Shown piece after piece: positions 1 through 64,000 of a stretch of DNA of 64,000 nucleotides; position 1 is the first letter of the stretch, and each line of letters opens with the position of its first letter. The position numbers and the translations under genes were made by a program. Under the pieces are notes generated by a model that saw only the letters and a list, made by a program, of their open reading frames with translations, was not told where the DNA came from and did no database searches. The DNA comes from Piscicola geometra (taxonomy: Eukaryota > Annelida > Clitellata > Hirudinida > Piscicolidae): positions 80,394 through 144,393 of the forward strand of contig OX030960.1 of NCBI GenBank assembly GCA_943735955.1, written 5' to 3'.

Positions 1-3000
1 CAGACACGACCACACCACCACAGACACGACCACACCACCACAGACACGACCACACCATTACAGACACGACCACACCACCACAGACACGACCACACCACCA
101 CAGACACGACCACACCATCACAGACACGACCACACCACCACAGACACGACAACACCACCACAGACCCGACCACACCACCACAGACACGACCACACCACCA
201 CAGATACGACCACACCACCACAGACACGACCACACCACCACAGACACGACCACACTACCTCAGACACGACCACACCACCACAGACACGACCACACCACCT
301 CAGACACGACCACACCACCACAAACACGACCACAGACACGACCACACCACCACAGACACGACCACACCACCTCAGACACGACCACACCACCACAGACACG
401 ACCACACCACCACAGACACGACCACACCACCACAGACACGACCACACCACCACAGACACGACCACACCACCACAGACACGATCACACCACCACAGACACA
501 ACCACACTACCACAGACACAACCACACCACCACAGACACGACCACACCACCACAGACAGATCACACCACCACAGACACGACCACACCACCACAGACACGA
601 CCACACCACCACAGATACAACCACACCACCACAGACACGACCACACCATTACAGACACGACCACACCACCACAGACACGACCACACCACCACAGACACGA
701 CCACACCATCACAGACACGACCACACCACCACAGACACGACAACACCACCACAGACCCGACCACACCACCACAGACACGACCACACCACCACAGATACGA
801 CCACACCACCACAGACACGACCACACCACCACAGACACGACCACACTACCTCAGACACGACCACACCACCACAGACACGACAACACCACCACAGACACGA
901 CCACACCACCACAGACACGACCACACCACCACAGACACGACCACACCACCACAGACACGACCACACCACCTCAGACACGACCACACCACCACAAACACGA
1001 CCACAGACACGACCACACCACCACAGACACGACCACACCACCTCAGACACGACCACACCACCACAGACACGACCACACCACCACAGACACGACCACACCA
1101 CCACAGACACGACCACACCACCACAGACACGACCACACCACCACAGACACGACCACACCACCACAGACACGACCACACCACCACAGACACGACCACACTA
1201 CCACAGACACGACCACACCACCACAGACACGATCACACCACCACAGACACGACCACACCACCACAGACACGACCACACCATTACAGACACGAATACACCA
1301 CCACAGACACGACCACACCACCACAGACACGACCACACCACCTCAGACACGACCACACCACCACAGGCACGACTACAGACACGACCACACTACCACAGAC
1401 ACGACCACACCACCACAGACACGACCACACCACCACAGACACGACCACACCACCACAGACACGACCACACCATTACAGACACGACCACACCACCACAGAC
1501 ACGACCACACCACCACAGACACGACCACACCATCACAGACACGACCACACCACCACAGACACGACAACACCACCACAGACCCGACCACACCACCACAGAC
1601 ACGACCACACCACCACAGATACGACCACACCACCACAGACACGACCACACCACCACAGACACGACCACACTACCTCAGACACGACCACACCACCACAGAC
1701 ACGACCACACCACCACAGACACGACCACACCACCACAGACACGACCACACCACCACAGACACGATCACACCACCACAGACACAACCACACTACCACAGAC
1801 ACAACCACACCACCACAGACACGACCACACCACCACAGACAGATCACACCACCACAGACACAACCACACCACCACAGACACGACCACACCACCACAGATA
1901 CAACCACACCACCACAGACACGACCACACCACCACAGACACGACCACACCACCACAGACACGACCACACCACCACAGACACGACCACACCACCTCAGACA
2001 CGACCACACCACTACAGACACGACCACACCACCACAGACACGACCACACCACCAGACACGACCACACCACCACAGACACGATCACACCACCACAGACACG
2101 ACCACACCACCACAGACACAACCACACCACCACAGACACGACCACACCACCACAGACACGACCACACCCCCTCAGACACGACCACACCACCACAGACGCG
2201 ACTACACCACCACAGACATGACCACACCACCACAGACACGACCACACCACCTCAGACACGACCACACCACCACAGACACGTCTACAGACACGACCACACC
2301 ACCACAGAGACGACCACACCACCACAGACACGACCACACCACCACAGACACGACCACACCACCACAGACACGACCACACCACCACAGACACGACCACACC
2401 ACCACAGACACGACCACACCACCACAGACACAACCACACCACCACAGACACGACCACACCACCACAGACACGACCACACCACCACAGACACGACCACACC
2501 ACCACAGACACGACCACACCACCACATACACGACCACACCACCACAGACATGACCACACCACCACAGACACGACCACACCTCCACAGACACGACCACACC
2601 ACCTCAGACACGACCACACCACCACAGACACGACCACACCACCACAGACATAACCACACCACCACAGACACGACCACACCACCACAGACACGACCACACC
2701 ACCTAAGACACGACTACACCACCACAGACACGACCACACCACCACAGACACGACCACACCACCACAGACACGACCACACCACCACAGACACGATCACACC
2801 ACCACAGACACGACCACACCACCACAGACACGACCACACCACCACAGATACAATTACACCACCACAGACACGACCACACCACCACAGACACGACCACTCC
2901 ACCACAGACACGACCACACCACCACAGACACGACCACACCACCTCAGACACGACCACACCACTACAGACACGACCACACCACCACAGACACGACCATACC

Positions 3001-6000
3001 ACCAGACACGACCACACCACCACAAACACGATCACACCACCACAGACACGACCACACCACCACAGACACAACCACACCACCACAGACACGACCACACCAC
3101 CACAGACACGACCACACCACCTCAGACACGACCACACCACCACAGACACGACTACAGACACGACCACACCACCACAGACACGACCACACCACCACAGACA
3201 CGACCACACCACCACAGACATGACCACACCACCACAGACACGACCACACCACCACAGACACGACCACACTACCACAGACACGACCACACCACCACAGACA
3301 CGACCACACCACCACAGACACGACCACACCATCACAGACACGACCACACCACCACAGACACGAAAACACCACCACAGACCCGACCACACCACCACAGACA
3401 CGACCACATTACCACAGACACGACCACACCACCTCAGACACGACCACACCACCACAGACACGACCACACCACCACAGACACGACCACACCACCACAGACA
3501 CGACCACACCACCACAGACACGACCACACCACCACAGACACGACCACACCACCACAGACACGACCACACCACCACAGACACGACCACACCACCACAGACA
3601 TGACCACACCACCACAGACACGACCACACCTCCACAGACACGACCACACCACCTCAGACACGACCACACCACCACAGACACCACCACACCACCACAGACA
3701 CCACCACACCACCACAGACACCACCACACCACCACAGACACCACCACACCACCACAGACACGACCACACCACCACAGACACGACCACACCACCAAAGACA
3801 CGACCACACCACCACAGACACGACCACACCACCTCAGACACGACCACACCACCACAGACACGACAACATCACCACAGACACGACCACACCACCACAGACA
3901 CGACCACACCACCTCAGACACGACCACACCACCACAGACGCGACCACACCACCACAGACACGACCACACCACCTCAGACACGACCACACCACCACAGACA
4001 CGACCACATCACCACAGACACGACCACACCACCACAGACACAACCACAGACACGACCACACCACCTCAGACACGACCACACCACCACAGACACGACCACA
4101 CCACCACAGACACGACCACACCACCACAGACACGACCACACCACCACAGACACGACCACACCACCACAGACATGACCACACCACCACAGACACGACCACA
4201 CCTCCACAGACACGACCACACCACCTCAGACACGACCACACCACCACAGACACCACCACACCACCACAGACACCACCACACCACCACAGACACCACCACA
4301 CCACTACAGACACGACCACACCACCACAGACACGACCATACCACCAGACACGACCACACCACCACAAACACGATCACACCACCACAGACACGACCACACC
4401 ACCACAGACACAACCACACCACCACAGACACGACCACACCACCACAGACACGACCACACCACCTCAGACACGACCACACCACCACAGACGCGACTACACC
4501 ACCACAGACATGACCACACCACCACAGACACGACCACACCATCTCAGACACGACCACACCACCACAGACACGACTACAGACACGACCACACCACCACAGA
4601 CACGACCACACCACCACAGACACGACCACACCACCACAGACACGACCACACCACCACAGACATGACCACACCACCACAGACACGACCACACCTCCACAGA
4701 CACGACCACACCACCTCAGACACGACCACACCACCACAGACACCACCACACCACCACAGACACCACCACACCACCACAGACACCACCACACCACTACAGA
4801 CACGACCACACCACCACAGACACGACCATACCACCAGACACGACCACACCACCACAAACACGATCACACCACCACAGACACGACCACACCACCTCAGACA
4901 CGACCACACCACCACAGACACGACCACATCACCACAGACACGACCACACCACCACAGACACAACCACAGACACGACCACACCACCTCAGACACGACCACA
5001 CCACCACAGACACGACCACACCACCACAGACACGACCACACCACCACAGACACGACCACACCACCACAGACACGACCACACCACCACAGACATGACCACA
5101 CCACCACAGACACGACCACACCTCCACAGACACGACCACACCACCTCAGACACGACCACACCACCACAGACACCACCACACCACCACAGACACCACCACA
5201 CCACCACAGACACCACCACACCACTACAGACACGACCACACCACCACAGACACGACCATACCACCAGACACGACCACACCACCACAAACACGATCACACC
5301 ACCACAGACACGACCACACCACCACAGACACAACCACACCACCACAGACACGACCACACCACCACAGACACGACCACACCACCTCAGACACGACCACACC
5401 ACCACAGACGCGACTACACCACCACAGACATGACCACACCACCACAGACACGACCACACCATCTCAGACACGACCACACCACCACAGACACGACTACAGA
5501 CACGACCACACCACCACAGACACGACCACACCACCACAGACACGACCACACCACCACAGACACGACCACACCACCACAGACATGACCACACCACCACAGA
5601 CACGACCACACCTCCACAGACACGACCACACCACCTCAGACACGACCACACCACCACAGACACCACCACACCACCACAGACACCACCACACCACCACAGA
5701 CACCACCACACCACTACAGACACGACCACACCACCACAGACACGACCATACCACCAGACACGACCACACCACCACAAACACGATCACACCACCACAGACA
5801 CGACCACACCACCACAGACACAACCACACCACCACAGACACGACCACACCACCACAGACACGACCACACAACCTCAGACACGACCACACCACCACAGACG
5901 CGACTACACCACCACAGACATGACCACACCACCACAGACACGACCACACCATCTCAGACACGACCACACCACCACAGACACGACTACAGACACGACCACA

Positions 6001-9000
6001 CCACCACAGACACGACCACACCACCACAGACACGACCACACCACCACAGACATGACCACACCACCACAGACACGACCACACCACCACAGACACGACCACA
6101 CTACCACAGACACGACCACACCACCACAGACACGACCACACCACCACAGACACGACCACACCATCACAGACACGACCACACCACCACAGACACGAAAACA
6201 CCACCACAGACATGACCACACCACCACAGACACGACCACACCTCCACAGACACGACCACACCACCTCAGACACGACCACACCACCACAGACACCACCACA
6301 CCACCACAGACACCACCACACCACCACAGACACCACCACACCACCACAGACACCACCACACCACCACAGACACGACCACACCACCACAGACACGACCACA
6401 CCACCAAAGACACGACCACACCACCACAGACACGACCACACCACCTCAGACACGACCACACCACCTCAGACACGACCACACCACCACAGACGCGACCACA
6501 CCACCACAGACACGACCACACCACCTCAGACACGACCACACCACCACAGACACGACCACATCACCACAGACACGACCACACCACCACAGACACAACCACA
6601 GACACGACCACACCACCTCAGACACGACCACACCACCACAGACACGACCACACCACCACAGACACGACCACACCACCACAGACACGACCACACCACCACA
6701 GACACGACCACACCACCACAGACATGACCACACCACCACAGACACGACCACACCTCCACAGACACGACCACACCACCTCAGACACGACCACACCACCACA
6801 GACACCACCACACCACCACAGACACCACCACACCACCACAGACACCACCACACCACTACAGACACGACCACACCACCACAGACACGACCATACCACCAGA
6901 CACGACCACACCACCACAAACACGATCACACCACCACAGACACGACCACACCACCACAGACACAACCACACCACCACAGACACGACCACACCACCTCAGA
7001 CACGACCACACCACCACAGACGCGACTACACCACCACAGACATGACCACACCACCACAGACACGACCACACCATCTCAGACACGACCACACCACCACAGA
7101 CACGACTACAGACACGACCACACCACCACAGACACGACCACACCACCACAGACACGACCACACCACCACAGACATGACCACACCACCACAGACACGACCA
7201 CACCACCACAGACACGACCACACTACCACAGACACGACCACACCACCACAGACACGACCACACCACCACAAACACGATCACACCACCACAGACACGACCA
7301 CACCACCACAGACACGACCACACCACCACAGACACGACCACACCACCTCAGACACGACCACACCACCACAGACGCGACTACACCACCACAGACATGACCA
7401 CACCACCACAGACACGACCACACCATCTCAGACACGACCACACCACCACAGACACGACTACAGACACGACCACACCACCACAGACACGACCACACCACCA
7501 CAGACACGACCACACCACCACAGACATGACCACACCACCACAGACACGACCACACCACCACAGACACGACCACACTACCACAGACACGACCACACCACCA
7601 CAGACACGACCACACCACCACAGACACGACCACACCATCACAGACACGACCACACCACCACAGACACGAAAACACCACCACAGACATGACCACACCACCA
7701 CAGACACGACCACACCACCACAGACACGACCACACCACCACAGACACGACCACACCACCACAGACACGACCACACTACCACAGACACGACCACACCACCA
7801 CAGACACGATCACACCACCACAGACACGACCACACCACCACAGACACGACCACACCATTACAGACACGAATACACCACCACAGACACGACCACACCACCA
7901 CAGACACGACCACACCACCACAGACATGACCACACCACCACAGACACGACCACACCACCACAGACACGACCACACTACCACAGACACGACCACACCACCA
8001 CAGACACGACCACACCACCACAAACACGATCACACCACCACAGACACGACCACACCACCACAGACACGACCACACCACCACAGACACGACCACACCACCT
8101 CAGACACGACCACACCACCACAGACGCGACTACACCACCACAGACATGACCACACCACCACAGACACGACCACACCATCTCAGACACGACCACACCACCA
8201 CAGACACGACTACAGACACGACCACACCACCACAGACACGACCACACCACCACAGACACGACCACACCACCACAGACATGACCACACCACCACAGACACG
8301 ACCACACCACCACAGACACGACCACACTACCACAGACACGACCACACCACCACAGACACGACCACACCACCACAGACACGACCACACCATCACAGACACG
8401 ACCACACCACCACAGACACGAAAACACCACCACAGACATGACCACACCACCACAGACACGACCACACCTCCACAGACACGACCACACCACCTCAGACACG
8501 ACCACACCACCACAGACACCACCACACCACCACAGACACCACCACACCACCACAGACACCACCACACCACCACAGACACCACCACACCACCACAGACACG
8601 ACCACACCACCACAGACACGACCACACCACCAAAGACACGACCACACCACCACAGACACGACCACACCACCTCAGACACGACCACACCACCTCAGACACG
8701 ACCACACCACCACAGACGCGACCACACCACCACAGACACGACCACACCACCTCAGACACGACCACACCACCACAGACACGACCACATCACCACAGACACG
8801 ACCACACCACCACAGACACAACCACAGACACGACCACACCACCTCAGACACGACCACACCACCACAGACACGACCACACCACCACAGACACGACCACACC
8901 ACCACAGACACGACCACACCACCACAGACACGACCACACCACCACAGACATGACCACACCACCACAGACACGACCACACCTCCACAGACACGACCACACC

Positions 9001-12000
9001 ACCTCAGACACGACCACACCACCACAGACACCACCACACCACCACAGACACCACCACACCACCACAGACACCACCACACCACTACAGACACGACCACACC
9101 ACCACAGACACGACCATACCACCAGACACGACCACACCACCACAAACACGATCACACCACCACAGACACGACCACACCACCACAGACACAACCACACCAC
9201 CACAGACACGACCACACCACCACAGACACGACCACACCACCTCAGACACGACCACACCACCACAGACGCGACTACACCACCACAGACATGACCACACCAC
9301 CACAGACACGACCACACCATCTCAGACACGACCACACCACCACAGACACGACTACAGACACGACCACACCACCACAGACACGACCACACCACCACAGACA
9401 CGACCACACCACCACAGACACGACCACACCACCACAGACATGACCACACCACCACAGACACGACCACACCTCCACAGACACGACCACACCACCTCAGACA
9501 CGACCACACCACCACAGACACCACCACACCACCACAGACACCACCACACCACCACAGACACCACCACACCACTACAGACACGACCACACCACCACAGACA
9601 CGACCATACCACCAGACACGACCACACCACCACAAACACGATCACACCACCACAGACACGACCACACCACCTCAGACACGACCACACCACCACAGACACG
9701 ACCACATCACCACAGACACGACCACACCACCACAGACACAACCACAGACACGACCACACCACCTCAGACACGACCACACCACCACAGACACGACCACACC
9801 ACCACAGACACGACCACACCACCACAGACACGACCACACCACCACAGACACGACCACACCACCACAGACATGACCACACCACCACAGACACGACCACACC
9901 TCCACAGACACGACCACACCACCTCAGACACGACCACACCACCACAGACACCACCACACCACCACAGACACCACCACACCACCACAGACACCACCACACC
10001 ACTACAGACACGACCACACCACCACAGACACGACCATACCACCAGACACGACCACACCACCACAAACACGATCACACCACCACAGACACGACCACACCAC
10101 CACAGACACAACCACACCACCACAGACACGACCACACCACCACAGACACGACCACACCACCTCAGACACGACCACACCACCACAGACGCGACTACACCAC
10201 CACAGACATGACCACACCACCACAGACACGACCACACCATCTCAGACACGACCACACCACCACAGACACGACTACAGACACGACCACACCACCACAGACA
10301 CGACCACACCACCACAGACACGACCACACCACCACAGACACGACCACACCACCACAGACATGACCACACCACCACAGACACGACCACACCTCCACAGACA
10401 CGACCACACCACCTCAGACATGACCACACCACCACAGACACCACCACACCACCACAGACACCACCACACCACCACAGACACCACCACACCACTACAGACA
10501 CGACCACACCACCACAGACACGACCATACCACCAGACACGACCACACCACCACAAACACGATCACACCACCACAGACACGACCACACCACCACAGACACA
10601 ACCACACCACCACAGACACGACCACACCACCACAGACACGACCACACCACCTCAGACACGACCACACCACCACAGACGCGACTACACCACCACAGACATG
10701 ACCACACCACCACAGACACGACCACACCATCTCAGACACGACCACACCACCACAGACACGACTACAGACACGACCACACCACCACAGACACGACCACACC
10801 ACCACAGACACGACCACACCACCACAGACATGACCACACCACCACAGACACGACCACACCACCACAGACACGACCACACTACCACAGACACGACCACACC
10901 ACCACAGACACGACCACACCACCACAGACACGACCACACCATCACAGACACGACCACACCACCACAGACACGAAAACACCACCACAGACCCGACCACACC
11001 ACCACAGACACGACCACATTACCACAGACACGACCACACCACCTCAGACACGACCACACCACCACAGACACGACCACACCACCACAGACACGACCACACC
11101 ACCACAGACACGACCACACCACCACAGACACGACCACACCACCACAGACACGACCACACCACCACAGACACGACCACACCACCACAGACACGACCACACC
11201 ACCACAGACATGACCACACCACCACAGACACGACCACACCTCCACAGACACGACCACACCACCTCAGACACGACCACACCACCACAGACACCACCACACC
11301 ACCACAGACACCACCACACCACCACAGACACCACCACACCACCACAGACACCACCACACCACCACAGACACGACCACACCACCACAGACACGACCACACC
11401 ACCAAAGACACGACCACACCACCACAGACACGACCACACCACCTCAGACACGACCACACCACCACAGACACGACAACATCACCACAGACACGACCACACC
11501 ACCACAGACACGACCACACCACCTCAGACACGACCACACCACCACAGACACGACCACATCACCACAGACACGACCACACCACCACAGACACAACCACAGA
11601 CACGACCACACCACCTCAGACACGACCACACCACCACAGACACGACCACACCACCACAGACACGACCACACCACCACAGACACGACAACACCACCACAGA
11701 CCCGACCACACCACCACAGACACGACCACATTACCACAGACACGACCACAGACACGACCACACACCCACAGACACGACCACACCACCACAGACACGACCA
11801 CACTACCACAGACACGACCACACCACCACAGACACGACCACACCACCACAGACACGACCACACCATCACAGACACGACCACACCACCACAGACACGAAAA
11901 CACCACCACAGACCCGACCACACCACCACAGACACGACCACATTACCACAGACACGACCACACCACCACAGACACGACCACATCACCACAGACACGACCA

Positions 12001-15000
12001 CACCACCACAGACACAACCACAGACACGACCACACCACCTCAGACACGACCACACCACCACAGACACGACCACACCACCACAGACACGACCACACCACCA
12101 CAGACACGACAACACCACCACAGACACGACAACACCACCACAGACACGACCACACCACCACAGACACGATCACACCACCACAGACACGACCACTCCACCA
12201 CAGACACGATCACACCACCACAGACACGACCACACCACCACAGACACGACCACACCACCTCAGACACGACCACACCACCACAGACACGACAACACCACCA
12301 CAGACACGACCACACCACCACAGACACGACCACACCACCACAGACACGACCACACCACCACAGACACGACCACACCACCACATACACGACCACACCACCA
12401 CAGACACGACCACACCACCTCAGACACGACCACACCACCACAGACACGACCACACCACCACAGACACGACCACACTACCTCAGACACGACCACACCACCA
12501 CAGACACGACCAAATTACCACAGACACGACCACACCACCACAGACACAACCACAGACACGACCACACCACCTCAGACACGACCACACAACCACAGACACG
12601 ACCACACCACCACAGACACGACCACACCACCACAGACACGACAACACCACCACAGACCCGACCACACCACCACAGACACGACCACATTACCACAGACACG
12701 ACCACAGACACGACCACACACCCACAGACACGACCACACCACCACAGACACGACCACACTACCACAGACACGACCACACCACCACAGACACGACCACACC
12801 ACCACAGACACGACCACACCATCACAGACACGACCACACCACCACAGACACGAAAACACCACCACAGACCCGACCACACCACCACAGACACGACCACATT
12901 ACCACAGACACGACCACACCACCACAGACACGACCACATCACCACAGACACGCCCACACCACCACAGACACAACCACAGACACGACCACACCACCTCAGA
13001 CACGACCACACCACCACAGACACGACCACACCACCACAGACACGACCACACCACCACAGACACGACAACACCACCACAGACCCGACCACACCACCACAGA
13101 CACGACCACATTACCACAGACACGACCACACCACCTCAGACACGACCACACCACCACAGACACGACCACACCACCACAGACACGACCACACCACCACAGA
13201 CACGACCACACCACCACAGACACGACCACACCACCACAAACACCACCACAGACACCACCACACCACCACAGACACGACCACACCACCACAGACACGACCA
13301 CACCACCACAGACACGACCACACCACCACAGACACGACAACACCACCACAGACACGACCACACCACCACAGACACGATCACACCACCACAGACACGACCA
13401 CTCCACCACAGACACGATCACACCACCACAGACACGACCACACCACCACAGACACGACCACACCACCTCAGACACGACCACACCACCACAGACACGACAA
13501 CACCACCACAGACACGACCACACCACCACAGACACGACCACACCACCACAGACACGACCACACCACCACAGACACGACCACACCACCACAGACACGACCA
13601 CACCACCTCAGACACGACCACACCACCACAGACACGACCACACCACCACAGACACGACCACACTACCTCAGACACGACCACACCACCACAGACACGACCA
13701 CACCACCACAGACACGACCACACCACCACAGACACGACCACAGACACGACCACACACCCACAGACACGACCACACCACCTCAGACACGACCACACCACCA
13801 CAGACACGACCACACCACCACAGACACGACCACACCACCACAGACACAACCACACCACCACAGACACGACCACACCACCACAGACACGACCACACCACCT
13901 CAGACACGACCACACTACCACAGACACGACCACACCACCACAGACACGACCACACCACCACAGACACGACCACACCACCACAGACACGACCACACCACCA
14001 CAGACACGACCACACCACCACAGACACGACCACACCACCACAGACACGACCACACCACCACAGACACGACCACACCACCACAGACACGACCACACCACCA
14101 CAGACACGACCACACCACCACAGACACGATCACACCACCACAGACACGACTACACCACCACAGACATGACCACACCACCACAGACACGACCAAACCACCT
14201 CAGACACGACCACACCACCACAGACACGACCACAGACACGACCACACCACCACAGACACGACCACACCACCACAGACACGACCACACCACCACAGACACG
14301 ACCACAGACACGACCACACCACCACAGACACGACCACACCACCTCAGACACGACCACACCACCACAGACACGACCACACCACCACAGACACGACCACACC
14401 ACCACAGACACAACCACACCACTACAGACACGACCACAGACACGACCACACCACCACAGACACGACCACACCACCTCAGACACGACCACACCACCACAGA
14501 CACGACCACACCACCACAGACACGACCACACCACCACAGACACGACCACACCACCACAGACACGACCACACCACCACAAACACCACCACAGACACCACCA
14601 CACCACCACAGACACGACCACACCACCACAGACACGACCACACCACCACAGACACGACCACACCACCACAGACACGACAACACCACCACAGACACGACCA
14701 CACCACCACAGACACGATCACACCACCACAGACACGACCACTCCACCACAGACACGATCACACCACCACAGACACGACCACACCACCACAGACACGACCA
14801 CACCACCTCAGACACGACCACACCACCACAGACACGACAACACCACCACAGACACGACCACACCACCACAGACACGACCACACCACCACAGACACGACCA
14901 CACCACCACAGACACGACCACACCACCACAGACACGACCACACCACCTCAGACACGACCACACCACCACAGACACGACCACACCACCACAGACACGACCA

Positions 15001-18000
15001 CACTACCTCAGACACGACCACACCACCACAGACACGACCACACCACCACAGACACGACCACACCACCACAGACACGACCACAGACACGACCACACACCCA
15101 CAGACACGACCACACCACCTCAGACACGACCACACCACCACAGACACGACCACACCACCACAGACACGACCACACCACCACAGACACAACCACACCACCA
15201 CAGACACGACCACACCACCACAGACACGACCACACCACCTCAGACACGACCACACTACCACAGACACGACCACACCACCACAGACACGACCACACCACCA
15301 CAGACACGACCACACCACCACAGACACGACCACACCACCACAGACACGACCACACCACCACAGACACGACCACACCACCACAGACACGACCACACCACCA
15401 CAGACACGACCACACCACCACAGACACGACCACACCACCACAGACACGACCACACCACCACAGACACGATCACACCACCACAGACACGACTACACCACCA
15501 CAGACATGACCACACCACCACAGACACGACCAAACCACCTCAGACACGACCACACCACCACAGACACGACCACAGACACGACCACACCACCACAGACACG
15601 ACCACACCACCTCAGACACGACCACACCACCACAGACACGACCACACCACCACAGACACGACCACACCACCACAGACACGACCACAGACACGACCACACC
15701 ACCACAGACACGACCACACCACCTCAGACACGACCACACCACCACAGACACGACCACACCACCACAGACACGACCACACCACCACAGACACAACCACACC
15801 ACTACAGACACGACCACAGACACGACCACACCACCACAGACACGACCACACCACCTCAGACACGACCACACCACCACAGACACGACAACACCACCACAGA
15901 CACGACCACACCACCACAGACACGACCACACCACCACAGACACGACCACACCACCACAGACACGACCACACCACCACAGACACGACCACACCACCACAGA
16001 CACGACCACACCACCTCAGACACGACCACACCACCACAGACACGACCACACCACCACAGACACGACCACACTACTTCAGACACGACCACACCACCACAGA
16101 CACGACCACACCACCACAGACACGACCACACCACCACAGACACGACCACAGACACGACCACACACCCACAGACACGACCACACCACCTCAGACACGACCA
16201 CACCACCACAGACACGACCACACCACCACAGACACGACCACACCACCACAGACACAACCACACCACCACAGACACGACCACACCACCACAGACACGACCA
16301 CACCACCTCAGACACGACCACACTACCACAGACACGACCACACCACCACAAACACGACCACACCACCACAGACACGACCACACCACCACAGACACAACCA
16401 CACCACCACAGACACGACCACACCACCACAGACACGACCACACCACCACAGACACGACCACACCACCACAGACACGACCACACCACCACAGACACGACCA
16501 CACCACCACAGACACGACCACACCACCACAGACACGACCACACCACCTCAGACACGACCACACCACCACAGACACGACCACACCACCACAGACACGACCA
16601 CACTACCTCAGACACGACCACACCACCACAGACACGATCACACCACCACAGAAACGACCACACCACCACAGACACGACCACAGACACGACCACACACCCA
16701 CAGACACGACCACACCACCTCAGACACGACCACACCACCACAGACACGACCACACCACCACAGACACGACCACACCACCACAGACACAACCACACCACCA
16801 CAGACACGACCACACCACCACAGACACGACCACACTACCTCAGACACGACCACACTACCACAGACACGACCACACCACCACAGACACGACCACACCACCA
16901 CAGACACGACCACACCACCACAGACACGACCACACCACCACAGACACGACCACACCACCACAGACACGACCACACCACCACAGACACGACCACACCACCA
17001 CAGACACGACCACACCACCACAGACACGACCACACCACCACAGACACGACCACACCACCACAGACACGATCACACCACCACAGACACACCTACACCACCA
17101 CAGACATGACCACACCACCACAGACACGACCAAACCACCTCAGACACGACCACACCACCACAGACACGACCACAGACACGACCACACCACCACAGACACG
17201 ACCACACCACCTCAGACACGACCACACCACCACAGACACGACCACACCACCACAGACACGACCACACCACCACAGACACGACCACAGACACGACCACACC
17301 ACCACAGACACGACCACACCACCTCAGACACGACCACACCACCACAGACACGACCACACCACCACAGACACGACCACACCACCACAGACACAACCACACC
17401 ACTACAGACACGACCACAGACACGACCACACCACCACAGACACGACCACACCACCTCAGACACGACCACACCACCACAGACACGACAACACCACCACAGA
17501 CACGACCACACCACCACAGACACGACCACACCACCACAGACACGACCACACCACCACAGACACGACCACACCACCACATACACGACCACACCACCACAGA
17601 CACGACCACACCACCTCAGACACGACCACACCACCACAGACACGACCACACCACCACAGACACGACCACACTACCTCAGACACGACCACACCACCACAGA
17701 CACGACCACACCACCACAGACACGACCACACCACCACAGACACGACCACAGACACGACCACACACCCACAGACACGACCACACCACCTCAGACACGACCA
17801 CACCACCACAGACACGACCACACCACCACAGACACGACCACACCACCACAGACACAACCACACCACCACAGACACGACCACACCACCACAGACACGACCA
17901 CACCACCTCAGACACGACCACACTACCACAGACACGACCACACCACCACAGACACGACCACACCACCACAGACACGACCACACCACCACAGACACGACCA

Positions 18001-21000
18001 CACCACCACAGACACGACCACACCACCACAGACACGACCACACCACCACAGACACGACCACACCACCACAGACACGACCACACCACCACAGACACGACCA
18101 CACCACCACAGACACGACCACACCACCACAGACACGATCACACCACCACAGACACGACTACACCACCACAGACATGACCACACCACCACAGACACGACCA
18201 AACCACCTCAGACACGACCACACCACCACAGACACGACCACAGACACGACCACACCACCACAGACACGACCACACCACCTCAGACACGACCACACCACCA
18301 CAGACACGACAACACCACCACAGACACGACCACACCACCACAGACACGACCACACCACCACAGACACGACCACACCACCACAGACACGACCACACCACCA
18401 CAGACACGACCACACCACCACAGACACGACCACACCACCTCAGACACGACCACACCACCACAGACACGACCACACCACCACAGACACGACCACACTACCT
18501 CAGACACGACCACACCACCACAGACACGACCACACCACCACAGACACGACCACACCACCACAGACACGACCACAGACACGACCACACACCCACAGACACG
18601 ACCACACCACCTCAGACACGACCACACCACCACAGACACTACCACACCACCACAGACACGACCACACCACCACAGACACAACCACACCATCACAGACACG
18701 ACCACACCACCACAGACACGACCACACCACCTCAGATACGACCACACTACCACAGACACGACCACACCACCACAGACACGACCACACCACCACAGACACG
18801 ACCACACCACCACAGACACGACCACACCACCACAGACACGACCACACCACCACAGACACGACCACACCACCACAGACACGACCACACCACCACAGACACG
18901 ACCACACCACCACAGACACGACCACACCACCACAGACACGACCACACCACCACAGACACGATCACACCACCACAGACACGACTACACCACCACAGACATG
19001 ACCACACCACCACAGACACGACCAAACCACCTCAGACACGACCACACCACCACAGACAAGACCACAGACACGACCACACCACCACAGACACGACCACACC
19101 ACCTCAGACACGACCACACCACCACAGACACGACCACACCACCACAGACACGACCACACCACCACAGACACGACCACACCACCTCAGACACGACCACACC
19201 ACCACAGACACGACCACACCACCACAGACACGACCACACCACCACAGACACAACCTCACCACTACAGACACGACCACAGACACGACCACACCACCACAGA
19301 CACGACCACACCACCTCAGACACGACCACACCACCACATTCACGACCACACCACCACAGACACGACCACACTACCACAGACACGACCACACCACCACAGA
19401 CACGACCACACCACCACAGACACGACCACACCACCACAGACACGACCACACCACCACAGACACGACCACACCACCACAAACACGACCACACCATCACAGA
19501 CACGACCACACCACCACAGACACGATCACACCACCACAGACGCGACTACACCACCACAGACATGACCACACCACCACAGACACGACCACACGACCTCAGA
19601 CACGACCACACCACCACAGACACGACTACAGACACGACCACACCACCACAGACACGACCACACTACCACAGACACGACCACACCACCACAGACACGACCA
19701 CACCACCACAGACACGACCACACCACCACAGACACGACCACACCACCACAGACACGACCACACCACCACAGACACGACCACACCATCACAGACACGACCA
19801 CACCACCACAGACACGACAACACCACCACAGAACCGACCACACCACCACAGACACGACCACATTACCACAGACACGACCACACCACCTCAGACACGACCA
19901 CACCACCACAGACACGACCACATTACCACAGACACGACCACACCACCACAGACACGACCACACCACCACAGACACGACCACACCACCACAGACACGACCA
20001 CACCACCTCAGACACGACCACACCACCACAGACACGACCACACCACCACAGACACGGCCACACCACCACAGACACGACCACACCACCTCAGACACGACCA
20101 CACCACCACAGACACGACAACACCACCACAGACACGACCACTCCACCACAGACACGATCACACCACCACAGACACGACCACTCCACCACAGACACGATCA
20201 CACCACCACAGACACGACCACACCACCACAGACACGACCACACCACCTCAGACACGACCACACCACCACAAACACGACAACACCACCACAGACACGACCA
20301 CACCACCACAGACACGACCACATTACCACAGACACGACCACACCACCACAGACACGACCACACCACCACAGACACGACCACACCACCACAGACACGACCA
20401 CACCACCTCAGACACGACCACACCACCACAGACACGACCACACCACCACAGACACGGCCACACCACCACAGACACGACCACACCACCTCAGACACGACCA
20501 CACCACCACAGACACGAAAACACCACCACAGACACGACCACTCCACCACAGACACGATCACACCACCACAGACACGACCACTCCACCACAGACACGATCA
20601 CACCACCACAGACACGACCACACCACCACAGACACGACCACACCACCTCAGACACGACCACACCACCACAAACACGACAACACCACCACAGACACGACCA
20701 CACCACCACAGACACGACCACACCACCTCAGACACGACCACACCACCACAGACACGACCACACCACCACAGACACGGCCAGACCACCACAGACACGACCA
20801 CACCACCTCAGACACGACCACACCACCACAGACACGACAACACCACCACAGACACGACCACTCCACCACAGACACGATCACACCACCACAGACACGACCA
20901 CTCCACCACAGACACGATCACACCACCACAGACACGACCACACCACCACAGACACGACCACACCACCTCAGACACGACCACACCACCACAAACACGACAA

Positions 21001-24000
21001 CACCACCACAGACACGACCACACCACCACAGACACGACCACACCACCACAGACACGACCACACCACCACAGACACGACCACACCACCACAGACACGACCA
21101 CACCACCACAGACACGACCACACCACCACAGACACGACCACACTACCTCAGACACGACCACACCACCACAGACACGACCACACCACCACAGACACGACCA
21201 CACCACCACAGACACGACCACAGACACGACCACACACCCACAGACACGACCACACCACCTCAGACACGACCACACCACCACAGACACGACCACACCACCA
21301 CAGACACGACCACACCACCACAGACACAACCACACCACCACAGACACGACCACACCACCTCAGACACGACCACACCACCACAGACACGACAACACCACCA
21401 CAGACACGACCACACCACCACAGACACGATCACACCACCACAGACACGACCACTCCACCACAGACACGATCACACCACCACAGACACGACCACACCACCA
21501 CAGACACGACCACACCACCTCAGACACGACCACACCACCACAGACACGACAACACCACCACAGACACGACCACACCACCACAGACACGACCACACCACCA
21601 CAGACACGACCACACCACCACAGACACGACCACACCACCACAGACACGACCACACCACCACAGACACGACCACACCACCTCAGACACGACCACACCACCA
21701 CAGACACGACCACACCACCACAGACACGACCACACTACCTCAGACACGACCACACCACCACAGACACGACCACACCACCACAGACACGACCACACCACCA
21801 CAGACACGACCACAGACACGACCACACACCCACAGACACGACCACACCACCTCAGACACGACCACACCACCACAGACACGACCACACCACCACAGACACG
21901 ACCACACCACCACAGACACAACCACACCACCACAGACACGACCACAGACACGACCACACACCCACAGACACGACCACACCACCTCAGACACGACCACACT
22001 ACCACAGACACGACCACACCACCACAGACACGACCACACCACCACAGACACGACCACACTACCTCAGACACGACCACACCACCACAGACACGACCACACC
22101 ACCACAGACACGACCACACCACCACAGACGTGACCACACCACCACAGACACGACCACACCACCACAGACACGACCACACCACCTCAGACACGACCACACC
22201 ACCACAGACACGACCACACCACCACAGACACGACCACACTACCTCAGACACGACCACACCACCACAGACACGACCACACCACCACAGACACGACCACACC
22301 ACCACAGACACGACCACAGACACGACCACACACCCACAGACACGACCACACCACCTCAGACACGACCACACCACCACAGACACGACCACACCACCACAGA
22401 CACGACCACACCACCACATACACGACCACACCACCACAGACACGACCACAGACACGACCACACCACCACAGACACGACCACACCACCTCAGACACGACCA
22501 CACCACCACAGACACGACCACACCACCACAGACACGACCACACTACCTCAGACACGACCACACCACCACAGACACGACCACACCACCACAGACACGACCA
22601 CACCACCACAGACACGACCACAGACACGACCACACACCCACAGACACGACCACACCACCTCAGACACGACCACACCACCACAGACACGACCACACCACCA
22701 CAGACACGACCACACCACCACAGACACGACCACACCACCACAGACACGACCACAGACACGACCACACACCCACAGACACGACCACACCACCTCAGACACG
22801 ACCACACTACCACAGACACGACCACACCACCACAGACACGACCACACCACCACAGACACGATCACACCACCACAGACACGACTACACCACCACAGACATG
22901 ACCACACCACCACAGACACGACCAAACCACCTCAGACACGACCACACCACCACAGACACGACCACAGACACGACCACACCACCACAGACACGACCACACC
23001 ACCACAGACACGACCACACCACCACAGACACGACCACATCACCACAGACACGACCACAGACACGACCACACCACCACAGACACGACCACACCACCTCAGA
23101 CACGACCACACCACCACAGACACGACCACACCACCACAGACACAACCACACCACTACAGACACGACCACAGACACGACCACACCACCACAGACACGACCA
23201 CACCACCTCAGACACGACCACACCACCACATTCACGACCACACCACCACAGACACGACCACACTACCACAGACACGACCACACCACCACAGACACGACCA
23301 CACGACCTCAGACACGACCACACCACCACAGACACGACTACAGACACGACCACACTACCACAGACACGATCACACCACCACAGACACGACTACACCACCT
23401 CAGACACGACCACACCACCACAGACACGACCACACCACCACAGACACAACCACACCACTACAGACACGACCACAGACACGACCACACCACCACAGACACG
23501 ACCACACCACCTCAGACACGACCACACCACCACATTCACGACCACACCACCACAGACACGACCACACTACCACAGACACGACCACACCACCACAGACACG
23601 ACCACACCACCACAGACACGACCACACCACCACAGACACGACCACACCACCACAGACACGACCACACCACCACAGACACGACCACACCATCACAGACACG
23701 ACCACACCACCACAGACACGATCACACCACCACAGACGCGACTACACCACCACAGACATGACCACACCACCACAGACACGACCACACGACCTCAGACACG
23801 ACCACACCACCACAGACACGACTACAGACACGACCACACCACCACAGACACGACCACAGACACGACCACACCACCACAGACACGACCACACCACCTCAGA
23901 CACGACCACACCACCACAGACACGACCACACCACCACAGACACGACCACACTACCTCAGACACGACCACACCACCACAGACACGACCACACCACCACAGA

Positions 24001-27000
24001 CACGACCACACCACCACAGACACGACCACAGACACGACCACACACCCACAGACACGACCACACCACCTCAGACACGACCACACCACCACAGACACGACCA
24101 CACCACCACAGACACGACCACACCACCACAGACACGACCACACCACCACAGACACGACCACAGACACGACCACACACCCACAGACACGACCACACCACCT
24201 CAGACACGACCACACTACCACAGACACGACCACACCACCACAGACACGACCACACGACCACAGACACGATCACACCACCACAGACACGACTACACCACCA
24301 CAGACATGACCACACCACCACAGACACGACCACACCACCACAGACACGACCACACCACCACAGACACGACCACACCACCTCAGACACGACCACACCACCA
24401 CAGACACGACCACACCACCACAGACACGACCACACTACCTCAGACACGACCACACCACCACAGACACGACCACACCACCACAGACACGACCACACCACCA
24501 CAGACACGACCACAGACACGACCACACACCCACAGACACGACCACACCACCTCAGACACGACCACACCACCACAGACACGACCACACCACCACAGACACG
24601 ACCACACCACCACAGACACAACCACACCACCACAGACACGACCACAGACACGACCACACACCCACAGACACGACCACACCACCTCAGACACGACCACACT
24701 ACCACAGACACGACCACACCACCACAGACACGACCACACCACCACAGACACGACCACACTACCTCAGACACGACCACACCACCACAGACACGACCACACC
24801 ACCACAGACACGACCACACCACCACAGACGTGATCACACCACCACAGACACGACCACACCACCACAGACACGACCACACCACCTCAGACACGACCACACC
24901 ACCACAGACACGACCACACCACCACAGACACGACCACACTACCTCAGACACGACCACACCACCACAGACACGACCACACCACCACAGACACGACCACACC
25001 ACCACAGACACGACCACAGACACGACCACACACCCACAGACACGACCACACCACCTCAGACACGACCACACTACCACAGACACGACCACACCACCACAGA
25101 CACGACCACACCACCACAGACACGACCACACTACCTCAGACACGACCACACCACCACAGACACGACCACACCACCACAGACACGACCACACCACCACAGA
25201 CGTGACCACACCACCACAGACACGACCACACCACCACAGACACGACCACACCACCTCAGACACGACCACACCACCACAGACACGACCACACCACCACAGA
25301 CACGACCACACTACCTCAGACACGACCACACCACCACAGACACGACCACACCACCACAGACACGACCACACCACCACAGACACGACCACAGACACGACCA
25401 CACACCCACAGACACGACCACACCACCTCAGACACGACCACACCACCACAGACACGACCACACCACCACAGACACGACCACACCACCACAGACACGACCA
25501 CACCACCACAGACACGACCACAGACACGACCACACCACCACAGACACGACCACACCACCTCAGACACGACCACACCACCACAGACACGACCACACCACCA
25601 CAGACACGACCACACTACCTCAGACACGACCACACCACCACAGACACGACCACACCACCACAGACACGACCACACCACCACAGACACGACCACACACCCA
25701 CAGACACGACCACACCACCTCAGACACGACCACACCACCACAGACACGACCACACCACCACAGACACGACCACACCACCACAGACACGACCACACCACCA
25801 CAGACACGACCACAGACACGACCACACACCCACAGACACGACCACACCACCTCAGACACGACCACACTACCACAGACACGACCACACCACCACAGACACG
25901 ACCACACCACCACAGACACGATCACACCACCACAGACACGACTACACCACCACAGACATGACCACACCACCACAGACACGACCAAACCACCTCAGACACG
26001 ACCACACCACCACAGACACGACCACAGACACGACCACACCACCACAGACACGACCACACCACCACAGACACGACCACACCACCACAGACACGACCACATC
26101 ACCACAGACACGACCACAGACACGACCACACCACCACAGACACGACCACACCACCTCAGACACGACCACACCACCACAGACACGACCACACCACCACAGA
26201 CACAACCACACCACTACAGACACGACCACAGACACGACCACACCACCACAGACACGACCACACCACCTCAGACACGACCACACCACCACATTCACGACCA
26301 CACCACCACAGACACGACCACACTACCACAGACACGACCACACCACCACAGACACGACCACACCACCACAGACACGACCACACCACCACAGACACGACCA
26401 CACCACCACAGACACGACCACACCACCACAGACACGACCACACCATCACAGACACGACCACACCACCACAGACACGATCACACCACCACAGACGCGACTA
26501 CACCACCACAGACATGACCACACCACCACAGACACGTCCACACGACCTCAGACACGACCACACCACCACAGACACGACTACAGACACGACCACACCACCA
26601 CAGACACGACCACACTACCACAGACACGACCACACCACCACAGACACGACCACACCACCACAGACACGACCACACCACCACAGACACGACCACACCACCA
26701 CAGACACGACCACACCACCACAGACACGACCACACCATCACAGACACGACCACACCACCACAGACACGACAACACCACCACAGAACCGACCACACCACCA
26801 CAGACACGACCACATTACCACAGACACGACCACACCACCTCAGACACGACCACACCACCACAGACACGACCACATTACCACAGACACGACCACACCACCA
26901 CAGACACGACTACACCACCACAGACACGACCACACCACCACAGACACGACCACACCACCTCAGACACGACCACACCACCACAGACACGACCACACCACCA

Positions 27001-27857
27001 CAGACACGGCCACACCACCACAGACACGACCACACCACCTCAGATACGACCACACCACCACAGACACGACAACACCACCACAGACACGACCACTCCACCA
27101 CAGACACGACCACACCACCACAGACACGACCACACCACCTCAGACACGACCACACCACCACAAACACGACAACACCACCACAGACACGACCACACCACCA
27201 CAGACACGACCACACCACCACAGACACGACCACACCACCACAGACACGACCACACCACCACAGACACGACCACACCACCACAGACACGACCACACTACCA
27301 CAGACACGACCACACTACCTCAGACACGACCACACCACCACAGACACGACCACACCACCACAGACACGACCACACCACCACAGACACGACCACAGACACG
27401 ACCACACACCCACAGACACGACCACACCACCTCAGACACGACCACACCACCACAGACACGACCACACCACCACAGACACGACCACACCACCACAGACACA
27501 ACCACACCACCACAGACACGACCACACCACCACAGACACGACCACACCACCTCAGACACGACCACACTACCACAGACACGACCACACCACCACAGACACG
27601 ACCACACCACCACAGACACGACCACACCACCACAGACACGACCACACCACCACAGACACGACCACACCACCACAGACACGACCACACCACCACAGACACG
27701 ACCACACCACCACAGACACGACCACACCACCACAGACACGATCACACCACCACAGACACGACTACACTACCACAGACATGACCACACCACCACAGACACG
27801 ACCAAACCACCTCAGACACGACCACACCACCACAGACACGACCACAGACACGACCAC
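1..27857 (+). repeat. 20-bp minisatellite mega-array
   Basis: Tandem array with consensus unit CAGACACGACCACACCACCA, open at the window start and ending where the pyrimidine array begins. Common variants are CTCAG for CACAG, TTACAG or TCACAG, CGACAACACC, CAACCACACC and CATGACC, plus 12-bp units with an 8-bp internal deletion. The unit has no stop in any frame on either strand. Because 20 is not a multiple of 3, translation cycles with a 20-residue period, for example TTPPQTRPHHHRHDH on plus. Frames of up to 4,183 codons result and I do not regard them as genes. The array is probably intronic or intergenic sequence upstream of the TRAPPC12 exon at 38,500. It contains long internal duplications, described in the findings. 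Confidence 0.97.
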
Positions 27858-30800
27858 TCTTCCTCACTCCTCCTCACTCCTTCTCACTTCTCTAAACTTC
27901 TCCTCTCTCCTCCTCACTCCTCCTCACTCTTCCTCACTTCTCCTCACTCCTCTTCACTCTTTCTCACTCCTCCTCACTCCTCTTCACTCCTCCTCACTCT
28001 TCCTCACTCCTCCTCACTCCTCCTCACTTCTCCTCACTCCTCCTCACTTCTTCTCACTCTTCCTCACTCCTCCTCACTCCTTCTCACTCCTTCCCACTCC
28101 TCCTCACTCCTCCTCACTCCTCTTCACTTCTCCTCACTCCTTCTCACTCCTTCTCACTCCTCCTCACTCCTCCTCACTTCTCCTCACTCTCCCTCACTCC
28201 TCCTCACTCCTCTTCACTCCTCCTCACTCCTCCTCACCTTTCTCACTCCTCCTCACTCCTCCTCACTTCTCCTCACTCCTCCTCACTTCTTCTCACTCTT
28301 CCTCACTCCTCCTCACTCCTTCTTACTCCTCCCCACTCCTCCTTACTCCTCCTCACTCCTCTTCACTCCTCCTCACTCCTCCTCACTCCTTCTCACTCAT
28401 CCTCTTTTCTCCTCACTCTTCCTCACTCCTCCTCACTCCTCCTCACTTCTCTTCACTCCTCCTCACTTCTCCTCACTCCTCCTCACTTCTTCTCACTCTT
28501 CCTCACTCCTCCTCACTTCTCCTCACTCCTCTTCACTCCTTCTCACTCCTCCTCACTTCTCTTCACTCCTCCTCACTCCTCCTCACTCCTTCTCACTCTT
28601 CCTCACTTCTCCTCACTCTTCCTCACTTTTCCTCACTCCTCTTCACTCCTCCTCACTCCTCCTCACTCCTTCTCACTCCTCCTCACTCCTCCTCACTTCT
28701 CTTCACTCCTCCTCACTCCTCCTCACTCCTTCTCACTCATCCTCACTTCTCCTCACTCTTCCTCACTCATCCTCACTTCTCCTCACTCTTCCTCACTCCT
28801 CCTCACTCCTCCTCACTTCTCTTCACTCCTCCTCACTCCTCCTCACTCCTCCTCACTTCTCCTCACTCCTCCTCACTTCTTCTCACTTTTCCTCACTCCT
28901 CTTCACTTCTCCTCACTCCTCTTCACTCCTTCTCACTCCTCCTCACTTCTCTTCACTCCTCCTCACTCCTCCTCACTCCTTCTCACTCCTCCTCACTCCT
29001 TCTCACTCCTCCTCACTCCTCCTCACTTCTCCTCACTCTTCCTCACTCCTCCTCACTCCTCTTCACTCCTGCTCACTCCTCCTCACTCCTTCTCACTCCT
29101 CCTCACTCCTTCTCACTTCTCCTCACTCCTCCTCACTTCTTCTCACTCTTCCTCACTCCTCCTCACTCCTTCTCACTCTTCCCCACTCCTCCTCACTCCT
29201 CCTCACTCCTCTTCACTCCTCCTCACTCCTCCTCACTCCTTCTCACTCCTCCTCACTTCTCCTCACTCCTCCTCACTCCTCTTCACTCCTCCTCACTCCT
29301 CCTCACTCCTTCTCACTCCTCCTCACTCCTCCCCATTCCTCTTCCTTCCTCCTCACTCCTCTTCACTCCTCCTCACTCCTCCTTATTCCTCTTCACTCCT
29401 CCTCACTCCTCCTCACTCTTTTTCACTCCTCCTCACTCTTCCTCACTCCTCCTCACTCCTCCTCACTTCTCCTCACTCCTCCTCACTCCTCTTCACTCCT
29501 CCTCACTCCTCCTCACTCCTTCTCACTCCTCCTCACTCCTCCCCACTCCTCCTCACTCCTCCTCACTCCTCTTCACTCCTCCTCATTCCTCCTCACTCCT
29601 CTTCACTCCTTCTCACTCCTCCTCACTTCTCCTCACTCTTCCTCACTCCTTCTCACTCCTCCTCACTTCTCCTCACTCCTCCTCACTTCTTCTCACTCTT
29701 CCTCCTCCTCCTCACTCCTTCTCACTCTTCCCCACTCCTCCTCACTCCTCCTCACTCCTCCTCACTTCTCCTCACTCCTTCTCACTCTTCCTCACTCCTC
29801 CTCTCTCCTCCCCACTTCCTTTTCACTACTCCTCACTTTTCCTCACTTCTCCTCACTCTTCCTCACTCCTCCTCACTTCTCCAAACTTCTCCTGACTCCT
29901 CCTCACTCCTCCTCACTCCTCCTCACTTCTCCTCACTCTTCCTCACTTCTCCTCACTCCTCCTCACTTCTTCTCACTCTTCCTCACTCCTCCTCACTCCT
30001 TCTCACTCCTCCCCACTCTTCCTCACTCCTTCTCACTTTTCCTCACTTCTCTTCACTCCTCCTCACTCCTCCTCACTCCTCCTCACTTCTCCTCACTCCT
30101 CCTCACTTCTTCTCACTCTTCCTCACTCCTCCTCACTCCTTCTTACTCCTCCCCACTCCTCCTCACTCCTCCTCACTCCTCTTCACTCCTCCTCACTCCT
30201 CCTCACTCCTTCTCCTTCCTCCTCACTCCTCCTCATTCCTCTTCACTCCTCCTCACTCCTCCTTACTCCTTCTCACTCCTCCTCACTTCTCCTCACTCTT
30301 CCTCACTCCTCCTCACTCCTCCTCAATTCTCCTCACTCCTCCTCACTCCTCTTCACTCCTCCTCACTTCTCCTCACTCCTTCTCACTCCTCCTCACTCCT
30401 CCCCACTCCTCCTCACTCCTCCTAACTCCTCTTCACTCCTCCTCACTCCTCCTCACTTCTCCTCACTCCTCCTCACTCCTTCTCCTTCCTCCTCACTCCT
30501 CCTCATTCCTCTTCACTCTTCCTCACTCCTCCTCACTCCTTCTCACTCCTCCTCACTTCTCCTCACTCTTCCTCACTCCTCCTCACTCCTCCTCAATCTC
30601 CTCACTCCTCCCCACTCTTCCTCACTCCTTCTCACTCCTCCTCACTTCTCTTCACTCCTCCTCACTCCTCCTCACTCCTCCTCACTTCTCCTCACTCCTC
30701 CTCACTTCTTCTCACTCTTCCTCACTCCTCCTCACGTCCTTCTTACTCCTCCCCACTCCTCCTCACTCCTCTTCACTCCTCCTCACTCCTCCTCACTTCT

Positions 30801-31300
30801 CTTTTCACTCCTCCTCACTCCTCCTCACTTCTCCTCACTCTTCCTCACTCCTCCTCACTCCTCCTCACTTCTCCTCACTCCTCCTCACTTCTTCTCACTC
30901 TTCCTCACTCCTCCTCACTCCTTCTCACTCCTTCCCACTCCTCCTCACTCCTCTCACTCTTCTTCACTCCTCCTCACTCCTCCTCACTCCTTCTCACTCC
31001 TCCTCACTCCTTCTCACTCCTCCTCACTCCTCCTCACTTCTCCTCACTCTTCCTCACTCCTCCTCACTCCTCCTCACTCCTCCTCACTCCTTCTCACTCC
31101 TCCTCACTTCTCCTCATTCCTCTTCACTCCTCCTCACTCCTCCTCACTCCTCTTCACTCCTCCTCACTCCTCCTCACTCCTTCTCACTCCTCCTCACTCC
31201 TTTTCACTCCTCCTCACCTCCTCACTCTCCTCACTTCTCCTCACTCTCTCACTCCTCTCACTCCTCCTCACTTCTCCTCACTCCTCCTCACTTCTTCTCA
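27858..31300 (+). repeat. 10-bp pyrimidine-rich minisatellite
   Basis: Tandem decamer, consensus TCCTCACTCC, with variants TTCTCACTCC, TCTTCACTCC, TCCTCACTTC and TCCTCACTCT. There are roughly 340 copies. The plus strand has almost no G, so the minus strand is nearly pure G/A/T with frequent GG pairs. The switch from the 20-bp array is abrupt, inside CGACCACTCTTCC. The array runs into the assembly gap, so its true length is unknown. Open frames reading [10 protein letters not shown] repeats follow from the unit and are not supported as protein. Confidence 0.96.
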
Positions 31301-31500
31301 NNNNNNNNNNNNNNNNNNNNNNNNNNNNNNNNNNNNNNNNNNNNNNNNNNNNNNNNNNNNNNNNNNNNNNNNNNNNNNNNNNNNNNNNNNNNNNNNNNNN
31401 NNNNNNNNNNNNNNNNNNNNNNNNNNNNNNNNNNNNNNNNNNNNNNNNNNNNNNNNNNNNNNNNNNNNNNNNNNNNNNNNNNNNNNNNNNNNNNNNNNNN
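31301..31500. other. assembly gap, 200 N
   Basis: Exactly 200 undetermined bases lie between the decamer array and the 15-bp array. The round number suggests a placeholder of unknown true size. The transition between the two arrays is therefore not observed, and unique sequence, including an exon, could be missing here. Confidence 0.99.
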
Positions 31501-34500
31501 CGTCTTCATCATCGTCGTCTTCATCATCGTCGTCTTCATCATCGTCATCTTCATCATCGTCGTCTTCATCATCGTCGTCTTCATCATCGTCGTCTTCATC
31601 ATCGTCTTCTTCATCATCGTCATCTTCATCATCGTCGTCTTCATCATCTTCATCATCGTCGTCTTCATCATCGTCGTCTTCATCATCGTCGTCTTCATCA
31701 TCGTCGTCTTCATCATCGTCATTTTCATCATCGTCGTCTTCATCATCGTCGTCTTCATCATCGTCGTCTTCATCATCGTCGTCTTCATCATCGTCGTCTT
31801 CATCATCGTCGTCTTCATCATCGTCGTCTTCATCATCGTCGTCTTCATCATCGTCGTCTTCATCATCGTCGTCTTCATCATCGTCATCTTCATCATCGTC
31901 GTCTTCATCATCGTCGTCTTCATCATCGTCGTCTTCATCATCGTCGTCTTCATCATCGTCGTCTTCATCATCGTCATCTTCATCATCGTCGTCTTCATCA
32001 TCGTTGTCTTCATCATCGTCGTCTTCATCATCGTCGTCTTCATCATCGTCGTCTTCATCATCGTCGTCTTCATCATCGTCATCTTCATCATCGTCGTCTT
32101 CATCATCGTCGTCTTCATCATCTTCATCATCGTCGTCTTCATCATCGTCGTCTTCATCATCGTCGTCTTCATCATCGTCGTCTTCATCATCGTCGTCTTC
32201 ATCATCGTCGTCTTCATCATCGTCGTCTTCATCATCGTCGTCTTCATCATCGTCATCTTCATCATCGTCGTCTTCATCATCGTCGTCTTCATCATCTTCA
32301 TCATCGTCGTCTTCATCATCGTCGTCTTCATCATCGTCGTCTTCATCATCGTCGTCTTCATCATCGTCGTCTTCATCATCGTCGTCTTCATCATCGTCGT
32401 CTTCATCATCGTCATCTTCATCATCGTCGTCTTCATCATCGTCGTCTTCATCATCTTCATCATCGTCGTCTTCATCATCGTCGTCTTCATCATCGTCATC
32501 TTCATCATCGTCGTCTTCATCATCGTTGTCTTCATCATCGTCGTCTTCATCATCGTCGTCTTCATCATCGTCGTCTTCATCATCGTTGTCTTCATCATCG
32601 TCGTCTTCATCATCGTCGTCTTCATCATCGTCGTCTTCATCATCGTCGTCTTCATCATCGTCATCTTCATCATTGTCGTCTTCATCATCGTCGTCTTCAT
32701 CATCTTCATCATCGTCGTCTTCATCATCGTCGTCTTCATCATCGTCGTCTTCATCATCGTCGTCTTCATCATCGTCGTCTTCATCATCGTCGTCTTCATC
32801 ATCGTCGTCTTCATCATCGTCGTCTTCATCATCGTCGTCTTCATCATCGTCGTCTTCATCATCGTCGTCTTCATCATCGTCGTCTTCATCATCGTCGTCT
32901 TCATCATCGTCGTCTTCATCATCGTCGTCTTCATCATCGTCGTCTTCATCATCGTCGTCTTCATCATCGTCGTCTTCATCATCGTCGTCTTCATCATCGT
33001 CATCTTCATCATCGTCGTCTTCATCATCGTCGTCTTCATCATCTTCATCATCGTCGTCTTCATCATCGTCGTCTTCATCATCGTCGTCTTCATCATCGTC
33101 GTCTTCATCATCGTCATCTTCATCATCGTCGTCTTCATCATCGTCGTCTTCATCATCTTCATCATCGTCGTCTTCATCATCGTCGTCTTCATCATCGTCG
33201 TCTTCATCATCGTCATTTTCATCATCGTCGTCTTCATCATCGTCGTCTTCATCATCGTCGTCTTCATCATCGTCGTCTTCATCATCGTCGTCTTCATCAT
33301 CGTCGTCTTCATCATCGTCGTCTTCATCATCGTCGTCTTCATCATCGTCGTCTTCATCATCGTCGTCTTCATCATCGTCGTCTTCATCATCGTCGTCTTC
33401 ATCATCGTCGTCTTCATCATCGTCATCTTCATCATCGTCGTCTTCATCATCGTTGTCTTCATCATCGTCGTCTTCATCATCGTCGTCTTCATCATCGTCG
33501 TCTTCATCATCGTCGTCTTCATCATCGTCATCTTCATCATCGTCGTCTTCATCATCGTCGTCTTCATCATCGTCGTCTTCATCATCGTCGTCTTCATCAT
33601 CGTCGTCTTCATCATCGTCGTCTTCATCATCGTCATCTTCATCATCGTCGTCTTCATCATCGTCGTCTTCATCATCTTCATCATCGTCGTCTTCATCATC
33701 GTCGTCTTCATCATCGTCGTCTTCATCATCGTCGTCTTCATCATCGTCGTCTTTATCATCGTCGTCTTCATCATCGTCGTCTTCATCATCGTCGTCTTCA
33801 TCATCGTCATCTTCATCATCGTCGTCTTCATCATCGTCGTCTTCATCATCGTCTTCTTCATCATCGTCATCTTCATCATCGTCATCTTCATCATCGTCGT
33901 CTTCATCATCGTCGTCTTCATCATCTTCATCATCGTCGTCTTCATCATCGTCGTCTTCATCATCGTCGTCTTCATCATCGTCATTTTCATCATCGTCGTC
34001 TTCATCATCGTCGTCTTCATCATCGTCGTCTTCATCATCGTCGTCTTCATCATCGTCGTCTTCATCATCGTCGTCTTCATCATCGTCGTCTTCATCATCG
34101 TCGTCTTCATCATCGTCGTCTTCATCATCGTCGTCTTCATCATCGTCGTCTTCATCATCGTCGTCTTCATCATCGTCGTCTTCATCATCGTCGTCTTCAT
34201 CATCGTCGTCTTCATCATCGTCGTCTTCATCATCGTCGTCTTCATCATCGTCGTCTTCATCATCGTCGTCTTCATCATCATCGTCTTCATCATCGTCGTC
34301 TTCATCATCGTCGTCTTCATCATCGTCGTCTTCATCATCGTCATCTTCATCATCGTCGTCTTCATCATCGTCGTCTTCATCATCTTCATCATCGTCGTCT
34401 TCATCATCGTCGTCTTCATCATCGTCGTCTTCATCATCGTCGTCTTCATCATCGTCATCTTCATCATCGTCGTCTTCATCATCGTCGTCTTCATCATCGT

Positions 34501-37500
34501 CGTCTTCATCATCTTCATCATCGTCGTCTTCATCATCGTCGTCTTCATCATCGTCGTCTTCATCATCGTCATTTTCATCATCGTCGTCTTCATCATCGTC
34601 GTCTTCATCATCGTCGTCTTCATCATCGTCGTCTTCATCATCGTCGTCTTCATCATCGTCGTCTTCATCATCGTCGTCTTTATCATCGTCGTCTTCATCA
34701 TCGTCGTCTTCATCATCGTCGTCTTCATCATCGTCGTCTTCATCATCGTCGTCTTCATCATCGTCGTCTTCATCATCGTCGTCTTCATCATCGTCATCTT
34801 CATCATCGTCGTCTTCATCATCGTTGTCTTCATCATCGTCGTCTTCATCATCGTCGTCTTCATCATCGTCGTCTTCATCATCGTCGTCTTCATCATCGTC
34901 ATCTTCATCATCGTCGTCTTCATCATCGTCGTCTTCATCATCTTCATCATCGTCGTCTTCATCATCGTCGTCTTCATCATCGTCGTCTTCATCATCGTCG
35001 TCTTCATCATCGTCGTCTTCATCATCGTCGTCTTCATCATCGTCGTCTTCATCATCGTCGTCTTCATCATCGTCGTCTTCATCATCGTCGTCTTCATCAT
35101 CGTCGTCTTCATCATCGTCGTCTTCATCATCGTCATCTTCATCATCGTCGTCTTCATCATCGTCGTCTTCATCATCTTCATCATCGTCGTCTTCATCATC
35201 GTCGTCTTCATCATCGTCGTCTTCATCATCGTCGTCTTCATCATCGTCGTCTTCATCATCGTCATTTTCATCATCGTCGTCTTCATCATCGTCTTCTTCA
35301 TCATCGTCATCTTCATCATCGTCGTCTTCATCATCGTCGTCTTCATCATCTTCATCATCGTCGTCTTCATCATCGTCGTCTTCATCATCGTCGTCTTCAT
35401 CATCGTCATTTTCATCATCGTCGTCTTCATCATCGTCGTCTTCATCATCGTCGTCTTCATCATTGTCGTCTTCATCATCGTCGTCTTCATCATCGTCGTC
35501 TTCATCATCGTCGTCTTCATCATCGTCGTCTTCATCATCGTCGTCTTCATCATCGTCGTCTTCATCATCGTCGTCTTCATCATCGTCGTCTTCATCATCG
35601 TCGTCTTCATCATCGTCGTCTTCATCATCGTCATCTTCATCATCGTCGTCTTCATCATCGTCGTCTTCATCATCGTCGTCTTCATCATCGTCGTCTTCAT
35701 CATCGTCGTCTTCATCATCGTCGTCTTCATCATCGTCATCTTCATCATCGTCGTCTTCATCATCGTCGTCTTCATCATCTTCATCATCGTCGTCTTCATC
35801 ATCGTCGTCTTCATCATCGTCGTCTTCATCATCGTCGTCTTCATCATCGTCGTCTTCATCATCGTCGTCTTCATCATCGTCGTCTTCATCATCGTCGTCT
35901 TCATCATCGTCGTCTTCATCATCGTCGTCTTCATCATCGTCGTCTTCATCATCGTCGTCTTCATCATCGTCGTCTTCATCATCTTCATCGTTGTCTTCAT
36001 CATCGTCGTCTTCATCATCGTCGTCTTCATCATCGTCGTCTTCATCATCGTCGTCTTCATCATCGTCGTCTTCATCATCGTCGTCTTCATCATCGTCGTC
36101 TTCATCATCGTCGTCTTCATCATCGTCGTCTTCATCATCGTCGTCTTCATCATCGTCGTCTTCATCATCGTCGTCTTCATCATCGTCGTCTTCATCATCG
36201 TCGTCTTCATCATCGTCGTCTTCATCATCGTCGTCTTCATCATCGTCGTCTTCATCATCGTCATCTTCATCATCGTCGTCTTCATCATCGTCGTCTTCAT
36301 CATCGTCGTCTTCATCATCGTCGTCTTCATCATCGTCGTCTTCATCATCGTCATCTTCATCATCTTCGTCTTCATCATCGTCGTCTTCATCATCGTCATC
36401 TTCATCATCGTCGTCTTCATCATCGTCGTCTTCATCATCTTCATCATCGTCGTCTTCATCATCGTCGTCTTCATCATCGTCGTCTTCATCATCGTCGTCT
36501 TCATCATCGTCGTCTTCATCATCGTCGTCTTCATCATCGTCGTCTTCATCATCGTCGTCTTCATCATCGTCGTCTTCATCATCGTCGTCTTCATCATCGT
36601 CGTCTTCATCATCGTCGTCTTCATCATCGTCGTCTTCATCATCGTCATCTTCATCATCGTCGTCTTCATCATCGTCGTCTTCATCATCGTCGTCTTCATC
36701 ATCGTCGTCTTCATCATCGTCGTCTTCATCATCGTCATCTTCATCATCTTCGTCTTCATCATCGTCGTCTTCATCATCGTCATCTTCATCATCGTCGTCT
36801 TCATCATCGTCGTCTTCATCATCTTCATCATCGTCGTCTTCATCATCGTCGTCTTCATCATCGTCGTCTTCATCATCGTCGTCTTCATCATCGTCGTCTT
36901 CATCATCGTCGTCTTCATCATCGTCGTCTTCATCATCGTCGTCTTCATCATCGTCGTCTTCATCATCGTCGTCTTCATCATCGTCGTCTTCATCATTGTC
37001 GTCTTCATCATCGTCGTCTTCATCATCGTCGTCTTCATCATCGTCGTCTTCATCATCGTCGTCTTCATCATCGTCGTCTTCATCATCGTCGTCTTCATCA
37101 TCGTCGTCTTCATCATCGTCGTCTTCATCATCGTCGTCTTCATCATCGTCGTCTTCATCATCGTCGTCTTCATCATCGTCGTCTTCATCATCGTCGTCTT
37201 CATCATCGTCGTCTTCATCATCGTCGTCTTCATCATCGTCGTCTTCATCATCGTCGTCTTCATCATCGTCGTCTTTATCATCGTCGTCTTCATCATCGTC
37301 GTCTTCACCATCGTCGTCTTCATCATCGTCGTCTTCATCATCGTCGTCTTCATCATCGTCATTTTCATCATCGTCGTCTTCATCATCGTCATCTTCATCA
37401 TCGTCGTCTTCATCATCGTCGTCTTCATCATCGTCGTCTTCATCATCGTCGTCTTCATCATCGTCATCTTCATCATCGTCGTCTTCATCATCTTCATCAT

Positions 37501-38496
37501 CGTCGTCTTCATCATCGTCGTCTTCATCATCGTCGTCTTCATCATCGTCATTTTCATCATCGTCGTCTTCATCATCGTCGTCTTCATCATCGTCGTCTTC
37601 ATCATCGTCGTCTTCATCATCGTCGTCTTCATCATCGTCGTCTTCATCATCGTCGTCTTCATCATCGTCGTCTTCATCATCGTCGTCTTCATCATCGTCG
37701 TCTTCATCATCGTCGTCTTCATCATCGTCGTCTTCATCATCGTCGTCTTCATCATCGTCGTCTTCATCATCGTCGTCTTCATCATCGTCGTCTTCATCAT
37801 CGTCGTCTTCATCATCGTCGTCTTCATCATCGTCATCTTCATCATCGTCGTCTTCATCATCGTCGTCTTCATCATCTTCATCATCGTCGTCTTCATCATC
37901 GTCGTCTTCATCATCGTCGTCTTCATCATCGTCGTCTTCATCATCGTCGTCTTCATCATCGTCGTCTTCATCATCGTCGTCTTCATCATCGTCGTCTTCA
38001 TCATCGTCGTCTTCATCATCGTCGTCTTCATCATCGTCGTCTTCATCATCGTCGTCTTCATCATCGTCGTCTTCATCATCGTCGTCTTCATCATCCTCGT
38101 CTTCATCATCGTCGTCTTCATCATCGTCGTCTTCATCATCGTCGTCTTCATCATCGTCGTCTTCATCATCGTCGTCTTCATCATCGTCGTCTTCATCATC
38201 CTCGTCTTCATCATCGTCGTCTTCATCATCGTCGTCTTCATCATCGTCGTCTTCATCATCGTCGTCTTCATCATCGTCGTCTTCATCATCGTCGTCTTCA
38301 TCATCGTCGTCTTCATCATCGTCGTTTTCATCATCGTCGTCTTCATCATCGTCGTCTTCATCATCGTCGTCTTCATCATCGTCGTCTTCATCATCGTCGT
38401 CTTCATCATCGTCGTCTTCATCATCGTCGTCTTCATCATCGTCGTCTTCATCATCGTCGTCTTCATCATCGTCGTCTTCATCATCGTCGTCTTCAT
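31501..38496 (+). repeat. 15-bp minisatellite GTCGTCTTCATCATC
   Basis: About 7 kb of tandem 15-mers, consensus GTCGTCTTCATCATC, with scattered GTCATCTTC, GTTGTCTTC, GTCATTTTC and GTCTTCTTC variants. Repeated 12-bp units (CTTCATCATCTTCATCATCG context) lack one GTC. On plus, one frame is uninterrupted serine codons and the frame of the next exon reads VVFII. On minus, frames read MMKTT and DDEDD. Nothing else supports coding. The last unit changes from CTTCATCATC to CTTCATCAG, forming the 3' splice site of the TRAPPC12 exon, so the array most likely ends an intron and supplies its pyrimidine-rich tract. Confidence 0.95.
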
Positions 38497-38499
38497 CAG

Positions 38500-38638
38500 T
38501 TGTGGTTCTGTCGCTTCAGCCTGCTGCACCGCCTCTCGCTGCATTCACTGGCGCATAACGAGTGGCAGGCCTTCCGAAATCTCGACACTCCTGACCTCTA
38601 CTACCAGTACAACCAGGCCAAGTATCCGGGAAGTAAGG
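38500..38638 (+). CDS. TRAPPC12: TRAPPC12 internal exon (TRAPP III subunit 12)
   Basis: This exon encodes 46 residues of trafficking protein particle complex subunit 12, which acts in membrane tethering at the ER-Golgi and autophagy steps. It starts LWFCRFSLLHRL and ends with NLDTPDLYY followed by YPGSKG. These match the TRAPPC12 signature LWF-R-ALL-RL, NLD-PDLYY and YPG-GSMVPF that precedes the TPR repeats. The exon is bounded by an AG acceptor (CTTCATCAG at 38,491-38,499) and a consensus donor GTGAGT at 38,639, and it ends in phase 1. The acceptor lies in the last unit of the 15-bp array. Splice sites, frame and homology all agree. The family assignment is from recalled sequence and was not searched. 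Upstream exons are not in the window. Confidence 0.85.
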
Positions 38639-38941
38639 GTGAGTCGTGGAAAGGAGGGAATGTTGAAAGGAAGGGGGTTGAGTGGGGAAGGGGTTGAATG
38701 AAGAGGTGGTTTGCTTGTTAAATGGGAAAGGGGTTATGGGATATGCCCACCACCACCCTCAATATCATCATCATTACCACTATTATCATCATCATCACCA
38801 CCATCTTCTTCATCACCACCACCATCATCCCCATCATCATCATCCCCATCACCACCACCATCATCCCCATCATCTCCATCAACACCACCATCATCATCAT
38901 CATCACCACCATCATCATCATCATCATGCCCTCCCTGCCAG
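38639..38941 (+). other. TRAPPC12: TRAPPC12 intron with CATCAC-type simple repeat
   Basis: This 303-bp intron runs from the GTGAGT donor to the TGCCAG acceptor. From about 38,758 to 38,928 it is nearly all CAT, CAC and CCC triplets (degenerate (ATC)n/(ACC)n), a simple repeat that again lies close to the 3' splice site. Open frames of poly-His, poly-Ser or poly-Ile here are repeat artefacts. Confidence 0.8.
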
Positions 38942-39054
38942 GATCGATGGTGCCTTTCAAGATGCGAGTCTTGCAGGCTCAGCATCTGAGGTACGTGAAG
39001 AAGCCCCAAGACGCCCTCCAACATCTCTGCGCCATCCTCGCCGTCGTCAGGAAG
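38942..39054 (+). CDS. TRAPPC12: TRAPPC12 internal exon, next in order
   Basis: Joined in phase to the previous exon (G + GA), this exon continues with [14 protein letters not shown] and then a helix-like stretch containing PQDALQHL, ending AVVRK. This corresponds to the conserved GSMVPF-MR-L-A segment of TRAPPC12 followed by the region leading into its TPR repeats. The acceptor is CCTGCCAG. The proposed donor AAG|GTCTCT is weaker than consensus and falls right before the (ATCC)n repeat, so the 3' edge is less certain than the 5' edge. No following exon of the gene could be found to the end of the window. The downstream intron would have to contain the LINEs and DNA transposons annotated below, or the gene is broken here. 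Confidence 0.83.
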
Positions 39055-39057
39055 GTC

Positions 39058-39234
39058 TCTCCATCCATCCATCCATCCATCCATCCATCCATCCTTTTAT
39101 CCATCCATCCATCCATTCATTGATCCCTCCATCTATCCATCCAACCATCCATCCCTCCTTCCATCCATCCCTTCATCCATCCATCCTTCCATCCATCTAT
39201 CTATCCATCTATCTATCCATCTATCTATCCATCA
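39058..39234 (+). repeat. (ATCC)n microsatellite, imperfect
   Basis: Tetranucleotide ATCC repeats with TCCTTCC and ATCTATCT interruptions start immediately after the TRAPPC12 exon and end at ATCAG, where the perfect TAGG array begins. Confidence 0.93.
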
Positions 39235-40430
39235 GGTAGGTAGGTAGGTAGGTAGGTAGGTAGGTAGGTAGGTAGGTAGGTAGGTAGGTAGGTAGGTAGG
39301 TAGGTAGGTAGGTAGGTAGGTAGGTAGGTAGGTAGGTAGGTAGGTAGGTAGGTAGGTAGGTAGGTAGGTAGGTAGGTAGGTAGGTAGGTAGGTAGGTAGG
39401 TAGGTAGGTAGGTAGGTAGGTAGGTAGGTAGGTAGGTAGGTAGGTAGGTAGGTAGGTAGGTAGGTAGGTAGGTAGGTAGGTAGGTAGGTAGGTAGGTAGG
39501 TAGGTAGGTAGGTAGGTAGGTAGGTAGGTAGGTAGGTAGGTAGGTAGGTAGGTAGGTAGGTAGGTAGGTAGGTAGGTAGGTAGGTAGGTAGGTAGGTAGG
39601 TAGGTAGGTAGGTAGGTAGGTAGGTAGGTAGGTAGGTAGGTAGGTAGGTAGGTAGGTAGGTAGGTAGGTAGGTAGGTAGGTAGGTAGGTAGGTAGGTAGG
39701 TAGGTAGGTAGGTAGGTAGGTAGGTAGGTAGGTAGGTAGGTAGGTAGGTAGGTAGGTAGGTAGGTAGGTAGGTAGGTAGGTAGGTAGGTAGGTAGGTAGG
39801 TAGGTAGGTAGGTAGGTAGGTAGGTAGGTAGGTAGGTAGGTAGGTAGGTAGGTAGGTAGGTAGGTAGGTAGGTAGGTAGGTAGGTAGGTAGGTAGGTAGG
39901 TAGGTAGGTAGGTAGGTAGGTAGGTAGGTAGGTAGGTAGGTAGGTAGGTAGGTAGGTAGGTAGGTAGGTAGGTAGGTAGGTAGGTAGGTAGGTAGGTAGG
40001 TAGGTAGGTAGGTAGGTAGGTAGGTAGGTAGGTAGGTAGGTAGGTAGGTAGGTAGGTAGGTAGGTAGGTAGGTAGGTAGGTAGGTAGGTAGGTAGGTAGG
40101 TAGGTAGGTAGGTAGGTAGGTAGGTAGGTAGGTAGGTAGGTAGGTAGGTAGGTAGGTAGGTAGGTAGGTAGGTAGGTAGGTAGGTAGGTAGGTAGGTAGG
40201 TAGGTAGGTAGGTAGGTAGGTAGGTAGGTAGGTAGGTAGGTAGGTAGGTAGGTAGGTAGGTAGGTAGGTAGGTAGGTAGGTAGGTAGGTAGGTAGGTAGG
40301 TAGGTAGGTAGGTAGGTAGGTAGGTAGGTAGGTAGGTAGGTAGGTAGGTAGGTAGGTAGGTAGGTAGGTAGGTAGGTAGGTAGGTAGGTAGGTAGGTAGG
40401 TAGGTAGGTAGGTAGGTAGGTAGGTAGGTA
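39235..40430 (-). repeat. Perfect (TAGG)n array, LINE 3' tail
   Basis: About 299 uninterrupted copies of TAGG (CCTA on minus) in 1,196 bp with no visible mismatch. It directly follows the 3' end of the minus-strand LINE at 40,431, so it is read as that element's 3' tail, probably expanded after insertion. The YLPT-repeat protein formed by reading through it is not meaningful. Confidence 0.9.
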
Positions 40431-40433
40431 TAT

Positions 40434-42785
40434 GCCATTCAGTCTGTCGTTACTGAAGTGGAATTCTTGTGGTCTGTGGCTTGTGACTGCTTGGCAGATC
40501 CCTGTTCTCGATAGTTCCTGGTGTAGCGGGGTTAGCTGTGCCCTGAATCCTGTAGCTGCTTCTGCATCAGCCTCGTCGTTTCCGATCAGATAGCAGTGGC
40601 TTGGCACCCAGATGAAGAGAACCTTTTTGTTCATGTTGGTACACTGTGCAGTTAGTTGTGAGATTCGATGGGAGGAGAGAGGGTTGGATGCCATTAGCGA
40701 AAGAAGTGGCTTGCAATCGCACACAATCTTTGCCATGCACCAGTCCTCTCTCTCACTCAACCATTTCAGAGCCTCCTCAACCGCAATTCTTTCAGTGTCC
40801 ATTGGGTTACTCTTGTGACCTGTGGGCTTGTTCCAGTTAGCTACTTTCTGATCCCCTTGGTACACCACCACCGCAGCACCACCATGCTTTGCCACACCTT
40901 GCACCGAGCCGTCAGTGTAGATGGTAAAGTCAGCTTCGCCTTCCTGGGAGATGGCATCTTTAGCTGCTTCCAGTTGCAAGAGATCAGGGTCGTGCTTGCT
41001 AGATTTGGAGTAGCTGATGTATATCGCTTCGTACAATGGGTCTTCTGGGAGGAGTGCCTTTGCTTGGTGAAGGAATTTGGCCCTCCAGCTGTTTTGTTTC
41101 AGCTTCTTGGGGACATGTTTCTCTGCAAGTGACTTCCTCCAGTCTTCCTGCTTGTAGCTCACCCATTTAACAGCCCTTTTGAGAGAAGCCTGATCAAACC
41201 TCGTCTCCATGTTGGCTAGGTCTGCTTCAACGAGAACAGCTTCAGAGGGCGTTGTTGCTGTGAGACAGGTGAGGATTTTGGCAGCACGAAGTTGGGCCCT
41301 CTCGATCTTGGTGATGTGGGTTTTTGGAGTCCAAGGTGTCCATGCAGGGCTGGCGTATTCCATTATGCTCCTTTGCAGTGCACAATATACACTTCTTAGC
41401 CCAGTTCTCTTCCATCCCCACTCCGTTCCTCCGAGGTTGCGGATGATATTGTCCCGTTTCCTTACCTTGTCCACTATCATGTCTGTGTGATGGCCAAAGT
41501 GCAGGAGTCTGTCGTATTTGACTCCAAGAAAGGTCGGGTTCGGTTCGAACGGGAGTGGGATGTTGTTGATGGTGAGCGACGGTTGCCAATTGTGTTCGGA
41601 GACTGCTGTGGAAAAGAAGCTGCACGAGCACTTGTTGTAGTTTAGGGTGAGGCGGTTTACAGAACTCCAATCCTGAACTTTGTTGATTTCGATTTGGAGT
41701 TCTGCCTGGATCTTCAGCTTGTCGTTACCCGTGCGTGCAATTGCTAAATCGTCAGCAAAGGCACACACCGTCGAATCTTCCATAAACTTGCCGAAAAGGT
41801 CGTTTATGTAGATGACGAAGAGTATGGGCGACAGTACTGCTCCTTGAGGTAGTCCAGCCCTGAATACTCTTGGGTTGCTGAGATCTCCGTTGTATTTTGC
41901 CCTGGCTCGACGGTTGACAAACCACCCTTTGATGTAGGCAGTGTAGCGAGGAGGGATGCCGATGTCGACCATTTTGTTGAGCAGCCGTTCTCTCCACACA
42001 GTGTCGAAGGCTCGGCTGTAGTCGTACTGGGTGAGTATGGTGCGTTGCGACGGTTTTGACTGGAACCCATCACTGACTGTTTGCGTGAGACGTAGGCATT
42101 GTTCCGTTGTGTTTCTGTCTGATCTGAACCCCGACTGGTTGTCGCTCAGTATCTGCTTCTTCTCCATCCACCACATCAACCTTGCTTTTATCATCTTTTC
42201 TAGAAGCTTCCCCACCACTGAGGTAAGGCTGATCGGGCGGTAGCTTGACACATCAGCAGGGTTTTTGCCACGTTTCAGGATCGGGATGATGATGGCATCC
42301 CGCCATTGCTGAGGGCACTCGCTGCGATTCCAGCAGATGTTGAATAGTGTCAGCAGGTGTTGTTGTGCACTGCTGGGTAGGTGTTTCAACATGTCGCTGC
42401 TGATGTTGTCAGGTCCGGGGGCTTTGCCTGCGGGGATGGAGCGGATACCTTGCTGGAGCTCTGACAACGTGAATGCCTTCTCGATCTCTTGCTCGGGGAT
42501 CGAGCGGGTGTGGCTGAGGTTTCGATTGATGGCGACCTTAGTTTTCCGATGCTCTTTATCACTCTTGACTTGGCTGATGCTTGCGTATTCCTGAATGAAT
42601 GCGTTCGTACGCGCTTTGCTTGTGATGCAAATGCGGCCTTTGTAAGTGATGGACTTGTCTACGGATGTACTAAGGTCTCCTCTCAAGTTCTTGATCAGCC
42701 GCCACGCCTGTTCTGGGTTCCTAGATTTTTCACTCTTGTCAAGCTTAGATCTCCAGATGCGGTCTTTTGCTTCAAGTTGTTGCAG
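40434..42785 (-). CDS. LINE B reverse transcriptase-RNase H polyprotein (5' partial)
   Basis: The frame is open without stops from the chimeric junction, through EAKDRIWRSKLDK, into the 3' tail. RT motifs in order: GKAPGPDNISSDML (fingers), QSGFRSDRNTTEQ, YDYSRAFDTVW (motif A aspartates), GLPQGAVLSPILF (motif B), FADDLAI (motif C catalytic aspartates) and FLGVKYDRLL. RNase H follows: YTDGSV (first Asp), a conserved ERIAVEEAL (Glu), VCDCKPLL (Asp) and WVPSHC with GNDEADAEA (last Asp). This element would copy its own RNA at a nicked target. It lacks the APE domain, so this copy cannot be autonomous. The absence of stops suggests a young insertion. The natural C-terminus is unclear because the frame reads into the tail. 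Confidence 0.9.
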
Positions 42786-44449
42786 TCGCTGCGGTCGCCC
42801 TTTTTCTTATACAGTGTGACAATCTTGGCATTGCGCATGTCCTGTGAAACTCTAGCTTCTCTCCAACATAGGCAAAGGAGCTTGTGAAGTGGTTCTAGTA
42901 GAGACGGTTTACCGCATTTGATTATTTCTGGTGGGATGCCATCGTCTCCTGGTGCTTTTCCACTCTTTAAGGCATCAATAGCTTTGCTGAGTTCGTCCAT
43001 GGTCGGCTCGACATCCAGCTCTTCCAAGACTGGCAAGTCTTCAATAGCGTCCAGTGCTATCTGAGTCACAGAGTTTTCTTTGGAATAAAGTTCCAGATAG
43101 TGTTCGAGCCACCTTCCCATTTGCTTGTCTTTGTCTGTGATGGTCTCTCCTGATTTGGACTTTAAGGGTGCAGTCTTCTTTGCTGACTTGCCAGTTGCTT
43201 TTTTGATGCCTTCATACATGCTTCTTACGTTGCCAGCGTCTGACGCTTGTTGAATGCTATTTGCCAGTTGTAGCTAATTGTCATTTGCGCAGCGTCGAGC
43301 CGTCTGCTGGGCTTTTCTTCTGGCAGCTTCCAACTCTTCGAAGGTGGACTGACTCGGGTCGCGTTTGTATTCGATCAATGCCTTTCTCTTGGCGTCAATA
43401 ACAGGCTCGAGATCTGCCGCATTCCCTTCGAACCAATCGGTGATCTTGTGTTCCTTTTTACCATACGTGAGTGAAACAGTTCTTAAAATGGTATTCCGGA
43501 GCGAGTTCCATCTGACTTCCGCATTAGGCTCTTGGTCGCAGTGTTGCAGCTCCCCCAGCCCATCTATGAACTCAGGGTTCTTGGCCTGATGGGTGGCCTG
43601 ATAGGTGTTGATTTTCGGCTGGCATTTCTTCTTGGAGAGGTGGAGCCTCTTGGGGCGCAACTTTATTTTTGACGTGATCAGAGAGTGGTCTGTATCGCAA
43701 TCGGCACTATGGTAAGCTCTTGTGCTGCGGAAGTTGTTTAAAGAGTTGTGCCTGGTGATAATCAAGTCCAGTTGATGCCAATGATTTGATCTTGGATGTT
43801 TCCAGGACACCTTGTGACATGCTTTGTTCTGGAAGTACGTGTTTGTTACACACAGGTTGTGGTAGCAACAGAATTCGAGTAGTCTCTGGCCGTTTTTATT
43901 CATATTTCCGATGCCATGGTGAGCCAGCACATCTGGCCATGAGTCGTGGTCAGAACACACACAGGCGTTAAAATCTCCCAGAAGGTAGAGATGTTCGAAA
44001 GCAGGAACTGTGGCAACAATGCTGCTTAGTTGTTCGAAGAATTAATCTTAAGTCTCGGCACTGGCCTGCATGGTAGGTGCATAGATGCACAAAAAATTAG
44101 CAGTGCCAGATGCTGTAAGAAGGCGTAGAGTGAGGATTCTCTCTGTGCCGCGGGAAGGAGGTTCGGACATGCAAAGCAGGGACTTCTTGATGGCGAAGCC
44201 GACTCCGTGTTCCCTGGTCTCCTCTTCTCTTTTCCCTTGCCAAAAGAACGTGTAGTGCTCCTCCCTCAAGGATCCAGACTCCGGAAGACGCGTTTCCTGT
44301 AGGGCTGCAACGTCAACGTTTAGACTGTGCAGCTCATGATCAATGACTGCAGTCTCGCGAAGGTCTTCAATCTCACGAAAGTCATCACTCAGTCCAGTGC
44401 GCATAGTACGTACGTTCCAGCTTGCAATACGGAGAGCTGGAATCTCCAT
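42776..44449 (-). pseudogene. LINE A APE endonuclease plus N-terminal RT, with stops
   Basis: One reading frame starts MEIPALRIASWNVRTMRTG. Endonuclease motifs are ASWNVRTM (metal-binding Asn), LQETRLPE (Glu), LGDFNACV (Asp/Asn) and DTDHSLITSKI (catalytic Asp-His), followed by a linker and the RT start SGKAPGDDGIPPEIIKCG and NAKIVTLYKKKGDRSDCNN. Three in-frame stops interrupt it: two TAA at 44,048-44,050 and 44,042-44,044, and a TAG near 43,271, so the protein is dead. The frame ends at the junction with LINE B, before the palm motifs. The APE fold would nick target DNA to prime reverse transcription. Confidence 0.87.
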
Positions 44450-45240
44450 CTTTTTGTATTTTTATTTGTTTGGTGCGTAAAGATAACAGCCTGCTTGTTG
44501 AGCTGTGCTCTAAGCTCCAGGCACCCACTGAAGCAGGCAGGCCGTGACGGGTAACATCTCATTGACCGGGGGCTGCCCGGCTTAGGACTGGCGGTAGTTA
44601 CCAATGGGACTGCGAGGGTCCCTCCCACCATTGAAGACAACCCGTGGCGTCCAGCTCTAATTGAGCAAGGACTTATAACCCGTAAACTGCTGTTTTCTTG
44701 TTTTTGCTCTCGCCGTAAAGCGAGACTGGAGTGAACATCTCCAGGGCGCTAGCCTGGGCAAAGTGTGTGGAGGTCTTGTGCTGCCCAAACAACAGGACCC
44801 CTCTCTCGGCTTCGTCGTCTAGACTCAAGGGGGTGCAAGCACCACGCTTAGAGCCGACTTGGCTGCAGGAGTTGCCGGAAGGACATCATAGATGACGATT
44901 CACCGTCTTAGGGACTTAGACTCTTGATTTTTCCTCGGGGTTGACTTCCAAAGCCTGTTCCATGAATGGGTAGCCTGCAAGGCAGCAGCGGTTGGTAGTC
45001 AGAGTTTTCCTCCTCCTAGATGGGTTGCCTTCCCGGGCTAACGAGCCCCATCTGCCTGAAGCGACTGGTTTTAAGGCGCCAGTGACCCGTCTTCGCCCCT
45101 TCTCTTGTCAGTAGAAGCAGTTTCGCCACGAGCAGGCCAGGAGTTGGACTAAGTTGTCAGAGGCGGTACAGAGACGCACACCGTGGAAGCTTATCCCCAC
45201 TGCCACCCCTTGGCTATGACAACCTTGGAACTATACCAAG
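44450..45240 (-). other. Presumed 5' UTR of LINE A
   Basis: About 790 bp, distinctly more GC-rich than the flanking sequence to the right, lies upstream of the APE start codon and contains no convincing frame. It has several short inverted segments, for example CCCGGGCTAACGAGCC around 45,035. Assignment rests on position next to the APE frame and on the composition shift. I did not recognise a promoter. Confidence 0.55.
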
Positions 45241-45484
45241 TGTAAGTAAGCTTTAGATAAACGGTCCAGCGGACTTTCGGTGGCAAATATTGCGTGATTT
45301 GCCAACAGATATTGCCAACAAATATTGCCAATAGAAACGGTTCCTCTAAAGAACGTTTCGTGATTTGTATTGTTCAGGTGTACTTCATCAAAATTGAAAT
45401 ATAATTATAATGTAACATAAAGTTGTTAAATAATAAAAGAATTATACGTGTGTAACTTATTTTTGCCTCAAAATCTGTAGAGTC
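45241..45484. other. AT-rich spacer, no gene
   Basis: Short AT-rich stretch with three imperfect copies of AATATTGCCAA near 45,290-45,340. No coding signal was seen. It separates the LINE 5' end from the FLYWCH pseudogene, whose downstream exons are missing, so the LINE insertion may have removed or displaced them. Confidence 0.5.
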
Positions 45485-46778
45485 AGGATTTGTTGGCCTC
45501 ATAGCCGTCCGACTTCTATTTGCTATTCGGCACAAGTTAACTTCACTTATTTGAGCTACTTGAGGCAGGTCCGGAACTGGAAAAATCTGTTTTCCCTGAC
45601 TAACTCATACACTCGCAGGTTCAAGTGAGTTTTCTCGTGCTGCTGTTTTTACCTGTGTTTAGAAAAATATTTTATTTTCAATTACTTTAATATCAATGAC
45701 GCGCTTACAGAGATGTCGAATGATATTTTAATTATAATGTATAATAGTTAATATTCTTCTATAATTACTTCTCTTTTTTCTAGAATAGAAACAAGTAGTC
45801 CTGGACGCGGTGGGTCTTTGTGACTTAGTGCACCTTTCTTGAAAACACTCCCTTCTTGCTTTATCACAGCTGGACATACAAACTTCTTACTCTTGAGACA
45901 GCATCTCCATTCAATCGTTCCAGATTTTAATGTCCGTTTGTAAATGAACGAATAGCCTTCACTGGAGACTAATATGTTTCGACCTCTCTTCGATCCCCCT
46001 TCCACGATTGTGTACGTAATTGCTCGTTTCGGTAAAATATCATCGTCATTCACAATGCCATCACTGAGATCCCTTAAAAAATTGATGATACAATTATATC
46101 TACCCAAAATTGACAAAATCACTGGAACATATTTCATATCTTCAAATAGATTAATAATAAGAAATTGAAAATGTATTTTTCAAGAAAAAATATTTGATGC
46201 AAACAATAGAAAAAAGCACTAACGATTCTTCCTCTTCGAATCTAGTTTCTAGATTCGCATGTTGATGCAAGTTCGACGTACTATTATCTTCATCCCAATT
46301 CAGCATAGGTTCGTCCATGTTGGGGATAGGCTCTTCTCTGAAAAGGAGTGATGTAAGCAACATAAAACCAAAATGTTAAATTATTGAAAAATCAATTCTA
46401 TATTTATAGTAATATACTGAAAACTTAACTGTTTATATAATATGAGATAGAAATAATATAAATTAAAGATCTCTTACAAATCTTCATATTCTACTTCAGC
46501 AAGTGATTCATCTTTGAGAAATCTGATAATAAAAAATTAACCGATTATTTAATACATATAAAATCTAGATATTCAAAAAATGGAACTAATTGCTTACAAC
46601 TTCTCCTCTTCCACGCGAGAGGTTCCGACATGACGAATATCCAATGTATTGTCGTCGACACCACTGATAACACGAAAATAAAATGTATTTAATATTAGTT
46701 TTACTAGTTATATTATATACCTATAGATAACAATCGTGGCGAAACCGCATCGCTCTGTCGGATTTCGCCGTAAAAAGG
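45485..46778 (-). pseudogene. FLYWCH-domain MULE-type transposase pseudogene, copy 1
   Basis: Multi-exon minus-strand relic. Exons from 5' to 3': from the insertion point to 46,721; 46,663-46,598 (GVDDNTLDIRHV, acidic end); 46,522-46,478 (FLKDESLAEVEYEDL); 46,338-46,224 (EEPIPNMDEPMLNWDEDN, acidic end); 46,072-45,769, a 304-bp exon with the FLYWCH finger (YTIVEGGSKRG, SSEGYSFIYKR, IEWRCCLKSKKFVCPAV); and 45,652 to about 45,485 (VKTAARENS, NLCRIANRSRTAM). The small exons start with 1 nt and end with 2 nt of a codon, and their GT/AG sites agree. The last exon has an in-frame TGA at 45,605-45,607. Downstream MULE catalytic exons are absent. The 5' side is split by the foldback element at 46,779. 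FLYWCH fingers bind DNA, here probably transposon ends. Confidence 0.78.
46770..46778 (+). other. Target-site duplication, left copy (GTAAAAAGG)
   Basis: Nine bases GTAAAAAGG directly abut the left end of the inverted-repeat element. The same nine bases, in the same orientation, directly abut its right end. A 9-bp duplication is typical of MULE insertions and of Drosophila FB-type foldback elements. Confidence 0.85.
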
Positions 46779-46972
46779 AGGTGCATGAAGTTTCCATCAC
46801 TTTTTTCCATCGAAAATTAAAAGTAAGTTATCGGCGAATCAAGTTCAAATTTTTATCTTTAAAAAAATTAATTTTATTATTACAGCTTCCGAAGATGTTG
46901 AAAATAATAATTCTACTGAAAAAATGAAGAAAGTTGTTACTACTAATACTACTAATAAAAAGTTAATTCGAA
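46779..46972 (+). repeat. Distal unique segment of left inverted arm
   Basis: 194 bp, inverted copy at 52,152-52,336. It contains an intron-like stretch on plus: donor GTAAGT at 46,823 and acceptor TTATTACAG ending at 46,885. The following open run reads SEDVENNNSTEKMKK and ends at a stop in the junction with the first 172-bp unit. Upstream there is no in-phase start codon, so coding is doubtful. It could be the residue of the first exons of a parent element. Confidence 0.8.
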
Positions 46973-49900
46973 CTAATTGAGTAAAGTGAGTTTATTTTTC
47001 ACTGCAATAAAGATTAATCATTCCTTTATATGATGTGAAAATTTTGATGCTCTAGCAAATTGTGCAACAGAACAGCAAACCCGCCAAAATTATGCCTATG
47101 TTGCATATTTCAATAAGATCACTGTTTTATCAATCACGTGGCAACTAATTGAGTAAAGTGAGTTTATTTTTCACTGCAATAAAGATTAATCATTCCTTTA
47201 TATGATGTGAAAATTTTGATGCTCTAGCAAATTGTGCAACAGAACAGCAAACCCGCCAAAATTATGCCTATGTTGCATATTTCAATAAGATCACTGTTTT
47301 ATCAATCACGTGGCAACTAAATGAGTAAAGTGAGTTTATTTTTCACTGCAATAAAGATTAATCATTCCTTTATATGATGTGAAAATTTTGATGCTCTAGC
47401 AAATTGTGCAACAGAACAGCAAACCCGCCAAAATTATGCCTATGTTGCATATTTCAATAAGATCACTGTTTTATCAATCACGTGGCAACTAATTGAGTAA
47501 AGTGAGTTTATTTTGCACTGCAATGAAGAATAATCATTCCTTTATATGATGTGAAAATTTTGATGTTCTAGCAAATTGTGCAACAGAACAGCAAACCCGC
47601 CAAAATTATGCCTATGTTGCATGTTTCAATAAGATCACTGATTTATCAATCACGTGGCAACTAAATGAGTAAAGTGAGTTTATTTTGCACTGCAATGAAG
47701 AATAATCATTCCTTTATATGATGTGAAAATTTTGATGTTCTAGCAAATTGTGCAACAGAACAGCAAACCCGCCAAAATTATGCCTATGTTGCATGTTTCA
47801 ATAAGATCACTGTTTTATCAATCACGTGGCAACTAAATGAGTAAAGTGAGTTTATTTTTCACTGCAATAAAGATTAATCATTCCTTTATATGATGTGAAA
47901 ATTTTGATGCTCTAGCAAATTGTGCAACAGAACAGCAAACCCGCCAAAATTATGCCTATGTTGCATGTTTCAATAAGATCACTGTTTTATCAATCACGTG
48001 GCAACTAAATGAGTAAAGTGAGTTTATTTTTTACTGCAATAAAGATTAATCATTCCTTTATATGATGTGAAAATTTTGATGTTCTAGCAAATTGTGCAAC
48101 AGAACAGCAAACCCGCCAAAATTATGCCTATGTTGCATATTTCAATAAGATCACTGTTTTATCAATCACGTGGCAACTAATTGAGTAAAGTGAGTTTATT
48201 TTGCACTGCAATGAAGAATAATCATTCCTTTATATGATGTGAAAATTTTGATGCTCTAGCAAATTGTGCAACAGAACAGCAAACCCGCCAAAATTATGCC
48301 TATGTTGCATATTTCAATAAGATCACTGTTTTATCAATCACGTGGCAACTAATTGAGTAAAGTGAGTTTATTTTTCACTGCAATAAAGATTAATCATTCC
48401 TTTATATGATGTGAAAATTTTGATGCTCTAGCAAATTGTGCAACAGAACAGCAAACCCGCCAAAATTATGCCTATGTTGCATATTTCAATAAGATCACTG
48501 TTTTATCAATCACGTGGCAACTAAATGAGTAAAGTGAGTTTATTTTTCACTGCAATAAAGATTAATCATTCCTTTATATGATGTGAAAATTTTGATGCTC
48601 TAGCAAATTGTGCAACAGAACAGCAAACCCGCCAAAATTATGCCTATGTTGCATATTTCAATAAGATCACTGTTTTATCAATCACGTGGCAACTAATTGA
48701 GTAAAGTGAGTTTATTTTGCACTGCAATGAAGAATAATCATTCCTTTATATGATGTGAAAATTTTGATGTTCTAGCAAATTGTGCAACAGAACAGCAAAC
48801 CCGCCAAAATTATGCCTATGTTGCATGTTTCAATAAGATCACTGTTTTATCAATCACGTGGCAACTAAATGAGTAAAGTGAGTTTATTTTGAACTGCAAT
48901 GAAGAATAATCATTCCTTTATATGATGTGAAAATTTTGATGTTCTAGCAAATTGTGCAACAGAACAGCAAACCCGCCAAAATTATGCCTATGTTGCATGT
49001 TTCAATAAGATCACTGTTTTATCAATCACGTGGCAACTAAATGAGTAAAGTGAGTTTATTTTTCACTGCAATAAAGATTAATCATTCCTTTATATGATGT
49101 GAAAATTTTGATGCTCTAGCAAATTGTGCAACAGAACAGCAAACCCGCCAAAATTATGCCTATGTTGCATGTTTCAATAAGATCACTGTTTTATCAATCA
49201 CGTGGCAACTAAATGAGTAAAGTGAGTTTATTTTTTACTGCAATAAAGATTAATCATTCCTTTATATGATGTGAAAATTTTGATGTTCTAGCAAATTGTG
49301 CAACAGAACAGCAAACCCGCCAAAATTATGCCTATGTTGCATATTTCAATAAGATCACTGTTTTATCAATCACGTGGCAACTAATTGAGTAAAGTGAGTT
49401 TATTTTGCACTGCAATGAAGAATAATCATTCCTTTATATGATGTGAAAATTTTGATGCTCTAGCAAATTGTGCAACAGAACAGCAAACCCGCCAAAATTA
49501 TGCCTATGTTGCATATTTCAATAAGATCACTGTTTTATCAATCACGTGGCAACTAATTGAGTAAAGTGAGTTTATTTTTCACTGCAATAAAGATTAATCA
49601 TTCCTTTATATGATGTGAAAATTTTGATGCTCTAGCAAATTGTGCAACAGAACAGCAAACCCGCCAAAATTATGCCTATGTTGCATATTTCAATAAGATC
49701 ACTGTTTTATCAATCACGTGGCAACTAAATGAGTAAAGTGAGTTTATTTTTCACTGCAATAAAGATTAATCATTCCTTTATATGATGTGAAAATTTTGAT
49801 GCTCTAGCAAATTGTGCAACAGAACAGCAAACCCGCCAAAATTATGCCTATGTTGCATATTTCAATAAGATCACTGTTTTATCAATCACGTGGCAACTAA

Positions 49901-51165
49901 TTGAGTAAAGTGAGTTTATTTTGCACTGCAATGAAGAATAATCATTCCTTTATATGATGTGAAAATTTTGATGTTCTAGCAAATTGTGCAACAGAACAGC
50001 AAACCCGCCAAAATTATGCCTATGTTGCATGTTTCAATAAGATCACTGTTTTATCAATCACGTGGCAACTAAATGAGTAAAGTGAGTTTATTTTGCACTG
50101 CAATGAAGAATAATCATTCCTTTATATGATGTGAAAATTTTGATGTTCTAGCAAATTGTGCAACAGAACAGCAAACCCGCCAAAATTATGCCTATGTTGC
50201 ATGTTTCAATAAGATCACTGTTTTATCAATCACGTGGCAACTAAATGAGTAAAGTGAGTTTATTTTTCACTGCAATAAAGATTAATCATTCCTTTATATG
50301 ATGTGAAAATTTTGATGCTCTAGCAAATTGTGCAACAGAACAGCAAACCCGCCAAAATTATGCCTATGTTGCATGTTTCAATAAGATCACTGTTTTATCA
50401 ATCACGTGGCAACTAAATGAGTAAAGTGAGTTTATTTTTTACTGCAATAAAGATTAATCATTCCTTTATATGATGTGAAAATTTTGATGTTCTAGCAAAT
50501 TGTGCAACAGAACAGCAAACCCGCCAAAATTATGCCTATGTTGCATGTTTCAATAAGATCACTGTTTTATCAATCACGTGGCAACTAAATGAGTAAAGTG
50601 AGTTTATTTTTCACTGCAATAAAGATTAATCATTCCTTTATATGATGTGAAAATTTTGATGCTCTAGCAAATTGTGCAACAGAACAGCAAACCCGCCAAA
50701 ATTATGCCTATGTTGCATATTTCAATAAGATCACTGTTTTATCAATCACGTGGTAACTAATTGAGTAAAGTGAGTTTATTTTGCACTGCAATGAAGATTA
50801 ATCATTCTTTTATATAATGTAAAAATTTTGATGCTCTAGCAAATTGTGCAACAGAACAGCAAACCCGCCAAAATTATGCCTATGTTGCATATTTCAATAA
50901 GATCACTGTTTTATCAATCACGTGGCAACTAATTGAGTAAAGTGAGTTTATTTTGCACTGCAATGAAGAATAATCATTCCTTTATATGATGTGAAAATTT
51001 TGATGTTCTAGCAAATTGTGCAACAGAACAGCAAACCCGCCAAAATTATGCCTATGTTGCATATTTCAATAAGATCACTGTTTTATCAATCACGTGGTAA
51101 CTAATTGAGTAAAGTGAGTTTATTTTGCACTGCAATGAAGATTAATCATTCTTTTATATAATGTC
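46973..51165 (+). repeat. 172-bp tandem array, left arm (24.4 units, higher-order structure)
   Basis: Units counted from GTAAAGTGAG start at 46,981 and recur every 172 bp without indels to 51,109 (24 x 172 = 4,128). Every unit carries a CACGTG palindrome within ATCACGTGG. Two main variants alternate: TTTTTCACTGCAATAAAG with GATGCTC, and TTTTGCACTGCAATGAAG mostly with GATGTTC. A third has TTTTTTACTGC. The variant order repeats every seven units: 47,153, 48,357 and 49,561 begin equivalent 1,204-bp blocks. Confidence 0.95.
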
Positions 51166-51209
51166 ACGGACAAAATGGCACGGACAAAATGTCATGAGTT
51201 TTGTTAGTT

Positions 51210-51280
<71 letters not shown>
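51166..51280 (+). other. Foldback centre with (TAG)n microsatellite
   Basis: Non-palindromic spacer between the two arms. It holds two direct copies of CACGGACAAAATG (from 51,166 and 51,179), then GTCATGAG, then about 25 perfect TAG triplets (51,208-51,283) that run into the first right-arm unit. It would be the loop if a single strand folds back. Confidence 0.85.
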
Positions 51281-51284
<4 letters not shown>

Positions 51285-52151
51285 ATTTTATTGAAATATG
51301 CAACACAGGCGGAATTTTGGCGGGTTTGCTGTTCTGTTTCACAATTTGCTAGAGCATCAAAATTTTTACATTATATAAAAGAATGATTAATCTTCATTGC
51401 AGTGCAAAATAAACTCACTTTACTCAATTAGTTACCACGTGATTGATAAAACAGTGATCTTATTGAAATATGCAACATAGGCATAATTTTGGCGGGTTTG
51501 CTGTTCTGTTTCACAATTTGCTAGAGCATCAAAATTTTTACATTATATAAAAGAATGATTAATCTTCATTGCAGTGCAAAATAAACTCACTTTACTCAAT
51601 TAGTTGCCACGTGATTGATAAAACAGTGATCTTATTGAAATATGCAACATAGGCATAATTTTGGCGGGTTTGCTGTTCTGTTGCACAATTTGCTAGAGCA
51701 TCAAAATTTTCACATCATATAAAGGAATGATTAATCTTTATTGCAGTGAAAAATAAACTCACTTTACTCAATTAGTTGCCACGTGATTGATAAAACAGTG
51801 ATCTTATTGAAATATGCAACATAGGCATAATTTTGGCGGGTTTGCTGTTCTGTTGCACAATTTGCTAGAGCATCAAAATTTTTACATTATATAAAAGTAT
51901 GATTAATCTTCATTGCAGTGCAAAATAAACTCACTTTACTCAATTAGTTGCCACGTGATTGATAAAACAGTGATCTTATTGAAATATGCAACATAGGCAT
52001 AATTTTGGCGGGTTTGCTGTTCTGTTGCACAATTTGCTAGAGCATCAAAATTTTTACATTATATAAAGGAATGATTAATCTTCATTGCAGTGCAAAATAA
52101 ACTCACTTTACTCAATTAGTTGCCACGTGATTGATAAAACAGTGATCTTTA
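51281..52151 (-). repeat. 172-bp tandem array, right arm (about 5 units, inverted)
   Basis: The reverse complement of the left-arm unit. CTCACTTTAC occurs at 51,414, 51,586, 51,758, 51,930 and 52,102, spaced exactly 172 bp. Most units share the TTATATAATGTAAAAATTTT variant that on the left occurs only in units near the centre (from 50,765 and 51,109). The right arm has not undergone the left arm's seven-unit amplification. Confidence 0.95.
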
Positions 52152-52336
52152 TTCGAATTAACTTTTTATTAGTAGTAACAACTTTCTTCATTTTTTCAGT
52201 AGAATTATTATTTTCAACATCTTCGGAAGCTGTAATAATAAAATTAATTTTTTTAAAGATAAAAATTTGAACTTGATTCGCCGATAACTTACTTTTAATT
52301 TTCGATGGAAAAAAGTGATGGAAACTTCATACACCT
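52152..52336 (-). repeat. Distal unique segment of right inverted arm
   Basis: 185 bp, the inverted copy of 46,779-46,972. It lacks one ACTACTAAT 9-mer and has one transition near the tip (CATACACCT against AGGTGCATG), otherwise identical by eye. Confidence 0.88.
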
Positions 52337-52345
52337 GTAAAAAGG
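52337..52345 (+). other. Target-site duplication, right copy (GTAAAAAGG)
   Basis: The second copy of the nine-base duplication that flanks the foldback element. Removing the element and one copy rejoins the flanking sequence. Confidence 0.85.
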
Positions 52346-52768
52346 GTTAAAACACCCTTGAATATTTTACATTCGTTGGCCAGTTCGCAAAGTTTGAATG
52401 TCTTTCGACATAATTGAGATTTAAGAAATATTTTTATTCATCGTTTAAAAAAGTAATTTTTCATCGCAAACCCCGTCAAAATCTTATTGCAAAACTCACT
52501 TTCATTTCTTTTGAGCAAAGTTTTATTGATATAGTATACTGGTAATTAATTATTCAACTAAATTGTAAAAAGTCAACCTTAATGCACATAGTTATACAAT
52601 TTTCTTTTTATGAATTAAAGTAATAGAATAACTTTTTAACTATTTGATATAATAAAAAAGTACAAACTTATTAAGAATTGGTCGAGCAAAAGCTCCAATT
52701 TGAGTTTTGACATAAAGTAGAATAAAAAAGTTTTACAAATTATTGGGACGGATAAATAATTCACTTAC
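52346..52768. other. AT-rich interval, no gene seen
   Basis: Right flank of the foldback insertion. It should be the 5' side of FLYWCH pseudogene copy 1 (minus strand). No supported exon was seen until 52,769. Confidence 0.4.
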
Positions 52769-52813
52769 GACTCTTGGACACGCACCGCTTCTTTACCTTC
52801 TTTTATTGAGCCA
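52769..52813 (-). pseudogene. Possible small 5' exon of FLYWCH copy 1
   Basis: 45-bp exon-like segment with acceptor TTTTCAG and donor GTAAGTG on minus, reading GSIKEGKEAVRVQES. Its length (45 bp) and its phases (1 nt at the start, 2 nt at the end) are the same as those of the exon at 46,478-46,522, which supports its belonging to the same gene, now separated by the foldback insertion. There is no homology evidence for the peptide itself. Confidence 0.4.
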
Positions 52814-52934
52814 CTGAAAATATTTTTTCAAATATATATTGTCTTTATACCATTAGACTTCGAATTAATGTGAGAAAACTCACACTCGATAAATACCTTA
52901 AACACGATTCACAAAATAATGCACGGCTAGAACT

Positions 52935-53275
52935 TGAAGCTTAGCAATCCTGGGAGGGTCCTGCGATCAGGACCCCCCCCCCCCCCATTATTTAAATAAA
53001 AACCTTTTTAAATTTTTGTTTTGATACGAGCATAATCGTCAACCATGGCATAATGTTTATATAGTAATAAATTGTGAGTATGTGTAGTGATGGCTGTCTA
53101 AAACCAAACTATTCTTTGCTTACTTGAATATTCGTATCAAAAAAGAAGTTTAAAATTTTTTTTTAACTGGGAGGAAGGGAAGTCCGGAGTTTAGGACCCC
53201 CCCCCCCCCCATGATCGTTCATGCTGGTTAGGACCCTCCCAAGATTTGCAGCAGATCGCCGTCCCTGATTCACAC
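52935..53275 (-). repeat. Dispersed repeat copy (GGACCCC family)
   Basis: Contains the family landmarks: runs of C after GGA (52,972-52,986 and 53,198-53,211), TTTTGATACGAGCATAATCG with TCAACCATGGCATAA (inverted relative to most other copies), and GATCGCCGTCCC at the edge. No coding capacity. Confidence 0.65.
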
Positions 53276-53279
53276 ACGT

Positions 53280-53925
53280 ATTTATGATTCTAGTTAAGAG
53301 AAAAGTTCTCAAAAAGAGCATAAAAATTTGAAGATTCAACAGATATTAAGATTGGATGACTATTCGATATGTTTGGCACCACCAAGAGTTACGTAGTTAT
53401 CATGACTGTTAGCGGAGCCTATTTATATTTTCTCTATAGACTATATACTATTATAGTATATTCTACTAATATTATAAATTCAAAATTTTGTTTTTTAAAA
53501 TAAATAAATTCATTAATTTAACTCTAATCTTAATCCTAACTCTTATTCAAACAGAAGTCCTTTTTCAACCCAAGCTCTATTTGGCCTCCTGGAGAAAAGC
53601 CTCTAGAAATCAACCAATAAAAACTATTTATATAGCGCCTTTAAATAATTGTGTTAAATTTAACCGCTTTTTAGACCCACCCAATTTGAAACAAACACAA
53701 TTAACCTCAATAATCCAATCTCACCCACATCACCATGATCATCATTGTTTTCACTTTAACCATCACTACAGCACCACAACACAGCACTTCAACTAACACC
53801 AAAAGCACCACCATTCGATCAGAAACGATCAGAATTGGCTAGTAACACTTTCTGCAGCAAGTGATTATAGCTTCGAACAATATTTTATTTCAAAGCTTAG
53901 AGAAACGTTAAAAAATATTAACTAT
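53280..53925. other. AT-rich intergenic, no gene supported
   Basis: A 102-codon frame at 53,488-53,796 (plus) begins with a hydrophobic stretch and ends His-rich from CACCATCATCAT-like triplets. It has no splice sites or family match that I can support and is left unannotated as a gene. Confidence 0.4.
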
Positions 53926-53929
53926 ACGA

Positions 53930-54010
53930 CAGGGGCGGCGATCTGCGGAAAATCTTGGGGGGTGGGTCCTCCCCAGGGTTGGAATCAAAGAACCGGTATC
54001 GACCAATACA
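53930..54010 (+). repeat. Fragment of the dispersed GGACCCC-type repeat
   Basis: GGGGCGGCGATCTGCGGAAA followed by CTTGGGGGGTGGGTCC resembles the edge of the copies at 53,200-53,270 and 61,197-61,240. Confidence 0.5.
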
Positions 54011-54359
54011 GTACCAGCGATATTATTTAGTATTGTTTGTTGTAGTGTAATTTTTTTATTATCAACTATTAATATTTGTATCACCAAACATTAAGAAAAG
54101 TTTGATGCTCAATAAAAATACTTTCTATTACCACTATGAGCGATTTGAAGAAAAACAATAGCGATTTTAGTACCTTTTATTATTTGCCATCAAATAGATT
54201 TTAAAAATAGATGAAAATTTGCCAAAGTTATAAACAAACATACAATGGTAAATTTTTTTTGGCCCACAGTGTATATTTAGATAACATAAAATACCCTCTC
54301 TGCCTGTCCTCCTGCCCTCTCCCCACAGCTCGTTTACTCCAATTTCTAAAAAGACCCTT

Positions 54360-55830
54360 TCAAATGTTTGACCGTCTAGCAAATTCTCCTGCTAGCCTTT
54401 TAAAATCGAGACAGTCAAGTATATCCTGAGGTGTATGACAAACGGCCAGTGAATTCAAGCGAGGCTGTGTCATAGGTGCACGCAACACGGTTTTAAGACG
54501 CCGCAAAGCACTAAAAGATCTTTCTGCAGTACATGACGTTATTGGACACACAAGCATCAGCCTGGTCAATCTTTTAACCTAAGGAAATAGATGTCTGACT
54601 TCCGTGATCAAAGCTTGCATTCTTTTTTGCGTTTGTGCTAAAGTTCATTCTGGTCTTTAAACATAGTTAACTGTGAACAAAGACCAGATTCAGTTAACTC
54701 ACGATACTGCTTGCAAATATCATGGTTCACTTCACCAGTTAGCAACATTGCCTCCAGCTGCAAGTATGAACGCAAACCAGGAGAATTTCAATTGAACCTT
54801 TCTGTGAGTTGCATGGTTGCAATATTTATGACAGCGTAATATGCTGCTCGATAATGTTCTTCTGGTGTTGTTGCTACATAAACTGGGCCCAGCCCACAAT
54901 ACTTTTGTGGCGGCTTTCGCACCCGAGGTACAGCAATCGGCTCTAGATCATATGCCAAAACCATACTGTTGACATCTCTGAAAATTGCGTTAAACTGTTC
55001 ATTTGATCTTAGGCGACGCAGTTCTTGCACAACTGAATCAGTCGCTGCAACCATTCCACTGACATTGGCACTTGCTAATTGCAACGACTTGTTTAACTGT
55101 TCCAGAAGTGAAAACACCAAAACAACTCCCTTGAGGGCCAGTGCAGTAGTGCTCTGATGAAAAAAGGCCCATAGCCTTTCAGCTGTTTCATCAGCAGTAC
55201 CAATGGAAGCAAATGATTCCAAGCTAACAAGTACCACTCCATAATGTTCAAGCACAGAAGACACTGTAGATACTCTGGTCAGTCATCTTGAAGAAAAAAA
55301 AGCTTTATTCTATATATTTTTTATTCAGTGGCTCATCAGGAAAGGCAATTATAAGAGACACTAAAGCATCACTAAACTGCTTTTTGAACTTCCTTGAACG
55401 ATTTTACAAGGCACCCAACTCTTGGGCAAACTGAAGTGAATTGCTCACAAAGGGTTTTGCGGCAGCTGTGTGCTGTGCAACAAGATTTGCACAGTGTGCA
55501 GAACAGTGGAAAAACAGCGCCGTCATAAGTCTGAGCTCTGAGATATTCTATTGGTAGCATAATTCTGATCAGAACATCTTTTACTACAGCAGATCATGTT
55601 TATCCGATCGTATCTGGTGGGCTGAATAAACCAATAAACTGTTCATTAACATTCAGAGCTTCATCAAAAAACGAATGCATATCGATTTCTACTCTAACCC
55701 ATTGCAGTCTTGGGTGCCGTCAACCACAACACCAAACTGGCTTGATTCAGCATTAACAGTGCACACTGTGTTTCTAACGATAAAATGAGCTAAAAGCCTC
55801 AGCATTTCTTTTTGGCAATCATGTGAGATG
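54360..55830 (-). pseudogene. hAT transposase pseudogene (ZMYM1-like)
   Basis: Decayed hAT-superfamily transposase. In order on minus: ISHDCQKEMLRLLAHF and FGVVVDGTQDCNG, the RNase H-like core with the first catalytic Asp, then an in-frame TAG; LPIEYLRAQTYDGA with a frame change (55,560-55,372), where the family has R-Q-YDGA; SLESFASIGTADETAERLW to KPPQKY (55,264-54,788), the mixed helical insertion; PGLRSYLQLEAMLLTGE (about 54,780-54,650); and TSCTAERSFSALRRLKT with MTQPRLNSLA (54,569-54,360), the C-terminal hAT dimerisation motif. Several stops and frameshifts make it non-functional. Terminal repeats were not found. Such elements move by cut-and-paste with 8-bp duplications. Confidence 0.85.
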
Positions 55831-55879
55831 AAACTTGTAGTTTGATTTAACCACAATTTTAGTTAATGTTCGAAGCTTT

Positions 55880-56650
55880 TTGAAATTCGTTAACTTTGGT
55901 TCATCTAAAAAATTGAAAGGGTCGATATTGAAGTGGACCTCAGAATCCCCCTATGAATATCGCCCATGCAAAATAAGTAGCACAATATGAATGATTTTTT
56001 AAATAAAAATGTAAATCTGTCTGCTTGCGAAAAGTGAACTGATATTTTTTGAAAAGCATTCTGAATGTCTGCTTGTGAAAATTGAAAAAATATATTACTG
56101 AATAAAAATTCTGTTTCATGCTATGGTTGACGGTTATGCTTGTATTAAGATAAGAGTTGAGAAATTATTTTATTTGTAAAATTGAAGGGGGTCCATGTTA
56201 AGATGGACCCCAGGACCCCCATAGCATCGCTGCCCGTACATACTCACAATGTATTACTGTATTAGCATTTTTTTATACCATGGTTGACGAATAGGCTCGT
56301 ATCAAAATTAGAGTTGAGAAATGTGTATTTTAAAAGAGTGAGGGGGTTCTTGCAGAGGTGGATCCCAGACCACCTCAGGATTCCCGCCTACGCCATAGTG
56401 ATAAAAAACTAGATGAAGGAGTATTTAATTAAGCAAAGAATATTTTTTTTAGACAGATATCACTATAACTACACATACTCACAATGTATTACTGTATAAA
56501 CATTTACTTTTATGCCATGGTTGACGATTATGCTCATATCCAAATAGAAATTTTTGAATACAAAAATGGGAAAAAAAGGGGGGGGGGGTCCCTGATCCCA
56601 GGACCCCCCCAGGATCGCCGCCCATGTGTTTTTAGACAGCTATCACTATT
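55880..56650 (+). repeat. Cluster of dispersed GGACCCC-family repeats
   Basis: Four consecutive imperfect copies. Shared blocks are ACATACTCACAATGTATTACTG, split as ACATACTCACAATG and TATTACTG; CCATGGTTGACGATTATGC with CGTATCAAAA (or diverged CTATGGTTGACGGTTATGC); GAGTTGAGAAAT; a G-run then GTCC facing GGACCCC; and AGGATCGCCGCCCATG or diverged forms at the end. Each copy is roughly 150-190 bp, and none has an open frame. The inverted GGGGGTCC/GGACCCC pairs would form short hairpins. Confidence 0.7.
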
Positions 56651-56659
56651 ATAGTAATT

Positions 56660-56838
56660 GGCGAGCGGGTTGGCTTAGATGGTAAAGTCGTTAGACCTGC
56701 AACTTATAGGTCGCCAGTTCGAATCCCTGTTCAGTCAACGGTGACCTGGTGTATATGATGCAGTCTTATGTCGTGTGAGTTTCGCCTCAGTCGCTTGCTT
56801 TGGCGCATAATACATACGTATTATTATTATTATTATAT
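56660..56838 (+). mobile_element. tRNA-derived SINE-like element
   Basis: The head contains a good pol III A box (TGGCTTAGATGG at about 56,673) and B box (AGTTCGAATCC at about 56,715), spaced as in a tRNA, and ends in (ATT)n at 56,818-56,836. The anticodon arm GACCT/AGGTC would enclose nine bases rather than seven, so it is not a functional tRNA gene. There is a non-tRNA body of about 75 bp after the B box. Confidence 0.65.
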
Positions 56839-56844
56839 CTACAC

Positions 56845-57030
56845 ATATAATAATAATAATAATGACGAGCATTATTATAGTGGCGTATAACCCGAACGAG
56901 CTTCCAGGCCACTTAGGCTGCATATCTTCATTTGCGTTTTTGGGTTACTAGGGCATGGGTTGCACTTGAACCTAGGACCTTTCAACATTGGTCAAAGCCG
57001 TGAGTCGTTGCCAACTCAGCTACCCGTTCA
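56845..57030 (-). mobile_element. Second tRNA-derived SINE-like element, opposite orientation
   Basis: Read on minus, it starts GTGAACGGGTAGCTGAGTTGG, with an A-box-like TAGCTGAGTTGG and a B-box-like GGTTCAAGTGC, then a body and an (ATT)n tail that meets the tail of the plus-strand SINE at about 56,838-56,862. The two are tail-to-tail. Confidence 0.58.
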
Positions 57031-57215
57031 CATATTCAAAATGTATACTATATAAATTTTCTGTTTTATGCCATGGTTGACGATTATGCTCGTATCAAAA
57101 CAATAATTTAACTATTTTTTTTGGGACAAAATTGTGAAGCTCCCACACTAAGGCGGAGCCCTCACTACCAAAAAGTGGGAGGGCTGGACCCCAGAACCCC
57201 CTAGGATCACCGCCC
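57030..57215 (+). repeat. Further copy of the dispersed GGACCCC-family repeat
   Basis: Contains CCATGGTTGACGATTATGC, CTCGTATCAAAACAA, a GGGCTGGACCCC motif and CTAGGATCACCGCCCA, in the same order as the copies at 55,880-56,650. It begins where the minus-strand SINE ends (CACATATTCAAAATGTATAC). The SINE pair therefore appears to have inserted into or beside this cluster. Confidence 0.65.
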
Positions 57216-57498
57216 ACAGTGTCAAGCGGCAAGTGTGCTGATTCCACCAGTGCATTCTTCTCGAAAAAATGAATTTTAAGCTCCAAATTTGCAATTACTG
57301 AACGGTTTAGAGCTGCAAGATTGGCATGATTTTAAAAAAGTCTGAATATTGAAAAAAACAATTGCTCAGACGAGACAAGCAGACGGAGCAGACAAACTAT
57401 CTTGAGAAGGAAAGGCGTGTCTTGAGAGAAAGGTTTATTATCACGCTTACTTCATTTTCAAAAAGCTAAAATCCGGCTGAACCCTCCTAAAGGCTGGT
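57216..57498. other. Intergenic, nothing recognised
   Basis: No coding frame, RNA or clear repeat was identified. Confidence 0.4.
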
Positions 57499-57665
57499 GA
57501 AGGCACTAGTTTTGTATGCCATGTCTCATCTCCAGCACCTATTCCAAACCGTCTGGTCCACAGAAGAGGTACCAGCTGATTGGCGAAGAGGGATAATCAT
57601 TCCTCTCTCCAAAGGCACAGCTTTAAAAACAGAGGCATCCATCTGCTGACCAAACTACCTGAAAC
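57499..57665 (+). pseudogene. LINE reverse-transcriptase fragment
   Basis: Reads LVLYAMSHLQHLFQTVWSTE then EVPADWRRGIIIPLSKGT, followed by a TGA and PNYLKP. This corresponds to the RT segment just before the first palm motif in non-LTR elements (LFN-IW--E-VP-DW--G-I-P--K). It is a short relic in a different orientation from LINE A and B. No other RT motifs are nearby. Confidence 0.7.
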
Positions 57666-57799
57666 CATTAAGACCGATCAAATATAAATTATATTTATAT
57701 TCAAATAAAATAAATGACCCTGGTTAGCAGACTACCAACTTAAATTTTCGCGATTTATGAAAAATTTTTAGTAAATAAAATTTTCGCTAGGGAGTTTTT

Positions 57800-57990
57800 T
57801 TATTTTTATTTTTACACCAATGAATTCGCAAACAAATTCTGATTTTAAAAACGTTTATATTGTTAAGAAAATATTTGTAAAGCAAAAATGGATTGCCGCT
57901 CATAGTGCTTCTCAGCTGAAGGAAGCTAAATGAACGTTTCACAGCGCTAGTAGTGCAGGGTAGGAGTAAAATTATAAATGTCTTCTCAAT
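57800..57990 (-). pseudogene. Possible hAT C-terminal remnant
   Basis: ILLLPCTTSAVKRSFSFLQL followed by RSTMSG resembles the hAT dimerisation motif (LP-TTAS-ERSFS-LK--K---RSTM). No other hAT motif is adjacent, and the segment is short. Confidence 0.35.
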
Positions 57991-58655
57991 GTTGATAAAA
58001 ATCAAAACATTTTTTAAAAAGCTCTCAGATATCTGGATTATTTTGACATTGTTCCACGCGTTAAACCATAACTCTTCCTCTCCTTCAATGCCTTACATAG
58101 CATACATTTTTTACACTGATAAATCGTTTTTATTCAATTTTTTTTCAGAATACGCCCATTCTTTAGACCATGAATCTTTAAGCCTTGCAATTATAGGATG
58201 TTTTAAACTAATGACAGGTGGATTAAAACATAAATTTGTCAAGTGCCACTTTACTAAAACCCCATAACGAATTTTTGAATAAAGTCTTGATTAGAAAATT
58301 TTGTTAGATTTAACAAACCTGTTTCTCTTAGAAACACTCCATATCTTAAAATATCTTTGAGAGTTGGTACATCTGCCACAGTTAATTTCTTGAAGCAACA
58401 AACTTACTCAATGAACAACTTTTATATCTAGTATTAGACGTCATTTGAAAACATTCTTCGTTTTCAATTGAAGCAAGCGACAAAAAAACGACACTAAAAA
58501 TAATTTAAGTTTTTTCTTTTTTCATATTTTTTAAATTTTTAATCAATTAATTTAGTTTAATATTGTATAAACTTGTTTTAAGTCTAAATAAATTGAAAAT
58601 GATCAGCAACAAAAAATATTTGAAAAACAACTTTTTACTTTTTTAAAATCCTGCA
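57991..58655. other. AT-rich interval, no supported gene
   Basis: A minus-strand frame near 58,400-58,270 reads KKLTVADVPTLKDILRYGVF, which looks protein-like, but I could not assign it to a family or find splice sites. The rest is AT-rich without signals. Confidence 0.35.
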
Positions 58656-58659
58656 AATT

Positions 58660-60068
58660 AAGCCATGGCATTAAGAGGTTTAAGTTACAGAGAGCAAAGC
58701 AGTGGCGTGCTTCGTCGTACAGAAGATTGATTAGACGACGGGTTGCTAAAATCTTCCTTCTGGCTTTTCTCGAGAGACGCTTTTGCCAACTTTCCGCATC
58801 ATCCCGCACTGGTTGAGCCAGTCATCGCTTCGGAGGCCGCGATGACTGGCTCAGGATACACCTCACGGAGAGCCCTCCAGAGACCCTCTTTGCAGTTGAC
58901 CACAAACGTCGTCACTCTCGATTGGCCCAGCAACGTGTTCACTCTATTGAAGATCTGAAATAACAGTATTAACAAGTATTTTTGAATACAGAAGACTGCA
59001 TTATGTTAATAAATTTTAAGTTGATGAAGCCATCTACCTTTGTGTAATCCTTTCGCTTCTTTTCAGTCATGAGGGCAAAACAAAGTGGTTTGAAGAGGGC
59101 TTCGCATGGCACGTACGCATGTATCGAGCAGATTTGCGTCATTGGAGCTTTGACGAACCTGGGTGTGCCTTCGATGTACCACGTCGTAGCTTGCGACAGA
59201 AGCCGCAGTTGGACGTTTGTCGCCAAAACTTCATGACTTCGTTCCTTCGCAGAGATCACTCCTCGGTGGAACGGCTCGTTGAATTGAGTCTGGAAAAGTG
59301 ACAGAACACTTTGAGAAAAGTTGAAAAGTAAAATAATTTCATTAAGTTTTAGAATAAAAAGATTTATGACTCCGAAACTCTGTGCGCACTTGATAGTTCT
59401 GACGCAGGCTCTGACGAGATCTGTTGGCGATTCTGCACAGATTGCTTTCCTTGGTCTGAGAGGCAGGTGGGTGGCTGTGATTGGGCATGTGTTCCAGCAC
59501 CCGACTGACCACGGTGGACGCAGTGTTGTTGATGCAGTGACGAGCCATCAATTTTATCTGTGAGGGAAAAACGTGTGTAAGCAGTTATCATGTCAACGGA
59601 AAGTTCAAAAGTTTTTTAAAGAAACATCGAAGGAGTTTACGAAAAAGTATTTTTAAATCAATATAAATAACGCAATAACTGCCTAACGACACTAACTAAT
59701 AGTTAAATTGTCATTACAATATTAATAGTTTCAACTTAGTCGTTAAGGAAAGCATCATAATCACCCCTTTGATTCTCTGAACAGTACAGAGCAGATCGGG
59801 TTTCGGTGCATGAATGTGCTTTGCTAGGTTTTCCAAGAAAACCTCTCCGGTTTGTTTCACCAGCTTCTTGCACTCGTTTCCGTCTCGGTTCTTGCGAACA
59901 CTGCACTTCCAGACGATGCAACCATTACGACACTTGTTCTTGACGACCTACTCGAAGCCTTCACTGCAAACCAGCTTCGCTTTGCCTTTCTTCGAGGCCC
60001 CTTCCACCACTGTATAGGTGGCTTTTCCCTTCGGGCCCTCGTCCTCAACTCCTTCATCAGTGAGGTCA
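58660..60068 (-). pseudogene. FLYWCH-MULE transposase pseudogene, copy 2
   Basis: Four exons on minus with GT/AG introns. Exon 60,068-59,765 (304 bp) carries the FLYWCH finger: TYTVVEGASKKGKAK, CSEGFE, then an in-frame TAG (59,950-59,948) where an aromatic is expected, then WKCSVRKNRDGNECKKLV. Exon 59,557-59,390 (168 bp) reads IKLMARHCINN, HSHPP, NLCRIANRSRQSL. Exon 59,289-59,038 (252 bp) holds the MULE core TWYIEGTPRFVKAPMTQ, SIHAYV, LCFALMTEKKRKDYTK; the usual catalytic Asp of YIDGTF is Glu here. Exon 58,954 down reads IFNRVNTLLG and EGLWRALREVYPEPVI, then breaks by stop and frameshift into SWQKRLSRKARRKI and RRLINLLYDEA. Introns are 207, 100 and 83 bp. Upstream exons are not seen; a minisatellite lies there. 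Confidence 0.85.
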
Positions 60069-60263
60069 CTGAACGAAAAAATGATGAACTATTTGAGAAA
60101 ATTCAATTTTCAATTATTAATTATTTGAAATAATTATTTCTTAACCAATCACTTTTTTACGCGTTAAAGCGCCTTCAAGGCTCTTGCTATATGACGCATT
60201 AGACATTTTGAAGGCCTGTATCAAGATTTAAAAGTATCTTAAACCAAAAACGAGAAAAAGTGT

Positions 60264-61083
60264 TAATATATTTATTTGGCATATATTTATTTGGCCTATA
60301 TTTGTTTGGCATATATTTATTTGGCATATATTTGTTTGGCATATATTTGTTTGGCATATATTTGTTTGGCATATATTTTTTTGGCATATATTTTTTTGGC
60401 ATATATTTGTTTGGCATATATTTAATTTGGCATATATTTATTTGGCATATATTTATTTGGCATATATTTGTTAGGCATATATTTATTTGGCATATATTTG
60501 TTTGGCATATATTTGTTTGGCATATATTTGTTTGGCATATATTTGTTTGGCATATATTTGTTTGGCATATATTTGTTTGGCATATATTTGTTTGGCATTT
60601 ATTTGTTTGGCATATATTTAATTTGGCATATATTTATTTGGCATATATTTATTTGGCATATATTTGTTTGGCATAGATTTATTTGGCATATATTTGTTTG
60701 GCATATATTTATTTGGCATATATTTATTTGGCATATATTTATTTGGCATATATTTATTTGGCATACATTTAATTTGGCATTTATTTATTTGGCATTTATT
60801 TATTTGGCATATATTTATTTGGCATATATTTGTTTGGCATATATTTATTTGGCATATATTTAATTGGCATATATTTATTTGGCATATATTTATTTGGCAT
60901 ATATTTATTTGGCATATATTTATTTGGCATATATTTATTTTGCATATATTTATTTGGCATATATTTATTTGGCATATATTTATTTGGCATATATTTATTT
61001 GGCATATATTTATTTAGCATATATTTATTTTGCATATATTTGTTTGGCATATATTTATTTGGCATAGATTTATTTGGCATAAA
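60264..61083 (+). repeat. 15-bp AT-rich minisatellite
   Basis: About 54 copies of GGCATATATTTATTT, often with GTTT for ATTT in the first half and a few CATTTATT, CATAGATT or 16-bp units. The open frames that read GIYLF or MPNKY repeats are artefacts. The array sits 5' of FLYWCH-MULE copy 2. Confidence 0.95.
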
Positions 61084-61194
61084 ATTGAAACGCAAAGATT
61101 GAAATTAAAAGTGTCTAAAATATTTAATTTTGTTTTAAGTTTGTAAAATATAGTTAAAAAGTCCCACAATTTGTTCAAAATATTGTCTTTGATA

Positions 61195-61350
61195 CAATGG
61201 TGGCGATCTGTTGAAAATCTTGGGGGGGTTCTACCCAGAATGGGTGGTGATCTTGGGGGGTCCTGGGGTCACTACGATTAAGATGGACCCCTCACTACTA
61301 AATAGTGGGGAGATCCGGATCCATGACCCCTCCAGGATCGCCGTCTATGT
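61195..61350 (+). repeat. Dispersed GGACCCC-family repeat fragment
   Basis: Has GGCGATCTGTTGAAAATC, two G-run plus TCC motifs, CACTACGATTAAGATGGACC, GACCCCTCCAGGATCGCCG. These are the same blocks as the cluster at 55,880-56,650 and the fragment at 53,930. Confidence 0.6.
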
Positions 61351-61354
61351 TCTG

Positions 61355-61445
61355 ATATGAACAGCGAGGGTGTCATTGTTAGGACGCCATGTCGTTACTC
61401 TGAATTTCGTGAGTTCGATTCCTGAGGACTGTAGAAGCCCATCAT
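61355..61445 (+). mobile_element. Possible tRNA-derived SINE head fragment
   Basis: A B-box-like GAGTTCGATTCC lies at about 61,412, preceded at tRNA-like distance by GGTGTCATTGTTAGGACGCC. The A box is poor and no tail is evident. Confidence 0.35.
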
Positions 61446-62630
61446 GAAAGCAAAAACCACAAGAAAAAACACGAAAAGACGAATGTCTACTCATGTATGA
61501 GGCAGCGTCAAAAGCTAATAGGGCATGAATATGGCTAAAAAATTAATTTGTAAATTACAAATCTTTGGAACTATTTATAAGATTTTAATTTATTTCACGG
61601 TTATTCAATTTTGACACTTTAAAAATATTTTCTGAAATTTAAATATATAAAAAGCAATCTCTGATCAGATAAAAAAGTCATTTTTGGGGTTTTTATTTCG
61701 CCATAATTTATTCGTACAAACAAGATTTTGTCAAAAACTAATTCCTAAAAATTAGTTTCACATGTGTTTGAAAAGTAATTTTAAAAAACTTTAGTTTTCA
61801 ATATTCTTTAAAATAATGAAATTTCCAAATATTAAAACAAACATTTTTAATGTTTAAAAGTTTCAGAATTTCATATTAACTTGTTCCTATAAGCCGAAAA
61901 TAATAGTGATTAAAAACTATACTTTTTACTCCCATATTTTTCTATTTAAAAGTTTTTAAATGATATTGTAAACTACTTTTGCTGTAAATATAATTCGAAA
62001 AAAGTAAGATTAAAGTTAATATTCTGAGTGTTATTCAACCAATTCGCATTATCATTCTGAACACATTTCTCCAAATACTACAGGAACCGGTTGAGCTACA
62101 ATGAAAAAGCGATTCAAATAAATCATAACTTCAATACTTTACTTTAAATTTTATTCAAGTTTAACAAATCAGAAACTCTATCTTTGATGCGAGATGCTAA
62201 TTTGGCAGAATGTCAGAAATCTTCAGAGACCTACTGCTAATAGGCGTTTCTAATTCGACACTTTTACTAATAGCACTTTGACTAATGACTATTGCTTGGA
62301 AGTAGTTAATTCAGGAACTCTCACTGCCTCACTCCAACCACTTCATTGCCGACACAGATCTACGAATTAAATATATTTTTCTTTTAACAGATTTACGAAT
62401 TTTTTTGTGAAAATTTAAGGACTGCTAATTTTTGCGTGTATAAATAAATAAAATGTCTTCAATAAGAATTTGTTTTATTTTTAGAGTATCCTTTCTCTTC
62501 CTTATTTCTTACTTAATCGATTTGAAGGAAATAAACAATTGCGCACATATCATTCGTTTCAAGCGAAGCTGTATAGCTAACACAAGAGCCGTAAAAGCGA
62601 GATCCGATTCGAATAGTGCTTCTGTGGCTC
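61446..62630. other. AT-rich intergenic, no gene seen
   Basis: No supported exon, RNA gene or tandem repeat. Frames are short and AT-driven. Confidence 0.4.
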
Positions 62631-62636
62631 GGTCAG

Positions 62637-62935
62637 GAAGTGTGTTTGTGGGGAGGAAGAGAATGAGAGGCACGTTTTGCTGGAGTGTGGGTTGTATGAA
62701 GAGTGGAGAGAAGAATGGCTGACGGTTTGGAGAAGGGAGCGTGGAAAACAGGACCCGATGGAAGGGGTCCTTGGTTACCAGGAGGAGGATCGGAGGATGG
62801 AAGAAGTGGTGCTGAGAAGTGTGGGAGCGATCTGGAGACAGAGGGAGAGAAGAGAAAGGGGGAGATGAAGAAAAAGATATGAAGTGTCGAGACAAAGGCA
62901 CTATAAAGACTACTACTACTACTACTACTCTTGAG
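62637..62935 (+). mobile_element. 5'-truncated LINE 3' end with (ACT)n tail
   Basis: The C-terminal end of a LINE ORF on plus. A zinc-knuckle-like CVCGEEENERHVLLEC (Cys-Cys-His-Cys) is followed by GLYEEWREEWLTVWRRE and VVLRSVGAIWRQRERRE, a stop at about 62,868, a short 3' UTR and (ACT)n at 62,910-62,930. CxC-H-C fingers at the C-terminus and triplet tails are usual in several non-LTR clades. Upstream RT is absent, so it is a dead-on-arrival copy. Confidence 0.7.
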
Positions 62936-64000
62936 TCGCTCTCTTCAGTTATTATTAGCTCTAATCAAATGCACTAAAAAGTTGACTATTTTTCACTATA
63001 TTAGCTGCTTTGACTTAAATATTTTTCCCAATTAGAGATAATTTTAAATTAAAATAGAAATGTAAAATAGATTTCTAACATCACAAAAGGCTCTGGTAGC
63101 GACACGTCCAACTCTGATGTTGTGTTCTCTGTTCTCCTCGCTGCAAAGATTGAAGTTTTATGACTTTTAGATAATAAATTACAAAATATAAATAATAAGT
63201 TTTGTAAGAGCTTCTCACGTGTTGTCTGCATTCCTAATGAGCTAGCCCACTTTTCACTCAATTTCAATACAAACGACGTTCACGGAAAGAAGTACGAGAT
63301 CTTTCCGGCTTTTATAGAGACTGGGAGCTGCTGCATGAGTTGCATTCAGTCTACATCTGCATGGTGAATCCTTTGCGACATGCTCAATTGATGATTGATT
63401 AGTACAAAATAAAAAAGATTAATACTAAATTTTAAAACTCAAATAAATAATTAAAAATTTAACAGAAAATAGATTCTTAGTTTCATTTTATTCCAATAAG
63501 TTAAACATCTTTATAATCTTCACTTTTGGTGGGACGTAATTGTGAATATTTGTACAATTCATCCTCTTCTGATTTTTCTTCCTTGTTCATTATTATTAAT
63601 TCCTCAATAATTTTAGATATAGGTTTTTTGACAACATTCTTATTCTCCACAACTGCACAAATAAAATCATTCGTATATTTTGATAGTATAAAAATTGTAT
63701 TATATTTTTATTTATGTAGTTTATCTGATATATCTGTATATACAAAATGTAATTGTCAAAAGTAAGTATCTGTATATCCTCAATCGAACTCGAACTATTA
63801 AGTTTGGGTTCGATTCTCATCTCTATTAGATATCTATTAGATATCGTGGTTGATTGATTTATGGGTGTCATAAGACTAATTGTTCGAATAACATATACAA
63901 GCATCTGGAATTCTAGATATCCTTTCTTAAACAAAAACTCTATATAAATCGAAAGATTTGGCTTCGATTCATTAATTCAAAAATAAATGCAGGCGTATCC
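62936..64000. other. AT-rich intergenic to window end, no gene seen
   Basis: No recognisable coding exon or structured repeat. The longest frames (112 codons on minus at 63,934-63,596) are Ile/Asn/Tyr-rich, as expected from AT-rich non-coding DNA. Confidence 0.4.

Follow-up and report, generated by a model that had tools for sequence, protein, structure and literature searches.

The element at positions 46779-52336 of the window (the whole 64,000-nucleotide stretch of DNA analysed here, from the fish leech Piscicola geometra) is, with a probability we put at about 0.88, a non-autonomous DNA transposon with foldback arms, derived from a Rehavkus-type (Mutator-related) element, an assignment made by comparison of published traits. 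In architecture this mobile element is a foldback, and it has lost its gene. Its placement in a Rehavkus-type family rests on the 9-bp duplications and PHD finger of the leech copies, together with the ~164-bp units published for the inverted ends of Rehavkus-1_TC. The family is probably new but of a known kind, likened to Rehavkus by descriptions; the undescribed mobile element of the preliminary description survives as a probable new family, not as a new kind of transposon.

Architecture of the window element

The element measures 5,558 bp and has inverted tips of 192 and 183 bp followed by inward-facing 172-bp units, 24.4 on the left and 5.1 on the right. These are the long inverted arms of direct subrepeats that define foldback architecture, which is not a clade. 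TRF found a period of 172 bp at 46971-51164 (24.4 copies, 97% matches, 0% indels) and again, inverted, at 51281-52149 (5.1 copies, 97%), in agreement with the earlier account of a 5.56-kb element with inward 172-bp units, about 24 against 5. The unit is 68% AT.

The left tip (46779..46970, plus strand) begins AGGTGCATGAAGTTTCC and shows 100% identity to its counterpart in the copy at C12:7491436. Behind it lies the left array (46971..51164, plus strand), 24 full 172-bp units and 65 bp, all directed inward. By BLAST, all 24 units start at intervals of exactly 172 bp, the first at 46972 and the last at 50928, before the 65-bp piece. The spacing is therefore constant to the base, as first described, but constant spacing does not imply exact units, and the units, earlier called exact, differ on average at 3.8 of 172 positions.

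At 51160..51210 (minus strand) stand a deletion junction, with AATGT common to both sides, and a remnant of the gene-proximal inner segment (the CACGGACAAAATG motif), reversed relative to the C12 element. A (TAG)24 simple repeat follows at 51211..51282; in C12 and C3:13725354 the gene-proximal arm has a repeat of the same kind at its inner end. The right array (51281..52149, minus strand) comprises a 152-bp partial unit, four full 172-bp units and a short remainder, all facing inward, and ends at the 183-bp right tip (52154..52336, minus strand). One substitution and one 9-bp indel separate the two tips, which are near-identical as described, though of 192 and 183 bp and not 185 bp.

The element is flanked by a perfect 9-bp target-site duplication already recognised in the preliminary description, GTAAAAAGG at 46770-46778 and again at 52337-52345. 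The chance of such a match is about 4e-6 for one given pair, and the duplication stands far above chance because the same tips delimit other copies at other sites.

Other copies and empty sites

Among the genome matches listed, the left tip has 42, the window copy included, and for 25 of these 42 a facing partner is absent among the matches listed. Copies with the same tips occur on other chromosomes; the left 322 bp of the window element is 100% identical to one of them, which fits the earlier view of the element as young. Nine two-ended copies were seen, and perfect 9-bp duplications flank seven of the eight that were testable, the one without a matching 9-mer being a diverged copy of 449 bp (C11:1715658-1716106).

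When the flanks of six copies were joined, uninterrupted paralogues of the site (empty sites) were found for four. For these four copies 25 listed alignments cross the junction, and in all eight of those inspected the 9-mer occurs once, in one case with a mismatch. The joined flanks of the C12 copy gave no empty site, and those of the C4 copy gave only a match extending 15 bp past the junction, which is not counted as one. The flanks of the window element match 20 listed copies of a dispersed repeat that are without the insertion, and GTAAAAAGG occurs once in all four aligned empty-site paralogues. This dispersed repeat is probably another Mutator-like element. A FLYWCH zinc-finger-like frame within it (45751..46179, minus strand; PF04500, 22.4 bits against a cut-off of 23.6) lies outside the foldback element and belongs to its insertion target.

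Full-length relatives and their gene

The preliminary description had left to be sought other copies with 9-bp duplications, empty sites and a full-length element sharing the distal arm; all three have been found, the last as longer copies with a transposase-like gene. These gene-bearing copies are 9.6-11.1 kb long and have 172-bp units in both arms and tips near-identical to those of the window copy. In C12, C9 and C3:13725354 the 172-bp arrays adjoin both tips.

The C12 copy (C12:7491436-7501041) encodes a 949-aa open frame. Protein searches returned four relatives, none bearing the Rehavkus name, and a profile built from the five aligned proteins gained no further one. D383, D455, C499xxH502 and E664 (D-D-CxxH-E) do not vary among the five aligned sequences and, as aligned residues, are candidates for the DDE catalytic set of the C12 protein. 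A structure model of one relative, P0004 (AlphaFold, from four sequences), reached a pLDDT of 31.5. Searched against Pfam at E up to 10, the 949-aa frame had no hit, whether to MULE (PF10551), Ulp1, THAP or P-element, which speaks against membership of Mutator/MULE proper. An Ulp1-like protein end is visible by alignment alone. A PHD-finger exon (L009:5843-6097; PF00628, 28.4 bits, cut-off 24) joins the 949-aa frame in phase across a predicted 82-bp GT-AG intron, and C9 has the same motif, as does C3:13725354 in truncated form. The sequence evidence makes this gene a likely transposase.

Assignment to Rehavkus and competing identities

Rehavkus is an outgroup of the Mutator-like elements, and by a 2019 account its members were scarce and recorded in Repbase alone. 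The published traits are a 9-bp duplication, a PHD finger, terminal inverted repeats of 26-400 bp, a mini-satellite that precedes the 3' tip and occurrence in Arthropoda and Annelida. The leech family is alike in each. The duplication is 9 bp and perfect in seven of eight testable two-ended copies; the transposase has a PHD finger, its splicing predicted; tandem repeats, beside the 3' tip in the group and in inverted termini in Rehavkus-1_TC, stand beside both tips in the three leech copies named above; the unique tips, at 183-192 bp, fall within the published range, the whole arms with their arrays being longer; and the host phylum is the same, ND2 being 99% identical over 85% to that of Piscicola geometra. 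On the other side stand the empty Pfam result for the 949-aa frame, the diverged 449-bp copy without a matching 9-mer and the 25 tip matches for which the list shows no facing partner. In the papers searched, nothing was found joining foldback, transposase and PHD finger, Rehavkus and leech, or foldback, leech and transposon.

A misassembly or an inverted segmental duplication of a satellite array, with no transposon involved, could account for the length, repetitiveness and inequality of the arms, and large satellites do occur within the same window. This is very improbable given the perfect 9-bp duplication, the uninterrupted paralogues of the site and the same tips in copies on other chromosomes, in an assembly built, according to the genome note, from 76-fold HiFi and Hi-C data. 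A different transposon is also improbable, namely a Phantom-type (FLYWCH) Mutator foldback of the kind that Tm1 represents in root-knot nematodes, with PF10551 MULE transposases from the leech genome driving its movement. Tm1 does combine foldback arms with mostly 9-bp duplications, the genome has 95 PF10551 matches and the element is lodged in a FLYWCH-like repeat. That repeat, however, is only the insertion target and occurs without the element, and the gene found in the copies sharing the tips is another one, encoding a PHD finger and giving neither a PF10551 nor a FLYWCH hit; Phantom membership was dropped on these grounds.

A Galileo or other P-superfamily foldback element is scarcely credible. 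Its appeal lies in Galileo F, whose arms hold tandem repeats of ~210 bp in numbers unequal between arms. Target duplications are 7 bp in Galileo but 9 bp in the leech, the leech gene has a PHD finger and Pfam gives neither a THAP nor a P-element hit for the 949-aa frame, so that Galileo membership was likewise dropped. Of the FB- and Galileo-like foldback first proposed, the architecture stands, whereas the element itself is a gene-less derivative of Rehavkus type and is not Galileo-like.

Origin of the window copy

Within the left array, unit pairs are identical in 9 of 17 cases at lag 7 as against 1 of 23 at lag 1, and at lag 7 the sequence repeats exactly over 1,203 bp. The array is organised as a higher-order repeat of 7 units (1,204 bp) and has probably been enlarged in 7-unit blocks, via unequal exchange or replication slippage.

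A 9-bp deletion is found in two of 22 tips, the right tips of the window copy and of the C12 element. Compared for unit similarity, window and C12 arrays gave 1.56% (right with right) and 2.08% (left with left) on the same side, against 3.12-3.55% crosswise, and the inner marker lies on the opposite arm in the window copy. The tip deletion, the tip-by-tip unit similarity and the swapped marker point to the window copy as a derivative of a C12-like copy, with an interior flipped relative to this closest full-length relative. Exchange between the inverted arms could have inverted the interior relative to the tips, and the gene would have been lost through an internal deletion at the 5-bp microhomology. 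On our proposal, a full-length element such as C12:7491436-7501041 supplies a transposase that binds the tips, perhaps the units too, and mobilises the window copy in trans, by a cut-and-paste route with cuts staggered by 9 bp.

The least expected observation is that diverged units, in the same orientation, precede two genes at close range: the transposase gene and another ('gene B') that shares its N-terminal domain. In C12 the diverged unit lies at 2626-2843 and the transposase ATG at 2923.

Tentatively, the arms could be an amplified upstream control region of the transposase gene. The ~172-bp unit and the N-terminal domain would then form a module that the Rehavkus-type transposase shares with a different gene family; the unit might be the binding site of that domain (or a promoter), and its multiplication would have made the foldback arms. 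Such a unit may have originated in the stretch immediately preceding the transposase gene, or the second gene sharing the domain, before amplification in both arms. The chances are close to even that, in the same element, the units are neutral, playing no part in binding or expression and having spread through the arms solely by array recombination. The higher-order repeat and the differences in copy number are as expected from neutral unequal exchange, tips and units show no significant similarity (only 7-bp and 11-bp matches, E 2.9) and upstream arrays occur in just two of the eight regions examined without foreknowledge. Neutrality sits less well with same-orientation diverged units immediately upstream of both the transposase ATG and gene B.

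The origin and growth of foldback arms is an old question that becomes testable in one system in the Piscicola geometra genome, which holds gene-bearing copies and empty sites as well as a gene-less foldback derivative that has derived tip features in common with one of those copies. The routes of arm growth proposed here are block-wise array growth, inter-arm exchange and possibly a multiplied region upstream of the transposase gene.

Comparison with known systems

A close description is that of Rehavkus-1_TC (Tribolium castaneum, Repbase 2006), with ~164-bp tandem units in inverted ends; the gene-bearing leech copies also have long tandem units (172 bp) in both arms. The host is different, the likeness is one of description, and the window copy lacks the gene and has 24 units in one arm. 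The Ulp1-like protein end, visible in the leech by alignment only, is absent from the published Rehavkus table row. A further name in the group is Rehavkus-1_HR, whose HR we take to be the leech Helobdella robusta.

The view in the preliminary description that a long subrepeat is unusual finds no support, since tandem repeats of ~164 bp (Rehavkus-1_TC), ~220 bp (Tetris) and ~210 bp (Galileo F) occur in inverted ends. Tetris, a non-autonomous foldback of Drosophila virilis, resembles the leech element in its tips, arrays of an AT-rich (~70%) unit, inner domain and 8-10-bp duplications. Its transposase was not found, whereas a probable one is identified in the leech, and a 37-bp stretch connecting its tip and unit has no counterpart found in the leech. 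Galileo F of Drosophila mojavensis, alike in its unequal arms, differs in having a P-superfamily transposase and another length of target duplication. Tm1 of Meloidogyne shares composite foldback arms, mostly 9-bp duplications and copies with and without a gene, but its transposase is FLYWCH plus PF10551 (Phantom-like) and its host a nematode. Drosophila FB/NOF has foldback arms of subrepeats and 9-bp duplications, as in the leech, with subrepeats much shorter than the leech unit, and NOF is grouped with Rehavkus as MULE-NOF in RepeatMasker.

Results

The window comes from contig 6 (bases 80,394-144,393) of an assembly that totals 171 Mb and 66 contigs. An ND2 protein encoded on the mitochondrial contig of this assembly is 99% identical, over 85%, to the one of Piscicola geometra; the genome note of this fish leech gives 171.1 Mb and 17 chromosomes. 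The foldback element at 46779-52336 is 5,558 bp long. From the left it comprises a 192-bp tip (the unique terminal inverted repeat), an inward-facing array in which 24 full 172-bp units are followed by a 65-bp piece, an inner remnant of 46 bp plus (TAG)24, an array facing inward from the right (a partial unit of 152 bp, followed by four full units and then a short remainder) and a 183-bp tip. The two tips are one substitution and one 9-bp indel apart. The left array forms a higher-order repeat: units that lie 7 apart are identical in 9/17 pairs, with an exact match of 1,203 bp at this lag, against 1/23 pairs for neighbouring units. Block-wise unequal exchange or slippage would account for this 7-unit periodicity.

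The window also holds other tandem arrays. Within positions 1-31300, a 20-bp unit spans 27.8 kb and, after it, a 10-bp unit spans 3.4 kb; 31501-40430 and 60266-61081 hold a 7-kb array of a 15-bp unit, (AGGT)299 with 100% matches and a 15-bp unit repeated 54 times. On the minus strand at 40503-44461, frames resemble, by translation only, a LINE-type endonuclease and reverse transcriptase.

The window element is a mobile element. GTAAAAAGG lies on either flank, confirming the perfect 9-bp target-site duplication of the preliminary description. Genome searches, whose counts are lower bounds, returned at least 42 tip matches, the window's own included (40 of 46 candidates scored). Among the matches listed, 25 of the 42 have no facing partner, and nine copies are bounded by a facing pair of tips: the window copy and, by genome contig and position, C12:7491436, C3:528217, C3:13725354, C9:7132728, C4:2988380, C6:7161361, C7:8307257 and C11:1715658. 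C6:7161361 was left out of the duplication test as its left end reads N. Seven of the eight testable copies have a perfect 9-bp duplication, with a different 9-mer in each; none matches at C11:1715658, a diverged 449-bp copy. For six copies, the joined flanks were also searched against the genome for empty sites. Alignments crossing the junction came up for four (at least 20 for the window copy, at least three for C9 and at least one each for C3:13725354 and C3:528217); C12 and C4 had none that counted among the matches listed. The 9-mer is single in all eight empty sites fetched and aligned, of 25 alignments listed, with one mismatch at the C3:528217 site. Duplications at other copies and empty sites, both of which the preliminary description proposed to seek, thus exist.

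The C7 copy (C7:8307257-8311350, L017) is a mini copy of 487 bp; it has a perfect 9-bp duplication and lies inside a large inverted duplication in which one of its tips is repeated. The C4 copy (C4:2988380-3014599, L018-L020) spans 26 kb, has tips and a perfect 9-bp duplication, and is filled with other sequence, in which reverse-transcriptase-like frames were recognised by eye and one stretch reads N. The copy at C8:143094 (L025:601), of which one tip was seen, is inserted in sequence that resembles the interiors of other family members at ~88% as far as the tip.

The window copy was thus inserted into a dispersed repeat, represented by flanks 46400-46778 and 52346-52600 and by at least 20 uninterrupted relatives. 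This repeat is probably another Mutator-like element, because it has a FLYWCH-like frame (window 45751-46179; PF04500, 22.4 bits against a cut-off of 23.6) and a PF10551 match, weak in several cases, lies within 4 kb of 9 of the 20 listed copies.

The longer element with the same tips and a transposase-like gene that the preliminary description suggested looking for was found at C12:7491436-7501041. This 9.6-kb copy is identical to the window copy over its leftmost 322 bp and its open frame runs for 989 codons, or 949 counted from a likely start. The same gene is interrupted in C9 and C3:13725354, and C3:528217 keeps its first 420 residues. A Pfam search of the C12 protein matched no family; a search of 5.8 billion proteins yielded four relatives, 25-29% identical. 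LYFDATG (D383), D455, C499xxH502 and E664 are invariant in all five aligned sequences; these candidate catalytic residues follow the order found in Mutator-like and hAT transposases. A Ulp1 protease domain scores above the Pfam cut-off in two of the four relatives. The end of the C12 protein aligns to this domain, with Asn in the leech against Asp in those two, and has no Pfam match to Ulp1 itself. After the frame, 82 bp beginning with GT and ending in AG precede, by predicted splicing, an in-frame PHD-finger exon (28.4 bits against a cut-off of 24). Structure prediction of one relative gave no usable model (pLDDT 31.5). In three elements, a second copy of one piece of the transposase (residues 484-531) occurs farther downstream than the gene, at C12:7497216-7497359, C9:7141689-7141832 and C3:13728890-13729033.

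The C12 element carries two diverged partial units at 2626-2843, in the same orientation, with the likely start codon at 2923. The first ~120 residues of its protein recur at other loci, including two, both read, where they precede a different C-terminal part (gene B): C12:118000-124000 (L027:780-2522, minus strand, 581 codons; Pfam matches weak, all under cut-offs) and C16:5303700-5306700 (L054:899-2533, plus strand, 545 codons). Diverged ~172-bp units lie directly upstream of both. Eleven upstream regions were examined: the C12 element, the two gene B loci, preselected by unit match, and eight fetched blind. Arrays occur in five, namely those three and two of the blind eight (C7:4074 and C10:5241; N-terminal matches at C7:4074231 and C10:5241814). 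C1:9689 and C2:11883 have a 72-74-bp unit piece each and no more, C9:8581 has a 49-bp match on the opposite strand, and C3:3403, C11:935 and C7:4982 (3/8) have no unit match. N-terminal identity among the blind eight is 79-80% with arrays, 72% and 47% with partial units and 44-48% in the other four.

Discussion

The C12 element and the window copy share a 9-bp deletion in their right tips, seen in 2 of 22 tips compared. Their units differ by 1.56% right to right and 2.08% left to left, against 3.12-3.55% crosswise. In C12, (TAG)n and the CACGGACAAAATG motif, which form the inner marker of the arm next to the gene, belong to the left arm; in the window copy they belong to the right. On the simplest reading, the interior of the window copy would have been flipped through exchange between inverted arms, as is expected of foldback structures. 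The window copy lacks the gene; its left array breaks off after 65 bases of a unit and there meets the inner segment. Because AATGT is common to both sides of this junction, the gene appears to have been lost through an internal deletion, by end joining.

Since the blind-fetched loci with arrays are those at 79-80% N-terminal identity, unit and N-terminal domain co-occur in closer relatives only. We infer that the unit started out upstream of a gene and came to fill the arms later, and it may be a binding site of the N-terminal domain. A link between the unit of the arms and sequence upstream of a transposase gene was not found in the portions of open-licence literature searched, Repbase Reports lying outside them.

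Comparison with known systems draws on the accessible parts of the papers cited. The leech layout is like that of Tetris, which has a ~220-bp unit and 8-10-bp duplications and, unlike the leech family with its probable transposase gene, no known transposase (PMC4079207). Galileo F has ~210-bp arm repeats, unequal in copy number between arms (PMC3573991). In the beetle element Rehavkus-1_TC, tandem units of ~164 bp lie in both inverted ends. With such units, the long subrepeat is not as unusual as the preliminary description held, and long units and two-ended arrays are therefore not new in kind. Tm1 has foldback arms too, its target duplications are mostly 9 bp long, and its transposase is Phantom-like (PMC3169594). 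Rehavkus, the outgroup in a 2026 survey of arthropod MULEs (PMC13359780), is known from Repbase only, with hosts in Arthropoda and Annelida, and is tabulated as a single-ORF group with a PHD finger, a minisatellite, tips 26-400 bp long and duplications of 9 bp (PMC6446971). Likened by published description rather than by sequence, the leech elements fit the Rehavkus plan closely.
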